A stretch of DNA of 64,000 nt from Heterobasidion occidentale (taxonomy: Eukaryota; Basidiomycota; Agaricomycetes; Russulales; Bondarzewiaceae), in assembly GCA_039111635.1 (NCBI GenBank), contig JBCAQO010000010.1, positions 992,001-1,056,000 on the forward strand, given 5' to 3'. Of this stretch, positions 1 to 64,000 are shown in pieces (position 1 is the first letter of the stretch; each line of letters opens with the position of its first letter). The notes below the pieces were generated by a model. That model did no database searches. It had not been told where the DNA came from and worked only from the letters and a program-made list of their open reading frames with translations. A program made the translations under genes and the position numbers.

Positions 1-29
1 GTCGTGAATTGCTAGATGTCGTCTGACAC

Positions 30-2397
30 TCACGCCAAGGTTCTAACCTTCAAACCCAACCAGGCACCCTTGTGTCCTTCCACAATCGGAGTCATGGCCG
101 AGCTAGGTTTCCTCACAACGGGGTTCTTGACCGCGTCGGACGGCACGGTAAACTCGAAGTTCTCTATAAGGCTCGCCAAAATGGACTGCAGCTCAATGAC
201 GCTGTGACATGCAAATTATAAGCAGTCAGCAAGCGCAGACTCGATGAGGAGTCTCAAACGTACGAGAATCTCCAACTATGAGGTACGAAAACAAAGGAAA
301 AGCCGGAGGTTAGCAGATAGCATCATAATCAGCAAAAAAGCTACGTGGCCTTACCCGATGCAGGCACGAACACCAGCAGCTATACTCTGGTTAGTAGGAG
401 GGTGAACACTGATATGTTTTGACTTACAGAAATTTAATCTATGAGAAATCTTCTTGTCAAGACGTCTGGAAGGTCTAGACAACGAGGGCTTACAGGTTCG
501 CATATACGCCTACAGAGGTTTGTTTAGAGTTGTCCATAGTCATCCAACGGTAAGGGTTCCAATGATCAGCATCATCTCCCCATACAGTGGGCAGCCTAGC
601 AGTCGCATTAGGAACCACACTTAAAGGTAGCAGCACAGTCCATCTCACCTATTGTATGCGCACACGGAAATCCTAATTTTAGCTCCCTTGCTAACAGGAA
701 TAGATGTAACCTGTTCTCCCGATTCCGTCACAACCGGGTTGGAAAGTGGAATTACGTCGTCTTTGCCAGCCACCCTGAGCAGGTGCCAAGAAATGGTATG
801 TAAACGCATGCCCTCCTATACCACGTAGACAAGTCAATTGTTAAAATGGATGGTAGAGCTTGATTTGTGAACGTACCTTCATTCCCGCCTGCATCAGTGT
901 CAAACCCTCAAGGTCTGCTATTGAAAACTCTGTGTCACCGCGTGCGACAACTTGCGCTCGAGTTGCTCTAATTTCGTCCCGAACCTTGCTTTGGAAAGCA
1001 AGGTCTTTGGAGAGTTCCCAAAGTATCCACGATGCAGTTAACGCAGTTGTATCGGTTCCAGCCAGCATGAGCGTCCTACACCATTGTTAGCGTGACTACG
1101 ATCTTTCAATCGACGATATGCATCTGCACTTACGATATCTGATCAAGGACTTCGTTTCCTGAAAGTTTGGTTTTCGGATTCTCGGAGGCGTTGGCCCGTA
1201 AAAGAACACTCATAACGTCCTTTCCGTCCGCTTGAGCCTCGCTCTTGCGAACGATGTCTCCGGCCATCACCCTCGCAAAGTCCAACCAATCGCGGCCTCT
1301 GCGGTACTCACGAATGGGAAGGTAGCGGACGTAATATAGAAGATTCACTGGAATGGCATTGAACCACGACTTGGCCATCAGGTCCAGCCCAGAAGGATTT
1401 AATGTTGACTCGACACTGTCAAGGATCATGGTAGTGAGTCAAGACATAAATGCAATGTCGAAAGAGGCTGTACGAACAAAACGCCCTCCCAATTCTTTAT
1501 CAACTCGCCCTTCTGGTCGTCGAGCGCTCCGAACTCATAACCAAAGCCGGCTACCGAATGTTTCCGTCAGCTACCGGTCTCAGGATATCAGGAAGGTCCA
1601 AATACCTTCTCCAATTACATCCAGCGTCGTGCGCGCAAGCCAACTTGAAACGTTGATAACAGACTCGTCCGACGCATCATTGGAAGCCTCGTCTTGCAAC
1701 CTTTGAACCAACTACCAAATATGAGAGTGATGTGAACACGGTGAAGAATATACTACTACCTTCGCAGCTCGTTTATGAAACAAAGGAAGAAAGGTCTTGA
1801 GTTGTGGCGCTGAGAACGCAGGATTCATGACCTTCCTGTGTCGACGGTGATCCTCACCTACATATAACTCAGCACTCAGTAAAACATGAAGACAAAAATA
1901 GCGAATTACCGTGGACCCACGCGAGGCCATCCCCAGCAACCATCCTCAGTAGCTGTCGATCTTCAGCGCTTTTCAGATAATTGTAGCCTGAGCCCTGCAT
2001 GATATGCTGGATGGCTTTGGGATCAGCCAACATAAGAATGTCTTCCTGAAAGATCGGACCGCATTAGCAATGTATCATTCACGGACTAACGAACGCATCT
2101 AACCCCCATGCAACCCTTCACACGCCAAGCGGTACCATACTGGCGCAACCATTTGAAGTCCAAGTCACCGACTTCATTCTGGTAACGAATCTCTTTCTCG
2201 TGACCTATGAATATGTGATCAATACATCAGCAAGCAGGTCCATGATGACATCACTCGCCAAACCAGAAAGATGTGGATGGAGGGCCTTGAATGTTAGTCG
2301 GAATCCGACGTCTGAACTGAGATAAAATCAACGCCAGTGCAATCACTGAAACCAGGGCAAGGAAAGGTGTCGACAAAGAGATGTTTACAATATCCAT
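30..2397 (-). CDS. Cytochrome P450 monooxygenase (multi-exon)
   Basis: Heme-thiolate monooxygenase, expected to be ER-anchored and to work with NADPH-P450 reductase; the substrate is unknown. The chosen start gives an N-terminal hydrophobic anchor (MDIVNISLSTPF... then LALVSVIALALIL), followed by a basic patch and a GPP hinge. Reading the minus strand through short GT-AG introns gives, in order, a C-helix region (GEDHRRHRKVMNPAFS), the I-helix oxygen-binding motif AGTDTT near 1060, a K-helix ExxR (EGMRLH) near 810, the VWGDDADHWNPYRW region near 560, and the heme loop FSAGVRACIG near 370-450 with its cysteine ligand. The heme loop is assembled across introns, one flanking exon being only about 11 nt. 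The protein ends KVRTLA with TGA at 30-32. All signature residues are present, so the gene looks intact. Exon borders were set by eye and the CYP family was not assigned. Confidence 0.9.
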
Positions 2398-4023
2398 GAT
2401 TCACGAATGGGCTACTGCGAGGTTGGGAGTGACTCCCAGCCCTTTTATATACCAAACGCTACGGCAAATACGGTGGGAGAGACTCGCCTGATGTGCCCCT
2501 CCCCGTGCCATCGCCGAGCGAGTAGGTGGTATCCTCAAAGATGAATAAACCTCCCGTGTTTGTCTCCGAGAAGTCATGTAGATTCATGTAAGAGACTACT
2601 CACTGGTCAACGGAGAAGTGGAGGTACTTCGGCGAGACTGATGACATGACGAAGCCTCACCATATTTCAATTCTTGAGATGCCGTCTGCAGAAATAGAAT
2701 CTCTTGTACCATTTGATCTGTTAGACACACGACGCCATTTCTTTCCTCGGCGGTGTCCCTGTATCTCGCGAGGACAAACACTGGACAAACTGATTTATCG
2801 AGATACCCTGTCAGGAGTAAGACTTCTGGGCATGCCGGTTGAGGGGAGAGTAGGAACATGGGTGGGAATAATCGTAAGGTCTTCCTGGCTCATGCCGAGA
2901 GATGTCCATCAGATCTGCATGAGTAAGTAGATGCAATTATGTGCGGAAATGCGGTGCAAATGCGCAAGTATCGGCAGAATTCTTACGTCCCATAAAGCTA
3001 TTGGAAGGCCTGTTCGCGCGCTGTTTGCAATTGGACGGTGCACCGGCCCTCAGAGAATGTGGTGTGTAGTCAAGACAAACGGCCCAGGCCATGCCGAAGC
3101 CAATCGGATCCATAGAAAGAAGCATACAAAAGCTGTAACATGTCGCAAATCATGACTGTCTAAGCTGGAGAGTTGGGGAACCAAGGACGCTAAGAGACGT
3201 TGGGGATTTCGAAACACGATTAGAAAGGGTTGTGCGAGGCTGCCAAGGGCTGTCGATTAGCAATGCACTCATGCCCAGAATGACAGGAGATGGTGTCTGG
3301 AAAGTCCGAGGAATCTGTTCTGTCAGCTTGAGCGCTTGAGCGCTTGAGCGCTGAGCCGTCCACCAGCCAACCAAGATTTATCCAACTTCCATACCTCACC
3401 CTTTAAGCTATTGCTAGAACGGGTAGACCTGCAGAGACACGCAAAAACAACCGGGCTGATCGACTGAATCATTGAACCACACCTTGACTTGTTTGCGTAG
3501 GCCAGGCAAGTTGTGTTCTGCACGCTCTTCCAAAGTTCACACACATACAGTTTTCAGTCGTAAGGTGGTCAGGTCAGCGAAACGACAGCTCTGAAAAAAC
3601 GAAGACTAGGAGAGTGTCACGGTCGCGCAGAGAAAGGGACGTTTATAGTCAGTATGTCTTGAAATTGGCACACATTTCTCTCGTCTCACCTCGTCGACAC
3701 AGTTACCCTGTACTTTCTTCCTCTGAGCCTGTTCTTTCTATTACTGCCACACATGTTGTGCGCAAACGCCTTGGGCTAGATCAAATTCTGGCGGTAAAAG
3801 TCCAAGTCGGGGAACGTATCGATAATTCTGTAAGAAGTACGTGCGCATAGACCCCTCGGCGCTCCAGCAGTTGATGTGAGAATAAATGTATGCTCGAGCT
3901 GTTCCTTCTTCTGGGCTGGACTTACTCGACAATGTTTAGTTTGCATGTCGACGGCACGCTGCTAGGCTGTCAAAGAAGGTTATGAATAGGCCATATCATT
4001 GGTCGACCGCCATCCCGCTATCC
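2398..4023. other. Intergenic stretch, no gene recognised
   Basis: About 1.6 kb between the P450 start and the TYR1 stop. Only short open frames occur (up to about 94 codons), overlapping on both strands, with no family motif. It holds the P450 promoter and the TYR1 3' flank. A small tandem repeat of CTTGAGCG (three units) lies at about 3331-3354. A short multi-exon gene cannot be excluded. Confidence 0.5.
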
Positions 4024-5693
4024 CTACCGATCGGTCTGTACATTCAGTGACTTGTCCATGATCACCTTTAGCATTTCTGACCCTGCCTTTGCTGCCTCGT
4101 CGAATCGCGGTCGGAAGAATGCTGCGGTCTCTTCGAAACGCTGCTTGTAAAGCTCGAAATTGCCAAATGAAACACATTGGCTCCACCCACGTGACGCGAC
4201 GACAAACTCGACATCATCATAGCGGTGCGACATGTTGTATAATGCAGCGTTGATGGCGGCGTCCAAGCGCTTCTGGGATCGGAAGAGATACTCCGCGACC
4301 CCCATCCACATTCGGAAGACGGGCGTGGCGGCCAGGTCAAGGTGAACAAATGGGTTGATATCGAGGCGGGCCCAGCAATCTACCATCGCCAACAGCGAAA
4401 GGTGCGAATTGGCCGGAGCGCTCCCATTCGCCCCGTTCCCAGGCGCATGCACAACTCCAGGGCTTCCGTCTGTCGGCGGCTTCTTTCCGAGACTGAACGC
4501 GTCAAGGATATCCTCGGACAGCAGGATAGGCGCCCGCATGGTGTCCTCTTCATCTCCGAAAACACGCCGACGAGCCTCGTACATCCGTGCACGGAGCCCC
4601 TCTTCATCAGCAGCAAGCATGAGCTTGAAGATATCCGTCGTGCTCTGGGCAAATTGCTTGATCTGCACGCGGGCAGACGGATTCAGAATCGCCAGACCAG
4701 CGTAAACGTGCCACTGGTTTGAGAAAATGCGAAGCATGATGTTGACCTTTACGGTCTCGATCCCGCCAACGTAGTATCCGTGCTCCCAAGGGTAAGATTC
4801 AGCGCATGCCCAAGCGGTACCCATGCTACGGGATCTGTCAGTAAATCATCATTTTCATCAGTGATGTTGTCAATACCTAAGGAATGCAGCGTGAGTGACG
4901 GCTTGTGTGTTAGCCGTGACGAGGTCGTGCTCCTCGTAGGACATATAAACATATCGTGACTTGAGAGGGCTCAGAATGCTCTCAACCAGAGCAAGAGCCT
5001 CGTCAGATGCGCGATGTTTGATGAGCGCCTGCAGCCGTTACAATCAGCGATTCAAGATGCAACGTGAAGATGGTATCAATACCAGCGGCTGATCCCGAGG
5101 TTGCACTGTCGGACCATGTAACGAGTGGCAAGAGACGATGTGTACATCGTCAGGTAAGTGCTTCTCGAAGGCCGCTCGTTCTGGTGCTTTTACAGAAGTC
5201 TGTCCTGCAACGATTGCACCCAACTTCGTCGCTTTCCGACTATCAGCTTCTGACACGCCGAAGATGAGAAGACACTCACAAGGACCATACTGCGCTACTA
5301 CTTGATCAATGTATTCTGCCTCCACAGAATAGACAATAAAATCAGACGTCCTGGACACGTAGTGGCCGTCCCGGAGGACGGTAATTCCTTGTTCACCTAC
5401 AGATCACTCGAGCGTCTATTCATCAATTCGCGCAGGCCGAAAGGAAGACGTATATCGACATACCTTCATATGTCGCCTTTAGAGCCTCATAGTTGGATGG
5501 CAGGTCGCATACGTGGATTCTGGTAGATTTTTGTGAATTCTGGATTGCATGAAACAAGAACAAATACTCACTTTTGCCATCCTCCCTCGGATAAACATTT
5601 GGCGTACATCTTTCCCATGGCACCCATGCCGATGAGACCAATTGTGGGTTGTTCTTCAATGGGTGCTTCCGGCGTCACATTAGGGCAGAGCAT
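4024..5693 (-). CDS. TYR1: Prephenate dehydrogenase (NADP+), Tyr1 type
   Basis: Cytosolic enzyme of tyrosine biosynthesis: oxidative decarboxylation of prephenate to 4-hydroxyphenylpyruvate. The first exon encodes a Rossmann dinucleotide site (IGLIGMGAMGKMYA). Later exons give DFIVYSVEAEYIDQVVAQYGP, the segment VAGQTSVKAPE..AFEKHLP, and HSLHGP, all typical of the yeast enzyme. The last exon, about 800 nt, holds the helical dimerisation domain: VKVNIMLRIFSNQWHVYAG, then NSHLSLLAMVDCWARL and FGNFELYKQRF. The order and spacing match yeast Tyr1 across its length. An intron joins AVTHAAFLS to MGTAWA through donor GTATTG and acceptor CGTAG, near 4825-4879. The start is the ATG just ahead of the Rossmann exon, with about 17 residues before the fold. 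No lesions seen. Confidence 0.93.
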
Positions 5694-6496
5694 TTCTAGG
5701 CAGCTTCAATGTCGTCCTCGTCACTGACTCTTGGACTGAGAGTGAGGTGGTTTCCGTTGAGGAGCAACCTAGGAGAATGAGACAGTTCCGAGACATTAAA
5801 ACCTTAGTCTAGGTGCTGTTCCGCCTTGTTCCGCCGTCATCGATGACATGTCGTCCTCTGGCCATCCCTAAATAGAACCAGCGCTGATTTGGTTTCGTCT
5901 TCCATGGCATCTCGGGTTCCATGTCCAGTGAAAATCCTCACACCCTCCGAGTGCATTTTATCTCTTTTGGAAAATCTCAAATTGTGTTTATCTGATCCAT
6001 TGTGAGGCACCTGATCGCAGCGTTTCTCTTGGTGAAAGAAAAGAGAAGATGAAAACAGTAGCGTTTTCTTCTTCCCTTTTCTGTTGTTGATCTAGTGGAT
6101 CAGAGAAACTGGATTCAATCAACGCACCACAGATGGCCAATTTTTTCCCAAAATGTAGTGAGTTGCATCTACATCATTTAGTCCCCGAAAACCGACCTCG
6201 AATAATCCAAAGACTACCAGCCATAAATCATCCCGTTTTCAAGAATCAAGAAAAATCAGTCTCCTGCAGAAAAATCAGTCTTCTTTGCGTTATTCCTCTC
6301 AGACGAACTGGCCCTCCTTACGCTCAACGAGGAACTGATCAGAATATACCAACATCTTTTGCCGCTCTATACTGTATTGTCAGAGGGGCGGCGTATTATC
6401 AGATGACTGGGGTGCGTATTAATATGGATGTAACGCATAGATGCCAAACAATTGTTATACGACCATCCTTCGTTGGATATAACACTCCCTACTCTC
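5694..6496. other. TYR1 upstream region, no gene recognised
   Basis: About 0.8 kb upstream of TYR1. A plus-strand open frame (6133-6660) exists, but its composition is not protein-like and it overlaps a minus-strand frame. Pyrimidine-rich tracts near 6060-6080 could belong to the TYR1 promoter. No motif could be assigned. Confidence 0.4.
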
Positions 6497-7054
6497 CTAA
6501 CGAGTGCATGGACTGTCGATTGTCAGATAAAGTGACGTCCCGTTCTTTTCAGATGGATCCTCAATTCCAAAAGCGTAATATCCACTCTTCCCGACGATTC
6601 CCTGCCCCTCACTCCTGGTACGCGTCCACGATGGCCATCTTTCTCCCCGGCATAATCTGACTTCGTCTCCCTCATTCAGCGGGTGGAGGACCGCCCTTCT
6701 TCCGCCCTCTGACCGCATTGATTCCATGCCCGCTCCTCCTTTCAGCCCTTGCGATATAATCTTGCCAATAATAAGACTGAACCCTCGCCAGTACGCACGA
6801 AGATGCCTCTCGACGACCGTGCCCCGTTCCCCTTCCGCTAACTGTTGATACTCGGCTGCGGTATTTGCGCGGGCGATGGACACGCCTAGCATTTTGGAAG
6901 CTTTTTTGTCCGAACGACGTTGTGCAATCCGTTGGGTAGCAGGTACGCTATTGGTCCACCGAGGCTTCTCAATATTCATCGCTGTGCGTGGGCCAGACTG
7001 CGCGCTCGGGTGGGATGGTCCGTCAAGCCAAAGATTGGATGTGTGGTGCATCAC
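6497..7054 (-). CDS. Hypothetical protein, doubtful
   Basis: A 185-codon minus-strand frame. Its central part (KPRWTNSVPATQRIAQRRSD, then a stretch with AEYQQLAEGERG and RAYWRGFSLIIGKII) is charged with one mildly hydrophobic segment and reads somewhat like protein. I do not recognise any domain. It lies between TYR1 and the ArfGAP gene on the same strand. The 3' half becomes low-complexity (RTRSEGQG) and may be non-coding or intronic. A plus-strand frame overlaps it, so the assignment is weak; it may be one exon of a small lineage-specific gene. Confidence 0.25.
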   Translation of the reverse strand: MMHHTSNLWLDGPSHPSAQSGPRTAMNIEKPRWTNSVPATQRIAQRRSDKKASKMLGVSIARANTAAEYQQLAEGERGTVVERHLRAYWRGFSLIIGKIISQGLKGGAGMESMRSEGGRRAVLHPLNEGDEVRLCRGERWPSWTRTRSEGQGIVGKSGYYAFGIEDPSEKNGTSLYLTIDSPCTR

Positions 7055-7546
7055 TGTCTGTCGGTAAGATGGGGAGTATGGGGAAGAGTGTATGCGGAAT
7101 AGTCTATCAGCGAAGGAAAGGAAAAAAAGTCAGTGAGTTCGTTGGATGTTGCGCTGGATGGCCACGCTCTCTTTTATACCAGAGTGTGCAGGCTATACCG
7201 CCATTCACGGCGCAGAAAGGTCCTCTGAAGACTTGACAGCTGACGGTTGGCATGTAATACATATGAGAGTGGCCCGAGCGTCCGTTTTTGACGCTCACCG
7301 CGTTTCCGTTTCAAGTATTGCAGACATGTATAGTCACTGCTGACCCTGTTTTCCCAGTGCTATGCTTGTTGATCCGATAAACCAAATCAGACACTTCAGA
7401 CATTCCGAGTTCGACACATGAAATAAAAGATACAGGAACCAATCAAAGTACAACTGGCTCCGCGATCAAAGCAACGCAAAAATCTGTATATGATATCTTC
7501 CTTTATTCCGCAAAATGTCTGATTAATTCCACTGCGCCATCATCGA
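7055..7546. other. Intergenic, no gene recognised
   Basis: About 0.5 kb between the doubtful ORF and the ArfGAP stop codon. No motif, repeat or RNA gene was seen. It probably includes the ArfGAP 3' UTR. Confidence 0.4.
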
Positions 7547-9538
7547 TCACCGATGTCCACAGTTCCTTGTCCGAGAACTCCGACTCTTCGATAAGGCTTT
7601 ATTCACATAGAGCCCCAGGTCCATTCTGTCCCGTAAAACCCCTTGCGCTGGCGCCGCCTGCTGCATCCACCCCGTGAACGGGTTCGTGCCCTGCATGGGC
7701 ATGGAAGATTGCTGCTGCATACCTTGCGCCGCGAACATCTGCTGTGGCTGAGACTGCTGTGGCTGAAACTGCGTTCCAACACCCATTCCGCCATACGGCG
7801 ACGGAGTAGTTCGGAACGGCGCCTGAGATTGGGTGAGCATCGGTTGGCCAGCCGTGTAGAATGGGTTCGCCTGAGTCTGCGGCGTAAAGGGCTGAGGTGA
7901 CGGCGCGAACGCTGTAGGCTGTGGCTGGAATGACGTCGGCTGCTGTTGTAAGAATGTTGGGGTTGGTTGTGGCAACGAATTTTGTTGTGAGGTAAAAGAT
8001 TGTGATTGGAACGGCTGCTGCATTTGCATCTGTCCCTGTGCATGCGATTGGGCGGCAAGCATTTGTGCGAAAGGGTTCGCTGCACCAGTGCCAGCGGAAG
8101 AGAATGAGTTTGGAGCACCGAAGCTCGCGGACTGTGTTTGCATCTGCATCTGGGGCTGCGTTTGGAAGGGCTGTGTACCCATATTGTTCATACTCATTGC
8201 AGAAGAGATGCCGGGGCCTATCCCCATCCCACCCCCAACGGCCAAATGTGGAGAGATACCGGTAGCATTCGCTCCAGGACTAAGACCCACTCCGTTCCCA
8301 AAAGGTGTGGTGCCTGCGGTAGGAAATGGGTTGTGATTAGGAACGGCGAGAGGTTGGGATGTTTGGTACTGCAAAGGGAGCGACGAGTTCTGTGCAGGGC
8401 CTTGAAGAGCTGCAAGATCGGACCAAACACCGCTTGCCGGCTGCTGGATTTGTTGCGCCTGCTGTTGCTGTTGAAAAGCAGAAGGCGGTTGAGTAGCGGA
8501 ACGATAAGGTAAAGAATGTTGAGAGGTCGACGGCGGAGTGGCCGCCGAGGGTATTTGGGGTAGAGTTTGACTGGAGGTGAGCGGGCGAGCAGACGACGCC
8601 GTTGGGTTTCCTAATGGAGCGGTCTGCGAACGCTGTGGGGATGCAGAAGGAGGTGCTTTCACGGAAGCTGCAGACCTTGATGGTCCAAGGTGCGCTGCAA
8701 CGATGGCAGAACGTGATACGAACTTCTTAAACTCGTATTTGTCTGATGGGTGGCTCAGTCGCAGACAGTGATCAAATAGGGCAAAGCTTACACGAATAAA
8801 TTTCTCCAGTTCACTATCCCTCTCAGAGTCTACCATGTTCGTCGGTGGCGGGTTACGGACTTCATCTGGATTATAAAACTGATTTGATTTGATGTTTCCG
8901 ATCTGACGCATATTCTAAATTATGATGGGTCAGATAGGATATAGAGAAGTGAACCTCAGCCGATGCACCTACTTCTACTTGCTCCTTCGTCCATGAATCC
9001 AATGTCAAGCTCTTCCTATAGATCTTATTAGAGCCAGCCCAGTGCGGGGATACGGCGGCACAAATGCGTACACTTTCGAGATGTGGGTACCAATCTTTCG
9101 ATGAATACTGGCACAGTTGACACTGATAATTAGATTCATGAGTAGTGTAGGCAGCAAGCGAACAACGGACAACACACCAGATGAATATCCCAAGATTATG
9201 GGATGACCATCGGGGGTTTCGGGTCTTGCAATCTGCGCATATATCTGGAAGTAGAATTCAGTAAACGCTCACTACCCTGAGTCTCGGGCGTCGAGGCTAG
9301 GGCTGTATCAGCACTGACAACCGATCGGCGTTCGGTGTCCATGTAGCATATAGATGAGCGCTTCGCATGATCGTTCAGACCTGTAGAGCACTCAAGTGCG
9401 AATGAAGACAGCCCTACTGGACGCATTCCACATATACTGAAGACTTGATATGTACTGCTCACCATTGCCTGGTTTCATCACCAACTCGATTACCGCCTTC
9501 GAATTCCTCTCTGCCGCAATTTTGCTCGTTCCAGACAT
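7547..9538 (-). CDS. ArfGAP-domain protein with long Q-rich tail
   Basis: GTPase-activating protein for ARF-type small GTPases, expected to act in Golgi/endosome vesicle traffic. The first exon starts MSGTSKIAAERNSKAVIEL. Following exons give the C4 zinc finger: CADCKTRNPRW, then LGIFIC.NCASIHRKIGTHIS, i.e. CX2C-X16-CX2C with the catalytic-arginine context IHRKIG. Next come MRQIGNIKSNQFYNPDEVRN and ERDSELEKFIR..KYEFKKF, closing the ArfGAP fold. The remaining 350 or so residues are rich in Q, S, P and N, with repeated NPF tripeptides (NPFP, NPFAQ, NPFY, NPFTG) that could bind EH-domain endocytic proteins. A probable short intron near 8728-8790 has no in-frame stop and may be read through in simple translations. 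Resembles fungal Gts1/Age2-type proteins; the exact orthologue is unsettled. Divergently paired with the KPWE gene. Confidence 0.88.
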
Positions 9539-9830
9539 GATTGAATAAAGGAGATAAGTTATCTTCTAGCAATGTGGACTTTTTAAAACGAAACAGAGAG
9601 GCTGGTGGAAAGATGGTGACTGGAGTCGGTGCCAGGCGACGAGACGCGAAAGCCGCCGAGATCTTATCTTATCGCTCCTGCTTTACCCACTCTGTCTGGC
9701 AACAGCTCCGGTCCACTCAGCACTGCACCGTTCAATCCCTCGCGATTCAACCTAATTGTGAACATATTTACCGCTTCTCATCTATAAATAAATGACTTAC
9801 TAACTGATTCATCACAAATTATAGACAATC
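9539..9830. promoter_or_regulatory. Shared divergent promoter
   Basis: 292 bp separate the start codons of the ArfGAP gene (minus) and the KPWE/PEX39-like gene (plus). A TATAAATA box at 9783-9790 lies about 41 bp upstream of the plus-strand ATG and is well placed for that gene. No clear TATA was seen for the minus-strand gene. Confidence 0.55.
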
Positions 9831-10536
9831 ATGGCTTTACACAGAGATATCCTGCAGCTTTATGCAACGCATCCTTTCGACTCCGACGAACTGTATCAAG
9901 TGAGTCTATCTCCCCCGGGTACGAGAGCGAACAAACTGAGCTTGCCAAATCCTGCAAGCAAGGTCTATCGAGCATAATCTCGAACGACGCCCTGACCGCG
10001 ACATCCGATGAGGAGAAGGAAGCGTTGTTGAGGAGAACGAGAATATTCTACTTTGAAAAGTACGCATCTATAGCTTCCATAACTTCAAAACACCCGTTCA
10101 GCTCACTGGCATCAGAATTAAGGGTGTGACCATTTCGGAAGATGAGGCCAGGAGAGCGGAAGGTACTAATTAATCATACACCTGTGCCGACTGCGACTTC
10201 TGATTTTACCTTGGCAGAGTTTACGCCAAGCCCACCAACAGCCCTGATACAAGTGCATTGCAGGCTCCTTCAGAACTCGGAGAAGGACAGGGGAAAGAAC
10301 CTCGGCATCTTTCATTTGCAGAGTTGAAAACCCTGATAGAACAAGGGAGGACGGACGAGATTCCAAACAACAAACAGATTCCCGACAAACTCAACGTCAG
10401 TCATGGAAGTTCAATATTGCTTTACCGGGCCTGACACTCTTTCATCGAATAGGATGCGCCCCCGAGCACATCAACGGTACCTCAAAGGAGGAAGCCTTGG
10501 GAGCTGGGAACGGCACAGGCCGCTGAGTCTAGCTGA
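9831..10536 (+). CDS. PEX39: KPWE-domain protein, PEX39-like peroxisomal import factor
   Basis: Small 158-residue protein in five exons: 9831-9899, 9959-10059, 10116-10162, 10220-10395, 10453-10536. These sum to 477 nt and stay in frame. The N-terminal half (MALHRDILQLYATHPFDSDE, then GLSSIIS and RRTRIFYFEK) looks like a small helical domain. The second half has SFAELKTLIEQGRTDEIPNN, KQIPDKLNDAPPS and, near the C terminus, RRKPWE. This layout is the fungal 'Pex14-like KPWE' family. From memory, its yeast and human members were recently named Pex39 and use an [R/K]PWE motif to help Pex7-dependent import of PTS2 proteins into peroxisomes. Introns are 56-59 nt; two acceptors are non-consensus (AAG, GAG), so those borders need transcript support. 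No transmembrane segment is visible. Confidence 0.75.
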
Positions 10537-10691
10537 TCGCCTCTAGTGCGAAGCGACGTGTTGTGTACGTCGACACGTCAATGAAGACATGACCATATCA
10601 TGTATTATACGCATGCGAGAAGATATGCTAGTTCACAGAGCAATAAAACGCACAACAGAGCAGACAACTAAGGGAGATATGGGCGAGTATA
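10537..10691. other. Convergent intergenic region
   Basis: 155 bp between the stops of the plus-strand KPWE gene and the minus-strand SNF2 gene. Both 3' UTRs must lie here, probably overlapping. No clear polyadenylation signal pair was identified. Confidence 0.5.
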
Positions 10692-13600
10692 TCACAAGAG
10701 GAAGAGACAGATGGGCCGATCAGTCGTCGTCGTCGTCGTCGTCTCGTCCAGGTCGGAAGAGGCCAAGAGATCGTCCATCCCGAGCTTCGAGTTCTTGAGC
10801 TTGTCACCACTTAAAGCCGCGTCTGCAAGGGCGCGCTTCGTATTCTGCAGGTCGAGGATACGCTCCTCGACCGTTTGTTCAATAGTCAACTTATAGATGT
10901 TGACATCTCTCTGCTGTCCGAAACGATGTGCTCGATCGAATGCTTGGTCCTAAGTTGGAAGACAACAAAGTTAAAATAGAGGTCAGTAGGCAAGAGTTGA
11001 CAAAGATTACCTCCAAGGCGGGATTCCACCACATATCAACAAGGATGACGTTGTTGCACGAAGTCAAATTGAGGCCTAGGGAGTAAGGGAGGATATTAGA
11101 AACAGCCTGTGGTACCCCCAAGCAAACACACCAGTGCTACCGGCCTTGAAGGAGATCAGAATAACAGTTGTACTCTTGCTAGTACGAATTTTCTCCAGGC
11201 TAGCCTCGCGCTTATCCTTCGACATCGACCCATCATCTGCGTAATGAGATTAGCAATGCAATCTTATCTAGGTGTCTGCGATGAAAGACTCACAACGAAC
11301 ATATTTGACCTGGGCATCTTTAAGAAATATCTCCAGTATATCAAGCATGGAGGTGAACTGCGAGAAGATGATTGTCTTCTCGCCGTTCGGATTGCCATCT
11401 TTATCTGACCGATCTGCAATGTCCTCTAGGAGTTCTAGGATTTTGCGTATCTTAGCGGAATCAGGCGGCAGGTTGGAGTCGGCACGCTTCGCGATGGATT
11501 TGCGCCGCGCATTGTTAGCGATGGGAGCACATTCTTCGCAATGTTCCTCAGAGTCAGGAGACATGTTGCCTTTAGTCAAGCTAAGGTTCACGAATATGCG
11601 TCCCGTGAGATCGCCGCCAGGCATAGCGGTAGTCCTACTCACGATGTTTGGCAGACCTGGCACGTCCGCTCCAAGCCCATCTGACCAAGCATGTCCGCTA
11701 GGTCGTCTGCTTCTGAATCTGAATCGTTCTCATCCTTCTTTGACGCCTGAGGCTGTACAGCATCTTTGTCTTTGTTGTAGTCTTGAGACACCAGAGCGGG
11801 GTGGTCGCATGCTAGGATCCCTTGTCAACCCCAATACCTAGAGATCGAAAGTAGGTTTCTTACCTTGACGCAAGCGTAGAAGCAGGACCAAGACGGACGT
11901 ATAGCTTTTAGACAGATCTCCGCTCTTGGCTAGTTTTTGCATGACCGCCTCAATTCTCTGTTCCAGCCCTACATAAAATGCACGCTCTTCGGGATCGAAT
12001 TCACAAGGAACAATGGCCAAATGGCGTTTGGGCAACTCCAGAAGAGGTTTTCCATTCAGCGTGTCCGTCTTCTTTCGCCGAAGCATGATGGCTTTCAGTA
12101 CAACCTGCAATAAGGTGTTATGTAAGATAACCACGAAATAAGGATAGCGACTGACATGTAAGCGTTTCATTGGCCGGGCAGTTTTACCAGATTTGACAGG
12201 CTTGACGATTTGTTCGTTGAATGTAGGCCAGTCATTCAGAGGTCTGATCCGCAAGAATGCGACCAAGGAGTATAGTTCCTCGACGTTGTTCTGCCTGTTT
12301 GTGAAAAAAGACATCAATGAAATACTCGCAAGCCATTCACAACTGGCGCTTACAGAGGGGTCCCCGTAAGACACCAGCGATATTTTCCCTCCAAAGCACA
12401 ACAGGCCTTAGCGGCCAAGGTGTTCCGATTCTTGATTGTGTGCGCCTCGTCTGAAATATTATACTTAGTGAACGAAAGAGGTACAAGAAAATGTTAGCAT
12501 ACCGAGTACGATACGCCACCATCTGATTCGGAACAAGGCGTCCTTCTTCTTGGGGGCTGCGCCTTTCTTTTTTCGTCTTGATTGTGCGCCCGAATTGTTC
12601 TTCATCAGAAGAACCATCGTCCGATTTCGAAGTCTTCTTCTTGCTTTTATTTTTGCCTTCGTCCTTGGCGTCGGGCTTGTAGGCGCCGAATTCACTAGCG
12701 ACAATGCTGTAAGAAGTAACAACGACGTTGGCCCTCTTGAACTGGTCCGGATCTACGTGCATCTTGTCAGACAGCAAAGGAGAAGGTAGGTTCAGGCTCA
12801 CTAGTTGTCCTCGAAGGACCATGGTGTTCGATGACACTCATGCCGACTGCCATCTTCCTAATTTCAGCAGCCCATTGACCAACCAAGCTCACAGGACAGA
12901 CAACGCTATAAGCTGGTCAGCACAAATTCTGCTCATCTGCAGAAGCAGTCTTACAGAGTACACGGATTCCATCCATCTCGCTCGTCGGATTTACGCGGTC
13001 GACCCTCAACGATTCTCGTCAATGTTTGAATGGTCTTCCCAAGGCCCATGTCATCGGCAAGGATACCACCCAGTTTCTTGCCTGTTTCGCGCTCCCTCAT
13101 CCAGCGGCGACCAATAACTTGATGGGGGAGGAGAGTAATGCCGTCACGAAAGCCTTCCACGATAGATTCGGACATATCAAGAGCAACTCCGTCTTTGTCA
13201 TCCTCATGGCCATCGAACGACTGTTGGAATAAATCCTTGAGATCCTTCTCGGCGTCAAGACTGCTCTTCTTAGGGTCATAGACAACGTCTACGTTTCCAA
13301 CGTCAAAGGTCTCCCAAGGCGTGTCAGCTTCGGGAGCTTTAGGAGCTGGACGAGGAATGTCACGATTTGATGGGATGTGAATGGGTTGGGCTGGCCCAAT
13401 GCGATTCTTGACGACATTTTCAAGTGCTGTCCGGAGGGGTGGGTTGGTCACCGTCGTTCGTGGCGGGGGCGCCCTGTTATGAGAAAGGGCGCTTATTCAG
13501 ATACTAGCCCGAGTGGAAGAGCGTATTCTCTCACTTGATATCTTGAACTTCCTCATCCGAATCTGACAAGTGTAAGATGCCGTTGCTCTGTTCAGTAGAC

Positions 13601-13795
13601 GTAGTGGAGCCTGTTGTGGAACTAGTTGACGCAGAACTTGCTGACGAGATCGACTGATGAGTCTGTGAGTGCCCACAGCTTTCCAAATTATGAGATGTCA
13701 TCTGGAATACTGACGATGTCAGATTGAGGAGATTGAGCCACACTGGGTATGCGTCTCCCCTTTCCAGCAACAGGTTCGGGTTGCATGTCTATCAT
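10692..13795 (-). CDS. SNF2-family DNA translocase, Rad5/Rad16 clade
   Basis: Nuclear ATP-dependent DNA translocase, probably in repair or chromatin remodelling. The start gives [18 protein letters not shown]; an intron (donor GTCAGT) then leads into a Ser/Thr-rich, acidic N terminus with [11 protein letters not shown]. The helicase core follows: [12 protein letters not shown], Walker A ([17 protein letters not shown]) near 13050, a Lys/Ser-rich insertion, motif II split by an intron (RWWRIVL then [10 protein letters not shown]) near 12450, and WCLTGTPL near 12360. Between the two lobes are two Cys pairs (CQVC near 11660 and HCEEC near 11555), a reduced zinc-finger/RING-like insert as in the Rad5/Rad16 group. 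Lobe 2 has [29 protein letters not shown] and [11 protein letters not shown]. Many short introns. The C terminus runs into a GTC microsatellite. The orthologue (Uls1-, Rad16- or Lodestar-like) is not settled. Confidence 0.88.
10723..10743. repeat. (GTC)7 microsatellite in the SNF2 3' coding end
   Basis: Seven perfect GTC triplets (GAC on the coding strand). In the frame continuing from [13 protein letters not shown] they encode a Thr run before the stop; the adjacent frame would encode poly-Asp and then stop at once. Confidence 0.9.
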
Positions 13796-14555
13796 ACGAC
13801 GGCGGCTGGCAAGGTTCAGACTATCAGCTGAGCAAAAATTTACGTTCTATGGCTCACATCTCTTCCATCTCAGTGCGAATGTTGACGTGAAGGAAGAGAA
13901 GAACAAGGTCAAAGTGAAAGAGGTGCCGACGCGTCGAACAACACGTTCCTTATATCGCGGTCACGTGGTTATTGTGGGAAGCATCGCCGTCTCTTCACAC
14001 GGCAGGCGGAGGACAGTACATAGAGCTCAAAAAGGCATAATCAATCGTTTGGAAAATTGTTACAGTGTGGATGGCACCACTCAGCTGACAAACCCATTTA
14101 CACCGGTGAAGTCCGCAAATGACAATACGCACTGATATTTGTATTTCTTTGTTCGAACTTGCAAGGCACACACACCTCAGCATTCTAGCCTTTGCCTTTG
14201 GGAGGTCTGAAAACTCATTGGCCTTTTTAAAGTTTGGCATGGACTTCTTCGGGTGAATGGGTAACCAAATATATTGCGATAACATATATTGAAAAGCAAT
14301 GGATGTTTAAATGGACATGCTAATATATACATTTCAAGATTTTACATGCTCAAAGCCCGCTGCAAGATACAAAATATCGAAATGTAATTGTCAAGTGATC
14401 TTATTACGTAGTCATATTTTGATCTTGAGTGTTACACATGTGATCGGGCCTATAACATGGAGATGTGTGGGTGATCAGTGTGGCTAGCATGGCTATGAGC
14501 AGCCATTCTGCAATGTTCAGATTCCAAGAAAATCAAGTATGAGATACAAATACAT
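13796..14555. other. SNF2 upstream region up to the transposon block
   Basis: About 0.76 kb, becoming AT-rich toward 14,300-14,550. No gene recognised; minus- and plus-strand open frames overlap near 13,995-14,285 without family motifs. It ends exactly at the TGTTA terminus of the first family-A LTR. Confidence 0.45.
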
Positions 14556-15143
14556 TGTTACAAACTGCTCGTTCGGTAACCCAAGAGTAACAGGTTCTTC
14601 CCTAGGTCGCACGATGGGCTGAGTGGTGGGCGAAGTCTCGACTGTATCAGGCGATGATACAGGAGGGAATAATAATTGGCTCTAAGAATCCTGTATGTGT
14701 AGATACAGGGGGAACGAAGAGAATAGACTGAAGATCCTCAGCCTATTCTATGGGCCTTATATACTGTATGGGGTATAGGGTAAGAGTCCGTGTGCTTCTC
14801 CAGATTCCCATCCTAGGAGAGCTGTGGTCACCGTCTTTCTCATCGGCGCCTACTCTTGTACTTCTCCAGTCGCACTGATCCATCATGGTGCGACGAGGTG
14901 CTTACCCGTAAGCCCTAAGCCCATGGCATGTGAATGCCTCTCATATTACTGTGTGAATTCTGTGAACCTCGTGTCCCTCCAATATAGCCTCTACCGATGT
15001 CTTGAAGAACCATCGGTCTTGTCGGCTCCTAAGGACATGCCGAATACCTTGATGTATGCTCCGTAGTGGAGCCGCCTAGCATGTGATGCTTGATCCATCG
15101 GTTAGACCGGCCGTGAAGGGCCCCGATCGGTCAAGTCATAACA
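14556..15143 (-). repeat. LTR, family A (588 bp)
   Basis: Bounded by TGTTA...TAACA. Followed on the plus strand by TTACCCCCTTT, the complement of the polypurine tract, which shows it acts as a 3' LTR of a minus-strand element. Contains the TATA region and the 10-mer used as self-primer. Confidence 0.92.
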
Positions 15144-15853
15144 TTACCCCCTTTCTAGGTCCCAACTCCTGAGGGGACTACTCGCTTGAGCAGAAACGAG
15201 CTTCATCGTCATTCCACGTACAACTGCTTTCTGGCCGTCAAAATAAATTGGGATGCGTCTTCCCAATTATCACTTCGTTTTCTGGGGCGAGGACCGACCT
15301 ACGTCGTTTACAACGCCTAGGAGTTTTCCTTCTCCGTTGAGCTGTTTGATCCAGGCTTTAGCAACATCAGCCACAATATTGCGTTGCCCTCGGTGTTCTT
15401 CCTTCACCGTACGTTTTGTGTGAGTACACTCCTAGAGTCAATAGGCAGCTACTCGACCAGGGCTCCCTGGTAGGTTTGATGAGCCAGTGTCATCTGGCGA
15501 CGGTGCAGAAAGGTGTCGTGCGAATGATTATAGGATGAAATAGAAACTCGTCTGCGGATGGGTGTGTGTCGTTCTTCTTCCAAAGTGCCGAAGGCCATGT
15601 CTCAGTGTTTCCAGGATAGATCTTCATCTCCTTGATCTCCGGTATCGAGGGGGACTCCAGGTGTGTGGGTTGATCACTTTACTAAGGCTTAGGCCCACCA
15701 ACCTATCAAGAATAGACTTTTCTTGACTTGTTTTGAGTCCGGCAAGACCCCTTTGAAGATCCCTAACTCTGTCAGCCCCATACGGTGGCCCGTCCTGGTT
15801 AGAGATTGAGTGTTCGTCCAGAGTTTGTTTTTCACTAAGGGTATTGGACACGA
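15144..15853 (-). repeat. Fragment of family A 3' internal region
   Basis: Matches the segment next to the LTR in the full internal region (16475 onward), ending abruptly at GGACACGA where the variant LTR starts. Includes a GCCAG/CTGGC hairpin (15483-15498) whose stem is different but still paired in the neighbouring copy. Confidence 0.8.
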
Positions 15854-16474
15854 TGTTACGAACTGCTCGTTCAGTAACCCAAGAGTAACAGGTTCTTCCC
15901 TAGGTCGCACAATGGACTGAGTGGTGGACGAAGTCTCGACTGTATCGGGCAATGATACAGGAGGGAATAATGATTGGCTCTAAGTGACACAGTGTGAGGA
16001 CTGTGTAAGAACGAAGAGCTTCGTATTCGTAGATACGAATGAACGAAGAGAATAGACTGAAGATCCTCAGCCTATTCTATGGGCCTTATATACTGTATGG
16101 GGTATAGGGTAAGAGTCCGTGTGCTTCTCCAGGTTTCCATCCTAGGAGAGCTGTGGCCGCCGTCTTTCTCATCCGGCGCCTACTCTTGTACTTCTCCAGT
16201 CGCACTGATCCATCATGGTGCGACGAGGTGCTTACCCGTAAGCCCTAAGCCCATGACATGTGAATACGCCTCTTCATTACTGTGTGAACTCTGTGAGCCT
16301 CGTGTCCCTCCAATATAGCCTTTACCGATGTCTTGAAGAACCATCGGTCTTGTCGGCTCCTAAGGACATGCCAAATACCTTGGTGTACGCTCCGTAGTGG
16401 AGCCGCCTAGCATGTGATGCTTGATCCATCGGATAGACCGACCCCGAAGGGCCCCGATCGGTCAAGTCATAACA
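15854..16474 (-). repeat. LTR, family A variant (621 bp)
   Basis: Same termini as the other A LTRs but with a longer R/U5 insert containing a TTCGTAT/ATACGAA hairpin at 16020-16039 in place of CCTGTAT/ATACAGG. Confidence 0.92.
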
Positions 16475-19127
16475 TTACCCCCTCTTTCTAGGTCCCAACT
16501 CCTGAGGGACTACTCGCTTGAGCAGAAACGAGCTTCATCGTCATTCCACATACAATTGCTTGCTGGTCGTCAAATAGATTGGGATGCGTCTTCCCAATAT
16601 CACTTCGTTTTCTGGGGCGAGGACCGACCTACGTCGTTTACAACGCCTAGGAGTTTTCCGTCTCCGTTGAGCTGTTTGATTCAGGTTCCTAGCAACATCA
16701 GCCACAATATCGCGTCGCCTTCGGTGTTCTTCCTTCACCGCACTGTTTTGTTGCGAGTACACTCCTAGAGTCAATAGGCAGCTACTCGAAACCAGGTGCC
16801 CCCTGGTGCCTTTGTTAAACCGGTTTCCAGTCCGGTGACGATGCAGAAAGGTGTTGTGCGAATGATTATAGGATGAAATAGAAACTCGTCTGTGGATGGG
16901 TGTGTGTCGTTCTTCTTTCAAAGTGCCGAAGGCCATGTCTCAGTGTTTCCAGGATAGATCTTCATCTCCTTGATCTCCGGTATCGAGGGGGACTCCAGGT
17001 GTGTGGGTTGATCGCTTTACAAAGGCTTAGGCCCACCAACCTATCAAGAACGAACATTTTTCTTGACTTGTTTTGAGTCCGGCAAGACCCCTTTGAAGAT
17101 CCCTAACTCTGTCAGCCCCATACGGTGGCCTTGTCAGGTTAGAGATTGAGTGTTCATCCAGAGTTTGTTTTTCACTAAGGGTATTGGACACGAGGTAAGG
17201 ACTTTGAAGAATAGACTTTGAACCCCATGGTTTCTTGAATAGACCATGGTATCCACCTTGACGGTAATTATGCGGGGTCAGCGTAAGGTATGTCCTGGTA
17301 GTTTTAACGTTGTGCCGGACGTCCGTAGTTTTGCGTCTTTGCGGACGTCCGCTAGTTTATCCTTAAGTCGTTGCGGACTGAGGCTAGTTTATACATAAGT
17401 TGTTGCGGACTGCCCTGCTAGTTTATGCCAAGGTCGTTGCGGACCTATCCATCTCCCAACGTAGGAGTACCTGTAAACAAGACAGCAGGCGTTTCTGCGC
17501 GCCGGAACATTCATCGGTGATGCACATAGGGCCGTAGACCAGTTCCTCCTTCTTGACAGGGTTCCCATTGAGGAAAAGATGGTGACGGTTTATACTATAT
17601 CAAACCGGATAACTTATAGAGTCGCGAGAATAGACGTGAAGGCCTATTTTGACACGACTCACATGGCCCTGTAGACAGAAGGGCAGCTCAGTTTATCGTC
17701 ATGAAGGACGGCAACTAGTTTATAGTCATTGCGGACGTCCGCTATCGCCTGGCTTGAACCTCCCGAGCCTCGATAGATTTAATCCTCCGGGGTGAGGGTA
17801 GTTTAAGGTCATTTCGGACTAGTTGATGGTCAAGGTCGTGACCATCAACCATGACTCCTATACTTGAAGGAGTAAGTAGTTTACCGTCATTGCGGACTAT
17901 TGCAGCTGGAAGCGATAATTCCAGCTCCAATACGATCCCTAGGACGAGGGATAATAGTTTATCGTCATTGCGGACTAGATGAACATCGTGGTGTCAACAA
18001 CGATGTCGATCGACATCTCCTATGCTGAAAGGAGTGGTAGTTTAACGTCTTTGCGGACACAGCAATGCCAAAACATATCTCATGTTTGGACACTGCTCAT
18101 GACCCTGTAAGGAAAGGGTACTCCCAGTTTAACGCCATGGAGGGCGTCCGTAGTTTACCGTCATCGCGGACACCCCGTAGTTTTACATCATTGCGGATGA
18201 TCGCAACACGAGGCACGGTCCCAGTTGCCTCTTGACTGGCCCTTGAAGCGGAATCCTTGCTTCGGACTTCAAGGGTAGAATGGGCGCGCCATGGAGTAGT
18301 CGTGGCCTTGTCGGAAGGCTGGCAACCCGCTCCATGTCCCCAAACCCCTCGCACGGAATTGAACCGTGTCGACCCCATATTCTTTTACTGTAGGGCGTAT
18401 GGAATATGGAAGCGCCTCGACCTAGTCGGCAGGGTTCTGCAACAGTGGAGGCCCTCACTTCCACCGTCTGCCAGAATACAACCACGCTCCGAGGGTCTTG
18501 GTAGCTTTAGCGTCGTTCCGGACGGTAACTAGTTTATAGTCATTGTGGACCAAGCCTTTCGTAGTTTTACATCGTTGCGGATGTATATTTCTCCGTTTTG
18601 GGGTACTAATGGAGTGCGGCCATCAGTTCCTGCATCACAGATAGGGTCCCCTAATGCGGAAACGACCCTGTAAAACCGGAGATCCAAAGTGGGACGTCCA
18701 AGACACCTGTCAGACCTTGACAGCGAGGTTGATCCACCGTTCCCCAACGGCGGGTATGCAACACGATTTCCCACCAATATTCATGCATCATTCATGTACC
18801 AGTACCAAGGTTATTGTTGTGAATCCTAAGGGCCTCCTAATGCGGAAAGGGCCCTGTAAAACTGGGGATCCAAGCGGGACGCCCGATTCGCTTGTCAGAA
18901 TACCTCTTGACAACGAGAGTGTTGAATGCTTGTCCTTCATCTTGAGACCGGAGGGCTGCAACGCGAAATGGTCAGGTACTTCCCCTGCCTTCTTATCTTT
19001 TCACAGTTTAACGTCATGCAGGACGTTCGTTCCGGCGTCCTGTGCGTGAAACCGGTACCTGTGGTGCGGAGGGTCCTTTCCTCTCCGTCACCTTGTTTGT
19101 CGACAAGGGGTTTCTCGACTCCCTCGT
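16475..19127 (-). other. Structured 3' non-coding region of family A (minus copy)
   Basis: Lies between ORF3 and the 3' LTR in element orientation. In its central part (about 17,299-19,033) roughly 18 copies occur of a motif that on the plus strand reads TAGTTTA-N-GTCATTGCGGAC, i.e. in element sense a hairpin GTC-CGCAAT-GAC followed by TAAACTA. Longer inverted repeats lie between them (CCATGGT/ACCATGG, GCTGGAA/TTCCAGC, CCCTTGAAG/CTTCAAGGG and others). No convincing coding frame. The same layout is present in the plus-strand copy, where positions are listed. Confidence 0.8.
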
Positions 19128-20504
19128 CTAGTATCCTCCGCCAATGTCTCCGTAGTCCCCATATCCTTCATCCGGCCTATAATAGGGGTCGGTGTCATCG
19201 TAATTGTCACCTTCGACCTCGTCCCAGGCGTCTAGTTCCGCTCGAGTCCAGGAAGTAGTTCGCTGAGTCGGGCGCTGGCGGATTGGAGTTCTTCTACCAA
19301 TGCGTGGATGCGCTCCTTCAGCTCGATTATCTCGAGGACGGTTTGGAGTCGGCGAATCTCTTGGTTGAGTTCCTCTAGGACTGCTTTGCCTGGGTTGAAG
19401 AATGGCCCTTGTCCTGTGGCTTCCTCGTCCCTCATTCCTCCTGTACCTTGGAGGATGCTCCTCATTGCTGCCTCCTGCGTCCTGCCCGGTGGATTGTCCT
19501 GCCGATATGGGAGGAAGGATCTCTCGATTCCTTCGTGCCTGTCGTTGGACTGTAGCCCAGACATATTCTGTCTGGGTGGATGCGTCTCGACTATGTGTAG
19601 CCGGTACTGCTCTGCTAGCTTCGCTCCATGGTTGGACGCGGAATGGGTCAATCCGAACGGGATGGGCGTGGGAGGAGTGTCTTGCGTCAGTGCGCGGTAT
19701 GAGGGCCGGTAAGAGTTCCAAATTGACGAAGGAGGAGAACTCGTCCGGGTGAATGAGTAAGGCGTAAGCCCCATTATTTCCTCGGGCATACCAGGAGGCT
19801 GCTCGATGATCATCTGCATAGGCCAGAAGCCTGACCTGGTCGCTTGCGTCAGCGAGGCGTCGGGGTATGTCGTCGCTCTCGCTCCCTGGTTGCCCTGCGA
19901 AGAAGTTAGCAAGCCTTTGCAAGGCTAGCGCTGTGGCCATCTGGATTACCGCGGAGATGGTGGTGCGCTGGAGTAGTGCGTCTCCTAACCCTTCCAACTC
20001 TCCGGGGTGCAGATCTCGACTATTGGTAGGGGGCCCTCTGGTCCTGGCAGCTGATGTACCAGCCGTTGCTGGTTCTTGTACACCTGCCTCAACAATTGTA
20101 GGCGATGCCAGGTCCGAAGGGTTTCCTGGTCTTCTTCCGCCTCTCGTTTCTTGTCTTGCGTCTCCTTGAGCCAACGCCGACGTCGGTCGCGGAGGCGTTG
20201 ACGGAGCCTGCCTTCCTTCTGCTTGACGTCCTTCATCGTGCTCGTCATGAGCTCTCTCAAACCGTGGTGAGGTTCGGGAACCCGTTCGATCTTCGACGGT
20301 GAGCGCGGTTTGGTGGACAATGATTTGTACGGGAACTCCTTCCGGAGTCGTTGGGCAGCTGCTTCGGCTAGGGCGTCCAGTGTCGGGGTTGGCCACGGCC
20401 AGAATGATGTCTGGTGAGGGGTTTCTTGAAGGGGAGGAAGTAGTTCCATCATCGATGAGCATGGCACGTCCAGGGGAGTAATCAAGGGAGGAGTGGTCGG
20501 ACAT
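19128..20504 (-). CDS. Family A accessory ORF3 (458 codons), downstream of pol
   Basis: Sense-strand ORF between pol and the 3' LTR, a place where gypsy elements usually have no gene. Starts MSDHSSLDYSPGRAMLIDD. The middle is rich in R, S, T, P and G; a more folded-looking part follows (LGDALLQRTTISAVIQMATA and GAYALLIHPDEFSSFVNLEL), and it ends in an acidic/Tyr tail (DEVEGDNYDDTDPYYRPDEG). No known domain, membrane segment or signal peptide was recognised. A second frame is open over nearly the whole length with one stop (19985) and looks at least as protein-like, including a coiled-coil stretch (ELNQEIRRLQTVLEIIELKE). A TATA box sits 45-53 nt upstream, so an independent transcript is likely. 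Function unknown. Confidence 0.6.
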   Translation of the reverse strand: MSDHSSLDYSPGRAMLIDDGTTSSPSRNPSPDIILAVANPDTGRPSRSSCPTTPEGVPVQIIVHQTALTVEDRTGSRTSPRFERAHDEHDEGRQAEGRQAPSTPPRPTSALAQGDARQETRGGRRPGNPSDLASPTIVEAGVQEPATAGTSAARTRGPPTNSRDLHPGELEGLGDALLQRTTISAVIQMATALALQRLANFFAGQPGSESDDIPRRLADASDQVRLLAYADDHRAASWYARGNNGAYALLIHPDEFSSFVNLELLPALIPRTDARHSSHAHPVRIDPFRVQPWSEASRAVPATHSRDASTQTEYVWATVQRQARRNREILPPISAGQSTGQDAGGSNEEHPPRYRRNEGRGSHRTRAILQPRQSSPRGTQPRDSPTPNRPRDNRAEGAHPRIGRRTPIRQRPTQRTTSWTRAELDAWDEVEGDNYDDTDPYYRPDEGYGDYGDIGGGY

Positions 20505-20548
20505 GTACAGGGGAGGATTCTTGCTTTGAAAGAGGGAGGGATGTCTCC

Positions 20549-20557
20549 CTTTTTATA
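20549..20557 (-). promoter_or_regulatory. Internal TATA box upstream of ORF3 (family A)
   Basis: TATAAAAAG on the minus strand, starting a few bases after the pol stop codon (20563-20565) and about 45 nt before the ORF3 ATG. In the plus-strand A copy the box has changed to AATAAAAAAG. Confidence 0.5.
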
Positions 20558-20562
20558 TCTTT

Positions 20563-22551
20563 CTAAAGCCTAATCGCCGCCGGTCGGGGCTTGTCTGGGT
20601 AGCTTTCGTGGAATTCACGAAGCGCCTCGTCGGCCGTATCTTTGAGGAGGGCAAAGGGTTCCCAGGTGTTATCGGCCTCGGAGTATCCGACCCACTTGAC
20701 AAGGTACTTGGTCCCTCGTCCCTGGCGCTTTGAATCTAGAATGGCCTCCACTTCATAGTGTTCTTCTTCATTCAAGATCTCCGGGGCTGGTCTGGGGAAG
20801 TTCCTTCCGTGGGCCTCTGTCTCATGATATTCTGTGAGTATGGAGGCATGAAATACCGGGTGTATCTTCCATATTTCGGGTATTTTCAACCGATAAGCTA
20901 GGGGGCCGATTCTTTCGGTCACTGAAAAGGGGCCATAGCGTCGAGGTGCCAGCTTGAATTTCGGGTGAGTCGTCCGAATGTGGGTCCCTTCTAACCAAAC
21001 TTGGGTTCCTACTTCCCACTGTGGGAGTTTCCTGTGCAGGTCCCGGTCCTTGGCGTGCTGCGCTGCTATTTGTAGACTTGCGGCCGCATCTTCTTGGACT
21101 TCCTTGATTAGCTGTAAACGTTCAGTCACTGCGGGCACCTTGGTCTCCAGAGCTGAGTCGACCGAATATGGTGGATTGAACCCATAAAGGACTTCAAACG
21201 GCGACTTCCCAGTGACGGAGTGTCTTCGGGTATTGTGGGAGAATTCTGCGAAGGGGATCAAGGCTACCCAGTTATCTTGATGGTAGTTGCAGAAAACTCG
21301 TAGGAATTGCTCGATCTCTTGGTTTACCCGTTCTGTTTCTCCGTCCGTTTGGGGGTGGTAAGCCGTGCTGAGGGCAGGGGTGATTCCCATTCCTTTCCAT
21401 AGTTCCCTTGTGAACTTTGCCGCAAATTGAGGACCTCTGTCGGACACCACTTTGGTTGGTAGTCCGTATCGTTTGAACACATTGTCCTGGAAGAGCGTCG
21501 TGGTTTCTTCGGCCGTGATTGTCTTCTTGCACGGAGTTATGACTATTCCTTTTGACAGACCTTGATCGACTACCACATTTATCGAGTCGTAGCCTCTGCT
21601 TTCCGGGAGGTCTGTTACGAAGTCGGTGGAGATGAAGCGCCAAGGGACGTTTGTGGTTTCCAGCGGTTGGATCGGTGGATGGGTCCTATGGGGAAGGTTC
21701 TTGGTAGATTGGCAGACTGCACATCCATCCACATATGCGTGTACAAATTTGGTCATGCTTGACCACCAATAATGGCGTTGGACCAATTCTAAGGTCTTTG
21801 CTCGGCCCGGGTGTCCTGTAGCCATAGTGTCATGGTGCGTTTTGACAATCATTCGTCGAAGGAGGTCGTCCTTTGGGACACATATGTAACCATCGTGTCT
21901 TGTGATGCCATCTTCATGTGTCCATTTTCCTAGGTCGCCCTTCATTGCGTTTGGTCCTTTTTCCAGTAGTTTCTTGAGGGCGACGTCAACTAGCAAATCG
22001 TGTTCCGAGCGCGAGTGTCGAATAAGGGAAAGGATGTCCGAGGATACGAGTTCCGTTGCTTTGACGTGTATACCTTCGCTTGGCTCTACCAGAGTTTCGC
22101 TGGACTCGGTGAAAAGTCTAGACGGGAGTAGAGTCTGTGCCTTGTTATCAGATTCCACCCCCTCACTAAGGTCTGGACGCCTGGACAGAGCATCGGCATG
22201 ATTCGTAGTTCCAGCCTTGTAACTGAGCTGGAAGTCAAATCGGGACAAAAACAGACTCCAGCGCGCTTGTCGCCTGGACAGGTCGCGCGCCGTCTGAAAG
22301 TGTTCTAGGTTCTTATGGTCCGTCCAGACCTCGAAGGGGTGTCGGGCGCCTTCGAGGTAGTGTTTCCAGTGCTCTAGCGCCTTGATAATGGCGAGGAGTT
22401 CACGATCATGTACGTCGTAATTCCGTTCGGCCGGTGAGAACGATCCTGAGAGGTAAGCCACGGGGTGCCAGTCATTATCAGGTCCTTCCTGTAAGAGGAC
22501 TGCACCGTATGCCGCGAGGGAAGCATCGGTAATGAGCCGGTAGGGACGCAT
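20563..22551 (-). CDS. Pol C-terminal part: RNase H, integrase, chromodomain (family A)
   Basis: An uninterrupted 662-codon frame. RNase H acidic residues: TDAS, DRELLAIIKALEHW, VWTDHKNL and NHADALSRR. Integrase: zinc-binding HHCC (HHDTMATGHPG...CAVC), catalytic core with STDFVTDLPE, VSDRGPQF and TDGETERVNQEIE (D, D, E), then a GPY/F module (RRYGPFSVTERIGPLAYRL). The C terminus is a chromodomain: YEVEAILDSKRQG, then KYLVKWVGYSEADNTWEP. The chromodomain places the element among chromoviruses, which use it to target chromatin marks. An upstream in-frame TGA (22600-22602, Arg codon in the other copy) separates it from RT. This is the best-preserved integrase of family A in the window. Confidence 0.9.
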   Translation of the reverse strand: MRPYRLITDASLAAYGAVLLQEGPDNDWHPVAYLSGSFSPAERNYDVHDRELLAIIKALEHWKHYLEGARHPFEVWTDHKNLEHFQTARDLSRRQARWSLFLSRFDFQLSYKAGTTNHADALSRRPDLSEGVESDNKAQTLLPSRLFTESSETLVEPSEGIHVKATELVSSDILSLIRHSRSEHDLLVDVALKKLLEKGPNAMKGDLGKWTHEDGITRHDGYICVPKDDLLRRMIVKTHHDTMATGHPGRAKTLELVQRHYWWSSMTKFVHAYVDGCAVCQSTKNLPHRTHPPIQPLETTNVPWRFISTDFVTDLPESRGYDSINVVVDQGLSKGIVITPCKKTITAEETTTLFQDNVFKRYGLPTKVVSDRGPQFAAKFTRELWKGMGITPALSTAYHPQTDGETERVNQEIEQFLRVFCNYHQDNWVALIPFAEFSHNTRRHSVTGKSPFEVLYGFNPPYSVDSALETKVPAVTERLQLIKEVQEDAAASLQIAAQHAKDRDLHRKLPQWEVGTQVWLEGTHIRTTHPKFKLAPRRYGPFSVTERIGPLAYRLKIPEIWKIHPVFHASILTEYHETEAHGRNFPRPAPEILNEEEHYEVEAILDSKRQGRGTKYLVKWVGYSEADNTWEPFALLKDTADEALREFHESYPDKPRPAAIRL

Positions 22552-22599
22552 CGGGTCAGGGTATAGCAGGACGGATTGACTGATGAATGCTTTCTTCAG

Positions 22600-23310
22600 T
22601 CAATCAAACGCCTGTTGGCACTCCGTGGTCCAGTCCCATCTCGTATCCTTCTTCGTGAGGTCATGCAGGGGCCGAGCGATCAAGGAAAATTTATCAATGA
22701 ATCGTCGGTAGAAGTTCCCTAGGCCCAAGAAAGAGCGGATGTCGCGAACTGTGCGTGGGATGGGCCATTCCTGGATAGCTTCAATCTTCGAGTCTTCCAT
22801 AGCGACGTGGTCTTTTGAAATCGTGTACCCCAGGTAGTTTAGCTTCTCCTTGTGGAACTCACACTTCTCTCTGGTTTGAGATAAAGATCGTTGTCGCGCA
22901 GGATTTGGAGGACTCGCCGAAGAATCACAATGTGTTCCGCTGTGGTCTTCGTGAAGATGAGGATGTCGTCCATATATACCGCTATTTTCCGAGCCAGGAT
23001 GAGCTCCTGGAAGATCATGTTCATCATGGCTTGGAAGGTCCGGGGGAATTGCAGAGTCCAAAGAACATTACTGTAGGTTCAAAGAGACCTAAGGGTGTGA
23101 CAAAGGCCGCCTTGGATTCGTCTCCTTTCTTGATGCGCACGTTGTTATACCCCCACCGAACATCGAGCTTTGAGAACACCGTTGCGCCTTTAATGATATC
23201 CAATAGTTCTTGGATTAATGGCAGGGGGGTGACGTCTCGAATGGTGTGTTCGTTAAGGTGACGATAGTCTTGTACCGGACGAAGCTTCCCATCCTTCTTG
23301 CTTACAAAAA
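22600..23310 (-). pseudogene. Reverse transcriptase of family A, frame-broken
   Basis: RT palm with catalytic AVYMDDILIFTK intact, followed by the thumb/connection (YLGYTISKDH, FLGLGNFYRRFI). A 1-nt loss near 22870 splits the palm from the thumb, and a TGA at 22600-22602 cuts it from RNase H. The N-terminal fingers ([13 protein letters not shown]) lie near 23250 in yet another frame. Confidence 0.85.
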
Positions 23311-24480
23311 GAAAGAGGCCGCGCTATGTGCTGTTGACCGACATATTGTTCCTCTGGAAAGGTGCTCTTTGACGAACTTCCCTAACTCATCATGTTTTTC
23401 CGGGCTTAGAGGAAATATCCGCGGGGCCTGGGGTACAAAAGATGGTTTGAGGTTTATCGCGTGGTCCCATATTGTATGTTGGGGAAGTCTCTGCGATCGT
23501 CGTTCGCTGAAGATGTCGAGGTAAGAATGATATTCTGTCGGAACTCGACCTTTCAAGTCGGTGGTATCGATTTCTTCCTCTAGATCTTCGTCAAAGCTTG
23601 CGAACCCCGAGGGTTCTGGAGCTACCTTCCTAATGACGGGTTCTCCTGCGCTGTCCATTGCGGGGGAGTCAAACGATGCTTGCGCTTCTTCAGCGACCTT
23701 TCCTGAAGCTTTGCCCTGGGCTACCTCTTGCTGAGCTTGCCGGCGTTCCTTCCTTTCGGTTACTTGTTCCTCGAGCCACTTCCGAGCCTTGCGTTGTCGG
23801 GATTTGTGCTCGAGTAACTCCATGAACCGAGTTTTCCATTCCTTCGCAGGTACTTGTTCCCATTGTTCTTTAGTCCAAGTCCACGAAGGTCCTACGGTTC
23901 TGAGACAAGATGCGTTTCGTCCTCTGGGGAATCTTGTCGCCGCGTAGTTTAGCTAGCCATGCCTTCCTGGTAGGCTCTTCCCTTGCCTTGGTAAACCATA
24001 TGGTTGTTGGCAATCTCTGGGGCATCGATCAAAGTGTACTTCACGGCGCCTCCACCCGATGGAGGGTCGTGGTATTTCAACCAATCTGTTCCTAGGAGCA
24101 TGTCGTCTTTCCCTAGATTGGTGATGAACATCTGGACGTGTTCGGTGTGAGTTCTCCCCCATCTGTCCTTGACGGTGAGATTCGCGTCTAGGCCTCGTCG
24201 AATGAGGCCTGCCTTGTTGATGGTGTCATCGACGTTGCGAACGCGGATGGGGCGGTTAAAGGATAGGTGGGAAGGTTGTGCTTTTGTACCCACTCCTCGT
24301 TTACCAGAATCCCTTCGCATGCTGAGTCGATGGTGGCCCTGGCTCCAGCGCTTCTTCCTCAAGTTGATAATCGCACATCCAGTCGAATGGGGGTGATGAT
24401 ACGGCTGGTCATTGCACCGATTCGAATATATGATGGGGAATCATACTCGAGTTTCCTCGACCCTCTCTCTTTGGCTGGTG
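23302..24480 (-). pseudogene. Protease and linker region of pol, family A (minus copy)
   Basis: Contains the retropepsin-like motif IDSACEGILV near 24310-24340, with DSA where DSG/DTG is usual, then DMLLGTDWLKYHDP, the usual second conserved block. A long charged linker follows (LEEQVTERKERRQAQQEVAQ) to the start of RT (EYHSYLDIFSE, HAINLKP). Reading frames change several times. The frame reaching the RT fingers stops at SAASFFL, one base out of frame with the fingers. Confidence 0.75.
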
Positions 24481-24489
24481 AAGGAGAGG

Positions 24490-26160
24490 TCAGGAAAAAT
24501 CCTCTGCCAGGTCCACCAACATCTTTTTGGCCTTAGCTTCCCCTACTTCTTGGAAGAGCGCTCGGACGCCATTAGTATCACCGACGGGTCTGTTGCTTCG
24601 TCGTCCGTTAGGCGGTACGTAGCGCTCTCCATTGCTCTGGCGTGATCCTCCCCTTCTCGCGGGAGGGTCCTCACGTTCCACCGAATTACCAGGTTGTGGT
24701 ACCCGACAGTGGTGGCCATGAGAACTCCCCTCCTCCAATCCTCGATGTAGTCGCGCATTGTTTCCCACCGGGGGTTCTTGCTCGTCTTCATCCTCCATGT
24801 CTGCAGCGCGAGTTCGTCTCCCTCCTCTGCCCACCGACTTGCGCGAATTTCCTCGAGACGGGGGAACGCCTCTACGAGGGGAACGACAATCAGCTATCCC
24901 GTGCCCTGGTTTTCCGCAATTGTAGCAGGAAAAGGGAGCGGGTCTCTTGCCATCGTATACACGCTTGTTTCGATCGGCGTTTCTTTTGCGAGAGGCATCA
25001 ATATCCATGTCAACCACCTGGTTGTTCATTCTGCGAGGAGCGGTGGTAGAGTTATAGCGACGAGCTGGTTGGAGGTGAAAGCGGTTGAGGAAGTCGCTTC
25101 GGAATGAGGTGGAGTTGGCGAGGATCGCCTTTTGAGCACTTCGGGCTCTTAGGCGTCCATCTATTTCACAGGCAGTGTTGACCCAATCTTGGATCGTGTC
25201 CTTCGGCGGTGTTTCCTTGTCATAGATCTTGTCCATGACCCTTGGATCGAGTCCTCTCTGGAAGTAAGGAACCTGTTCCTTATCGGTGATGTCGGCGTCG
25301 GCGGCAATAAGGATGAATTGATTTGAATATTCATCCACTGTCATCCTTCCCTGAGAGAAGGACATAAGAGCGCTTCGGGCCTTGTCCATGAGGTTTGTTT
25401 CCTTGAACTGGAGCTTGAATTTGTCATGGAAATCGTCCCAAGTCCCAAGGGTTTTGGGCGGGTTGCCCCTACTGTCTTCTTCAGGAAACTTTCTGCCCAG
25501 ACGCCGGCTGTTCCATATCTCATGCATGAGAGGGCTAGAGAAACTTTGTCCGCATCTGTCTTGTATCGGTCCGATTCTACTGTAAAAAGTAGGAGGCAAT
25601 TCATAATGAATTTCTGCGATTGTGTTCGGTCTCCCTCGAAGTTATCAGGGAGCTTGAGCTTGCCCCTTCCCGACGATACGAGTGCGGGGGGGTCTGTAGG
25701 ATTTGTCGACATAATGTTTCGGGTGTTGATCGGTGTTTGAATATCCGAGGATTCGGACTCGGATGTTCCTTCTTCTTCCTCCGATGTGTCCGGGATTTCC
25801 GGTTCGGGGTTCCTGTACTGGGGTGGTTCTACCCAGTCTTCTGCTATTTCGTCCCAAGCCCACTCAGCTTCTGTTCCGTCTTGTCTTGTGAAGAAGTATC
25901 GTCCTTCTCGGTACGAGCAGTTATCAAAGTTTGGGGTGCTGGCCGATTGGTGTCGGAGTAATACCAGCGGTTTTCTCTTTGATGGATAGGGCGATTGTTC
26001 TGTCGAAGTTGGTTATGGGTTCGTCTAGTGCCTGGTGGAAATCCTAAGCCTAGGTCTTGCTCCAGGGTGTGTGAAGTAACTCTCTTCGGGGGTGTCTATG
26101 CCACCGATGAGGGTTGTGAGAAAGAGTGTGGCAGCAAGCAGAGTGTGGTGCAAGGTAGGG
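24490..26160 (-). pseudogene. Gag of family A (minus copy), frame-broken
   Basis: Retrotransposon Gag: capsid-like region (KLPDNFEGDRTQSQKFIMNC, MTVDEYSNQFILIAADADI), then a CCHC zinc knuckle CYNCGKPGHGIADC near 24910-24950. An acidic N-terminal part without a clear ATG (EPPQYRNPEPEIPDTSEEEE) lies upstream of MSTNPTDPP. A frameshift near 25440-25480 breaks the capsid. The frame ends MLVDLAEDFS. Confidence 0.8.
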
Positions 26161-26169
26161 GCAAAAGCG

Positions 26170-26179
26170 AGTCTATTCT
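26170..26179 (-). other. Self-priming primer-binding site, family A (minus copy)
   Basis: On the minus strand AGAATAGACT starts 2 nt after the 5' LTR end. It is perfectly complementary to AGTCTATTCT inside the LTR, as in the plus-strand copy. Confidence 0.7.
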
Positions 26180-26181
26180 AG

Positions 26182-26769
26182 TGTTACGAACTGCTCGTTC
26201 AGTAACCCAAGAGTAACAGGTTCTTCCCTAGGTCGCACAATGGACTGAGTGGGGGGCGAAGTCTCGACTGTATCAGGCGATGATACAGGAGGGAATAATA
26301 GTTGGCTCTAAGAATCCTGTATGCGTAGATACAGGGGGAACGAAGAGAATAGACTGAAGATCCTCAGCCTATTCTATGGGCCTTATATACTGTATGGGGT
26401 ATAGGGTAAGAGTCCGTGTGCTTCTCCAGATTCCCATCCTAGGAGAGCTGTGGTCACCGTCTTTCTCATCGGCGCCTACTCTTGTACTTCTCCAGTCGCA
26501 CTGATCCATCATGGTGCGACGAGGTGCTTACCCGTAAGCCCTAAGCCCATGGCATGTGAATACGCCTCTTATTACTGTGCGAACTCTGTGAGCCTCATGT
26601 CCCTCTCATATAGCCTCTACCGATGTCTTGAAGAACCATCGGTCTTGTCGGCTCCTAAGGACATGCCGAATACCTTGATGTATGCTCCGTAGTGGAGCCG
26701 CCTAGCATGTGATGCTTGATCCATCGGTTAGACCGGCCGTGAAGGGCCCCGATCGGTCAAGTCATAACA
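26182..26769 (-). repeat. LTR, family A (588 bp)
   Basis: TGTTA...TAACA termini. Serves as 5' LTR of the full internal region and at the same time borders a second 3' internal fragment, the sign of a tandem or recombined array. Confidence 0.92.
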
Positions 26770-28938
26770 TTACCCCCTTTCTAGGTCCCAACTCCTGAGG
26801 GGACTACTCGCTTGAGCTTCATCGTCATTCCACGTACAATTGCTTTCTGGTCGTCAAATAGATTGGGATGCGTCTCCCCAATATCACTTCGTTTTCTGGG
26901 GCGAAGACCGACCTACATCGTTTACAACGCCTAGGAGTTTTCCATCTCCGTCGAGCTGTTTGATTTGAAGTTCGGGGTATAGCCACAATACCCTGCCCCT
27001 TCTCCCGGTGTTCTTCCTTCACCGCACGTTTTGTGTGAGTACACTCCTAGAGTCAATAGGCAGCTACTCGACCAGGGCTCCCTGGTAGGTTTGATGAGCC
27101 AGTGTCATCTGGCGACAATGCAGAAAGGTGTCGTGCGAATGATTATAGGATGAAATAGAAACTCGTCTGTGGATGGATGTGTGTCGTTCTTCTTCCAAAG
27201 TGCCGAAGGCCATGCTTCAGTGTTTCCAGGATAGATCTTCATCTCCTTGATCTCCGGTATCGAGGGGGACTCCAGGTGTGTGGGTTGATCGCTTTACTAA
27301 GGCTTAGGCCCACCAACCTATCGAGGGTGAACAGCCCTCGACTTGTTTTGAGTCCGGCAAGACCCCTTTGAAGATCCCTAACTCTGTCAGCCCCATACGG
27401 TGGCCCGTCCTGGTTAGAGATTGAGTGTTTGTCCAGAGTTTGTTTTTCACAAGGGAGCGAGCATGTAGCAGCGCTCCGTGTATTGAACACGAGGTAAGGA
27501 CTTTGAAGAATAGACTTTGAACCCCATGGTCTCTTGAATAGACCATGGTATCCACCTTGACGGTAATTATGCGGGGTCAGCGTAAGGTATGTCCTGGTAG
27601 TTTAACGTCGTGCCGGACGTCCGTAGTTTTACGTCTTTGCGGACGTCCGCTAGTTTATCCTTAAGTCATTGCGGACTGAGGCTAGTTTATACATAAGTCG
27701 TTGCGGACTGCCCTGCTAGTTTATGCCAAGGTCATTGCGGACCTATCCATCTCCCAACGTAGGAGTACCTGTAAACAAGACAGCAGGCGTTTCTGCGCGC
27801 CGGAACATTCATCGGTGATGCACATAGGGCCGTAGACCAGTTCCTCCTTCTTGACAGGGTTCCCATTGAGGTAAGATGGTGACGGTTTATACTATATCAA
27901 ACCGGATAACTTATAGAGTCGCGAGAATAGACGTGAAGGCCTATTTTGACACGACTCACATGGCCCTGTAGACAGAAGGGCAGCTCAGTTTATCGTCATG
28001 AAGGACGGCAACTAGTTTATAGTCATTGCGGACGTCCGCTATCGCCTGGCTTGAACCTCCCGAGCCTCGATAGATTTAATCCTCCGGGGTGAGGGTAGTT
28101 TAAGGTCATTTCGGACTATTGCAGCTGGAAGCGGTAATTCCAGCTCCAATACGATCCCTAGGACGAGGGATAATAGTTATCGTCATTGCGGACTAGATCA
28201 ACATCGTGGCGTCAACAACGATGTCGATCGACATCCTATGCTGAAAGGAGTGGTAGTTTAACGTCTTTGCGGACGCAGCAATGCCAAAACATATCTCATG
28301 TTTGGACACTGCTCATGACCCTGTAATGAAAGGGTAGTCCCAGTTTAACGCCATGGAGGGCGTCCGTAGTTTACCGTCGTTGCGGACAGCCCGTAGTTTT
28401 ACATCATTGCGGATGATCGCAACACGAGGCACGGTCCCAGTTGCCTCTTGACTGGCCCTTGAAGCGGAATCCTTGCTTCGGACTTCAAGGGTAGAATGGG
28501 CGCGCCATGGAGTAGTCATGGCCTTGTCGAAGGACTGATAACCCGCTCCATGTCCCCAAACCCCTCGCACGGAATTGAACTGTGTCGACCCCATATTCTT
28601 TTACTGTAGGGCGTATGGAATATGGAAGCGCCTCGACCTAGTCGGCAGGGTTCTGCAACGGTGGAGGCCCTCACTTCCACCGTCTGCCAGAATACAACCA
28701 CGCTCCGAGGGTCTTGGTAGCTTTAGCGTCGTTCCGGACGGCAACTAGTTTATCGTCATTGCGGACCAAGCCTTTCGTAGTTTTACATCGTTGCGGATGT
28801 ATTTTCTCCGTTTTGGGTACTAATGGAGTGCGGCCATCAGTTCCTGCATCGCAGATAGGGTCCCCTAATGCGGAAACGACCCTGTAAAACCGGAGATCCA
28901 AAGTGGGACGTCCAAGACACCTGTCAGACCTTGACAGC
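26770..28938 (-). repeat. Partial family A 3' internal region, truncated by family B
   Basis: Repeats the LTR-adjacent region and most of the hairpin array (compare 16475-18725), ending at CCTTGACAGC where a family B LTR begins. The rest of this A copy (ORF3, pol, gag, 5' LTR) is absent from the window. Confidence 0.85.
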
Positions 28939-29767
28939 TGTTAGGACCGCGTCCTAACACGTGCTTCGCACGTGAGTGGATGGGCTGGTCAAGTGCTTCG
29001 GACTCGTTGCAGACTCGGACTACTTTCCATGACTCCTTACCATTTACATGCTGATGCATGAACGCTAACTTCTAGTTCCTGATTCTTGATGTGGACAGAC
29101 ATTGGTTCCTGACCCCCGTTCCTGGTTCTTGATCGATCGAAGATGTGGATGGACATTAGTGATCGGATTACTATATTTGGTTATATGGCAGGTCGATGAG
29201 GTATTCTAGCTTACGGATCTCGATCGTTGACTTCGGTACCTGAGAAGCGCACGGACCAGATCTTGATCCTGCCCTAGACACTTCTGTACGTAAATAGCCG
29301 AGATGAGCTTCTAAGAAGCTCAGCTCGTTCACCTGTAATACACTCGATCTCTGCACTGCACCCGGCGTCTGGCTACCTTCTTAGCCCACGCTTCGTGATC
29401 TCTGTCAGATCTGAGAAACTCTTTACACGGTCTGACGAAACACTGGACTCGTCTCCCTTCCCTCCCCTCCCTCTACTCATCCGCTTCTACACCGGACTAG
29501 CTGCCTTCCGCGTTATCAGTTGGACACCCCTCGTGTCATCTGTTGGACAGGAGAAGATCATCCGGTTCCTCCTCATCATCGAGAAGACCTCGAAGATCAC
29601 CTTCTCAATCTTCGAGAACAAAGCAGACAGCGACCCGAGTCCTCGAAAGAGCCCAAAGACGATCCATCGTCATTATCCATTGGAGTCTACGACTATACGA
29701 ATCAGTGGAGGTTTAGCCTAGGGACTCCTTCGTGCATCGGTGCACGTGATAGGTCTCCGACCTAACA
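28939..29767 (+). repeat. LTR, family B (829 bp)
   Basis: TGTTAGG...CCTAACA. Opens with a perfect 9-bp inverted repeat TGTTAGGAC-CGC-GTCCTAACA, then CACGTGC-TTC-GCACGTG. A TATA-like TAAATAG at 29291-29297 lies about 30 nt upstream of the self-primer 10-mer (29322-29331). Confidence 0.93.
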
Positions 29768-29769
29768 CT

Positions 29770-29779
29770 TGAACGAGCT
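29770..29779 (+). other. Self-priming primer-binding site, family B
   Basis: TGAACGAGCT begins 2 nt after the LTR end. Its reverse complement AGCTCGTTCA is in the LTR at 29322-29331, where the transcript is expected to start. No tRNA-type PBS (TGG...) is present. Confidence 0.7.
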
Positions 29780-31086
29780 CTTTTATCCCTACCCTATTCA
29801 AGCTGGATCCCCAGCAGAGACAGCTCTTTCTCTCATCAGTCAACAACATTTTAGCAATCGCCAACAGGGTAAACCTAACGGCAACCCAGCAGCGACCCCT
29901 CAAGGGAGAATAAACAACCCGGAGCCATAGAAGTTGCAAGACACCGGAACCCAGGAAAAGTCTATTCAGGAATAGCCACACTCAGGCTACAACAAGCACC
30001 CAAAAATTTATAGACCTCTTTAAAACTGGATATAGATTTTCCGGGATTTGCTTCGTCAACGAACCAAAGACACCGTTCACACTCATGGACAACGGAGAGC
30101 CCGACGTCATCAGAGCGAGGAACTGCGTCGAGATACACGACGGAAGACCAGATGATTTCCCCGTCGCCGTTATCCCCGATCTCAGAAGAACCATCGCAAG
30201 GAATATCGACACAGATGGAATCAGAGCGGAACTCGTCAAGACCAAGGAGAAACAGAGACCACGTCTCAATCCTCATCCACTGGACCTTCTCCTCAACCTA
30301 GGAAAACACACTGGAAGCACCTAACTCTCCGCCAGTCCGAACAGAAATTGAAGGGATTGTTTTTATTGTCAGAAGAGGAGAGTTCGCCCACAAAACTTAT
30401 CATCTCCGAACCCTCATCTCGGGACACACATTCTCCGAGATCATCCAACTCATCGACCAAATTGATATTTCCATCAACGAAATTATCAAAAGGGACCCAG
30501 ACTGACAAGAAGCATTACAAGCCGGAAGAAGACAGGCAGTACCCTTCTTCTTCAAAGAATAAAGAACAACGGACGAAGTCGCAGCGGGATACCCTCCTGG
30601 CTATAGAACAGACCCAGCAGAAGTCTACGGAGACTTACCCGAAGACGTCGACAAGGATCAACTTTATTACGACGAAAGGAAAGCACACTTCTACTACGCG
30701 GGAATCCTCACCGGATTCTTCCAACAACAAGGCAAGAGCGAATACGAATACGCAGCTTGGGGAGGAGAAATTGTCCACGCGGGACCCGACCTACACCTCA
30801 TTAAGGTCGAGGACTACATCGCAAGAAAGACCTTCGACAAGCCTGAATCACCGGCAAATCGGCATCGTGACTTGCCAAGACCGCACATACATACTCTACC
30901 CAGAGAAACAGCCAGTGGAAGTCGAATCTCTAGAAGAAACACTCCCGCTACATCCCCTTACAGGAGACCGCTCCCCAAGAAGACTTCCGAGCCTCAACAC
31001 CGGAATTTGTCCCCAAACCGGAGCATTTTGAAGCACCAAGTGAAGATCAGGAACCACCTAACGATCCAGAGCCCCCGCCCGATACA
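29780..31086 (+). pseudogene. Long N-terminal extension of family B Gag, frame-broken
   Basis: Before the capsid-like region lie about 430 codons of protein-like sequence spread over frames by indels: NELFYPYPIQAGSQQRQLFL, KIFIDLFKTGYRFSGICFVN, RNCVEIHDGRPDDFPVAVIP, IVRRGEFAHKTYHLRTLISG, and (in a frame with no ATG) DQLYYDERKAHFYYAGILTG. The last frame runs straight into the Gag start region. The inverted copy has the same content with different breaks, so the ancestral element encoded one long polyprotein. No known domain recognised; family gypsy Gags are usually much shorter at this end. Confidence 0.6.
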
Positions 31087-31997
31087 ATGTCGGCAGATAC
31101 TGGAGGTAATGAGTCCAAGGGACCAGCTATGGCCAAACCCACCACCTTCAGTGGAAACAGGAAACGAACCGAGCAATTCCTCCACGAAATCGATCTAATG
31201 TTCCTGGCTAGGAAGAAGGATTATGCGAACGAATTCGCCAAAATCGCTTACGCTCTGTCGTATATGAAGGAAGGCTCAGCAGGGATATGGGCAAGAAACT
31301 TTACCAGGCCAGGAGGAACACGCTGAAAGATTGGAACAAATACACTTGGGCAGACACGGTCAGCTACACATCCGTCCGCAAAAAGATAGCCACCGATTTC
31401 GAGGAGTTCAACAAAGAAGCCGATGCTCACGACAAACTGGCCCGAGTCAATCAGGGAAAGGAATCATTTAACACCTACCTTCAGCTGTTTGAACAGCTCG
31501 CGGCGCTTGCCAGTGTAGACGAAGAAACCAAGAAGACCCATTTCCTGCGAGGACTCAAGTGGGAATTAGCAAAGGGAATTTATGAAGATCCTTCTAAAGA
31601 CGGGACATGGGAAGAACTAGTCGAGAAGGCTAAGAAACACGAAGGGATGCGCATCGCAAGGGACCGAGCATACGACCTCCGAAAAGGAAAATTCCAAATC
31701 TACACTCCGCGTACATTTTACGACGAAAGGGCACCCCCACGGCACGATAGGGAGCCCCAATACGAACCTATGGATGTAGATGCAGCGGAAATGGAGGCCG
31801 ATGCTGTCCGAACTCGCTTCAAGAAACTTACCCCGGCGGGAGAGAGATCGACTTGCCAAAGAAGGCAAGTGCTTCTTTTGCAAGAAGCCCGGGCACATGG
31901 CGCGCAACTGACCTTCTCGGCCCAAGAGAAGATTCCAGCCCCCTCGTCGCAGACCAGTGCGCGAAGCAGAAATGGACGAAGGACAATTCGACGATGA
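31087..31997 (+). pseudogene. Gag capsid and zinc knuckle, family B (B1)
   Basis: Capsid-like part (TTFSGNRKRTEQFLHEIDLM, YALSYMKEGSAGIWA, then NTYLQLFEQLAALAS and HFLRGLKWEL). A CCHC knuckle, CFFCKKPGHMARNC, follows near 31865-31910 in a shifted frame. Broken near 31305 by a small indel (GG insertion versus the other copy) and again near 31840. Confidence 0.8.
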
Positions 31998-32132
31998 AGA
32001 CGTCGAAGAAGGAAAAAAACAGAGTCAACCACATCCGTCAGATGATGATGGGGCTCAGTATGGAAGAAATCGAGGAAGTTCGAGCCTTTAGCGACTCGAA
32101 GAATTTTAAGGCCTCTCCCATCGGCAGCGGAT

Positions 32133-33483
32133 GTGGAGAGTAGGATTCTTGCAGGAAATCAGTACGCTCCTCTGGCCAGTAAAGATGCTGACCAAGAGCA
32201 TGGACATCCAGATGTATTGTATCTTTCGGAAATGAAATCACATGGTGCACCATCCCTCCGACTCGAGACAATGCTCATAGGCAAGAATAGAAAAGCTGCT
32301 ACGCAGGCACTAGTGGACAGTGGAGCCACTGGAATCTTCATGCACCCTCGCTTCGTAGAAGCACATCAAATCACTACACACAAAACCCCCACCCCTATCC
32401 AGTCAGTACGGTCCAGAACACCGAGTTCAAGGGAGGACCTATTACACGATTCGCCAACCTCAAATTGCAGGTTCTAGGCGAAAAGGGGGGTCGCATACAG
32501 AGTCAGCAAGATTCTATATCGCGGAAATAGGAAAAGAAGACGTCATTTTAGGAAACCGACTGGTTATTAGAACATAACCCAGAAGTCGACTGGCATGCCT
32601 ACGGGCTACACTTTACCAGATGCCCGCCCTCCTACCAATAATAGGAGGACCGGTAAAAGCTAGAAGAGCTACAAGAAAACCAGGACGTCCTAAACCAAGC
32701 ATACGGCGCATGGAAACAGTACCGCAAATGGGCGACTACTCAATACCAGTGCAAAAGCCGGGAAAAGCAGTACCAGGCCAGAAAGTGGGAAACACCACAG
32801 TACCACATCCGCGGACAATACCTACAAGTCCGGAGTTCACAACTCGAAGGTTGAATGCCGAACGTCTGAAGGCCCGAACCAGAAATTATAAGGTTCCGAC
32901 ATGGGCTGAAGAAGACGTTCCGGAGGACGGTGACGGACTTCCGGCACTTCCCTCCAAGGATCTTGAAGAAGATGGAGTCTATCTTGTTAGATGCCTGGAT
33001 ACTGGAAACATTACAGGCACTGGAATTATACAACGACTCCGAAGAAGGCGTCAATACATCGCGCCGAAACACGGAACTTCCATATGCCAATACACTGGCT
33101 CAAGGAAGCAAACCTGCCAAAGCACCGACAGGAAACAACAAAGCACACCAACTCGCAAAGACTAGCAGAAGAAGGCCGCCAAAGGGAAACCCGAATTATC
33201 CTTCGAAGAAATAGTGCCGAAGGAATACTGGAATTATAGGAAGGTTTTCGAAGGTCGACCAAAGGGACAGCTACCGCTCTCTCGACCTTGGGATCACAAA
33301 ATAGAAATCAAGGAAGGAATGGATCACTCGCTCAAACCCAAGCTATACAGTCTTAGCCCTGGAGAGCAAGTGGAACTCAAGAAATTCATAGATGAAAACC
33401 TCCAGAAAGGATTCATCAGAGAATCCAAATCGCACATGGCATCCCCATTCTTCTTCATCAAGAAAAAGAACGGAAAACTATGA
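32133..33483 (+). pseudogene. Protease and RT N terminus, family B (B1)
   Basis: Retropepsin motif ALVDSGATGIFMHPRF at about 32310-32355, followed by the conserved block corresponding to VILGTDWLLEHNPEVDWHAY (frame-shifted here by a 1-nt insertion). A linker, then the RT N terminus (LPLSRPWDHKIEIKEGMDHS, SPFFFIKKKNGKL). Ends at TGA 33481-33483, where related elements have Arg (GKLRPV). Several indels; the inverted copy has this whole segment in one frame. Confidence 0.8.
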
Positions 33484-33489
33484 CCAGTA

Positions 33490-34610
33490 ATGGATTATCG
33501 CAAACTCAATGAAATAACAATCAAGAACAAGTACCCTTTGCCGATTATTCAAGAATTACTGGACCTTCTAGCCGAAGCTGTATACTTTTCACTAATGGAT
33601 GTCGATACAGGATATAACAACGTACGCATGAAAGAAGGAAGTGAGAAACTGGCCGCGTTCGTCACCAATCTAGGAATGTACGAACCTCTGGTTATGTTCT
33701 TTGGATTAACCAACTCGCCGGCAACATTCCAAACTATGATGAACGCCCTCTTCAAAGACCTCATCTACGCCGGATTAGTGGCAATCTATATGAACGACAT
33801 CCTAGTATTCTCTAAAACAATGGATGACCACATCAAGACTGTTCGAAAGGTTTTACAGATCTTACAGGACAACGATCTGTACCTACAACCCTCGAAGTGC
33901 CACTTCCACAAAAAGAAGATCGACTATCTTGGATATATTATATCACACGGACATCTAGAAATGGACCCAATTAAAGTGGCCGGCATTATGGACTGGCCAA
34001 CCCTGGAAAAGTCAAGGAAGTGCAATCATTTTTAGGCTTTTGCAACTTTTATCGCAGGTTTATCAAAGATTACTCAAAGATAGCAAGACCACTATTTGAG
34101 CTAACACAGAAGGAACGCACCTGGGATTGGACACCAGCATGCGAAGAAGCGTTTCAAACGCTAAAACGAATATTTACAGAATCTCCGGTACTCGTTATGC
34201 CAGACACAAGGAACCCGTTTTGCATTGAATGCGACGCTTCTGACTTTGCCACCGGAGCAGTTTTATCACAAGTCGCCAAAGATGGAAAATGGCACCCATG
34301 TGCTTATATCTCCAAGTCGCTCTCACCAACAGAACGCAACTACCCAATCTATGATAAAGAGTTGCTGGCAGTCGTTCGAGCTTTTGAAGCTTGGCGACAC
34401 TATCTGGAAGGCGCCGACCACCCGGTAGACGTCTGGACGGACCACAAGAACCTCGAATGGTTCCGGTCAAGCCAGAAATTAAACCGTCGGCAAGCACGAT
34501 GGTCACTCTACCTCTCACGTTTCGACTACAAGTTGACGCACAAGGCGGGAGTCACTAATAAATCCGACGGTCTGTCACGGCGTCCAGACCATAAAAAGGG
34601 TGGAATTTGA
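33490..34610 (+). pseudogene. RT palm/thumb and RNase H, family B (B1)
   Basis: Begins VMDYRKLNEITIKNKYPLPI. The palm has SLMDVDTGYNNVRM and the catalytic box reads IYMNDILVFSK: YMND instead of YMDD, i.e. one catalytic Asp replaced by Asn. A frameshift near 34005 precedes the thumb (FLGFCNFYRRFIKDYSKIAR). RNase H follows with ECDASDFATGAV, YDKELLAVVRAFEAW, VWTDHKNL and NKSDGLSRR. The YMND change predicts an inactive polymerase. Confidence 0.85.
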
Positions 34611-36250
34611 CAATTCAGGCGAAACACTCTTGGAGCCCAAACTTTTCAATAACACAGAAAATATCCGAAGACCTTTCGCAGAAATCAATGCCATCAATAC
34701 AGACAACAGTTGGGACCCTCATCAAATACTTCACATTAGGGCAACTGGACGAGGAGGCGTTTCCATAATAGACGACGACCTACGGAACGAATCATTGAAG
34801 AAAACAGGAAAGACGAATGGCTATTAGAAACCCTAGCCAATTAAAACCTTAGGACCTCGAAACATGAAGAAAGGTTTACAAGAATGGAACGAAGAAGAAG
34901 GATTGGTCCTTCACCGAGGAAAAATATATGTTCCTCAGAACGAACAACTTCGCCAAGATATCATCAAATTAAACCATGACAATCTAGCAGCAGGACATCC
35001 AGGACAAAGAGGAACTCTAGCCTTAGTCGGACAGGAATCACTTGGCCAGGAATATCAAACACAGTTCACCAATACGTGGAAGGATGCGCCATCTGTCATC
35101 CACCAAGAACGACACACATCCTACCATGGTACCATTACAACCAACAGAAATCCCAGATCGACCCTTCGGCACAATAACCATGGATTTTATTACAGACCTA
35201 CCAGAATCAAACGGATACGACTCGCTACATGTAGTAACCGATAGATTCACCAAAACCGCAGTAATAACTCCATGCCTGAAAACCATCGACTCTGATGGAA
35301 CGGCCAAAATCTTGCTAGAAAACACCTGGAGACGCTATGGACTGCCAGATAAAATCATATCGGATAGAGGAACTCAATTCGCTTCAAAAGTAGCGCAAGC
35401 CCTGCTCAAAGAATTAGGAATCAAATCCGCGTTAAGCACAGCTTATCACCCACAGACGGACGGTGCTACTGAACAAATGAATCAGGAACTAGAACAATAC
35501 CTGAGAGCATTTTGCAGCTCTTCACAAGACGATTGGGCCGGACTAATCCCCTACGCGGAATATGCCCACAACACCCATCAGCACTCAGCCACGCAGAAGT
35601 CACCATTTGAACTTCTCCATGGATATCAACCACGGGCTTACCCAGCCATCATCGGAAACACGAATGTCCCCACCGCCGACGCTCGCCTCGAAGCTCTGCA
35701 ACGTGCTAGGAAGGAAGCACAAGCCAGCCTCGAAATTGCAGCCGAAGCCATGAGGATACAGCACGACCGTTTTGGAACGGACCTGCCGCCTTTCAAGAAA
35801 GGAGATCAAGTATGGCTCGATGGGAAGAACATCCACGCCGATCACTCATCAGAGAAACTGAGACCCAAACACTTTGGGCCATTTGAAGTCATTGACACCA
35901 TAGGAAATGTCAACTTCAGGTTGAAACTGCCCAACAGCTGGAAGCGTATTCACGACGTCTTCCATGCTAGTCGACTCACGCCCTACAAGGAAAACGAGGT
36001 CTATGGTCCGAACTACCCTAAACCGGCTCCGGACCTGATCGAAGGGCAAGAAGAATTCGAAGTCGAAGCCATTGTCGGAGCCAGACGCTTTGGACGATGG
36101 AAGATCCTGCAGTACCTGATCAAATGGAAGGGCTACCGGAATCGGACAACTCTTGGGAAGCCGCGGCAAACGTCACTAACGCACAAAAGCCATAAAGGAC
36201 TTCTAACCGCCGGCACCCTCGGGCAGTCAAAGGAATGGAAGCCTCCATTC
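34600..36250 (+). pseudogene. Integrase and chromodomain, family B (B1), frame-broken
   Basis: Zinc-binding region (NHDNLAAGHPGQRGTLALVG) broken by indels near 34790-35100. The core from 35160 is intact in one frame: TMDFITDLPE, ISDRGTQF, TDGATEQMNQELE. GPF module (KHFGPFEVIDTIGNVNFRL), then a chromodomain (FEVEAIVGARRFGRWKI, YLIKWKGY) broken by 1-nt changes near 36140. A charged C-terminal extension continues to about 36500 (LELNRVAEEDQIRKKLE). Confidence 0.85.
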
Positions 36251-36604
36251 TGACCCTGGTGATCGAATTAGAACTCAACAGAGTAGCCGAAGAAGATCAA
36301 ATCAGAAAGAAGCTCGAGAAGCAATCCAATCGGAAAGAAGCTTCTCGCTACAGGATTAGCTATCCCCCAGATCATGGAAGAGATCACAAACGAATGATGC
36401 AGCTAAAGAGGCCGCCCCTGGTTCCTCGATCAAAAGTGCCACCACCAACGATCAATGATCGAGAAGCGCAGCCAAAGAAAGAAGCCCCAATATAGACTCG
36501 TCTCGATCAAAGCTACAGAGCGACGCGATGGGACAACTCTAATTGGCGGACTCAAGCATACCAGGAGCTACAAAAGCAGACCAACCGAGGATTGGCATGA
36601 CAGG

Positions 36605-36760
36605 CAAACAGCTATGACCCCTTTCAACCCCACTCAATCCACAGTAGCCGTTTTATACCGTTGTCGCGACTCTTGCTCTCACTGCTGTCTCCATCGCCAT
36701 CGCCCTTGTTCTCGGATCCCTTCACGCCGCCCGCCTATTGGCATCTCCTCCGTCGTATAA
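36605..36760 (+). pseudogene. Small membrane ORF between pol and ORF3, broken (B1)
   Basis: Counterpart of the intact 54-codon ORF at 47001-47165: same start region (MTPFNPTQSTVAV), then a 1-nt insertion in a T run (CGTTTTATACC) shifts the hydrophobic segment out of frame, and another change lies near 36730. Confidence 0.5.
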
Positions 36761-36763
36761 AAG
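36756..36763 (+). promoter_or_regulatory. Internal TATA box upstream of ORF3 (B1)
   Basis: TATAAAAG about 116 nt upstream of the probable ORF3 ATG (36879). Conserved in the other B copy at 47161-47168. Confidence 0.5.
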
Positions 36764-37086
36764 ACACCCTGCATTGGACAAAAACGTTCCTCAGCATCCC
36801 AGCTACCATTGAATGTCACTTGCCCCTGCACACCTCTTCTTAGCTCACTCCCCCCGCTATATTCTTAGTAACATCAGAATGACTTCCGCTACCACCTCTC
36901 ACTCACGCTTCCAACACCCCGTCCCCCAACCCCTTCATCCTCCGCACCGTCACCCCTCCTACTACCACCCCCACGCTCGTTGACGACACGGACTCGGACT
37001 ACGACAGCGAGGACTACATCCCCTCGGAAGGCGTCCATGTCACCGACCCCCTCACCGAATTTGTCATTCCCCATTTCCCGGCTGAA

Positions 37087-38487
37087 ATGCCGAACCCCCA
37101 TATTGTCGTCCCATCGTTGGCTTTCGCAGTGCACAACGAAAACCCTCGTATCCGCATCCGCGCCCTACCCAACCCCCTTCATGACCTCCGCCTCTACCAA
37201 GACCTGAAGACCAATAACAGTGTCTACCACCTCACGCTCGCTGAGGACGAGGCCCCCATCATTCTGAACCAGCCCGGCTTGAAGAACCCTCGTGCCTTCC
37301 TTTTTTATTTACAGCAAGCGGTTTGGGCCCAATGCTATCAAGTATTCTCTGGACCACTCAACCAAACCCAAGCTATCCTCCTCGCCAACATCACCGTCAC
37401 CTCCTACCGCATGAAGGGGCTGATCAATCTCCCCGCCATCCGCAACGACATGATTAACTTCCGGCTAGGAGGCATCTTCGGCAGCAGTTCCGTCCTCCTC
37501 CAGACGCACACCATCGTGGCTTGGCTCGAAACTCTGGCTCGGATCAGGTACAAGGAGAACACAATCCACTGGTTCTATTTCACAGGACTTAATGGGGCGC
37601 GTCTGGAGATAGAGGAGTACATTCCTAAGGGACTTTTGCCGACTCACTCCTTCCCCCTGAACAGTCGCGGAGTTCACCCCGTCGCAAGCTACTGGTCAAG
37701 CGGAAGTGTCCCGGAAGATAACGTCAGGCCCTGGGTTATGACCAAGCCGGACATACAAGAACAAGGTTTTCACCAGGTCGACGTCGAAGAACCCATGGTC
37801 GTCGATCCTCCGGCAATCACGGAACCAGTCCTCCCGGTCGCCCGACTCTTTCGACCCGCCGACGAAGAAATCATGGAATCCATGCGGCCCACCAGTCCCC
37901 CTTACGACCCCGAACAAGTCGTCCGGGATCGCCGGGTACTTCAGCCGTTACCGGTACCACCCCCATCACCCCCTGCTGTGTCCCCATCCCCCCCCTTACT
38001 CGGCGACGACCTCACCCATCCTATCGTTGTCAACGAAACCTCCCCCCAGTCGCCGGACATTCCTGTCGCAACTGAAGAGGGATGGCCTGCCGACGCCATG
38101 GACTCAGAAAATGTTTGGCCTACCCCTCCTGCTCTCCCGCCTTCTCCACCCACCGACCCCGCCACTCGTACCTGCTGGGAATGCGGACGCGCCGGCCATC
38201 TCGTCGTGGGATGTCCAATTACGGGCATTTGCCAAAGAACGGACGTTACGGCGCGCGGCTTTCTTCAAGACTACGATAGGCATCGCATGCAGTCCCGGCG
38301 CCTTCGTCTACAGATGGATAGGACAGCTGAGGAATACGGGTACCACAAGCAGGCGTTAGACCACTTGATCGACACCGCTAACTGGACCGGATACCCCGCT
38401 CGGAGCATCCCCACTTTCGACGAAGTCCATCTGAGGAGACCCGCCCCTACCATTGGTGCACCCGCCAAGCGCCGAAGACTTGTATAG
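37087..38487 (+). CDS. Family B accessory ORF3 with CCHC zinc knuckle (466 codons)
   Basis: Long sense ORF between pol and the 3' LTR. A globular N-terminal half (HDLRLYQDLKTNNSVYHLTL, AFLFYLQQAVWAQCYQVFSG, VTSYRMKGLINLPAIRNDMI, NTIHWFYFTGLNGARLEIEE) is followed by a Pro-rich acidic linker, then a zinc knuckle CWECGRAGHLVVGC (CX2CX4HX4C), and a basic C terminus ending AKRRRLV (NLS-like). Coding clearly continues upstream of this Met in the same frame (acidic DTDSDYDSED, then TEFVIPHFPAEMP), and the likely start is ATG 36879 with one 1-nt lesion between. Nearly identical in the second B copy (47490-48890), with many third-position changes. The knuckle suggests nucleic-acid binding; no envelope features. 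Function unknown; domain not recognised. Confidence 0.75.
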   Translation: MPNPHIVVPSLAFAVHNENPRIRIRALPNPLHDLRLYQDLKTNNSVYHLTLAEDEAPIILNQPGLKNPRAFLFYLQQAVWAQCYQVFSGPLNQTQAILLANITVTSYRMKGLINLPAIRNDMINFRLGGIFGSSSVLLQTHTIVAWLETLARIRYKENTIHWFYFTGLNGARLEIEEYIPKGLLPTHSFPLNSRGVHPVASYWSSGSVPEDNVRPWVMTKPDIQEQGFHQVDVEEPMVVDPPAITEPVLPVARLFRPADEEIMESMRPTSPPYDPEQVVRDRRVLQPLPVPPPSPPAVSPSPPLLGDDLTHPIVVNETSPQSPDIPVATEEGWPADAMDSENVWPTPPALPPSPPTDPATRTCWECGRAGHLVVGCPITGICQRTDVTARGFLQDYDRHRMQSRRLRLQMDRTAEEYGYHKQALDHLIDTANWTGYPARSIPTFDEVHLRRPAPTIGAPAKRRRLV

Positions 38488-38498
38488 AGAGGGGGTAG
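38486..38498 (+). other. Polypurine tract, family B
   Basis: AGAGAGGGGGTAG directly before the 3' LTR, overlapping the ORF3 stop codon by a few bases. Primer for plus-strand DNA synthesis. Confidence 0.8.
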
Positions 38499-39331
38499 TG
38501 TTAGGACCGCGTCCTAACACGTGCTTCGCACGTGAGTGGATGGGCTGGTCAAGTGCTTCGGACTTGTTGCAGACTCGGACTACTTTCCATGACTCCTTAC
38601 CATTTACATGCTGATGCATGAACGCTAACTTCTAGTTCCTGATTCTTGATGTGGACAGACATTGGTTCCTGACCCCCGTTCCTGGTTCTTGATCGATCGA
38701 AGATGTGGATGGACATTAGTGATCGGATTACTATATTTGGTTATATGGCAGGTCAATGAGGTATTCTAGCTTATGGATCTCGATCGTTGACTTCGGTACC
38801 TGAGAAGCGCACGGACCAGATCTTGATCCTGCCCTAGACACTTCTGTACGTAAATAGCCGAGATGAGCTTCTAAGAAGCTCAGCTCGTTCACCTGTAATA
38901 CACTCGATCTCTGCACTGCACCGGCGTCTGGCTACCTTCTTAGCCCACGCTTCGTGATCTCTGTCAGATCTGAGAAACTCCTTACACGGTCTGACGAAGC
39001 ACTGGACTCGTCTCCCTTCCCTCCCCTCCCTCTACTCATCCGCTTCTATACCGGATTAGCTGCCTTCCGCGTTCTCAGTTGGACACCCCCTCGTGTCATC
39101 TGTTGGACAGGAGAAGATCATCCGGTTCCTCCTCACCATCGAGAATACCTCGAAGATCATCTTCTCAATCTATTCGAGAACAAAGCAGACAGCGACCCCG
39201 AGTTCCTCGAAAGAGCCCAAAGACGATCCATCGTCTTTATCCATTGGAGTCTACGACTATACAAACCAGTGGAGGTTTAGCCTAGGGACCCCTTCGTGCA
39301 TCGGTGCACGTGATAGGTCTCCGACCTAACA
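38499..39331 (+). repeat. LTR, family B (833 bp)
   Basis: 3' LTR of the complete B copy; same TGTTAGGAC palindrome start and CCTAACA end. Directly followed by TCCGG, one half of an inverted-orientation target duplication. Confidence 0.93.
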
Positions 39332-41461
39332 TCCGGTGGCGAAGTCAGAAGCGTCGCATTCAATGCAAAACGGGTTCCTTGTGTCTGGCATAACGAGTAC
39401 CGGAGATTCTGTAAATATTCGTTTTAGCGTTTGAAACGCTTCTTCGCATGCTGGTGTCCAATCCCAGGTGCGTTCCTTCTGTGTTAGCTCAAATAGTGGT
39501 CTTGCTATCTTTGAGTAATCTTTGATAAACCTGCGATAAAAGTTGCAAAAGCCTAAAAATGATTGCACTTCCTTGACTTTTCCAGGGGTTGGCCAGTCCA
39601 TAATGCCGGCCACTTTAATTGGGTCCATTTCTAGATGTCCGTGTGATATAATATATCCAAGATAGTCGATCTTCTTTTTGTGGAAGTGGCACTTCGAGGG
39701 TTGTAGGTACAGATCGTTGTCCTGTAAGATCTGTAAAACCTTTCGAACAGTCTTGATGTGGTCATCCATTGTTTTAGAGAATACTAGGATGTCGTTCATA
39801 TAGATTGCCACTAATCCGGCGTAGATGAGGTCTTTGAAGAGGGCGTTCATCATAGTTTGGAATGTTGCCGGCGAGTTGGTTAATCCAAAGAACATAACCA
39901 GAGGTTCGTACATTCCTAGATTGGTGACGAACGCGGCCAGTTTCTCACTTCCTTCTTTCATGCGTACGTTGTTATATCCTGTATCGACATCCATTAGTGA
40001 AAAGTATACAGCTTCGGCTAGAAGGTCCAGTAATTCTTGAATAATCGGCAAAGGGTACTTGTTCTTGATTGTTATTTCATTGAGTTTGCGATAATCCATT
40101 ACTGGTCATAGTTTTCCGTTCTTTTTCTTGATGAAGAAGAATGGGGATGCCATGTGCGATTTGGATTCTCTGATGAATCCTTTCTGGAGGTTTTCATCTA
40201 TGAATTTCTTGAGTTCCACTTGCTCTCCAGGGCTAAGACTGTATAGCTTGGGTTTGAGCGAGTGATCCATTCCTTCCTTGATTTCTATTTTGTGATCCCA
40301 AGGTCGAGAGAGCGGTAGCTGTCCCTTTGGTCGACCTTCGAAAACCTTCCTATAATTCCAGTATTCCTTCGGCACTATTTCTTCGAAGGATAATTCGGGT
40401 TTCCCTTTGGCGGCTTCTTCTGCTAGTCTTTGCGAGTTGGTGTGCTTTGTTTGTTTTCCTGTCGGTGCTTTGGCAGGTTTGCTTCCTTGAGCCAGTGTAT
40501 TGGCATATGGAAGTTCCGTGGTTTCGGCGCGATGTATATTGACGCCTTCTTCGGAGTCGTTGTATAATTCCAGTGCCTGTAATGTTCCAGTATCCAGGCA
40601 TCTAACAAGATAGACTCCATCTTCTTCAAGATCCTTGGAGGGAAGTGCCGGAAGTCCGTCACCGTCCTCCGGAACGTCTTCTTCAGCCCATGTCGGAACC
40701 TTATAATTTCTGGTTCGGGCCTTCAGACGTTCGGCATTCAACCTTCGAGTTGTGAACTCCGGACTTGTAGGTATTGTCCGCGGATGTGGTACTGTGGTGT
40801 TTCCCACTTTCTGGCCTGGTACTGCTTTTCCCGGCTTTTGCACTGGTATTGAGTAGTCGCCCATTTGCGGTACTGTTTCCATGCGCCGTATGCTTGGTTT
40901 AGGACGTCCTGGTTTTCTTGTAGCTCTTCTAGCTTTTACCGGTCCTCCTTTTATTTGGCAGGAGGGCGGGCATCTGGTAAAGTGTAGCCCGTAGGCATGC
41001 CAGTCGACTTCTGGGTTATGTTCTAATAACCAGTCGGTTCCTAAAATGACGTCTTCTTTTCCTATTTCCGCGATATAGAATCTTGCTGACTCTGTATGCG
41101 ACCCCCCTTTTTCGCCTAGAACCTGCAATTTGAGGTTGGCGAATCGTGTAATAGGTCCTCCCTTGAACTCGGTGTTCTGGACCGTACTGACTGGGATAGG
41201 GGTGGGGGTTTTGTGTGTAGTGATTTGATGTGCTTCTACGAAGCGAGGGTGCATGAAGATTCCAGTGGCTCCACTGTCCACTAGTGCCTGCGTAGCAGCT
41301 TTTCTATTCTTGCCTATGAGCATTGTCTCGAGTCGGAGGGATGGTGCACCATGTGATTTCATTTCCGAAAGATACAATACATCTGGATGTCCATGCTCTT
41401 GGTCAGCATCTTTACTGGCCAGAGGAGCGTACTGATTTCCTGCAAGAATCCTACTCTCCAC
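39332..41461 (-). pseudogene. Protease, RT and start of RNase H of B2 (inverted half)
   Basis: One frame from 41461 to 40106 covers protease (ALVDSGATGIFMHPRF, EDVILGTDWLLEHNP), linker and RT N terminus to NGKL, interrupted by TGA at 40106-40108. The same frame then continues from VMDYRKL to CDASDFATG at the inversion point. RT has YMND as in B1. Apart from the TGA and the cut RNase H, this is the best-preserved protease-RT of family B here. Confidence 0.85.
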
Positions 41462-41549
41462 ATCCGCTGCCGATGGGAGAGGCCTTAAAAATTCTTCGAG
41501 TCGCTAAAGGCTCGAACTTCCTCGATTTCTTCCATACTGAGCCCCATCA

Positions 41550-43824
41550 TCATCTGACGGATGTGGTTGACTCTGTTTTTTCCTTCTTCGACGTCTTCAT
41601 CGTCGAATTGTCCTTCGTCCATTTCTGCTTCGCGCACTGGTCTGCGACGAGGGGGCTGGAATCTTCTCTTGGGCCGAGAAGGTCAGTTGCGCGCCATGTG
41701 CCCGGGCTTCTTGCAAAAGAAGCACTTGCCTTCTTTGGCAAGTCGATCTCTCTCCGCCGGGGTAAGTTTCTTGAAGCGAGTTCGGACAGCATCGGCCTCC
41801 ATTTCCGCTGCATCTACATCCATAGGTTCGTATTGGGGCTCCCTATCGTGCCGTGGGGTGCCCTTTCGTCGTAAAATGTACGCGGAGTGTAGATTTGGAA
41901 TTTTCCTTTTCGGAGGTCGTATGCTCGGTCCCTTGCGATGCGCATCCCTTCGTGTTTCTTAGCCTTCTCGACTAGTTCTTCCCATGTCCCGTCTTTAGAA
42001 GGATCTTCATAAATTCCCTTTGCTAATTCCCACTTGAGTCCTCGCAGGAAATGGGTCTTCTTGGTTTCTTCGTCTACACTGGCAAGCGCCGCGAGCTGTT
42101 CAAACAGCTGAAGGTAGGTGTTAAATGATTCCTTTCCCTGATTGACTCGGGCCAGTTTGTCGTGAGCATCGGCTTCTTTGTTGAACTCCTCGAAATCGGT
42201 GGCTATCTTTTTGCGGACGGATGTGTAGCTGACCGTGTCTGCCCAAGTGTATTTGTTCCAATCTTTCAGCGTGTTCCTGGCCTGGGTAAAGTTTCTTGCC
42301 CATATCCCTGCTGAGCCTTCCTTCATATACGACAGAGCGTAAGCGATTTTGGCGAATTCGTTCGCATAATCCTTCTTCCTAGCCAGGAACATTAGATCGA
42401 TTTCGTGGAGGAATTGCTCGGTTCGTTTCCTGTTTCCACTGAAGGTGGTGGGTTTGGCCATAGCTGGTCCCTTGGACTCATTACCTCCAGTATCTGCCGA
42501 CATTGTATCGGGCGGGGCTCTGGATCGTTAGGTGGTTCCTGATCTTCACTTGGTGCTTCAAAATGCTCCGGTTTGGGGACAAATTCCGGTGTTGAGGCTC
42601 GGAAGTCTTCTTGGGGAGCGGTCTCCTGTAAGGGGGATGTAGCGGGAGTGTTTCTTCTAGAGATTCGACTTCCACTGGCTGTTTCTCTGGGTAGAGTATG
42701 TATGTGCGGTCTTGGCAAGTCACGATGCCGATTTGCCGGTGATTCAGGCTTGTCGAAGGTCTTTCTTGCGATGTAGTCCTCGACCTTAATGAGGTGTAGG
42801 TCGGGTCCCGCGTGGACAATTTCTCCTCCCCAAGCTGCGTATTCGTATTCGCTCTTGCCTTGTTGTTGGAAGAATCCGGTGAGGATTCCCGCGTAGTAGA
42901 AGTGTGCTTTCCTTTCGTCGTAATAAAGTTGATCCTTGTCGACGTCTTCGGGTAAGTCTCCGTAGACTTCTGCTGGGTCTGTTCTATAGCCAGGAGGGTA
43001 TCCCGCTGCGACTTCGTCCGTTGTTCTTTATTCTTTGAAGAAGAAGGGTACTGCCTGTCTTCTTCCGGCTTGTAATGCTTCTTGTCAGTCTGGGTCCCTT
43101 TTGATAATTTCGTTGATGGAAATATCAATTTGGTCGATGAGTTGGATGATCTCGGAGAATGTGTGTCCCGAGATGAGGGTTCGGAGATGATAAGTTTTGT
43201 GGGCGAACTCTCCTCTTCTGACAATAAAAAACAATCCCTTCAATTTCTGTTCGGACTGGCGGAGAGTTAGGTGCTTCCAGTGTGTTTTCCTAGGTTGAGG
43301 AGAAGGTCCAGTGGATGAGGATTGAGACGTGGTCTCTGTTCTCCTTGGTCTTGACGAGTTCCGCTCTGATTCCATCTGTGTCGATATTCCTTGCGATGGT
43401 TCTTCTGAGATCGGGGATAACGGCGACGGGGAAATCATCTGGTCTTCCGTCGTGTATCTCGACGCAGTTCCTCGCTCTGATGACGTCGGGCTCTCCGTTG
43501 TCCATGAGTGTGAACGGTGTCTTTGGTTCGTTGACGAAGCAAATCCCGGAAAATCTATATCCAGTTTTAAAGAGGTCTATAAATATTTTGGGTGCTTGTT
43601 GTAGCCTGAGTGTGGCTATTCCTGAATAGACTTTTCCTGGGTTCCGGTGTCTTGCAACTTCTATGGCTCCGGGGTTGTTTATTCTCCCTTGAGGGGTCGC
43701 TGCTGGGGTTGCCGTTAGGTTTACCCTGTTGGCGATTGCTAAAATGTTGTTGACTGATGAGAGAAAGAGCTGTCTCTGCTGGGATCCAGCTTGAATAGGG
43801 TAGGGATAAAAGAGCTCGTTCAAG
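41550..43824 (-). pseudogene. Gag with N-terminal extension of B2 (inverted half)
   Basis: Same content as in B1: extension starting NELFYPYPIQAGSQQ right after the PBS, capsid-like part 42503-41814 in one frame, CCHC knuckle near 41720 in another frame. The indels sit at different places from those in B1 (for example near 43290 and 41850), so the two copies decayed, or were mis-sequenced, independently here. Confidence 0.8.
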
Positions 43825-44658
43825 TGTTAGGTCGGAGACCTATCACGTGCACCGATGCACGAAGGAGTCCCTAGGCTAAACCTCCACTGATTCGTATAGT
43901 CGTAGACTCCAATGGATAAAGACGATGGATCGTCTTTGGGCTCTTTCGAGGAACTCGGGGTCGCTGTCTGCTTTGTTCTCGAAGAGATTGAGAAGGTGAT
44001 CTTCGAGGTCTTCTCGATGATGAGGAGGAACCGGATGATCTTCTCCTGTCCAACAGATGACACGAGGGGGTGTCCAACTGATAACGCGGAAGGCAGCTAG
44101 TCCGGTGTAGAAGCGGATGAGTAGAGGGAGGGGAGGGAAGGGAGACGAGTCCAGTGTTTCGTCAGACCGTGTAAAGAGTTTCTCAGATCTGACAGAGATC
44201 ACGAAGCGTGGGCTAAGAAGGTAGCCAGACGCCGGGTGCAGTGCAGAGATCGAGTGTATTACAGGTGAACGAGCTGAGCTTCTTAGAAGCTCATCTCGGC
44301 TATTTACGTACAGAAGTGTCTAGGGCAGGATCAAGATCTGGTCCGTGCGCTTCTCAGGTACCGAAGTCAACGATCGAGATCCATAAGCTAGAATACCTCA
44401 TTGACCTGCCATATAACCAAATATAGTAATCCGATCACTAATGTCCATCCACATCTTCGATCGATCAAGAACCAGGAACGGGGGTCAGGAACCAATGTCT
44501 GTCCACATCAAGAATCAGGAACTAGAAGTTAGCGTTCATGCATCAGCATGTAAATGGTAAGGAGTCATGGAAAGTAGTCCGAGTCTGCAACAAGTCCGAA
44601 GCACTTGACCAGCCCATCCACTCACGTGCGAAGCACGTGTTAGGACGCGGTCCTAACA
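43825..44658 (-). repeat. LTR, family B, inverted (834 bp)
   Basis: Minus-orientation LTR (TGTTAGGTCGG...GTCCTAACA on the plus strand) between the two halves of B2. The PBS of B2 lies at 43813-43822, again 2 nt from the LTR edge. Confidence 0.93.
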
Positions 44659-46670
44659 CCGGAGCAGTTTTATCACAAGTCGCCAAAGATGGAAAATGGC
44701 ACCCATGTGCTTATATCTCCAAGTCGCTCTCACCAACAGAACGCAACTACCCAATCTATGATAAAGAGTTGCTGGCAGTCGTTCGAGCTTTTGAAGCTTG
44801 GCGACACTATTTGGAGGGCGCCGACCACCCAGTAGACGTCTGGATGGATCACAAGAACCTTGAATGGTTCCGTTCAAGTCAGAAACTAAACCGTCGACAA
44901 GCACGATGGTCACTCTACCTCTCGCGTTTCGACTACAAGTTGACGCACAAGGCAGGAGTCACTAATAAATCCGATGGTCTGTCACGGCGTCCAGACCATA
45001 AAAAGGGGGTGGAATTTGACAATTCAGGCGAAACACTCTTGGAGCCCAAACTTTTCAATAACACAGAAAAGATCCGAAGACCTTTTGCAGAAATCAATGC
45101 CATCAATACAGACAACAGTTGGGACCCTCATCAAATACTTCACATTAGGGCAACTGGACGAGGAGGCGTTACCATAATAGACGACGACCTCCGGAAACGA
45201 ATCATTGAAGAAAATAGGAAAGACGAATGGCTACTAGAAACCCTAGCCAAGATTAAAACCTTAGGACCTCGAAACATGAAGAAAGGTTTACAAGAATGGA
45301 ACGAAGAAGAAGGATTGGTCCTTCACCGAGGAAAGATATATGTCCCTCGAAACGAACAACTCCATCAAGATATCATCAAACTAAACCATGACAATCTAGC
45401 AGCAGGACATCCAGGACAAAGGGGAACTCTAGCCTTAGTCGGACAAGAATTCACTTGGCCAGGAATATCAAACACAGTTCACCAATATGTGGAAGGATGC
45501 GCCATTTGTCAATCCACCAAGAACGACACACATCCTACCATGGTGCCCCTACAACAACAGAAATCCCAGATCGACCCTTCGGAACAATAACCATGGATTT
45601 TATTACAGACCTACCAGAATCAAACGGATACGACTCGCTACATGTAGTAACCGATAGATTCACCAAAACCGCAGTAATAACTCCATGCCTGAAAACCATC
45701 GACTCTGATGGAACGGCCAAAATCTTGCTAGAAAACACCTGGAGACGCTATGGACTGCCAGATAAAATCATATCGGATAGAGGAACTCAATTCGCTTCAA
45801 AAGTAGCGCAAGCCCTGCTCAAAGAATTAGGAATCAAATCCGCGTTAAGCACAGCTTATCACCCACAGACGGGCGGTGCTACTGAACAAATGAATCAGGA
45901 ACTAGAACAATACCTGAGAGCATTTTGCAGTTCTTCACAGGACAATTGGGCCGGATTAATTCCCTACGCGGAATATGCCCACAACACCCATCAGCACTCA
46001 GCCACGCAGAAGTCACCATTTGAACTTCTCCATGGATATCAACCACGGGCTTACCCAGTCATCATCGGAAACACGAATGTCCCCACCGCCGACGCTCGCC
46101 TCGAAGCTCTGCAACGTGCTAGGAAGGAAGCACAAGCCAGCCTCGAAATTGCAGCCGAAGCCATGAGGATACAGCACGACCGTTTTGGAACGGACCTGCC
46201 GCCTTTCAAGAAAGGAGATCAAGTATGGCTCGATGGGAAGAACATCCACGCCGATCACTCATCAGAGAAACTGAGACCCAAACACTTTGGGCCATTTGAA
46301 GTCATTGACACCATAGGAAATGTCAACTTCAGGTTGAAACTGCCCAACAGCTGGAAGCGTATTCACGACGTCTTCCATGCTAGTCGACTCACGCCCTACA
46401 AGGAAAACGAGGTCTATGGTCCGAACTACCTAAACCGGCTCCGGACCTGATCGAAGGGCAAGAAGAATTGAAGTCGAAGCCATTGTCGGAGCCAGACGCT
46501 TTGGACGATGGAAGATCCTGCAGTACCTGATCAAATGGAAGGGCTACCCGGAATCGGACAACTCTTGGGAAGCCGCGGGCAAACGTCACTAACGCACAAA
46601 GCCATAAGGACTTCTACCGCCGGCACCCTCGGGCAGTCAAAGGAATGGAAGCCTCCATTCTGACCCTGGT
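44659..46670 (+). pseudogene. RNase H (3' part), integrase and chromodomain of B2
   Basis: Continues RNase H from GAVLSQVAKDGKWH through YDKELLAVVRAFEAW and NKSDGLSRR to the integrase zinc domain (NHDNLAAGHPG...CAICQSTKND), in one frame until 45590. A small indel there shifts into the core (TMDFITDLPE, ISDRGTQF, TGGATEQMNQELE). GPF module and chromodomain follow, with a 1-nt deletion near 46430 and others near 46470-46610. Confidence 0.85.
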
Positions 46671-47022
46671 GATCGAATTAGAACTCAACAGAGTAGCCGA
46701 AGAAGATCAAATCAGAAAGAAGCTCGAGAAGCATCCAATCGGAAAGAAGCTTCTCGCTACAGGATTAGCTATCCCCCAGATCATGGAAGAGATCAACAAA
46801 CGAATGATGCAGCTAAAGAGGCCGCCCCTGGTTCCTCGATCAAAAGTGCCACCACCAACGATCAATGATCGAGAAGCGCAGCCAAAGAAGCCCAATATAG
46901 ACTCGTCTCGATCAAAGCTACAGCAGAAGCGATCGGACAACTCTAATTGGCGGACTCAAGCATACCAGGAGCTACAAAAGCAGACCAACCGAGGATTGGC
47001 ATGGCCAGGCAAACAGCTATGA
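46645..47022 (+). CDS. C-terminal extension of family B Pol (B2)
   Basis: Follows the chromodomain: a charged helical stretch (LELNRVAEEDQIRKKLEKHP, IMEEINKRMMQLKRP), then a basic Ser/Pro-rich tail. It ends with TGA at 47020-47022, which overlaps the second Met codon of the membrane ORF as ATGA. It probably belongs to the same polyprotein as the integrase but is separated here by indels. Confidence 0.55.
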   Translation: MEASILTLVIELELNRVAEEDQIRKKLEKHPIGKKLLATGLAIPQIMEEINKRMMQLKRPPLVPRSKVPPPTINDREAQPKKPNIDSSRSKLQQKRSDNSNWRTQAYQELQKQTNRGLAWPGKQL

Positions 47023-47165
47023 CCCCTTTCAACCCCACTCTATCCACAGTAGCCGTTTATACCGTTGTCGCGACTCTTGCTCTCACTGCTGTCTCCATCG
47101 CCATCGCCCTTGTTCTCGGATCCCTTCACGCCGCCGCCACCATTGGCATCTCCTCCGTCGTATAA
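47001..47165 (+). CDS. Small single-helix membrane ORF (54 codons)
   Basis: Starts MARQTAMTPFNPTLSTVAV and then has about 25 hydrophobic residues (YTVVATLALTAVSIAIALVL), a single predicted transmembrane helix or signal anchor, ending ISSVV. The first Met overlaps the Pol tail; the second (47019) forms ATGA with the Pol stop, a layout seen where ribosomes reinitiate after termination. Its TAA stop lies inside the TATAAAAG box of ORF3. Neighbours: Pol tail upstream, ORF3 downstream. The copy in B1 is broken. Envelope-like or viroporin-like roles are possible but only inferred; it could also be a by-product of a GC-rich spacer. Confidence 0.4.
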   Translation: MARQTAMTPFNPTLSTVAVYTVVATLALTAVSIAIALVLGSLHAAATIGISSVV

Positions 47166-47168
47166 AAG
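47161..47168 (+). promoter_or_regulatory. Internal TATA box upstream of ORF3 (B2)
   Basis: TATAAAAG 116 nt ahead of the likely ORF3 ATG (47284). Expected initiation about 30 nt downstream would give a roughly 90-nt leader. Confidence 0.5.
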
Positions 47169-47283
47169 ACACCCTGCATTGGACAAAGACGTTCCTCAGC
47201 ATCCCAGCTACCGTTGAATGTCACTCGCCCCTGCACACCTCTTCTTAGCTCACTCCCCCCGCTATATTCTTAGTAACATCAGA

Positions 47284-48890
47284 ATGACTTCCGCTACCAC
47301 CTCCCCTCACGCTTCCAACACCCATCCCCCAACCCCTTCATCCTCTGCACCATCACCCCTCCCACTACCACCCCCACACTCGTTGATGACACGGACTCGG
47401 ACTACGACAGCGAGGACAACATCCCCTCGGAAGGCGTCCATGTCACCGACCCCCTCACCGAATTTGTCATTCCCCGTTTCCCGGCTGAAATGCCGAACCC
47501 CCACATCGTCGTCCCACCGTTGGCTTTCGCAGTACACAACGAAAACCCTCGTATCCGCATCCGCGCCCTACCCAACCCCCTTCACGACCTCCGCCTCTAC
47601 CAAGACCTGAAGACCAGTAACAGTATCTACCACCTCACGCTCGCTAAGGACGAGGCCCCCATTATTCTGAACCAGCCGGGCTTGAAGAACCCCCGTGCCT
47701 TCCTTTTTTATTTACAGCAAGCGGTTTGGGCCCAATGCTATCAAGTATTCTCTGGACCACTCAACCAAACCCAAGCCATCCTACTCACCAACATCACCGT
47801 CACCTCCTACCGCATGAAGGGGCTGATCAATCTCCCCGCCATCCGCAACGACATGATTAACTTCCGATTAGGAGGCATCTTCAGCAGCAGTTCCGTCCTC
47901 CTCCAGACACACACTATAATGGCTTGGCTCGAAACTCTGGCTCGGATCCGTTACAAGGAGAACACGATCCGCTGGTTCTATTTCACGGGACTTAATGGGG
48001 CGCGTCTGGAGATAGAGGAGTACGTCCCTAAGGGACTTTTGCCGACTCACTCCTTCCCCCTTAACAGTCGTGGAGTTCACCCCGTCGCAAGCTACTGGCC
48101 AAACGGAAGTGTCCCGGAAGATAACGTCAGGCCCTGGGTTATGACCAAGCCGGATCTACAGGAACAGGGTTTTCACCAGATCGACGTCGAAGAACCCATG
48201 GTCGTCGATCCTCCGGCAGTCACGGAACCAGTCCTCCCGGTCACCAGACTCTTTCAACCCACCGACAAAGAAACCACGGAATCCATGCAGCCCACCAGTC
48301 CCCCTTACGACCCTGAACAAGTCGTCCGGGATTGCCAGGTACTTCAGCCGTTACCGGTACCACCCCCGTCACCCCCTGCTGTGTCCCCATCCCCCCCCCT
48401 ACTCGGCGACGACCTCACCCGTCCTATCGTTGTCGACGAAGCCTCCCCCCAGTCGCCGGACGTTCCTGTCGCAACTGAAGAAGGATGGCCCACAGACGCA
48501 TTGGACTCCAAAAATGTCTGGCCTAACCCGCCTACTCTCCCGCCTTCTCCACCCACCGACCCCGCCACTCGTACCTGCTGGGAATGCGGACGCGCCGGCC
48601 ATCTCGTCGTGGGATGTCCAATTACGGGCATTCGCCAAAGAACGGATGTTACGGCGCGCGGCTTTCTTCAAGACTACGATAGGCATCGCATGCAGTCCCG
48701 GCGCCTTCGTCTACAGATGGATAGGACGGCTGAGGAATACGGGTACCACAAACAGGTGTTAGACCACTTAATCGACACCGCTAACTGGACCGGATACCCC
48801 GCTCGGAACATCCCCACCTTCGACGAAGTCCACCTGAGGAGACCCGCCCCTACCATTGGTGCACCCGCCAAGCGCCGAAGACTTGTATAG
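47284..48890 (+). CDS. Family B accessory ORF3 with CCHC knuckle (B2)
   Basis: Same protein as in B1; clean from MPNPHIVVPPLAFAVHNENP (47490) to AKRRRLV. The reading frame extends upstream through DDTDSDYDSEDNIPSEG to about 47310, where one missing base separates it from ATG 47284. B1 differs at the same N-terminal stretch by other 1-nt changes, so each copy has its own lesion. The zinc knuckle CWECGRAGHLVVGC and the basic tail are unchanged, while dozens of synonymous and conservative changes separate the copies, which suggests protein-level constraint in the lineage. Function unknown. Confidence 0.7.
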
Positions 48891-48901
48891 AGAGGGGGTA
48901 G

Positions 48902-49740
48902 TGTTAGGACCGCGTCCTAACACGTGCTTCGCACGTGAGTGGATGGGCTGGTCAAGTGCTTCAGACTTGTTGCAGACTCGGACCGCTTTCCATGACTCCT
49001 CACCATTTACATGCTAACGCATGAACGCTGACCTCTGGTTCCTGATTCTTGATGTGGACAGACATTGGTTCCTGACCCTAGTTCCTGGTTCCTAATCGAT
49101 CGCTATGTGGCTTGGTATTTCATATGATATGGACAGACATTGGTGCCCCAGTACTATAGTTAGATCGATGACGCATCTTCGCTTACGGATCTCGATCGTT
49201 GACTTCGGTACCTGAGAAGCGCACAGACCAGATCGCGATCCTGCCCTAGATACTTCTTTGTATATTTAGCCGAGATGAGCTTCTAAGAAGCTCAGCTCGT
49301 TCACCTGTAATACACTCGATCTCTGCACTGCACCCGTCTGGCTACCTTCTTAGCCCACACTTCGTGATCTCTGTCAGATCTGAGAAACTCTTTGCACGGT
49401 CTGACGAAACACTGGACTCGTCTCCCTTCCCTCCCCTCCTCTACTCATCCGCTTCTATACCGGATTAGCTGCCTTCCGCGTTCTCAGTTGGACACCCCCT
49501 CGTGTCATCTGTTGGACAGGAGAAGACCATCTGGTTCCTCCTCATCATCGAGAAGACCTCGAAGATCACCTTCTCAATCTCTTCGAGGACAAAGCCGACA
49601 GCGACCCCGAGTTCCTCGAAAGAGCCCAAAGACGATCCATCGTCTTTATCCATTGGAGTCTACGACTATACAAACCAGTGGAGGTTTAGCCTAGGGACCC
49701 CTTCGTGCATCGGTGCACGTGATAGGTCTACGACCTAACA
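48902..49740 (+). repeat. LTR, family B (839 bp)
   Basis: 3' LTR of B2. More diverged from the other three B LTRs, notably near 49090-49170. Flanked on the right by TTTATTAACATG, which does not match the left flank of the B block (GACAGC at 28933-28938). Confidence 0.93.
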
Positions 49741-50916
49741 TTTATTAACATGTAAATAAATCGGTTTTTAACATGTTAATAACACTTTATATACAATTGT
49801 TATTAATCTGTTATTAACTCATGTTAGAAATTCCTTGGAGAGGCAAATGTTATTAACATTTGTTAACAACTGTCCGTGAATTACTCATGGAACCCTATGT
49901 CGCACAGCTTATGTCATTGCCTGTGGGTTGCTTTTCCATTTGAAATGTTACAACTCTGTATACTCTGCTTACTATTTCCCGCCTGCCGTGTCACTGCGTG
50001 CAGCCGCTGCAGCCGCGCGCTCGACGGACCATTTCTAGTCCATTTCTACCAGCCAATTTTTTGAAGCAGAGAAATCTGATTCGTCACAATCACTAGACAG
50101 AGCACCTGCGTTACTCTTGCCACCCATTACCCGATAATTGGAAGGTGCTGCGTATTGCTCCTCCAGATGTGTACTAAGAATCAAATTTATGACTCACACT
50201 GGTAGCGTAGCTTGTTGTTACTTCGACTGTTTTTGAAGGCGAGTTCCAATCTACAAGCCCTTATCAGCTTGATAGGTCCTAATGGCGCTCGCCTCGTATA
50301 GCCTTTGAATACAAAGACATGTTGTCAGTATCAGTGCCCGACAACCTGAGTAATTCGAAGCTCTCTTAGATTAGTGCGCCATTATCTGCACGAAACACAA
50401 ATGATTATTCACAAGGCGGCTTTGGCTTTGTGGACATCAGACTGCAGCCAGTGCCCGCACCACACGGTGGGAATCGCTGAGCTCGCAAAGGCGCTCATGG
50501 GCCAAGAAGGAATGATAATGAATTCTACTTAATGATTATAATGAATAGTCCAAATGCACTGCCGCACTTTTCATCAAGAACCAACAGCTCTAGCTCTAGA
50601 CTGTATTCCAAACCTCCCTGTTATAGCGCAACATGGCACCTCTGAATTCACGGCGCTCTTGGGAGCATCTTTATACCATCATCCACTGCAGACGCAATCG
50701 ATTGCGACGATCACCGGTCAGAAGGCAGATCAGATGATGAACATCAAGCTGCACCTAATTGTGTTGTATTACCCTGTAAGTCCTTGTGTTTTTGACCATC
50801 TAAAAAGAATGGGAGGGCAGTATCTCACGTGGCAACACGTGAAAACCACGTGAACCCGAGCGCGAAGCACGAGGGGCCAACCCTGACAAACTGCAGTGAT
50901 AGCCACGGCGAGCGCA
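49741..50916. other. Unassigned 1.2 kb between B2 and plus-strand A
   Basis: Begins AT-rich with repeated GTTATTAAC/GTTAATAAC-type words (49741-49870), then ordinary sequence. Short open frames (62 and 99 codons) have no recognisable domain. Not similar by eye to either retroelement; could be host DNA or an older repeat. Ends with a CACGTG cluster and the target duplication of the plus-strand A. Confidence 0.5.
50826..50852. promoter_or_regulatory. Three CACGTG boxes one helical turn apart
   Basis: CACGTG at 50826, 50836 and 50847, centre spacing 10 and 11 bp. This is the E-box recognised by bHLH factors of the Cbf1/Pho4/SREBP kind. No gene start was recognised nearby. Confidence 0.4.
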
Positions 50917-50921
50917 AAGCG
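50917..50921 (+). repeat. Target-site duplication (left), plus-strand A
   Basis: AAGCG directly before the 5' LTR; the same 5 bp follow the 3' LTR at 61579-61583. Confidence 0.9.
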
Positions 50922-51508
50922 TGTTATGACTTGACCGATCGGGGCCCTTCGCGGCCGGTCTAACCGATGGATCAAGCATCACATGCTAGGCGGCTCCACT
51001 TACGGAGCGTACACCAAGGTATTCGGCATGTCCTTAGGAGCCGACAAGACCGATGGTTCTTCAAGACATCGGTAGAGGCTATGTGAGAGGGACATGAGGC
51101 TCACGAAGTTCACACAGTAATAAGGGAGGCATTCACATGCCATGGGCTTAGGGCTTACGGGTAAGCACCTCGTCGCACCATGATGGATCGGTGCGACTGG
51201 AGAAGTACAAGAGTAGGCGCCGATGAGAAAGACGGCGGCCACAGCTCTCCTAGGATGGAAACCTGGAGAAGCACACGGACTCTTACCCTATACCCCATAC
51301 AGTATATAAGGCCCATAGAATAGGCTGAGGATCTTCAGTCTATTCTCTTCGTTCACTACTGTCTTCCTACAGTAGAACTTTGAGCAAATCATTATTCCCT
51401 CCTGTATCAACGTCTGATACAGTCGAGACTCCGTCCGTCACTCAGTTCATTGTGCGACCTAGGGAAGAACCTGTTACTCTTGGGTTACTGAACGAGCAGT
51501 TCATAACA
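50922..51508 (+). repeat. 5' LTR, plus-strand A (587 bp)
   Basis: TGTTATGACTTG...TTCATAACA. Contains TATATAA at 51303-51309, the self-primer AGTCTATTCT at 51337-51346 (28-34 nt further, where transcription should start) and, next to it, the hairpin CTACTGT-CTTCCT-ACAGTAG (51356-51375). Confidence 0.95.
51303..51309 (+). promoter_or_regulatory. LTR TATA box, family A
   Basis: TATATAA, placed so that the transcript 5' end falls at or just before the self-primer 10-mer (51337). Drives the genomic RNA. Confidence 0.6.
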
Positions 51509-51510
51509 CT

Positions 51511-51520
51511 AGAATAGACT
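51511..51520 (+). other. Self-priming primer-binding site, family A
   Basis: AGAATAGACT, 2 nt after the LTR. Perfect 10-nt complement of the LTR segment 51337-51346; no tRNA-like PBS present. Confidence 0.72.
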
Positions 51521-51828
51521 CGCTTTTGCCCCTACCTTGCACCACACTCTGCTTGCTGCCACACTCTTTCTCACAACCCTCATCGGTGGCATAGACCCCC
51601 ACCGAAGAGAGTTACTTCACACACCCTGGAGCAAGACCTAGGCCTAGGATTTCCACCAGGCACTAGACGAACCCATAACCAACTTCGACAGAACAATCGT
51701 CCTATCCATCAAAGAGAAAATCGCTGGTATTACTCCGACACCAATCGGCCAGCACCCCCAAACTTTGATAACTGCTCGTACCGAGAAGGACGATACTTCT
51801 TCACAAGAGAAGACGGAACAGAAGCTGA

Positions 51829-53190
51829 GTGGGCTTGGGACGAAACAGCAGAAGACTGGGTAGAACCACCCCAGTACAGGAACCCCGAACCGGAAATCCC
51901 GGACACATCGGAGGAAGAAGAAGGAACATCCGAGTCCGAATCCTCGGATATTCAAACACCGATCAACACCCGAAATATTATGTCAAACCCTACAGACCCC
52001 CCGTTTCGTCAGGAAGGGGCAAGCTCAAGCTCCCTGATAATTTCGAAGGGGACCGAACACAATCACAGAAATTCATCATGAATTGCCTCCTCCTTTTCAC
52101 AGCAGAACCAGACCGATACAAGACGGATTCAGACAAAGTTTCTCTCGCTCTCTCGTGCATGAGATACGGGACGGCCGGCGTATGGGCAGAGAGCTTCCTA
52201 AAGAAGACAGTAGGGGCGACCCCGCCCAAGACCGTAGGAACTTGGGACGACTTCCTTGTCAGGTTTAAACTCCAGTTCAAGGAAACGAACCTTACGGACA
52301 AGGCCCGAAGCGCCCTCATGTCTTTCTCTCAGGGGAAGATGACGGTGGATGAATATTCAAACCAATTCATCCTTATCGCCGCCGACGCCGACATCACCGA
52401 CAGGGAACAAGTTCCTTATTTCCAGAGAGGGCTTGACCCGAGGGTCATGGACAAGATCTATGACAAAGAAACTCCGCCGAAGGACACGATCCAAGATTGG
52501 GTCAACACTGCCTGTGAAATAGACGGACGCTTGAGAGCCCGAAGTGCTCAAAAGGCGATCCTAGCCAACTCCACCTCATTCCGAAGCGACTTCCTCAATC
52601 GTTTTCACCTCCAACCAGCTCGCCGCTATAACTCTACCACCGCTCCTCGAAGAATGAACAACCAGGTGGTTGACATGGACATTGACGCCTCTCGCAAAAG
52701 AGACGCCAATCGGAACAAGCGTGTATACAATGGCAAGAGACCTGCTCCCTTCTCCTGCTACAATTGCGGAAAACCAGGGCACGGGATAGCTGATTGTCCT
52801 TCCCCTCGTAGAGGCGTTCCCCCGTCTCGAGGAAATTCGTGCAAGTCGGTGGGCAGAGGAGGTAGACGAACTCGCGCTGCAGACATGGAGGATGAAGACG
52901 AGCAAGAATCCCCGGTGGGAAACGATGCGCGACTACATCGAGGATTGGAGGAGGGGAGTTCTCATGGCCACCACCGTCGGGTACCACAACCTGGTAATTC
53001 GGTGGAACGTGAGGACCCTGCCGAGAGGGGAGGATCACGCCAGAGCGATGGAGAGCGCTACGTACCGCCTAACGGACGACGAAGCAACGGACCCATCAGT
53101 GATATTAATGGCGTCCGAGCGCTCTTCCAAGGAGTAGGGAAGGCCGAGCAAAGGCAGATGTTGGTGGATCTGGCAGAGGATTTTTCCTGA
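51829..53190 (+). CDS. Gag polyprotein, plus-strand A (453 codons)
   Basis: Structural protein that packages element RNA. Capsid-like region: KLPDNFEGDRTQSQKFIMNC, CMRYGTAGVWAESFLKK, GKMTVDEYSNQFILIAADAD, VPYFQRGLDPRVMDKIYD. One CCHC zinc knuckle, CYNCGKPGHGIADC, near residue 310. The first 60 or so residues of this frame are probably not native: another frame just upstream reads an acidic, protein-like EEEEGTSESESSDI ending NIMSNPTDPP, as in the minus copy, so a 1-nt change has joined two frames. Native translation likely begins further upstream near 51,620. The C-terminal part after the knuckle is basic and disordered, ending MLVDLAEDFS. Confidence 0.85.
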   Translation: MGLGRNSRRLGRTTPVQEPRTGNPGHIGGRRRNIRVRILGYSNTDQHPKYYVKPYRPPVSSGRGKLKLPDNFEGDRTQSQKFIMNCLLLFTAEPDRYKTDSDKVSLALSCMRYGTAGVWAESFLKKTVGATPPKTVGTWDDFLVRFKLQFKETNLTDKARSALMSFSQGKMTVDEYSNQFILIAADADITDREQVPYFQRGLDPRVMDKIYDKETPPKDTIQDWVNTACEIDGRLRARSAQKAILANSTSFRSDFLNRFHLQPARRYNSTTAPRRMNNQVVDMDIDASRKRDANRNKRVYNGKRPAPFSCYNCGKPGHGIADCPSPRRGVPPSRGNSCKSVGRGGRRTRAADMEDEDEQESPVGNDARLHRGLEEGSSHGHHRRVPQPGNSVEREDPAERGGSRQSDGERYVPPNGRRSNGPISDINGVRALFQGVGKAEQRQMLVDLAEDFS

Positions 53191-54381
53191 CCTCTCCTTC
53201 ACCAGCCGAAGAGAGAGGGTCAAGGAAACTCGAGTATGATTCCCCGTCACATATTCGGATCGGAGCAATGAACAGTCACATTATTACCCCCATTCGACTT
53301 GACGTGCGATTAACAACTCGAGGAAGAAGCGCTGGAGCCAGAGCCGCCATCGACTCAGCATGCGAAGGGATTTTGGTAAATGAGGGTGGGTACAGAAGCA
53401 CAACCTTCCCACCTATCCTTTAAACCGCCCCATCCGCGTCCGCAACGTCGATGACACCATCAACAAGGCAGGCCTCATTCGACGAGGCCTGGACGCAAAT
53501 CTCACCGTCAAGGATAGACGGGGGAGAACTCACACTGAACGCGTCCAAATGTTCATCACCAATCTAGGGAAAGACGACATGCTCCTAGGAACGGATTGGC
53601 TGAAATACCACGACCCCTCCATCGGGTGGAGGCGCCGTGAGGTACACTTTGATCGTTGCCCCAGAGATTGCCAACAACCGAATGGGTTTACCAAGGCAAG
53701 GGAAGAGCCTACCAAGAAGGCATGGCTAGCGAAACTACGCGGTGACAAGGTTCCTCAGCGGACAAAACCGCATCTTGTCTCAGAACCGGTAGGACCTTCG
53801 TGGACGTGGACTAAAGAACAATGGAGCCAAGTACCCACGAAGGAATGGAAAATTCGGTTCATGGAATTACTCGAGCACAAATCCCGACAACGCAAAGCTT
53901 GGGAATGGCTCGAAGAACAAGTAGCCGAAAGGAAGGAACGCCGGCAAGCTCAGCAGAAAGCGGCCCAGGGCGAAGCTTCAGGAAAAGTCGCTGAAGAAGC
54001 GCAAACACCGTCTGACTCCTCCGCAATGGATAGCGCAGGAGAACCCGTCATTAGGAAGGTAGCCCCAGAACCCTCGGGTTCGCAAGCTTTGACGAAGACC
54101 TGGAGGAAGAAATCGACACCACCGACTTGAAAGGTCGGGTGCCGACAGAATATCATTCTTACCTCGACATCTTCAGCGAACGACGATCGCAGAGGCTTCC
54201 CCAACATACAGTATGGGACCACGCTATAAACCTCAAACCGTCTTTTGTACCCCAGGCCCCGCGGATATTTCCCTTGAGCCCGGAAAAGCATGACGAGCTA
54301 GGGAGATTCGTCAAAGAGCACCTTTCCAGAGGAACAATACGTCGGTCAACAGCACATAGCGCGGCCTCTTTCTTTTCGTAA
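53191..54381 (+). pseudogene. Protease and linker, plus-strand A
   Basis: Retropepsin-like IDSACEGILVNE near 53345-53400 (DSA in place of DSG, as in the minus copy), interrupted just after by a frameshift. Then TNLGKDDMLLGTDWLKYHDP (53549 onward), a charged linker (EEQVAERKERRQAQQ) and HSYLDIFSERRSQRLPQHT leading to RT. The upstream frame stops at SAASFFS (TAA 54379-54381), one base out of phase with RT. Confidence 0.75.
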
Positions 54382-55592
54382 GCAAGAAAGATGGGAAGCT
54401 CCGTCCGGTACAAGACTATCGCCACCTTAACGAACACACTATTCGAGACGTCACCCCCCTGCCATTAATCCAAGAACTATTGGATATCATTAAAGGCGCA
54501 ACGGTGTTCTCGAAGCTCGATGTTCGGTGGGGATATAACAACGTGCGCATCAAGAAGGGAGACGAATCCAAGGCGGCCTTCGTCACACCCTTGGGACTTT
54601 TCGAGCCAACGGTGATGTTCTTTGGGCTCTGTAACTCCCCAGGAACCTTCCAAGCCATGATGAACATGATCTTCCAAGAACTCATCCTGGCCCGGAAGAT
54701 AGCGGTATATATGGACGACATCCTCATCTTCACGAAGACCACAGCGGAACACATTGTGATTCTTCGGCGAGTCCTCCAAATCCTGCGCGACAACGATCTC
54801 TACCTCAAACCAGAGAAGTGCGAGTTCCACAAGGAAAAGTTGAACTACCTTGGGTACACGATCTCAAAGGACCACGTCGCTATGGAAGACTCGAAGATTG
54901 AAGCTATCCAGGAATGGCCCACTCCCCGCACAGTTCGCGACATCCGCTCTTTCTTAGGCTTAGGGAACTTCTACCGACGATTCATTGATAAATTCTCTCT
55001 GATCGCTCGGCCCCTGCATGACCTCACGAAGAAGGATGTGAAATGGGACTGGACCACGGAGTGCCAACAGGCGTTTGATCGACTGAAGAAAACCTTCACC
55101 AGCCGACCCGTCCTGTTGTACCCTGACCCGATGCGCCCTTACCGGCTTGTTACCGACGCCTCCCTTGCAGCATATGGTGCAGTCCTCTTACAGGAAGGAC
55201 CTGATAATGACTGGCACCCTGTTGCATACCTCTCAGGATCGTTCTCACCGGCCGAACGAAATTACGACATGCATGATCGCGAACTCCTCGCCATCATCAA
55301 GGCACTGGAACACTGGAAACACTACCTCGAAGGCGCTCGACACCCCTTTGAAGTCTGGACGGACCATAAAAACCTAGAACACTTTAAAACGGCGCGCGAC
55401 CTGTCAAGGCGACAAGCGCGCTGGAGTCTGTTTTTGTCCCGATTTGACTTCCAGCTCAGTTACAAAGCTGGAACTACTAATCATGCGGATGCTCTGTCCA
55501 GGCGTCCAGACCTTAGTGAGGGGTGGAATCTGATAACAAGGCACAGACTCTACTCCCGTCCAGACTTTTCACCGAGTCCAGCGAAACTCTAG
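54379..55592 (+). CDS. Reverse transcriptase-RNase H, plus-strand A
   Basis: Open from [20 protein letters not shown] through the palm ([15 protein letters not shown], catalytic YMDD in IAVYMDDILIFTK), thumb (FLGLGNFYRRFIDKFSLIAR) and RNase H (VTDASLAAYGAVLL, HDRELLAIIKALEHW, VWTDHKNLEHF, NHADALSRR). All catalytic acidic residues are present, so this is the only fully intact RT/RNase H in the window. It needs a -1 shift from the protease frame to be made. A 1-nt deletion at about 55520 ends the frame early (RRPDLSEGWNL). Confidence 0.9.
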
Positions 55593-57110
55593 TAGAACCA
55601 AGCGAAGGCATACACGTCAAAACAACAGAACTCGTATCCTCCGACATCCTCTCCCTTATTCGACACTCGCGCTCAGAACACGATTTGCTGGTTGATGTCG
55701 CCCTCAAAAAACTGCTGGAAAAAGGTCCAAACGCAATGAAGGGCGACCTAGGAAAATGGACACATGAAGAGGGCATCACAAGGCGCGACGGTTACATATG
55801 CGTCCCAAAGGACGACCTCCTTCGACGAATGGTTGTCAAAACGCACCATGACACTATGGCTACAGGACACCCGGGCCGAGCAAAGACCTTAGAATTGGTC
55901 CACGCCATTACTGGTGGTCAAGCATGACCAAATTTGTACACGCATATGTGGATGGATGTGCAGTTTGCCAATCTACCAAGAACCTTCCCCATAGGACCCA
56001 TCCACCGATCCAACCGTTGGAAACCACAAACGTCCCTTGGCGCTTTATCTCCACCGACTTCGTGACGGACCTCCCGGAAAGCAGAGGCTACGACTCGATC
56101 AACGTGGTAGTCGATCAGGGTCTGTCAAAGGAATAGTCATAACCCCGTGCAAGAAGACAATCACAGCCGAAGAACCACGACGCTCTTCCAGGACAATGTG
56201 TTCAAACGATATGGTTTACCAACCAAAGTGGTGTCCGACAGAGGTCCTCAATTTGCGGCAAAGTTCACAAGGGAACTATGGAAAGGAATGGGAATCACCC
56301 CTGCCCTCAGCACGGCCTATCACCCCCAAACGGACGGAGAAACAGAACGGTAAACCAAGAGATCGAGCAATTCCTGCGAGTTTTCTGCAACTACCATCAA
56401 GATAACTGGGTAGACTTGATCCCCTTCGCAGAATTCTCCCACAACACCCGAAGACACTCCGCCACTGGGAAGTCGCCGTTTGAAGTCCTTTACGGGTTCA
56501 ACCACCATATTCGGTCGACTCAGCTCTGGAGACCAAGGTGCCCGCAGTAACTGAACGTTTGCGACTAATCAAAGAAGTCCAAGAGGATGCGGCCGCAAGT
56601 CTACAAATAGCAGCGCAGCACGCCAAGGACCGGGACCTACACAGGAAACTTCCGCAATGGGAAGTAGGAACCCAAGTTTGGTTAGAAGGAACCCATATTC
56701 GGACAACTCATCCGAAATTCAAGCTGGCACCTAGACGCTATGGCCCCTTTTCAGTGACTGAAAGAATCGGTCCTCTGGCTTATCGGTTAGAAATACCCGA
56801 AACATGGAAGATACACCCGGTGTTTCATGCCTCCATACTCACGAAGTATCACGAGACAGAGGCCCACGGGAGGAACTTCCCCAGACCTGCCCCAGAGATC
56901 CTGAATGAAGAAGAGCACTACGAAGTGGAGGCCATTCTAGATTCAAGACGCCAGGGACGAGGGACCAAGTACCTTGTCAAGTGGGTCGGATACTCCGAGG
57001 CCGATAACACTTGGGAACCCTTTGCCCTCCTCAAAGGTACGGCCGACGAGGCGCTTCGTGAATTCCACGAAAGCTACCCAGACACCCGACCAGCGGCGAT
57101 TAGGCTTTAG
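55523..57110 (+). pseudogene. Integrase and chromodomain, plus-strand A
   Basis: Same protein as the intact minus-copy integrase but split by 1-nt losses near 55905, 56130, 56175 and 56350. HHCC and DDE motifs are recognisable across frames (CAVCQSTKN, STDFVTDLPE, VSDRGPQF, TDGETER). From 56538 a clean frame gives the GPF module and the chromodomain (YEVEAILDSRRQG, KYLVKWVGYSEADNTWEP). Confidence 0.85.
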
Positions 57111-57166
57111 AAAGAATAAAAAAGGGAGGCATTCCCCCTCTTCAAAGCAAGAATCCTCCCCAACAC

Positions 57167-58550
57167 ATGTCCAACCACTCCTCCCTGGAATACTCCCCTG
57201 AACGTGCCATGCTCATCGATGACGGAACTACCTCCTCCCCTTCAAGAAACCCCTCGCCAGACATCATTCTGGCCGTGGCCAACCCCGACACTGGACGCCC
57301 TAGCCGAGGCAGCCGCCCAACGACACCAGGAGGAGTTCCAGTACAAATCAGTGTCCACCAAACCGCGCTCACCGTCGAAGATCGAACGGGTTCCCGAGCC
57401 TCACCACGGTTTGAGAGAGCTCATGACGAGCACAATGAAGGACGTCAAGCAGAAGGAAGGCATGCTCCGTCAACGCCTCCGCGACCGACGTCAGCGTTGG
57501 CTCAAAGAGACGCAAGACAGGAAACGAGAGGCGGAAGAAGACCAGGAAACCCTTCGGACCTGGCATCGCCTACAACTGTTGAGGCAGGTGTACAAGAACC
57601 AGCAGCGGCTGGTACATCAGCTGCCAGGACCAGAGGGCCCCCTACCGGTAGTCGAGATCTGCACCCCGGAGAGTTGGAAGGACTAGGAGACGCCCTACTC
57701 CAACGCACCACCATCTCCGCGGTAATTCAGATGGCCACAGCGCTGGCCTTACAAAGGCTCGCTAACTTCTTCGCAGGGCAACCAGGAAGCGAGAACGATG
57801 ACATACCCCGACGCCTCGCTGACGCGAGCGACCAGGTCAGGCTTCTGGCCTATGCAGACGATCATAGAGCCGCCTCCTGGTACGCCCGAGGAAATAATGG
57901 GGCTTACGCCCTACTCATTCATCCGGACGAGTTCTCCTCCTTCATCAATCTGGAGCTCCTACCCGCCCTCATCTCGCGCAACCGACACAGGACATTCAAG
58001 TCACGCCCATCCCGTTCGGACTGACCCATTTCCGCGTCCAACCATGGAGCGAAGCTAGCAAGAGCAGTACAGGCTACAAGTAGTCCTCGAGACGCATCCA
58101 CCCAGACCGAATATGTCTGGGCTATACGGTCCAACGACAGGCACGAAGGGACCGAGAGGCCCTTCCTCCCATATCGGCAGGACAATCCCCGGGCAGGACG
58201 CAGGAGCAGCAATGAGGAGCGTCCTCCAAGGTAACAGGAGGAATGAGGGCGAGGGCCAGAGAACAAGGGTGACCCCTCAACCCAGGCGAGGCAGTCCTAG
58301 TCAGAACTCGACCAAGAGATTCGTCGACTCCAAACCGTCCTCGAGATAATCGAGTTGAAGGAGCGCATCCACACATTGGTAGAAGAACTCCAGTCCGCCA
58401 GCGCCCAACTCAGCGGACTACTTCCTGGACTCAAGCGGAACTAGACGCCTGGGACGAGGTCGAAGGCGATAACTACGACGACGTCGACCCCTACTACAGA
58501 CCAGACGAAGGGTACGGAGATTATGGAGACATTGGCGGGGGATACTAAAC
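57167..58550 (+). pseudogene. ORF3 of plus-strand A, truncated
   Basis: Frame from MSNHSSLEYSPERAMLIDD runs 285 codons and then shifts near 57,985 by a small indel. Downstream pieces matching the minus-copy ORF3 include a coiled-coil part near 58,350 and the acidic Tyr-rich end (DPYYRPDEGYGDYGD) near 58,490-58,540. The alternative frame 57204-57686 (160 codons, protein-like and Lys/Arg/Gln-rich) is also conserved, with the same stop as in the minus copy. Confidence 0.6.
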
Positions 58551-58559
58551 CAGGGAGTT

Positions 58560-60235
58560 GAGGAACCCCGGGTTTTAACATGATGACGGAGAGGAAAGGA
58601 CCCTCCGCATCACAGGTACCGGTTTCACGCACAGGACGCCGGAACGAACGTCCTGCATGACGTTAATGTGAAAAGATAAGGCAGGGGAAGTACCTGACCA
58701 TTTCGCGTTGCAGCCCGGTCTCAAGATGAAGGACAAGCATTCAACACTCTCGTTGTCAAGAGGTATTCTGACAAGCGAATCGGGCGTCCCGCTTGGATCC
58801 CCAGTTTTTACAGGGCCCTTTCCGCATTAGGAGGCCCTTAGGATTCACAACATAACCGACTGGTACATGAATGATGCATGAATATTGGTGGGAAATCGTG
58901 TTGCATACCCACCGTTGGGGAACGGTGGACCAACCTCGCTGTCAAGGTCTGACAGGTGTCTTGGGACGTCCCACTTTGGATCTCCAGTTTTTACAGGGTC
59001 TTTTCCGCATTAGGGGACCCTATCTGCGATGCAGGAACTGATGGCCGCACTCCATTAGTACCCAAAACGGAGAAATTACATCCGCAACGATGTAAAAACT
59101 ACGAAAGGCTTGGTCCGCAATGACGATAAACTAGTTACCGTCCGGAACGACGCTAAAGCTACCAAGACCCTCGGAGCGTGGTTGCATTCTGACAGACGGT
59201 GGAAGTGAGGGCCTCCACCGTTGCAGAACCCTGCCGACTAGGTCGAGGCGCTTCCATATTCCATACGCCCTACAGTAAAAGAATATGGGGTCGACACGGT
59301 TCAATTCCGTGCGAGGGGTTTGGGGACATGGAGCGGGTTGTCAGTCTTCCGACGACAAAGACCACAACTACTCCATGGTGCGCCCATTCTACCCTTGAAG
59401 TCCGAAGCAAGGATTCCGCTTCAAGGGCCAGTCAAGAGGCAACTGGGACCGTGCCTCGTGTTGCGATTCATCCGCAACGATGTAAAACTACGCGCGTCCA
59501 CAAAGACGATAAACTACCGCTCCTTTCAGCATAGGAGATGTCGATCAACATCGTTGTTGACGCCACGATGTTGATCTAGTCCGCAATGACGATAAACTAT
59601 TTACTCCTTCAAGGATAGGAGACGTGATTGATGGTCACGACCTTGACCATCAATTAGTCCGAAATGACCTTAAACTACCCTCACCCCGGAGGATTAAATC
59701 TATCGAGGCTCGGGAGGTTCAAGCCAGGCGATAGCGGACGTCCGCAATGACTATAAACTAGTTGCCGTCCTTCATGACGATAAACTGAGCTGCCCTTCTG
59801 TCTACAGGGCCGTGTGAGTCGTGTCAAAATAGACTTTCACGTCTATTCTCGCGACTCTATAAGTTATCCGGTTTGATATAGTATAAACCGTCACCATCTT
59901 GCCTCAATGGGAACCCTGTCAAGATGGCTGTACTTGGTCTAGGGCCCTATGTGCATCACCGATGAATGTTCCGGCGCACAGAAATGGTCTACCATTTTTA
60001 TAGGTACTCCTACGTTGGAAGATGGATAGGTCCGCAATGACCTTGGCATAAACTAGCAGGGCAGTCCGCAACGACTTACGTATAAACTAGCCTCAGTCCG
60101 CAACGACTTAAGGATAAAACTAGCCGACGTCCGCAAAGACGCAAAACTACGAACGTCCGGCACGACGTTAAACTACCAGGACATACCTTACGCTGACCCC
60201 GCATAATTACCGTCAAGGTGGATACCATGGTCTAT
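58560..60235 (+). other. Hairpin array in the 3' non-coding region of family A
   Basis: At least 15 copies of one motif: stem of 3-7 bp, a loop of exactly 6 nt (mostly CGCAAY), closing stem, then TAAACTA within 0-8 nt. Stem 5' sides start at 58647, 59076, 59113, 59139, 59469, 59495, 59579, 59657, 59740, 59766, 60028, 60063, 60095, 60128 and 60152. Stem sequences differ but stay paired: TTACATC/GATGTAA, AGGTC/GACCT, AGTC/GACT, CGTC/GACG, AACGTC/GACGTT. Between them are larger inverted repeats, for example 12 bp at 59543-59576 and 10 bp at 59627-59654. All motif copies have the same orientation. No coding frame explains the region. Confidence 0.8.
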
Positions 60236-60979
60236 TCAAGAAACCATGGGGTTCAAATCTATTCTTCAAAGTCCTTACCTCGTGTCCAATACCCTTAGTG
60301 AAAAACAAACTCTGGACGAACACTCAATCTCTAACCTGACAAGGCCACCGTATGGGGCTGACAGAGTTAGGGATCTTCAAAGGGGTCTTGCCGGACTCAA
60401 GACAAGTCAAGAGAAATGTTCGCTCTTGATAGGTTGGTGGGCCTAAGCCTTAGTAAAGCGATCAACCCACACCCTGGAGTCCCCCTCGATACGGAGATCA
60501 AGGAGATGAAGATCTATCCTGGAAACACTGAGACATGGCCTTCGGCACTTTGGAAGAAGAAAGACACACACCCATCCACAGACGAGTTTCTATTTCATCC
60601 TATAATCATTCGCACAACACCTTTCTGCATCGTCGCCAGATGACACTGGCTTATCAAACCTACCAGGGAGCCCTGGTCGAGTAGCTGCCTATTGACTCTA
60701 GGAGCGTACTCACACAAAACGTACGGTGAAGGAAGAACACCGAGGAGAAACACAGTATTGTGGCTGATACTGCAGGACTTCAAATCAAACAGCTCAACGG
60801 AGACGGAAAACTCCTAGGCGTTGTAAACGACGTAGGTCGGTCTTCGCCCCAGAAAACGAAGTGATATTGGGAAGACGCATCCCAATCTATTTTGACGACC
60901 AGCAAAGCAATTGTCCGTGGAATGACGATGAAGCTCGTTTCTGCTCAAGCGAGTAGTCCCCTCAGGAGTTGGGACCTAG
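60236..60979 (+). other. Terminal 3' internal region of family A with ORF-like stretch
   Basis: Contains a protein-like frame (ATG 60506: MKIYPGNTETWPSALWKKKD, then FLFHPIIIRTTPFCIV, stop near 60643) and, in another frame, ENEVILGRRIPIYFDDQQSN near 60850. Frames and stops differ between the copies, and a GCCAG/CTGGC hairpin with swapped stems overlaps it. I cannot decide between a decayed fourth ORF and structured non-coding RNA. Confidence 0.35.
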
Positions 60980-60990
60980 AAAGGGGGTAA
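60980..60990 (+). other. Polypurine tract, family A
   Basis: AAAGGGGGTAA directly before the 3' LTR; plus-strand primer site. Confidence 0.85.
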
Positions 60991-61578
60991 TGTTATGACT
61001 TGACCGATCGGGGCCCTTCGCGGCCGGTCTAACCGATGGATCAAGCATCACATGCTAGGCGGCTCCACTTACGGAGCGTACACCAAGGTATTCGGCATGT
61101 CCTTAGGAGCCGACAAGACCGATGGTTCTTCAAGACATCGGTAGAGGCTATGTGAGAGGGACATGAGGCTCACGAAGTTCACACAGTAATAAGGAGGCGG
61201 CATTCACATGCCATGGGCTTAGGGCTTACGGTAAGCACCTCGTCGCACCATGATGGATCGGTGCGACTGGAGAAGTACAAGAGTAGGCGCCGATGAGAAA
61301 GACGGCGGCCACAGCTCTCCTAGGATGGAAACCTGGAGAAGCACACGGACTCTTACCCTATACCCCATACAGTATATAAGGCCCATAGAATAGGCTGAGG
61401 ATCTTCAGTCTATTCTCTTCGTTCACTACTGTCTTCCTACAGTAGAACTTTGAGCAAATCATTATTCCCTCCTGTATCAACGTCTGATACAGTCGAGACT
61501 CCGTCCGTCACTCAGTTCATTGTGCGACCTAGGGAAGAACCTGTTACTCTTGGGTTACTGAACGAGCAGTTCATAACA
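60991..61578 (+). repeat. 3' LTR, plus-strand A (588 bp)
   Basis: Nearly identical to the 5' LTR of the same element. Followed by the AAGCG target duplication. Confidence 0.95.
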
Positions 61579-61583
61579 AAGCG
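61579..61583 (+). repeat. Target-site duplication (right), plus-strand A
   Basis: AAGCG, matching 50917-50921. The empty site reads ...GAGCGCAAAGCG joined to CAAGGCC.... Confidence 0.9.
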
Positions 61584-61866
61584 CAAGGCCAAAACAATTA
61601 CTTTATTGGCCAAATTTTGAACTTCTCTCCTCTCAATTCAAGCACTTCCACACCAAAAGTCCGAAAATGAGAACCTGACAAACATGACAAAAGCCTTGAA
61701 GCACACAAAATATTTTGATTCCTACCATTATATCCCTAACATATACCTGCTAAATCCACACATCCTGCATATCTGTCTTTTAAGGTCATGGAGAATTCTA
61801 AGAACATTACTTGAGTTGGATCATAATGTCCAATAGCCTACAATGGAAGTGCAGCAAAAATGGCAA

Positions 61867-61954
61867 GAGCACAGGCAAGGGGAGCACAAGCAAGGGGAGC
61901 ACAAGCAATGGGAGCACAAGCAACGGGAGCATAAGCAACGGGAGCACAAGCAAC
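61867..61954. repeat. 15-bp minisatellite, about 6 units
   Basis: Tandem units of GAGCACAAGCAANGG, five full plus one partial. Any frame through it gives a Gly/Ser/Thr/Asn repeat, so the short ORF there is not good evidence of a gene. Confidence 0.9.
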
Positions 61955-63931
61955 AATTATATAGCAAACAACAATCCACACAGACTACAGGTGGCCTACA
62001 ATGTGCAGCATGCAACAACAAAAATATCTCAAGCCTCATTCTTTTTTGAACCAAACAAGAAAACTCAGATGCAACCCTAACCTCAGAAAATAGTATTTAG
62101 CATGTGTAAAAGTCGCGAAGCGACGGGTCAGAACTCGTCATCACAGAGATGCGGCGGACAGAGAGGCGTTTGGTTATCGATCACTGCCCCGTGGCGTGGC
62201 TAGGCCTTCTCTGATAGAAGCCCTATCCTCAGGATACAAATCAGCCAATCAGCATCAGCCTACGCCGCCGCCTTCCTCGTCAGTAGCCTTATTCGTTCCG
62301 AGTCAACGGATGTTCCAATGGCGATGCGAAGACAAGGACCCAAAATCTAGCCACGATCTAGACAATCGCAACCCCGAGGTGGGAGTTCAGCGCCACGCTC
62401 GCTTGTTTTGATTGATCCAGGATATCAGGGTAACTTCGGGGGACATCTCGCGAAGTATAAAAGACGTTCTCACCGTTCAAATTTCGGCACTTCACTTCCC
62501 TTTCCCTCACTACCTCGACTGCTCTCGTCTAAGGCGACATCTGACTAGAGCTCGGGCAACATGTAGATCTTAGGCGACATCGGCGGCTAGAGTCTGACAA
62601 GATTATTCAAGCCCAAGAATGAGAGATACTCAGTATTGTGAACCATCTACATAGCTGTTCGACGATGCTGACCAGACCTCTCGCAGAAATGCTAGTCAGA
62701 AATTCGGTGAGATTTACTACAAGTGGCCTTTTTGGACTGATACTCACTGCCAGGTCTTCCTAGATGACAAACTCAACGCGAAAGATTCAACATTAAGAAT
62801 TGTTAACAATTGTGTCCTGTGCTTGTCAGCCTCGTTTCATTTGTGCGCCTGTTTTGTCATGCCTCCTTCGTAGTTTTGATGCATGTCCCACTTCCCGATG
62901 ATTTTTGTCTTCGTCTTTTTTGCTTCTTTCCCCTTTTTTGCAGGCAATCGTCTCGGCGGTTGTTCGTTCTGCGTATGCAGCAGTGGCATCTCAGCGGGCG
63001 GTGAGTGTTCATGGGCGAGGAGGACCAGACCCGTGTCCCTAGGAGTCGCAAAAAAAGAAAAAGGGCCCAAGTTTTTAGCCGCTCGCTTGCTTTCGATGGC
63101 CAGGGACGTCATTGCTGCATACGTAGAGTTTAATAAATGATCTTGAAAAAAAACACTAGGCGCGACACATGAGCGAGCAAGATATCTCAAATGGAGACAG
63201 CAGAGAGAATACCCAAGCTGTGATTATTGACGAACATGGGGCAGGGCCTGGCAGGGCGAGGCTTTGGTCAGTCTGGACACGAGTGAAATTTTCTGAAATG
63301 GGGCGACGAGTTATCAATCTGGATTGTTATTCTGGATCCGATGACGAGCATCTAGGGCGAACGAGCCTCGATCTGAGCAAGGGCTGTAGAATCCACGCCG
63401 TTTACTAAACAAGACCAGGGCCGGACAGAGTCGGTTACATTGCGCTGAGTTGGAGCGACTGCATAAGAAGCGCAATTGGATGTCCAGGCGAAGCCTAGTG
63501 CGCGGATGTACGGGATGAGGGAATAACAACCTGATAAGTTGGAAACGTTTGGCACGGATAAGGAGGATCTGAATTTCGCACCTGTCATCTTGGACAATCA
63601 ACCCGCAAGGTCTGAACTCAATAGAATGTGTACTAATCGCAATTTACGCGTCTTAGAACTTCACCAAGATCCGCAAGATATGAGCCGGATGACAAAAAAC
63701 TTGAAATTTAATCCAAAGTTTGAGCTCTCGATAGCTTATATGCTCCAGAGTCGAATAGAATAGACACGGTACAATGAGCTGTAACGAGGTCATACAGCTT
63801 TGCACGTTGAGGCCATGACCTATTTTGGCGGTCAATTTGAGGATAACCTCGAAGAATGTTGGAGTAAGACTGGAGGATGATTGAGCTCATGATAACAAAG
63901 CGATTGAGAGAACCAGAGAACGTTGGCTTAC
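61955..63931. other. Host DNA right of the transposon block, no firm gene
   Basis: A TATAAAAG at 62456-62463 followed by a pyrimidine-rich stretch looks like a promoter, and an imperfect direct repeat (AAGGCGACATC / TTAGGCGACATC, each followed by CTAGAG) lies at about 62531-62602. An intron-like segment (GTGAGATTT...CTGCCAG, about 62710-62756) follows, but the joined frame is only about 48 codons. A 79-codon plus frame at 63169-63408 is unrecognised. It may hold a non-coding or fast-evolving transcript. Confidence 0.35.
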
Positions 63932-64000
63932 CTGCGGTTTGATTCCGTCGTGGGTGTCGGGCGGTGTGCCGGGACGGGATCAAGGCTCTGACACAGTTGC
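63932..64000 (-). CDS. Possible exon of a minus-strand gene running off the window
   Basis: The minus strand reads an open Pro/Thr-rich stretch (DPVPAHRPTPTTESN in one frame) up to a good donor, CAG|GTAAGCC. Too short for any family call; the donor is the only real support. Confidence 0.2.

Follow-up and report, generated by a model that had tools for sequence, protein, structure and literature searches.

Arrays of coremin-like RNA units in the 3′ UTR of a fungal Ty3/gypsy retrotransposon: a probable serial Xrn1 roadblock

Why does the 3′ untranslated region (UTR) of a fungal retrotransposon hold a long series of small hairpins that share a loop and an unpaired tail? The question is raised by a 64-kb window, the whole stretch of DNA analysed here, from Heterobasidion occidentale, in which a first-pass annotation had described about 15 such hairpins in a plus-strand element and about 18 in a minus-strand element. 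Both counts were confirmed (15 and 18, decayed copies included), as was the observation itself; of the interpretation then given, the RNA structures were supported, and no support was found for their proposed role as docking sites for a protein such as Gag or ORF3.

Identity of the unit and its carrier elements

Each unit consists of a 3-bp stem (GTC/GAC), a 6-nt loop, a spacer, mostly of 2 nt but of 1 or 7 nt in certain classes, and the tail TAAACTA. Read as RNA, GUC[CGCAAY]GAC-NN-UAAACUA, it can be assigned with good support from the letters to the coremin motif (xrRNAC), which halts the 5′–3′ exonuclease Xrn1 one nucleotide before hp1 in RNA viruses (PMC10520033). As described there, coremin comprises hp1 (GUC/GAC), a loop of the form YGAD or, as hexaloop, YGNNAD, a spacer ending in AAACUA, and hp2 of any sequence; CGCAAU and CGAAAU loops resisted Xrn1 in vitro and CGAAAC did not; chrysoviruses contain natural motifs with a C-ending loop (PMC10520033). 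The earlier statement that no equivalent had been described therefore does not stand, since the loop, the closing stem and the UAAACUA tail are all those of coremin (PMC10520033) and one array unit is identical to a plant-virus motif. This unit (L066, 3,944–3,963, minus strand) reads GTCCGAAGACGTTAAACTAC and matches the beet-virus motif GUCCGAAGACGUUAAACUAC at 20 of 20 nt; it has a CGAA tetraloop, with a CTCC...GGAG hairpin behind it. In other elements, units whose flanks resemble those of the L066 unit (class 1) carry a CGCGAA or CGCAAA hexaloop in place of the tetraloop, and the two look like forms of one and the same unit; a hexaloop and a tetraloop at one unit of this genome correspond to the loop equivalence reported in PMC10520033.

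The agreement with the published rule was then scored part by part. The YGNNAD hexaloop rule is fitted by 148 of 351 units (359 regex matches less 8 with a CACAAG loop); 118 units have the form YGNNAC, and loop position 2 is U in 69, A in 15 and C in one. The spacer ending in AAACUA is present, a partly circular result as it was used in the search. Of the 341 units left after removal of 11 of 352 regex matches (loops CACAAG, TTTGGC and TTCATC; coding or chance), 92% have a hairpin that begins no more than 8 nt past the tail. The corresponding figures are 79% for 979 randomly chosen array positions and 75% for shuffles, a modest hp2 enrichment because the whole UTR is rich in hairpins. Furthermore, neighbouring units 26–34 nt apart can share parts, since the hp1 of the next unit often serves as hp2.

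In the window, TCCGCAAYGA occurs 26 times against 0.25 expected under dinucleotide shuffling (0 of 100 shuffles reached 26); 24 copies lie inside three arrays and the other two (37,439 and 47,842) in the ORF of another element. The strict unit GTCCGCAAYGACN{0,8}TAAACTA gave 547 + 572 = 1,119 matches in the assembly and none on either strand with the reversed control. Therefore, a chance origin of the units is excluded. Rfam gave no gathering-level match in the window or in loci L067 and L075.

The features of the window are collected in Table 1. The two LTRs of the plus-strand element are 99.3% identical and have TG...CA ends, and its pol and ORF3 frames are interrupted and open only in part. 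If the ORF3 stop is positioned from its counterpart in the minus-strand element, the 3′ UTR extends for ~2.4 kb to the 3′ LTR and contains the array. Pooled over the plus- and minus-strand elements, the carrier has the Gag, RT–RNase H–integrase with chromodomain, and TG...CA LTRs of a Ty3/gypsy chromovirus. A Pfam search with the 458-aa ORF3 of the minus-strand element returned no match; its relatives were nine proteins at E ≤ 0.001, of which the six named ones are from Heterobasidion irregulare.

In the plus-strand array, the relaxed pattern found 14 units, and a decayed CTGCAT copy near 58,650, recognised by reading, completes the 15. A third array, absent from the first-pass annotation, is interrupted at 28,939 by an LTR of a second Ty3 family. 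This family (28,939–49,741) shows an inverted arrangement, with LTRs of about 830 bp and a 466-aa ORF adjoining the LTR that contains a zinc-knuckle-like CX2CX4HX4C; the pattern search found no coremin units in it. At 14,556–17,193 on the minus strand, an LTR and the adjoining 3′ end are duplicated in tandem (14,556–15,853 and 15,854–17,193; 91% identity). A tRNA-like stretch near 59,270–59,320 (GGTTCAATTCC) was dismissed, as ARAGORN (bacterial code) called no tRNA in the window.

Table 1. Positions of the array-bearing elements and of selected units in the window
Feature	Position	Strand	Remark
Ty3/gypsy element with array	50,922–61,578	+	64-kb window, contig C10, 45 Mb assembly
5′ LTR of plus-strand element (TGTTATGA...TTCATAACA)	50,922–51,508	+	LTR comparison
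Gag ORF, plus-strand element	51,829–53,190	+	Retrotrans_gag, zinc knuckle
RT/RNase H part of pol, plus-strand element	54,480–55,592	+	
ORF3 portion, plus-strand element	57,167–58,024	+	Open frame shorter than in minus-strand element
Array of 15 coremin-like units, 3′ UTR of plus-strand Ty3 element	58,640–60,175	+	
Unit GTC[CGCAAT]GAC-GA-TAAACTA	59,113–59,133	+	Hairpin of next unit can act as hp2
Unit GTC[CGCAAT]GAC-GA-TAAACTA	59,579–59,622	+	Followed by dedicated hp2 (CTCCT...AGGAG)
Unit with CGAAAT loop	59,657–59,695	+	Followed by hp2 CCTC...GAGG
Canonical CGCAAT unit, then CTTCAT unit with TAAACTG tail	59,740–59,815	+	Followed by hp2 GCCCT...AGGGC
Five units in close succession	60,030–60,175	+	Three with 7-nt spacer between GAC and TAAA
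3′ LTR of plus-strand element	60,991–61,578	+	Purine tract (AGAAAGGGGG) directly before
Array of 18 units, minus-strand element	17,299–19,033	-	16 matched by pattern, stems broken in the other 2
ORF3, minus-strand element	19,128–20,504	-	458 aa
RNase H–integrase–chromodomain ORF, minus-strand element	20,563–22,551	-	Chromovirus type of Ty3/gypsy
Third array, 16 units	27,598–28,798	-	15 by pattern, 1 decayed with tail one base shorter

Strand, conservation and covariation of the arrays

The first 100 of the 1,119 strict matches fell into 25 clusters on contigs C1 and C2 (loci L065–L089), all of which were retrieved. Each array contains 7 to 17 pattern-counted units, which are confined to one strand; the lone off-strand regex match, in L085, has a TTCATC loop and does not qualify as a unit. 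Hairpins with a 6-nt loop preceding the tail numbered 319 on the array strand and 0 on the opposite strand. ORF3 lies on the array strand in 24 of the 25 loci, with the array downstream of it in all 24, and INT lies on that strand in 22; neither was found within the retrieved DNA of L085, and L067 and L080 additionally carry part of ORF3 or INT on the opposite strand. A same-strand LTR of the carrier family is present in 22 of the 25 pieces, L066 and L077 having only an opposite-strand LTR and L078 none. These results bear out the sense orientation and the 3′ UTR position claimed in the first-pass annotation; it had named units of mixed orientation, or lying beyond transcribed element regions, as evidence against its reading, and neither was seen in these 25 arrays. 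In addition, six arrays on C3–C6, chosen from the list of A..T matches (see below) for two matches about 385 nt apart, were scored for unit strand, and all 84 units lay on one strand per array.

The main loops among 352 raw matches are CGCAAT (83), CGCAAC (71), CTTCAT (24), CTGCAT (22), CGAAAT (20), CGGAAC (18), CGGCAC (17), CGCAAA (17), CTCCAT (12) and CGCGAA (11). Flank similarity sorts the matches into 16 classes of at least two members that recur across elements, two of them (CACAAG and TTTGGC) being non-units. CpG-type transitions at loop positions 1–2 (CGCAAT to TGCAAT or CACAAT) were also noticed in unit copies, which suggests methylation- or RIP-like decay.

The compensated stems proposed in the first-pass annotation were evaluated by counts and shuffles; unit copies share descent, and the statistics ignore this kinship. 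Pair 1 is C-G in 351 of 351 units, as demanded by the search, and pair 2 is T-A in 341 and C-G in 10, Watson–Crick pairing being demanded there too. Pair 3, on which the search made no demand, is paired in 343 of 351 units when G-U is included (GC 298, AT 33, GU 12, mismatch 8). Genome-wide, the doubly changed A..T form gave 282 matches, compared with 20 for A..C and 17 for G..T, the half-changed forms, and 1,119 for G..C under a stricter tail. Twelve of the 20 A..C matches are another recurring word, ATCCGCAAYGACATGRTAAA, found at 12 places on 8 contigs. Pair 4 is formed in 243 of 351 units, the constant stem being just 3 bp; 93 of 131 distinct units are paired, against 62.8 in shuffles (0 of 1,000 shuffles), and after collapse to 21 stem/loop types 18 are paired against 11.1 (1 of 1,000). 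At the type level, pair 3 is mildly above shuffles (21 vs. 19.3; 20 of 1,000). Among the distinct units, pair 5 is at chance (60 of 131 vs. 55.2), and pair 6 is above shuffles (84 of 131 vs. 68.5) though pair 5 is not, and was given no weight. Within these limits, the RNA-level structure with compensated stems was supported. A DNA word or recombination motif is disfavoured by the compensated stems and by the constant strand of the units with respect to the element. Plain thermodynamic folding was set aside as weak proof of structure, as hp1 was predicted to form with a probability of 0.5 or more in no more than 195 of the 351 units.

Conservation of TC..GA (or a Watson–Crick pair 2) and of TAAA..CT is partly selected, since the search pattern demanded them; it was therefore scored on homologous columns in other elements, which lessens this circularity. 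Between diverged elements (pairwise identity < 0.85), mismatch was 0.062 in the tail, 0.031 at loop A5 and 0.025–0.042 at pair 2, compared with 0.245 at the remaining UTR positions. Moreover, eight core positions were jointly intact in 2,567 of 3,137 non-independent comparisons (82%), against about 11% if they were neutral and independent. Loop positions 2 and 6 showed mismatches of 0.245 and 0.244, equal to the UTR background (0.300 and 0.420 with CpG-type sites masked), indicating that the G at loop position 2 required by the published rule is not specially kept across units.

Loop position 2 was found to vary together with the last base of the tail. Among the 351 units, the combinations were G-A in 265, U-G in 64, A-A in 15, U-A in 5, G-G in one and C-U in one, so that TAAACTG tails occur in 64 of 69 U2 units and TAAACTA tails in 265 of 266 G2 units. 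The six C3–C6 arrays gave the same picture, with G-A in 70 of 70 and U-G in 14 of 14 of their 84 units. This suggests, as a lead and not as proof, that the base at loop position 2 touches the final base of the spacer, G meeting A and U meeting G, and such a contact would account for the variability of position 2. Alternatively, the link between U2 and the G tail may stem from one ancestral change spread by copying.

A probable Xrn1 roadblock and its rivals

Judged from these sequences, the array is probably a serial coremin-type Xrn1 roadblock in the 3′ UTR of a chromodomain Ty3/gypsy element that leaves stable 3′ RNA fragments; the reading rests on the units, their orientation, position, conservation and compensated stems, and their agreement with a fold that others have assayed in vitro. 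Element RNA, once decapped, would be degraded by Xrn1 from 5′ to 3′ through gag, pol and ORF3, until the enzyme stops just before the hp1 of the first competent unit; an Xrn1 molecule slipping past one unit would meet another about 26 to 430 nt on. The predicted product is a set of nested stable 5′-truncated RNAs, each comprising some 0.8 to 2.3 kb of 3′ UTR and U3-R, and imperfect blocks in series could shield the final ~0.8 kb and U3-R almost completely and yield a ladder of fragments. The benefit to the element would most likely lie in a decoy for decay or RNAi, or in retaining Xrn1 and the P-body machinery on element RNA. Two XRN_N loci and several Piwi loci are present in the host genome, which makes Xrn1 and RNAi both plausible targets. 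Coremin stalls Xrn1 in S. cerevisiae (PMC5869530), and in yeast Xrn1 is needed for the gathering of Ty3 RNA and protein into retrosomes (PMC4589538).

Several observations speak against the roadblock. Fewer than half of the units (148 of 351) fit YGNNAD, and 118 loops end in C, a class whose member CGAAAC was not resistant in vitro (PMC10520033); some spacers are 7 nt long, loop positions 2 and 6 are no better conserved than the UTR background, and the predicted hp1 probability is low in many units, as given above. A 5′-truncated RNA cannot act as a full genome, which makes a benefit less evident.

A narrower form of the same reading is a tentative possibility of lesser probability: only the canonical units, about 3–7 per element, would stall Xrn1, and the U-loop, C-ending and long-spacer units would be decayed, serve mainly as hp2 for their neighbours, or be otherwise employed. 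Consistent with this, each of the 25 loci has 3–7 YGNNAD units, and several non-canonical units lie directly behind a canonical one. However, the non-canonical classes retain the same tail, stem and A5 across elements, and the matching tail change of the U-loop units (64 of 69) suggests a working variant.

The docking array of the first-pass annotation, in which the hairpins are repeated sites for Gag or ORF3 in packaging or localisation and have no exonuclease role, is unlikely. It would suit many sense-strand hairpins in the element's own RNA, and the virus protein p14 has been reported to bind coremin RNA (PMC13431473); but the stem, loop A5 and the unpaired tail are conserved jointly, as the tested Xrn1 block requires, the 20/20 match points the same way, and docking could coexist with Xrn1 blocking rather than be the sole role.

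Stalling of scanning or read-through ribosomes by the units is very improbable: scanning ribosomes were stalled by coremin in vitro (PMC10520033), but the array lies past the last long ORF, and the longest M-started frames between array and LTR are 75 and 131 aa in two elements of the window. The 131-aa frame was also considered as a product of the stable fragment and rejected, as similar sequence occurs in 24 of 26 pieces but is broken by stop codons within the aligned parts in 18 of these; the frame is unbroken over its full length in two pieces (L069 and L071), with no sign of a conserved gene. Least probable of all is a neutral, functionless expansion of a short repeat within the element, a reading favoured by the variable copy number (7 to 17 by pattern over the 25 loci) and by the internal repeats that LTR elements often acquire, and opposed by core conservation far above the flanks, compensated stems, irregular spacing, differing flanks and the identity to a functional virus motif.

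If the roadblock reading is true, a retrotransposon has adopted, or independently evolved, a viral block to RNA decay and multiplied it into a serial barrier, and LTR elements would be linked to the Xrn1 and P-body biology that matters for yeast Ty3. The genome also supplies numerous natural variants of this fold, described as structurally unsolved in PMC10520033 (2023), and the loop–tail covariation offers a direct clue to a tertiary contact. Among the matches listed in the open-access literature, the natural exonuclease-resistant RNAs were all viral, and none concerned a retrotransposon carrier of coremin, arrays of up to 18 units or loop–spacer covariation.

The motif in phages and bacteria, and comparison with known systems

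The exact 21-mer GTCCGCAAYGACNNTAAACTA was found in 64 IMG/VR stretches (66 matches; L001–L064), the reversed control giving none there, and in 35 bacterial genome stretches (L099–L133). By record title and taxonomy, we take the bacterial stretches to be 29 Bacillota and 6 Patescibacteria. In IMG/VR, the swapped stems ATC/GAT and GTC/GAT gave no matches, so that pair 3 is invariant in the phage motif; a tetraloop form, searched without a control, gave 9 matches. Pair 4 is complementary in 75 of 82 distinct phage and bacterial contexts, against 52.5 in shuffles (0 of 2,000). Only 5 of the 82 lie within an ATG-started ORF of at least 100 aa, and 36 have such an ORF starting no more than 100 nt downstream. 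Examined by eye, the downstream stretch often has no obvious hp2, and these motifs may therefore work differently. Two contexts have near relatives in Lactobacillus and Synechococcus phages, and a third query returned no near relative. In four of the 82 contexts (L006, L035, L043 and L047), the motif begins 1–2 nt past the end of a tRNA called by ARAGORN, and in L035 a Lacto-phage-1 RNA lies about 400 nt upstream of the motif.

A flaviviral xrRNA of a different fold blocks RNase J1 in vitro (PMC5760640), and it is possible that the phage and bacterial 21-mer is an mRNA leader element that blocks RNase J. The wider proposal, that coremin is one exonuclease-blocking fold used across domains, in plant and fungal RNA viruses, in serial arrays of up to 18 units in a fungal LTR retrotransposon that makes stable 3′ RNAs of its own and, against RNase J, in phage and bacterial transcripts, with loop position 2 touching the final base of the spacer, is evenly poised between acceptance and rejection. 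Among the matches listed in the open-access literature, none dealt by title or abstract with xrRNAs in retrotransposons or coremin in phages, and in PMC10520033 the word starts 'bacteri', 'phage' and 'transposon' and the word 'retrotransposon' are absent.

Compared with the viral hexaloop coremin of PMC10520033, found among others in hypo- and chrysoviruses, the units are alike in the GUC/GAC hp1, the CGCAAU and CGAAAU loops, the AAACUA-ending spacer, an hp2 defined by structure only and the frequent 3′ UTR position. They differ in their carrier, a genomic LTR retrotransposon with 7–18 units in series, in the many C-ending and U2 loops, in the class with a 7-nt spacer and in the tail G that accompanies U2 loops (PMC10520033). 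The tetraloop coremin of BNYVV RNA3 (PMC5869530) is the sequence to which the L066 unit is identical throughout, and a hairpin follows both; there, however, a single motif stabilises one ncRNA, whereas in the retrotransposon it is one among many units. Tandem flavivirus xrRNAs likewise place more than one Xrn1 block in series, but they form an unrelated, larger ring fold and occur as a pair, in contrast to the about 15 units here (PMC5760640). Finally, yeast Ty3 is likewise a fungal Ty3/gypsy LTR element, and Xrn1 and P-body factors take part in its life cycle (PMC4589538).
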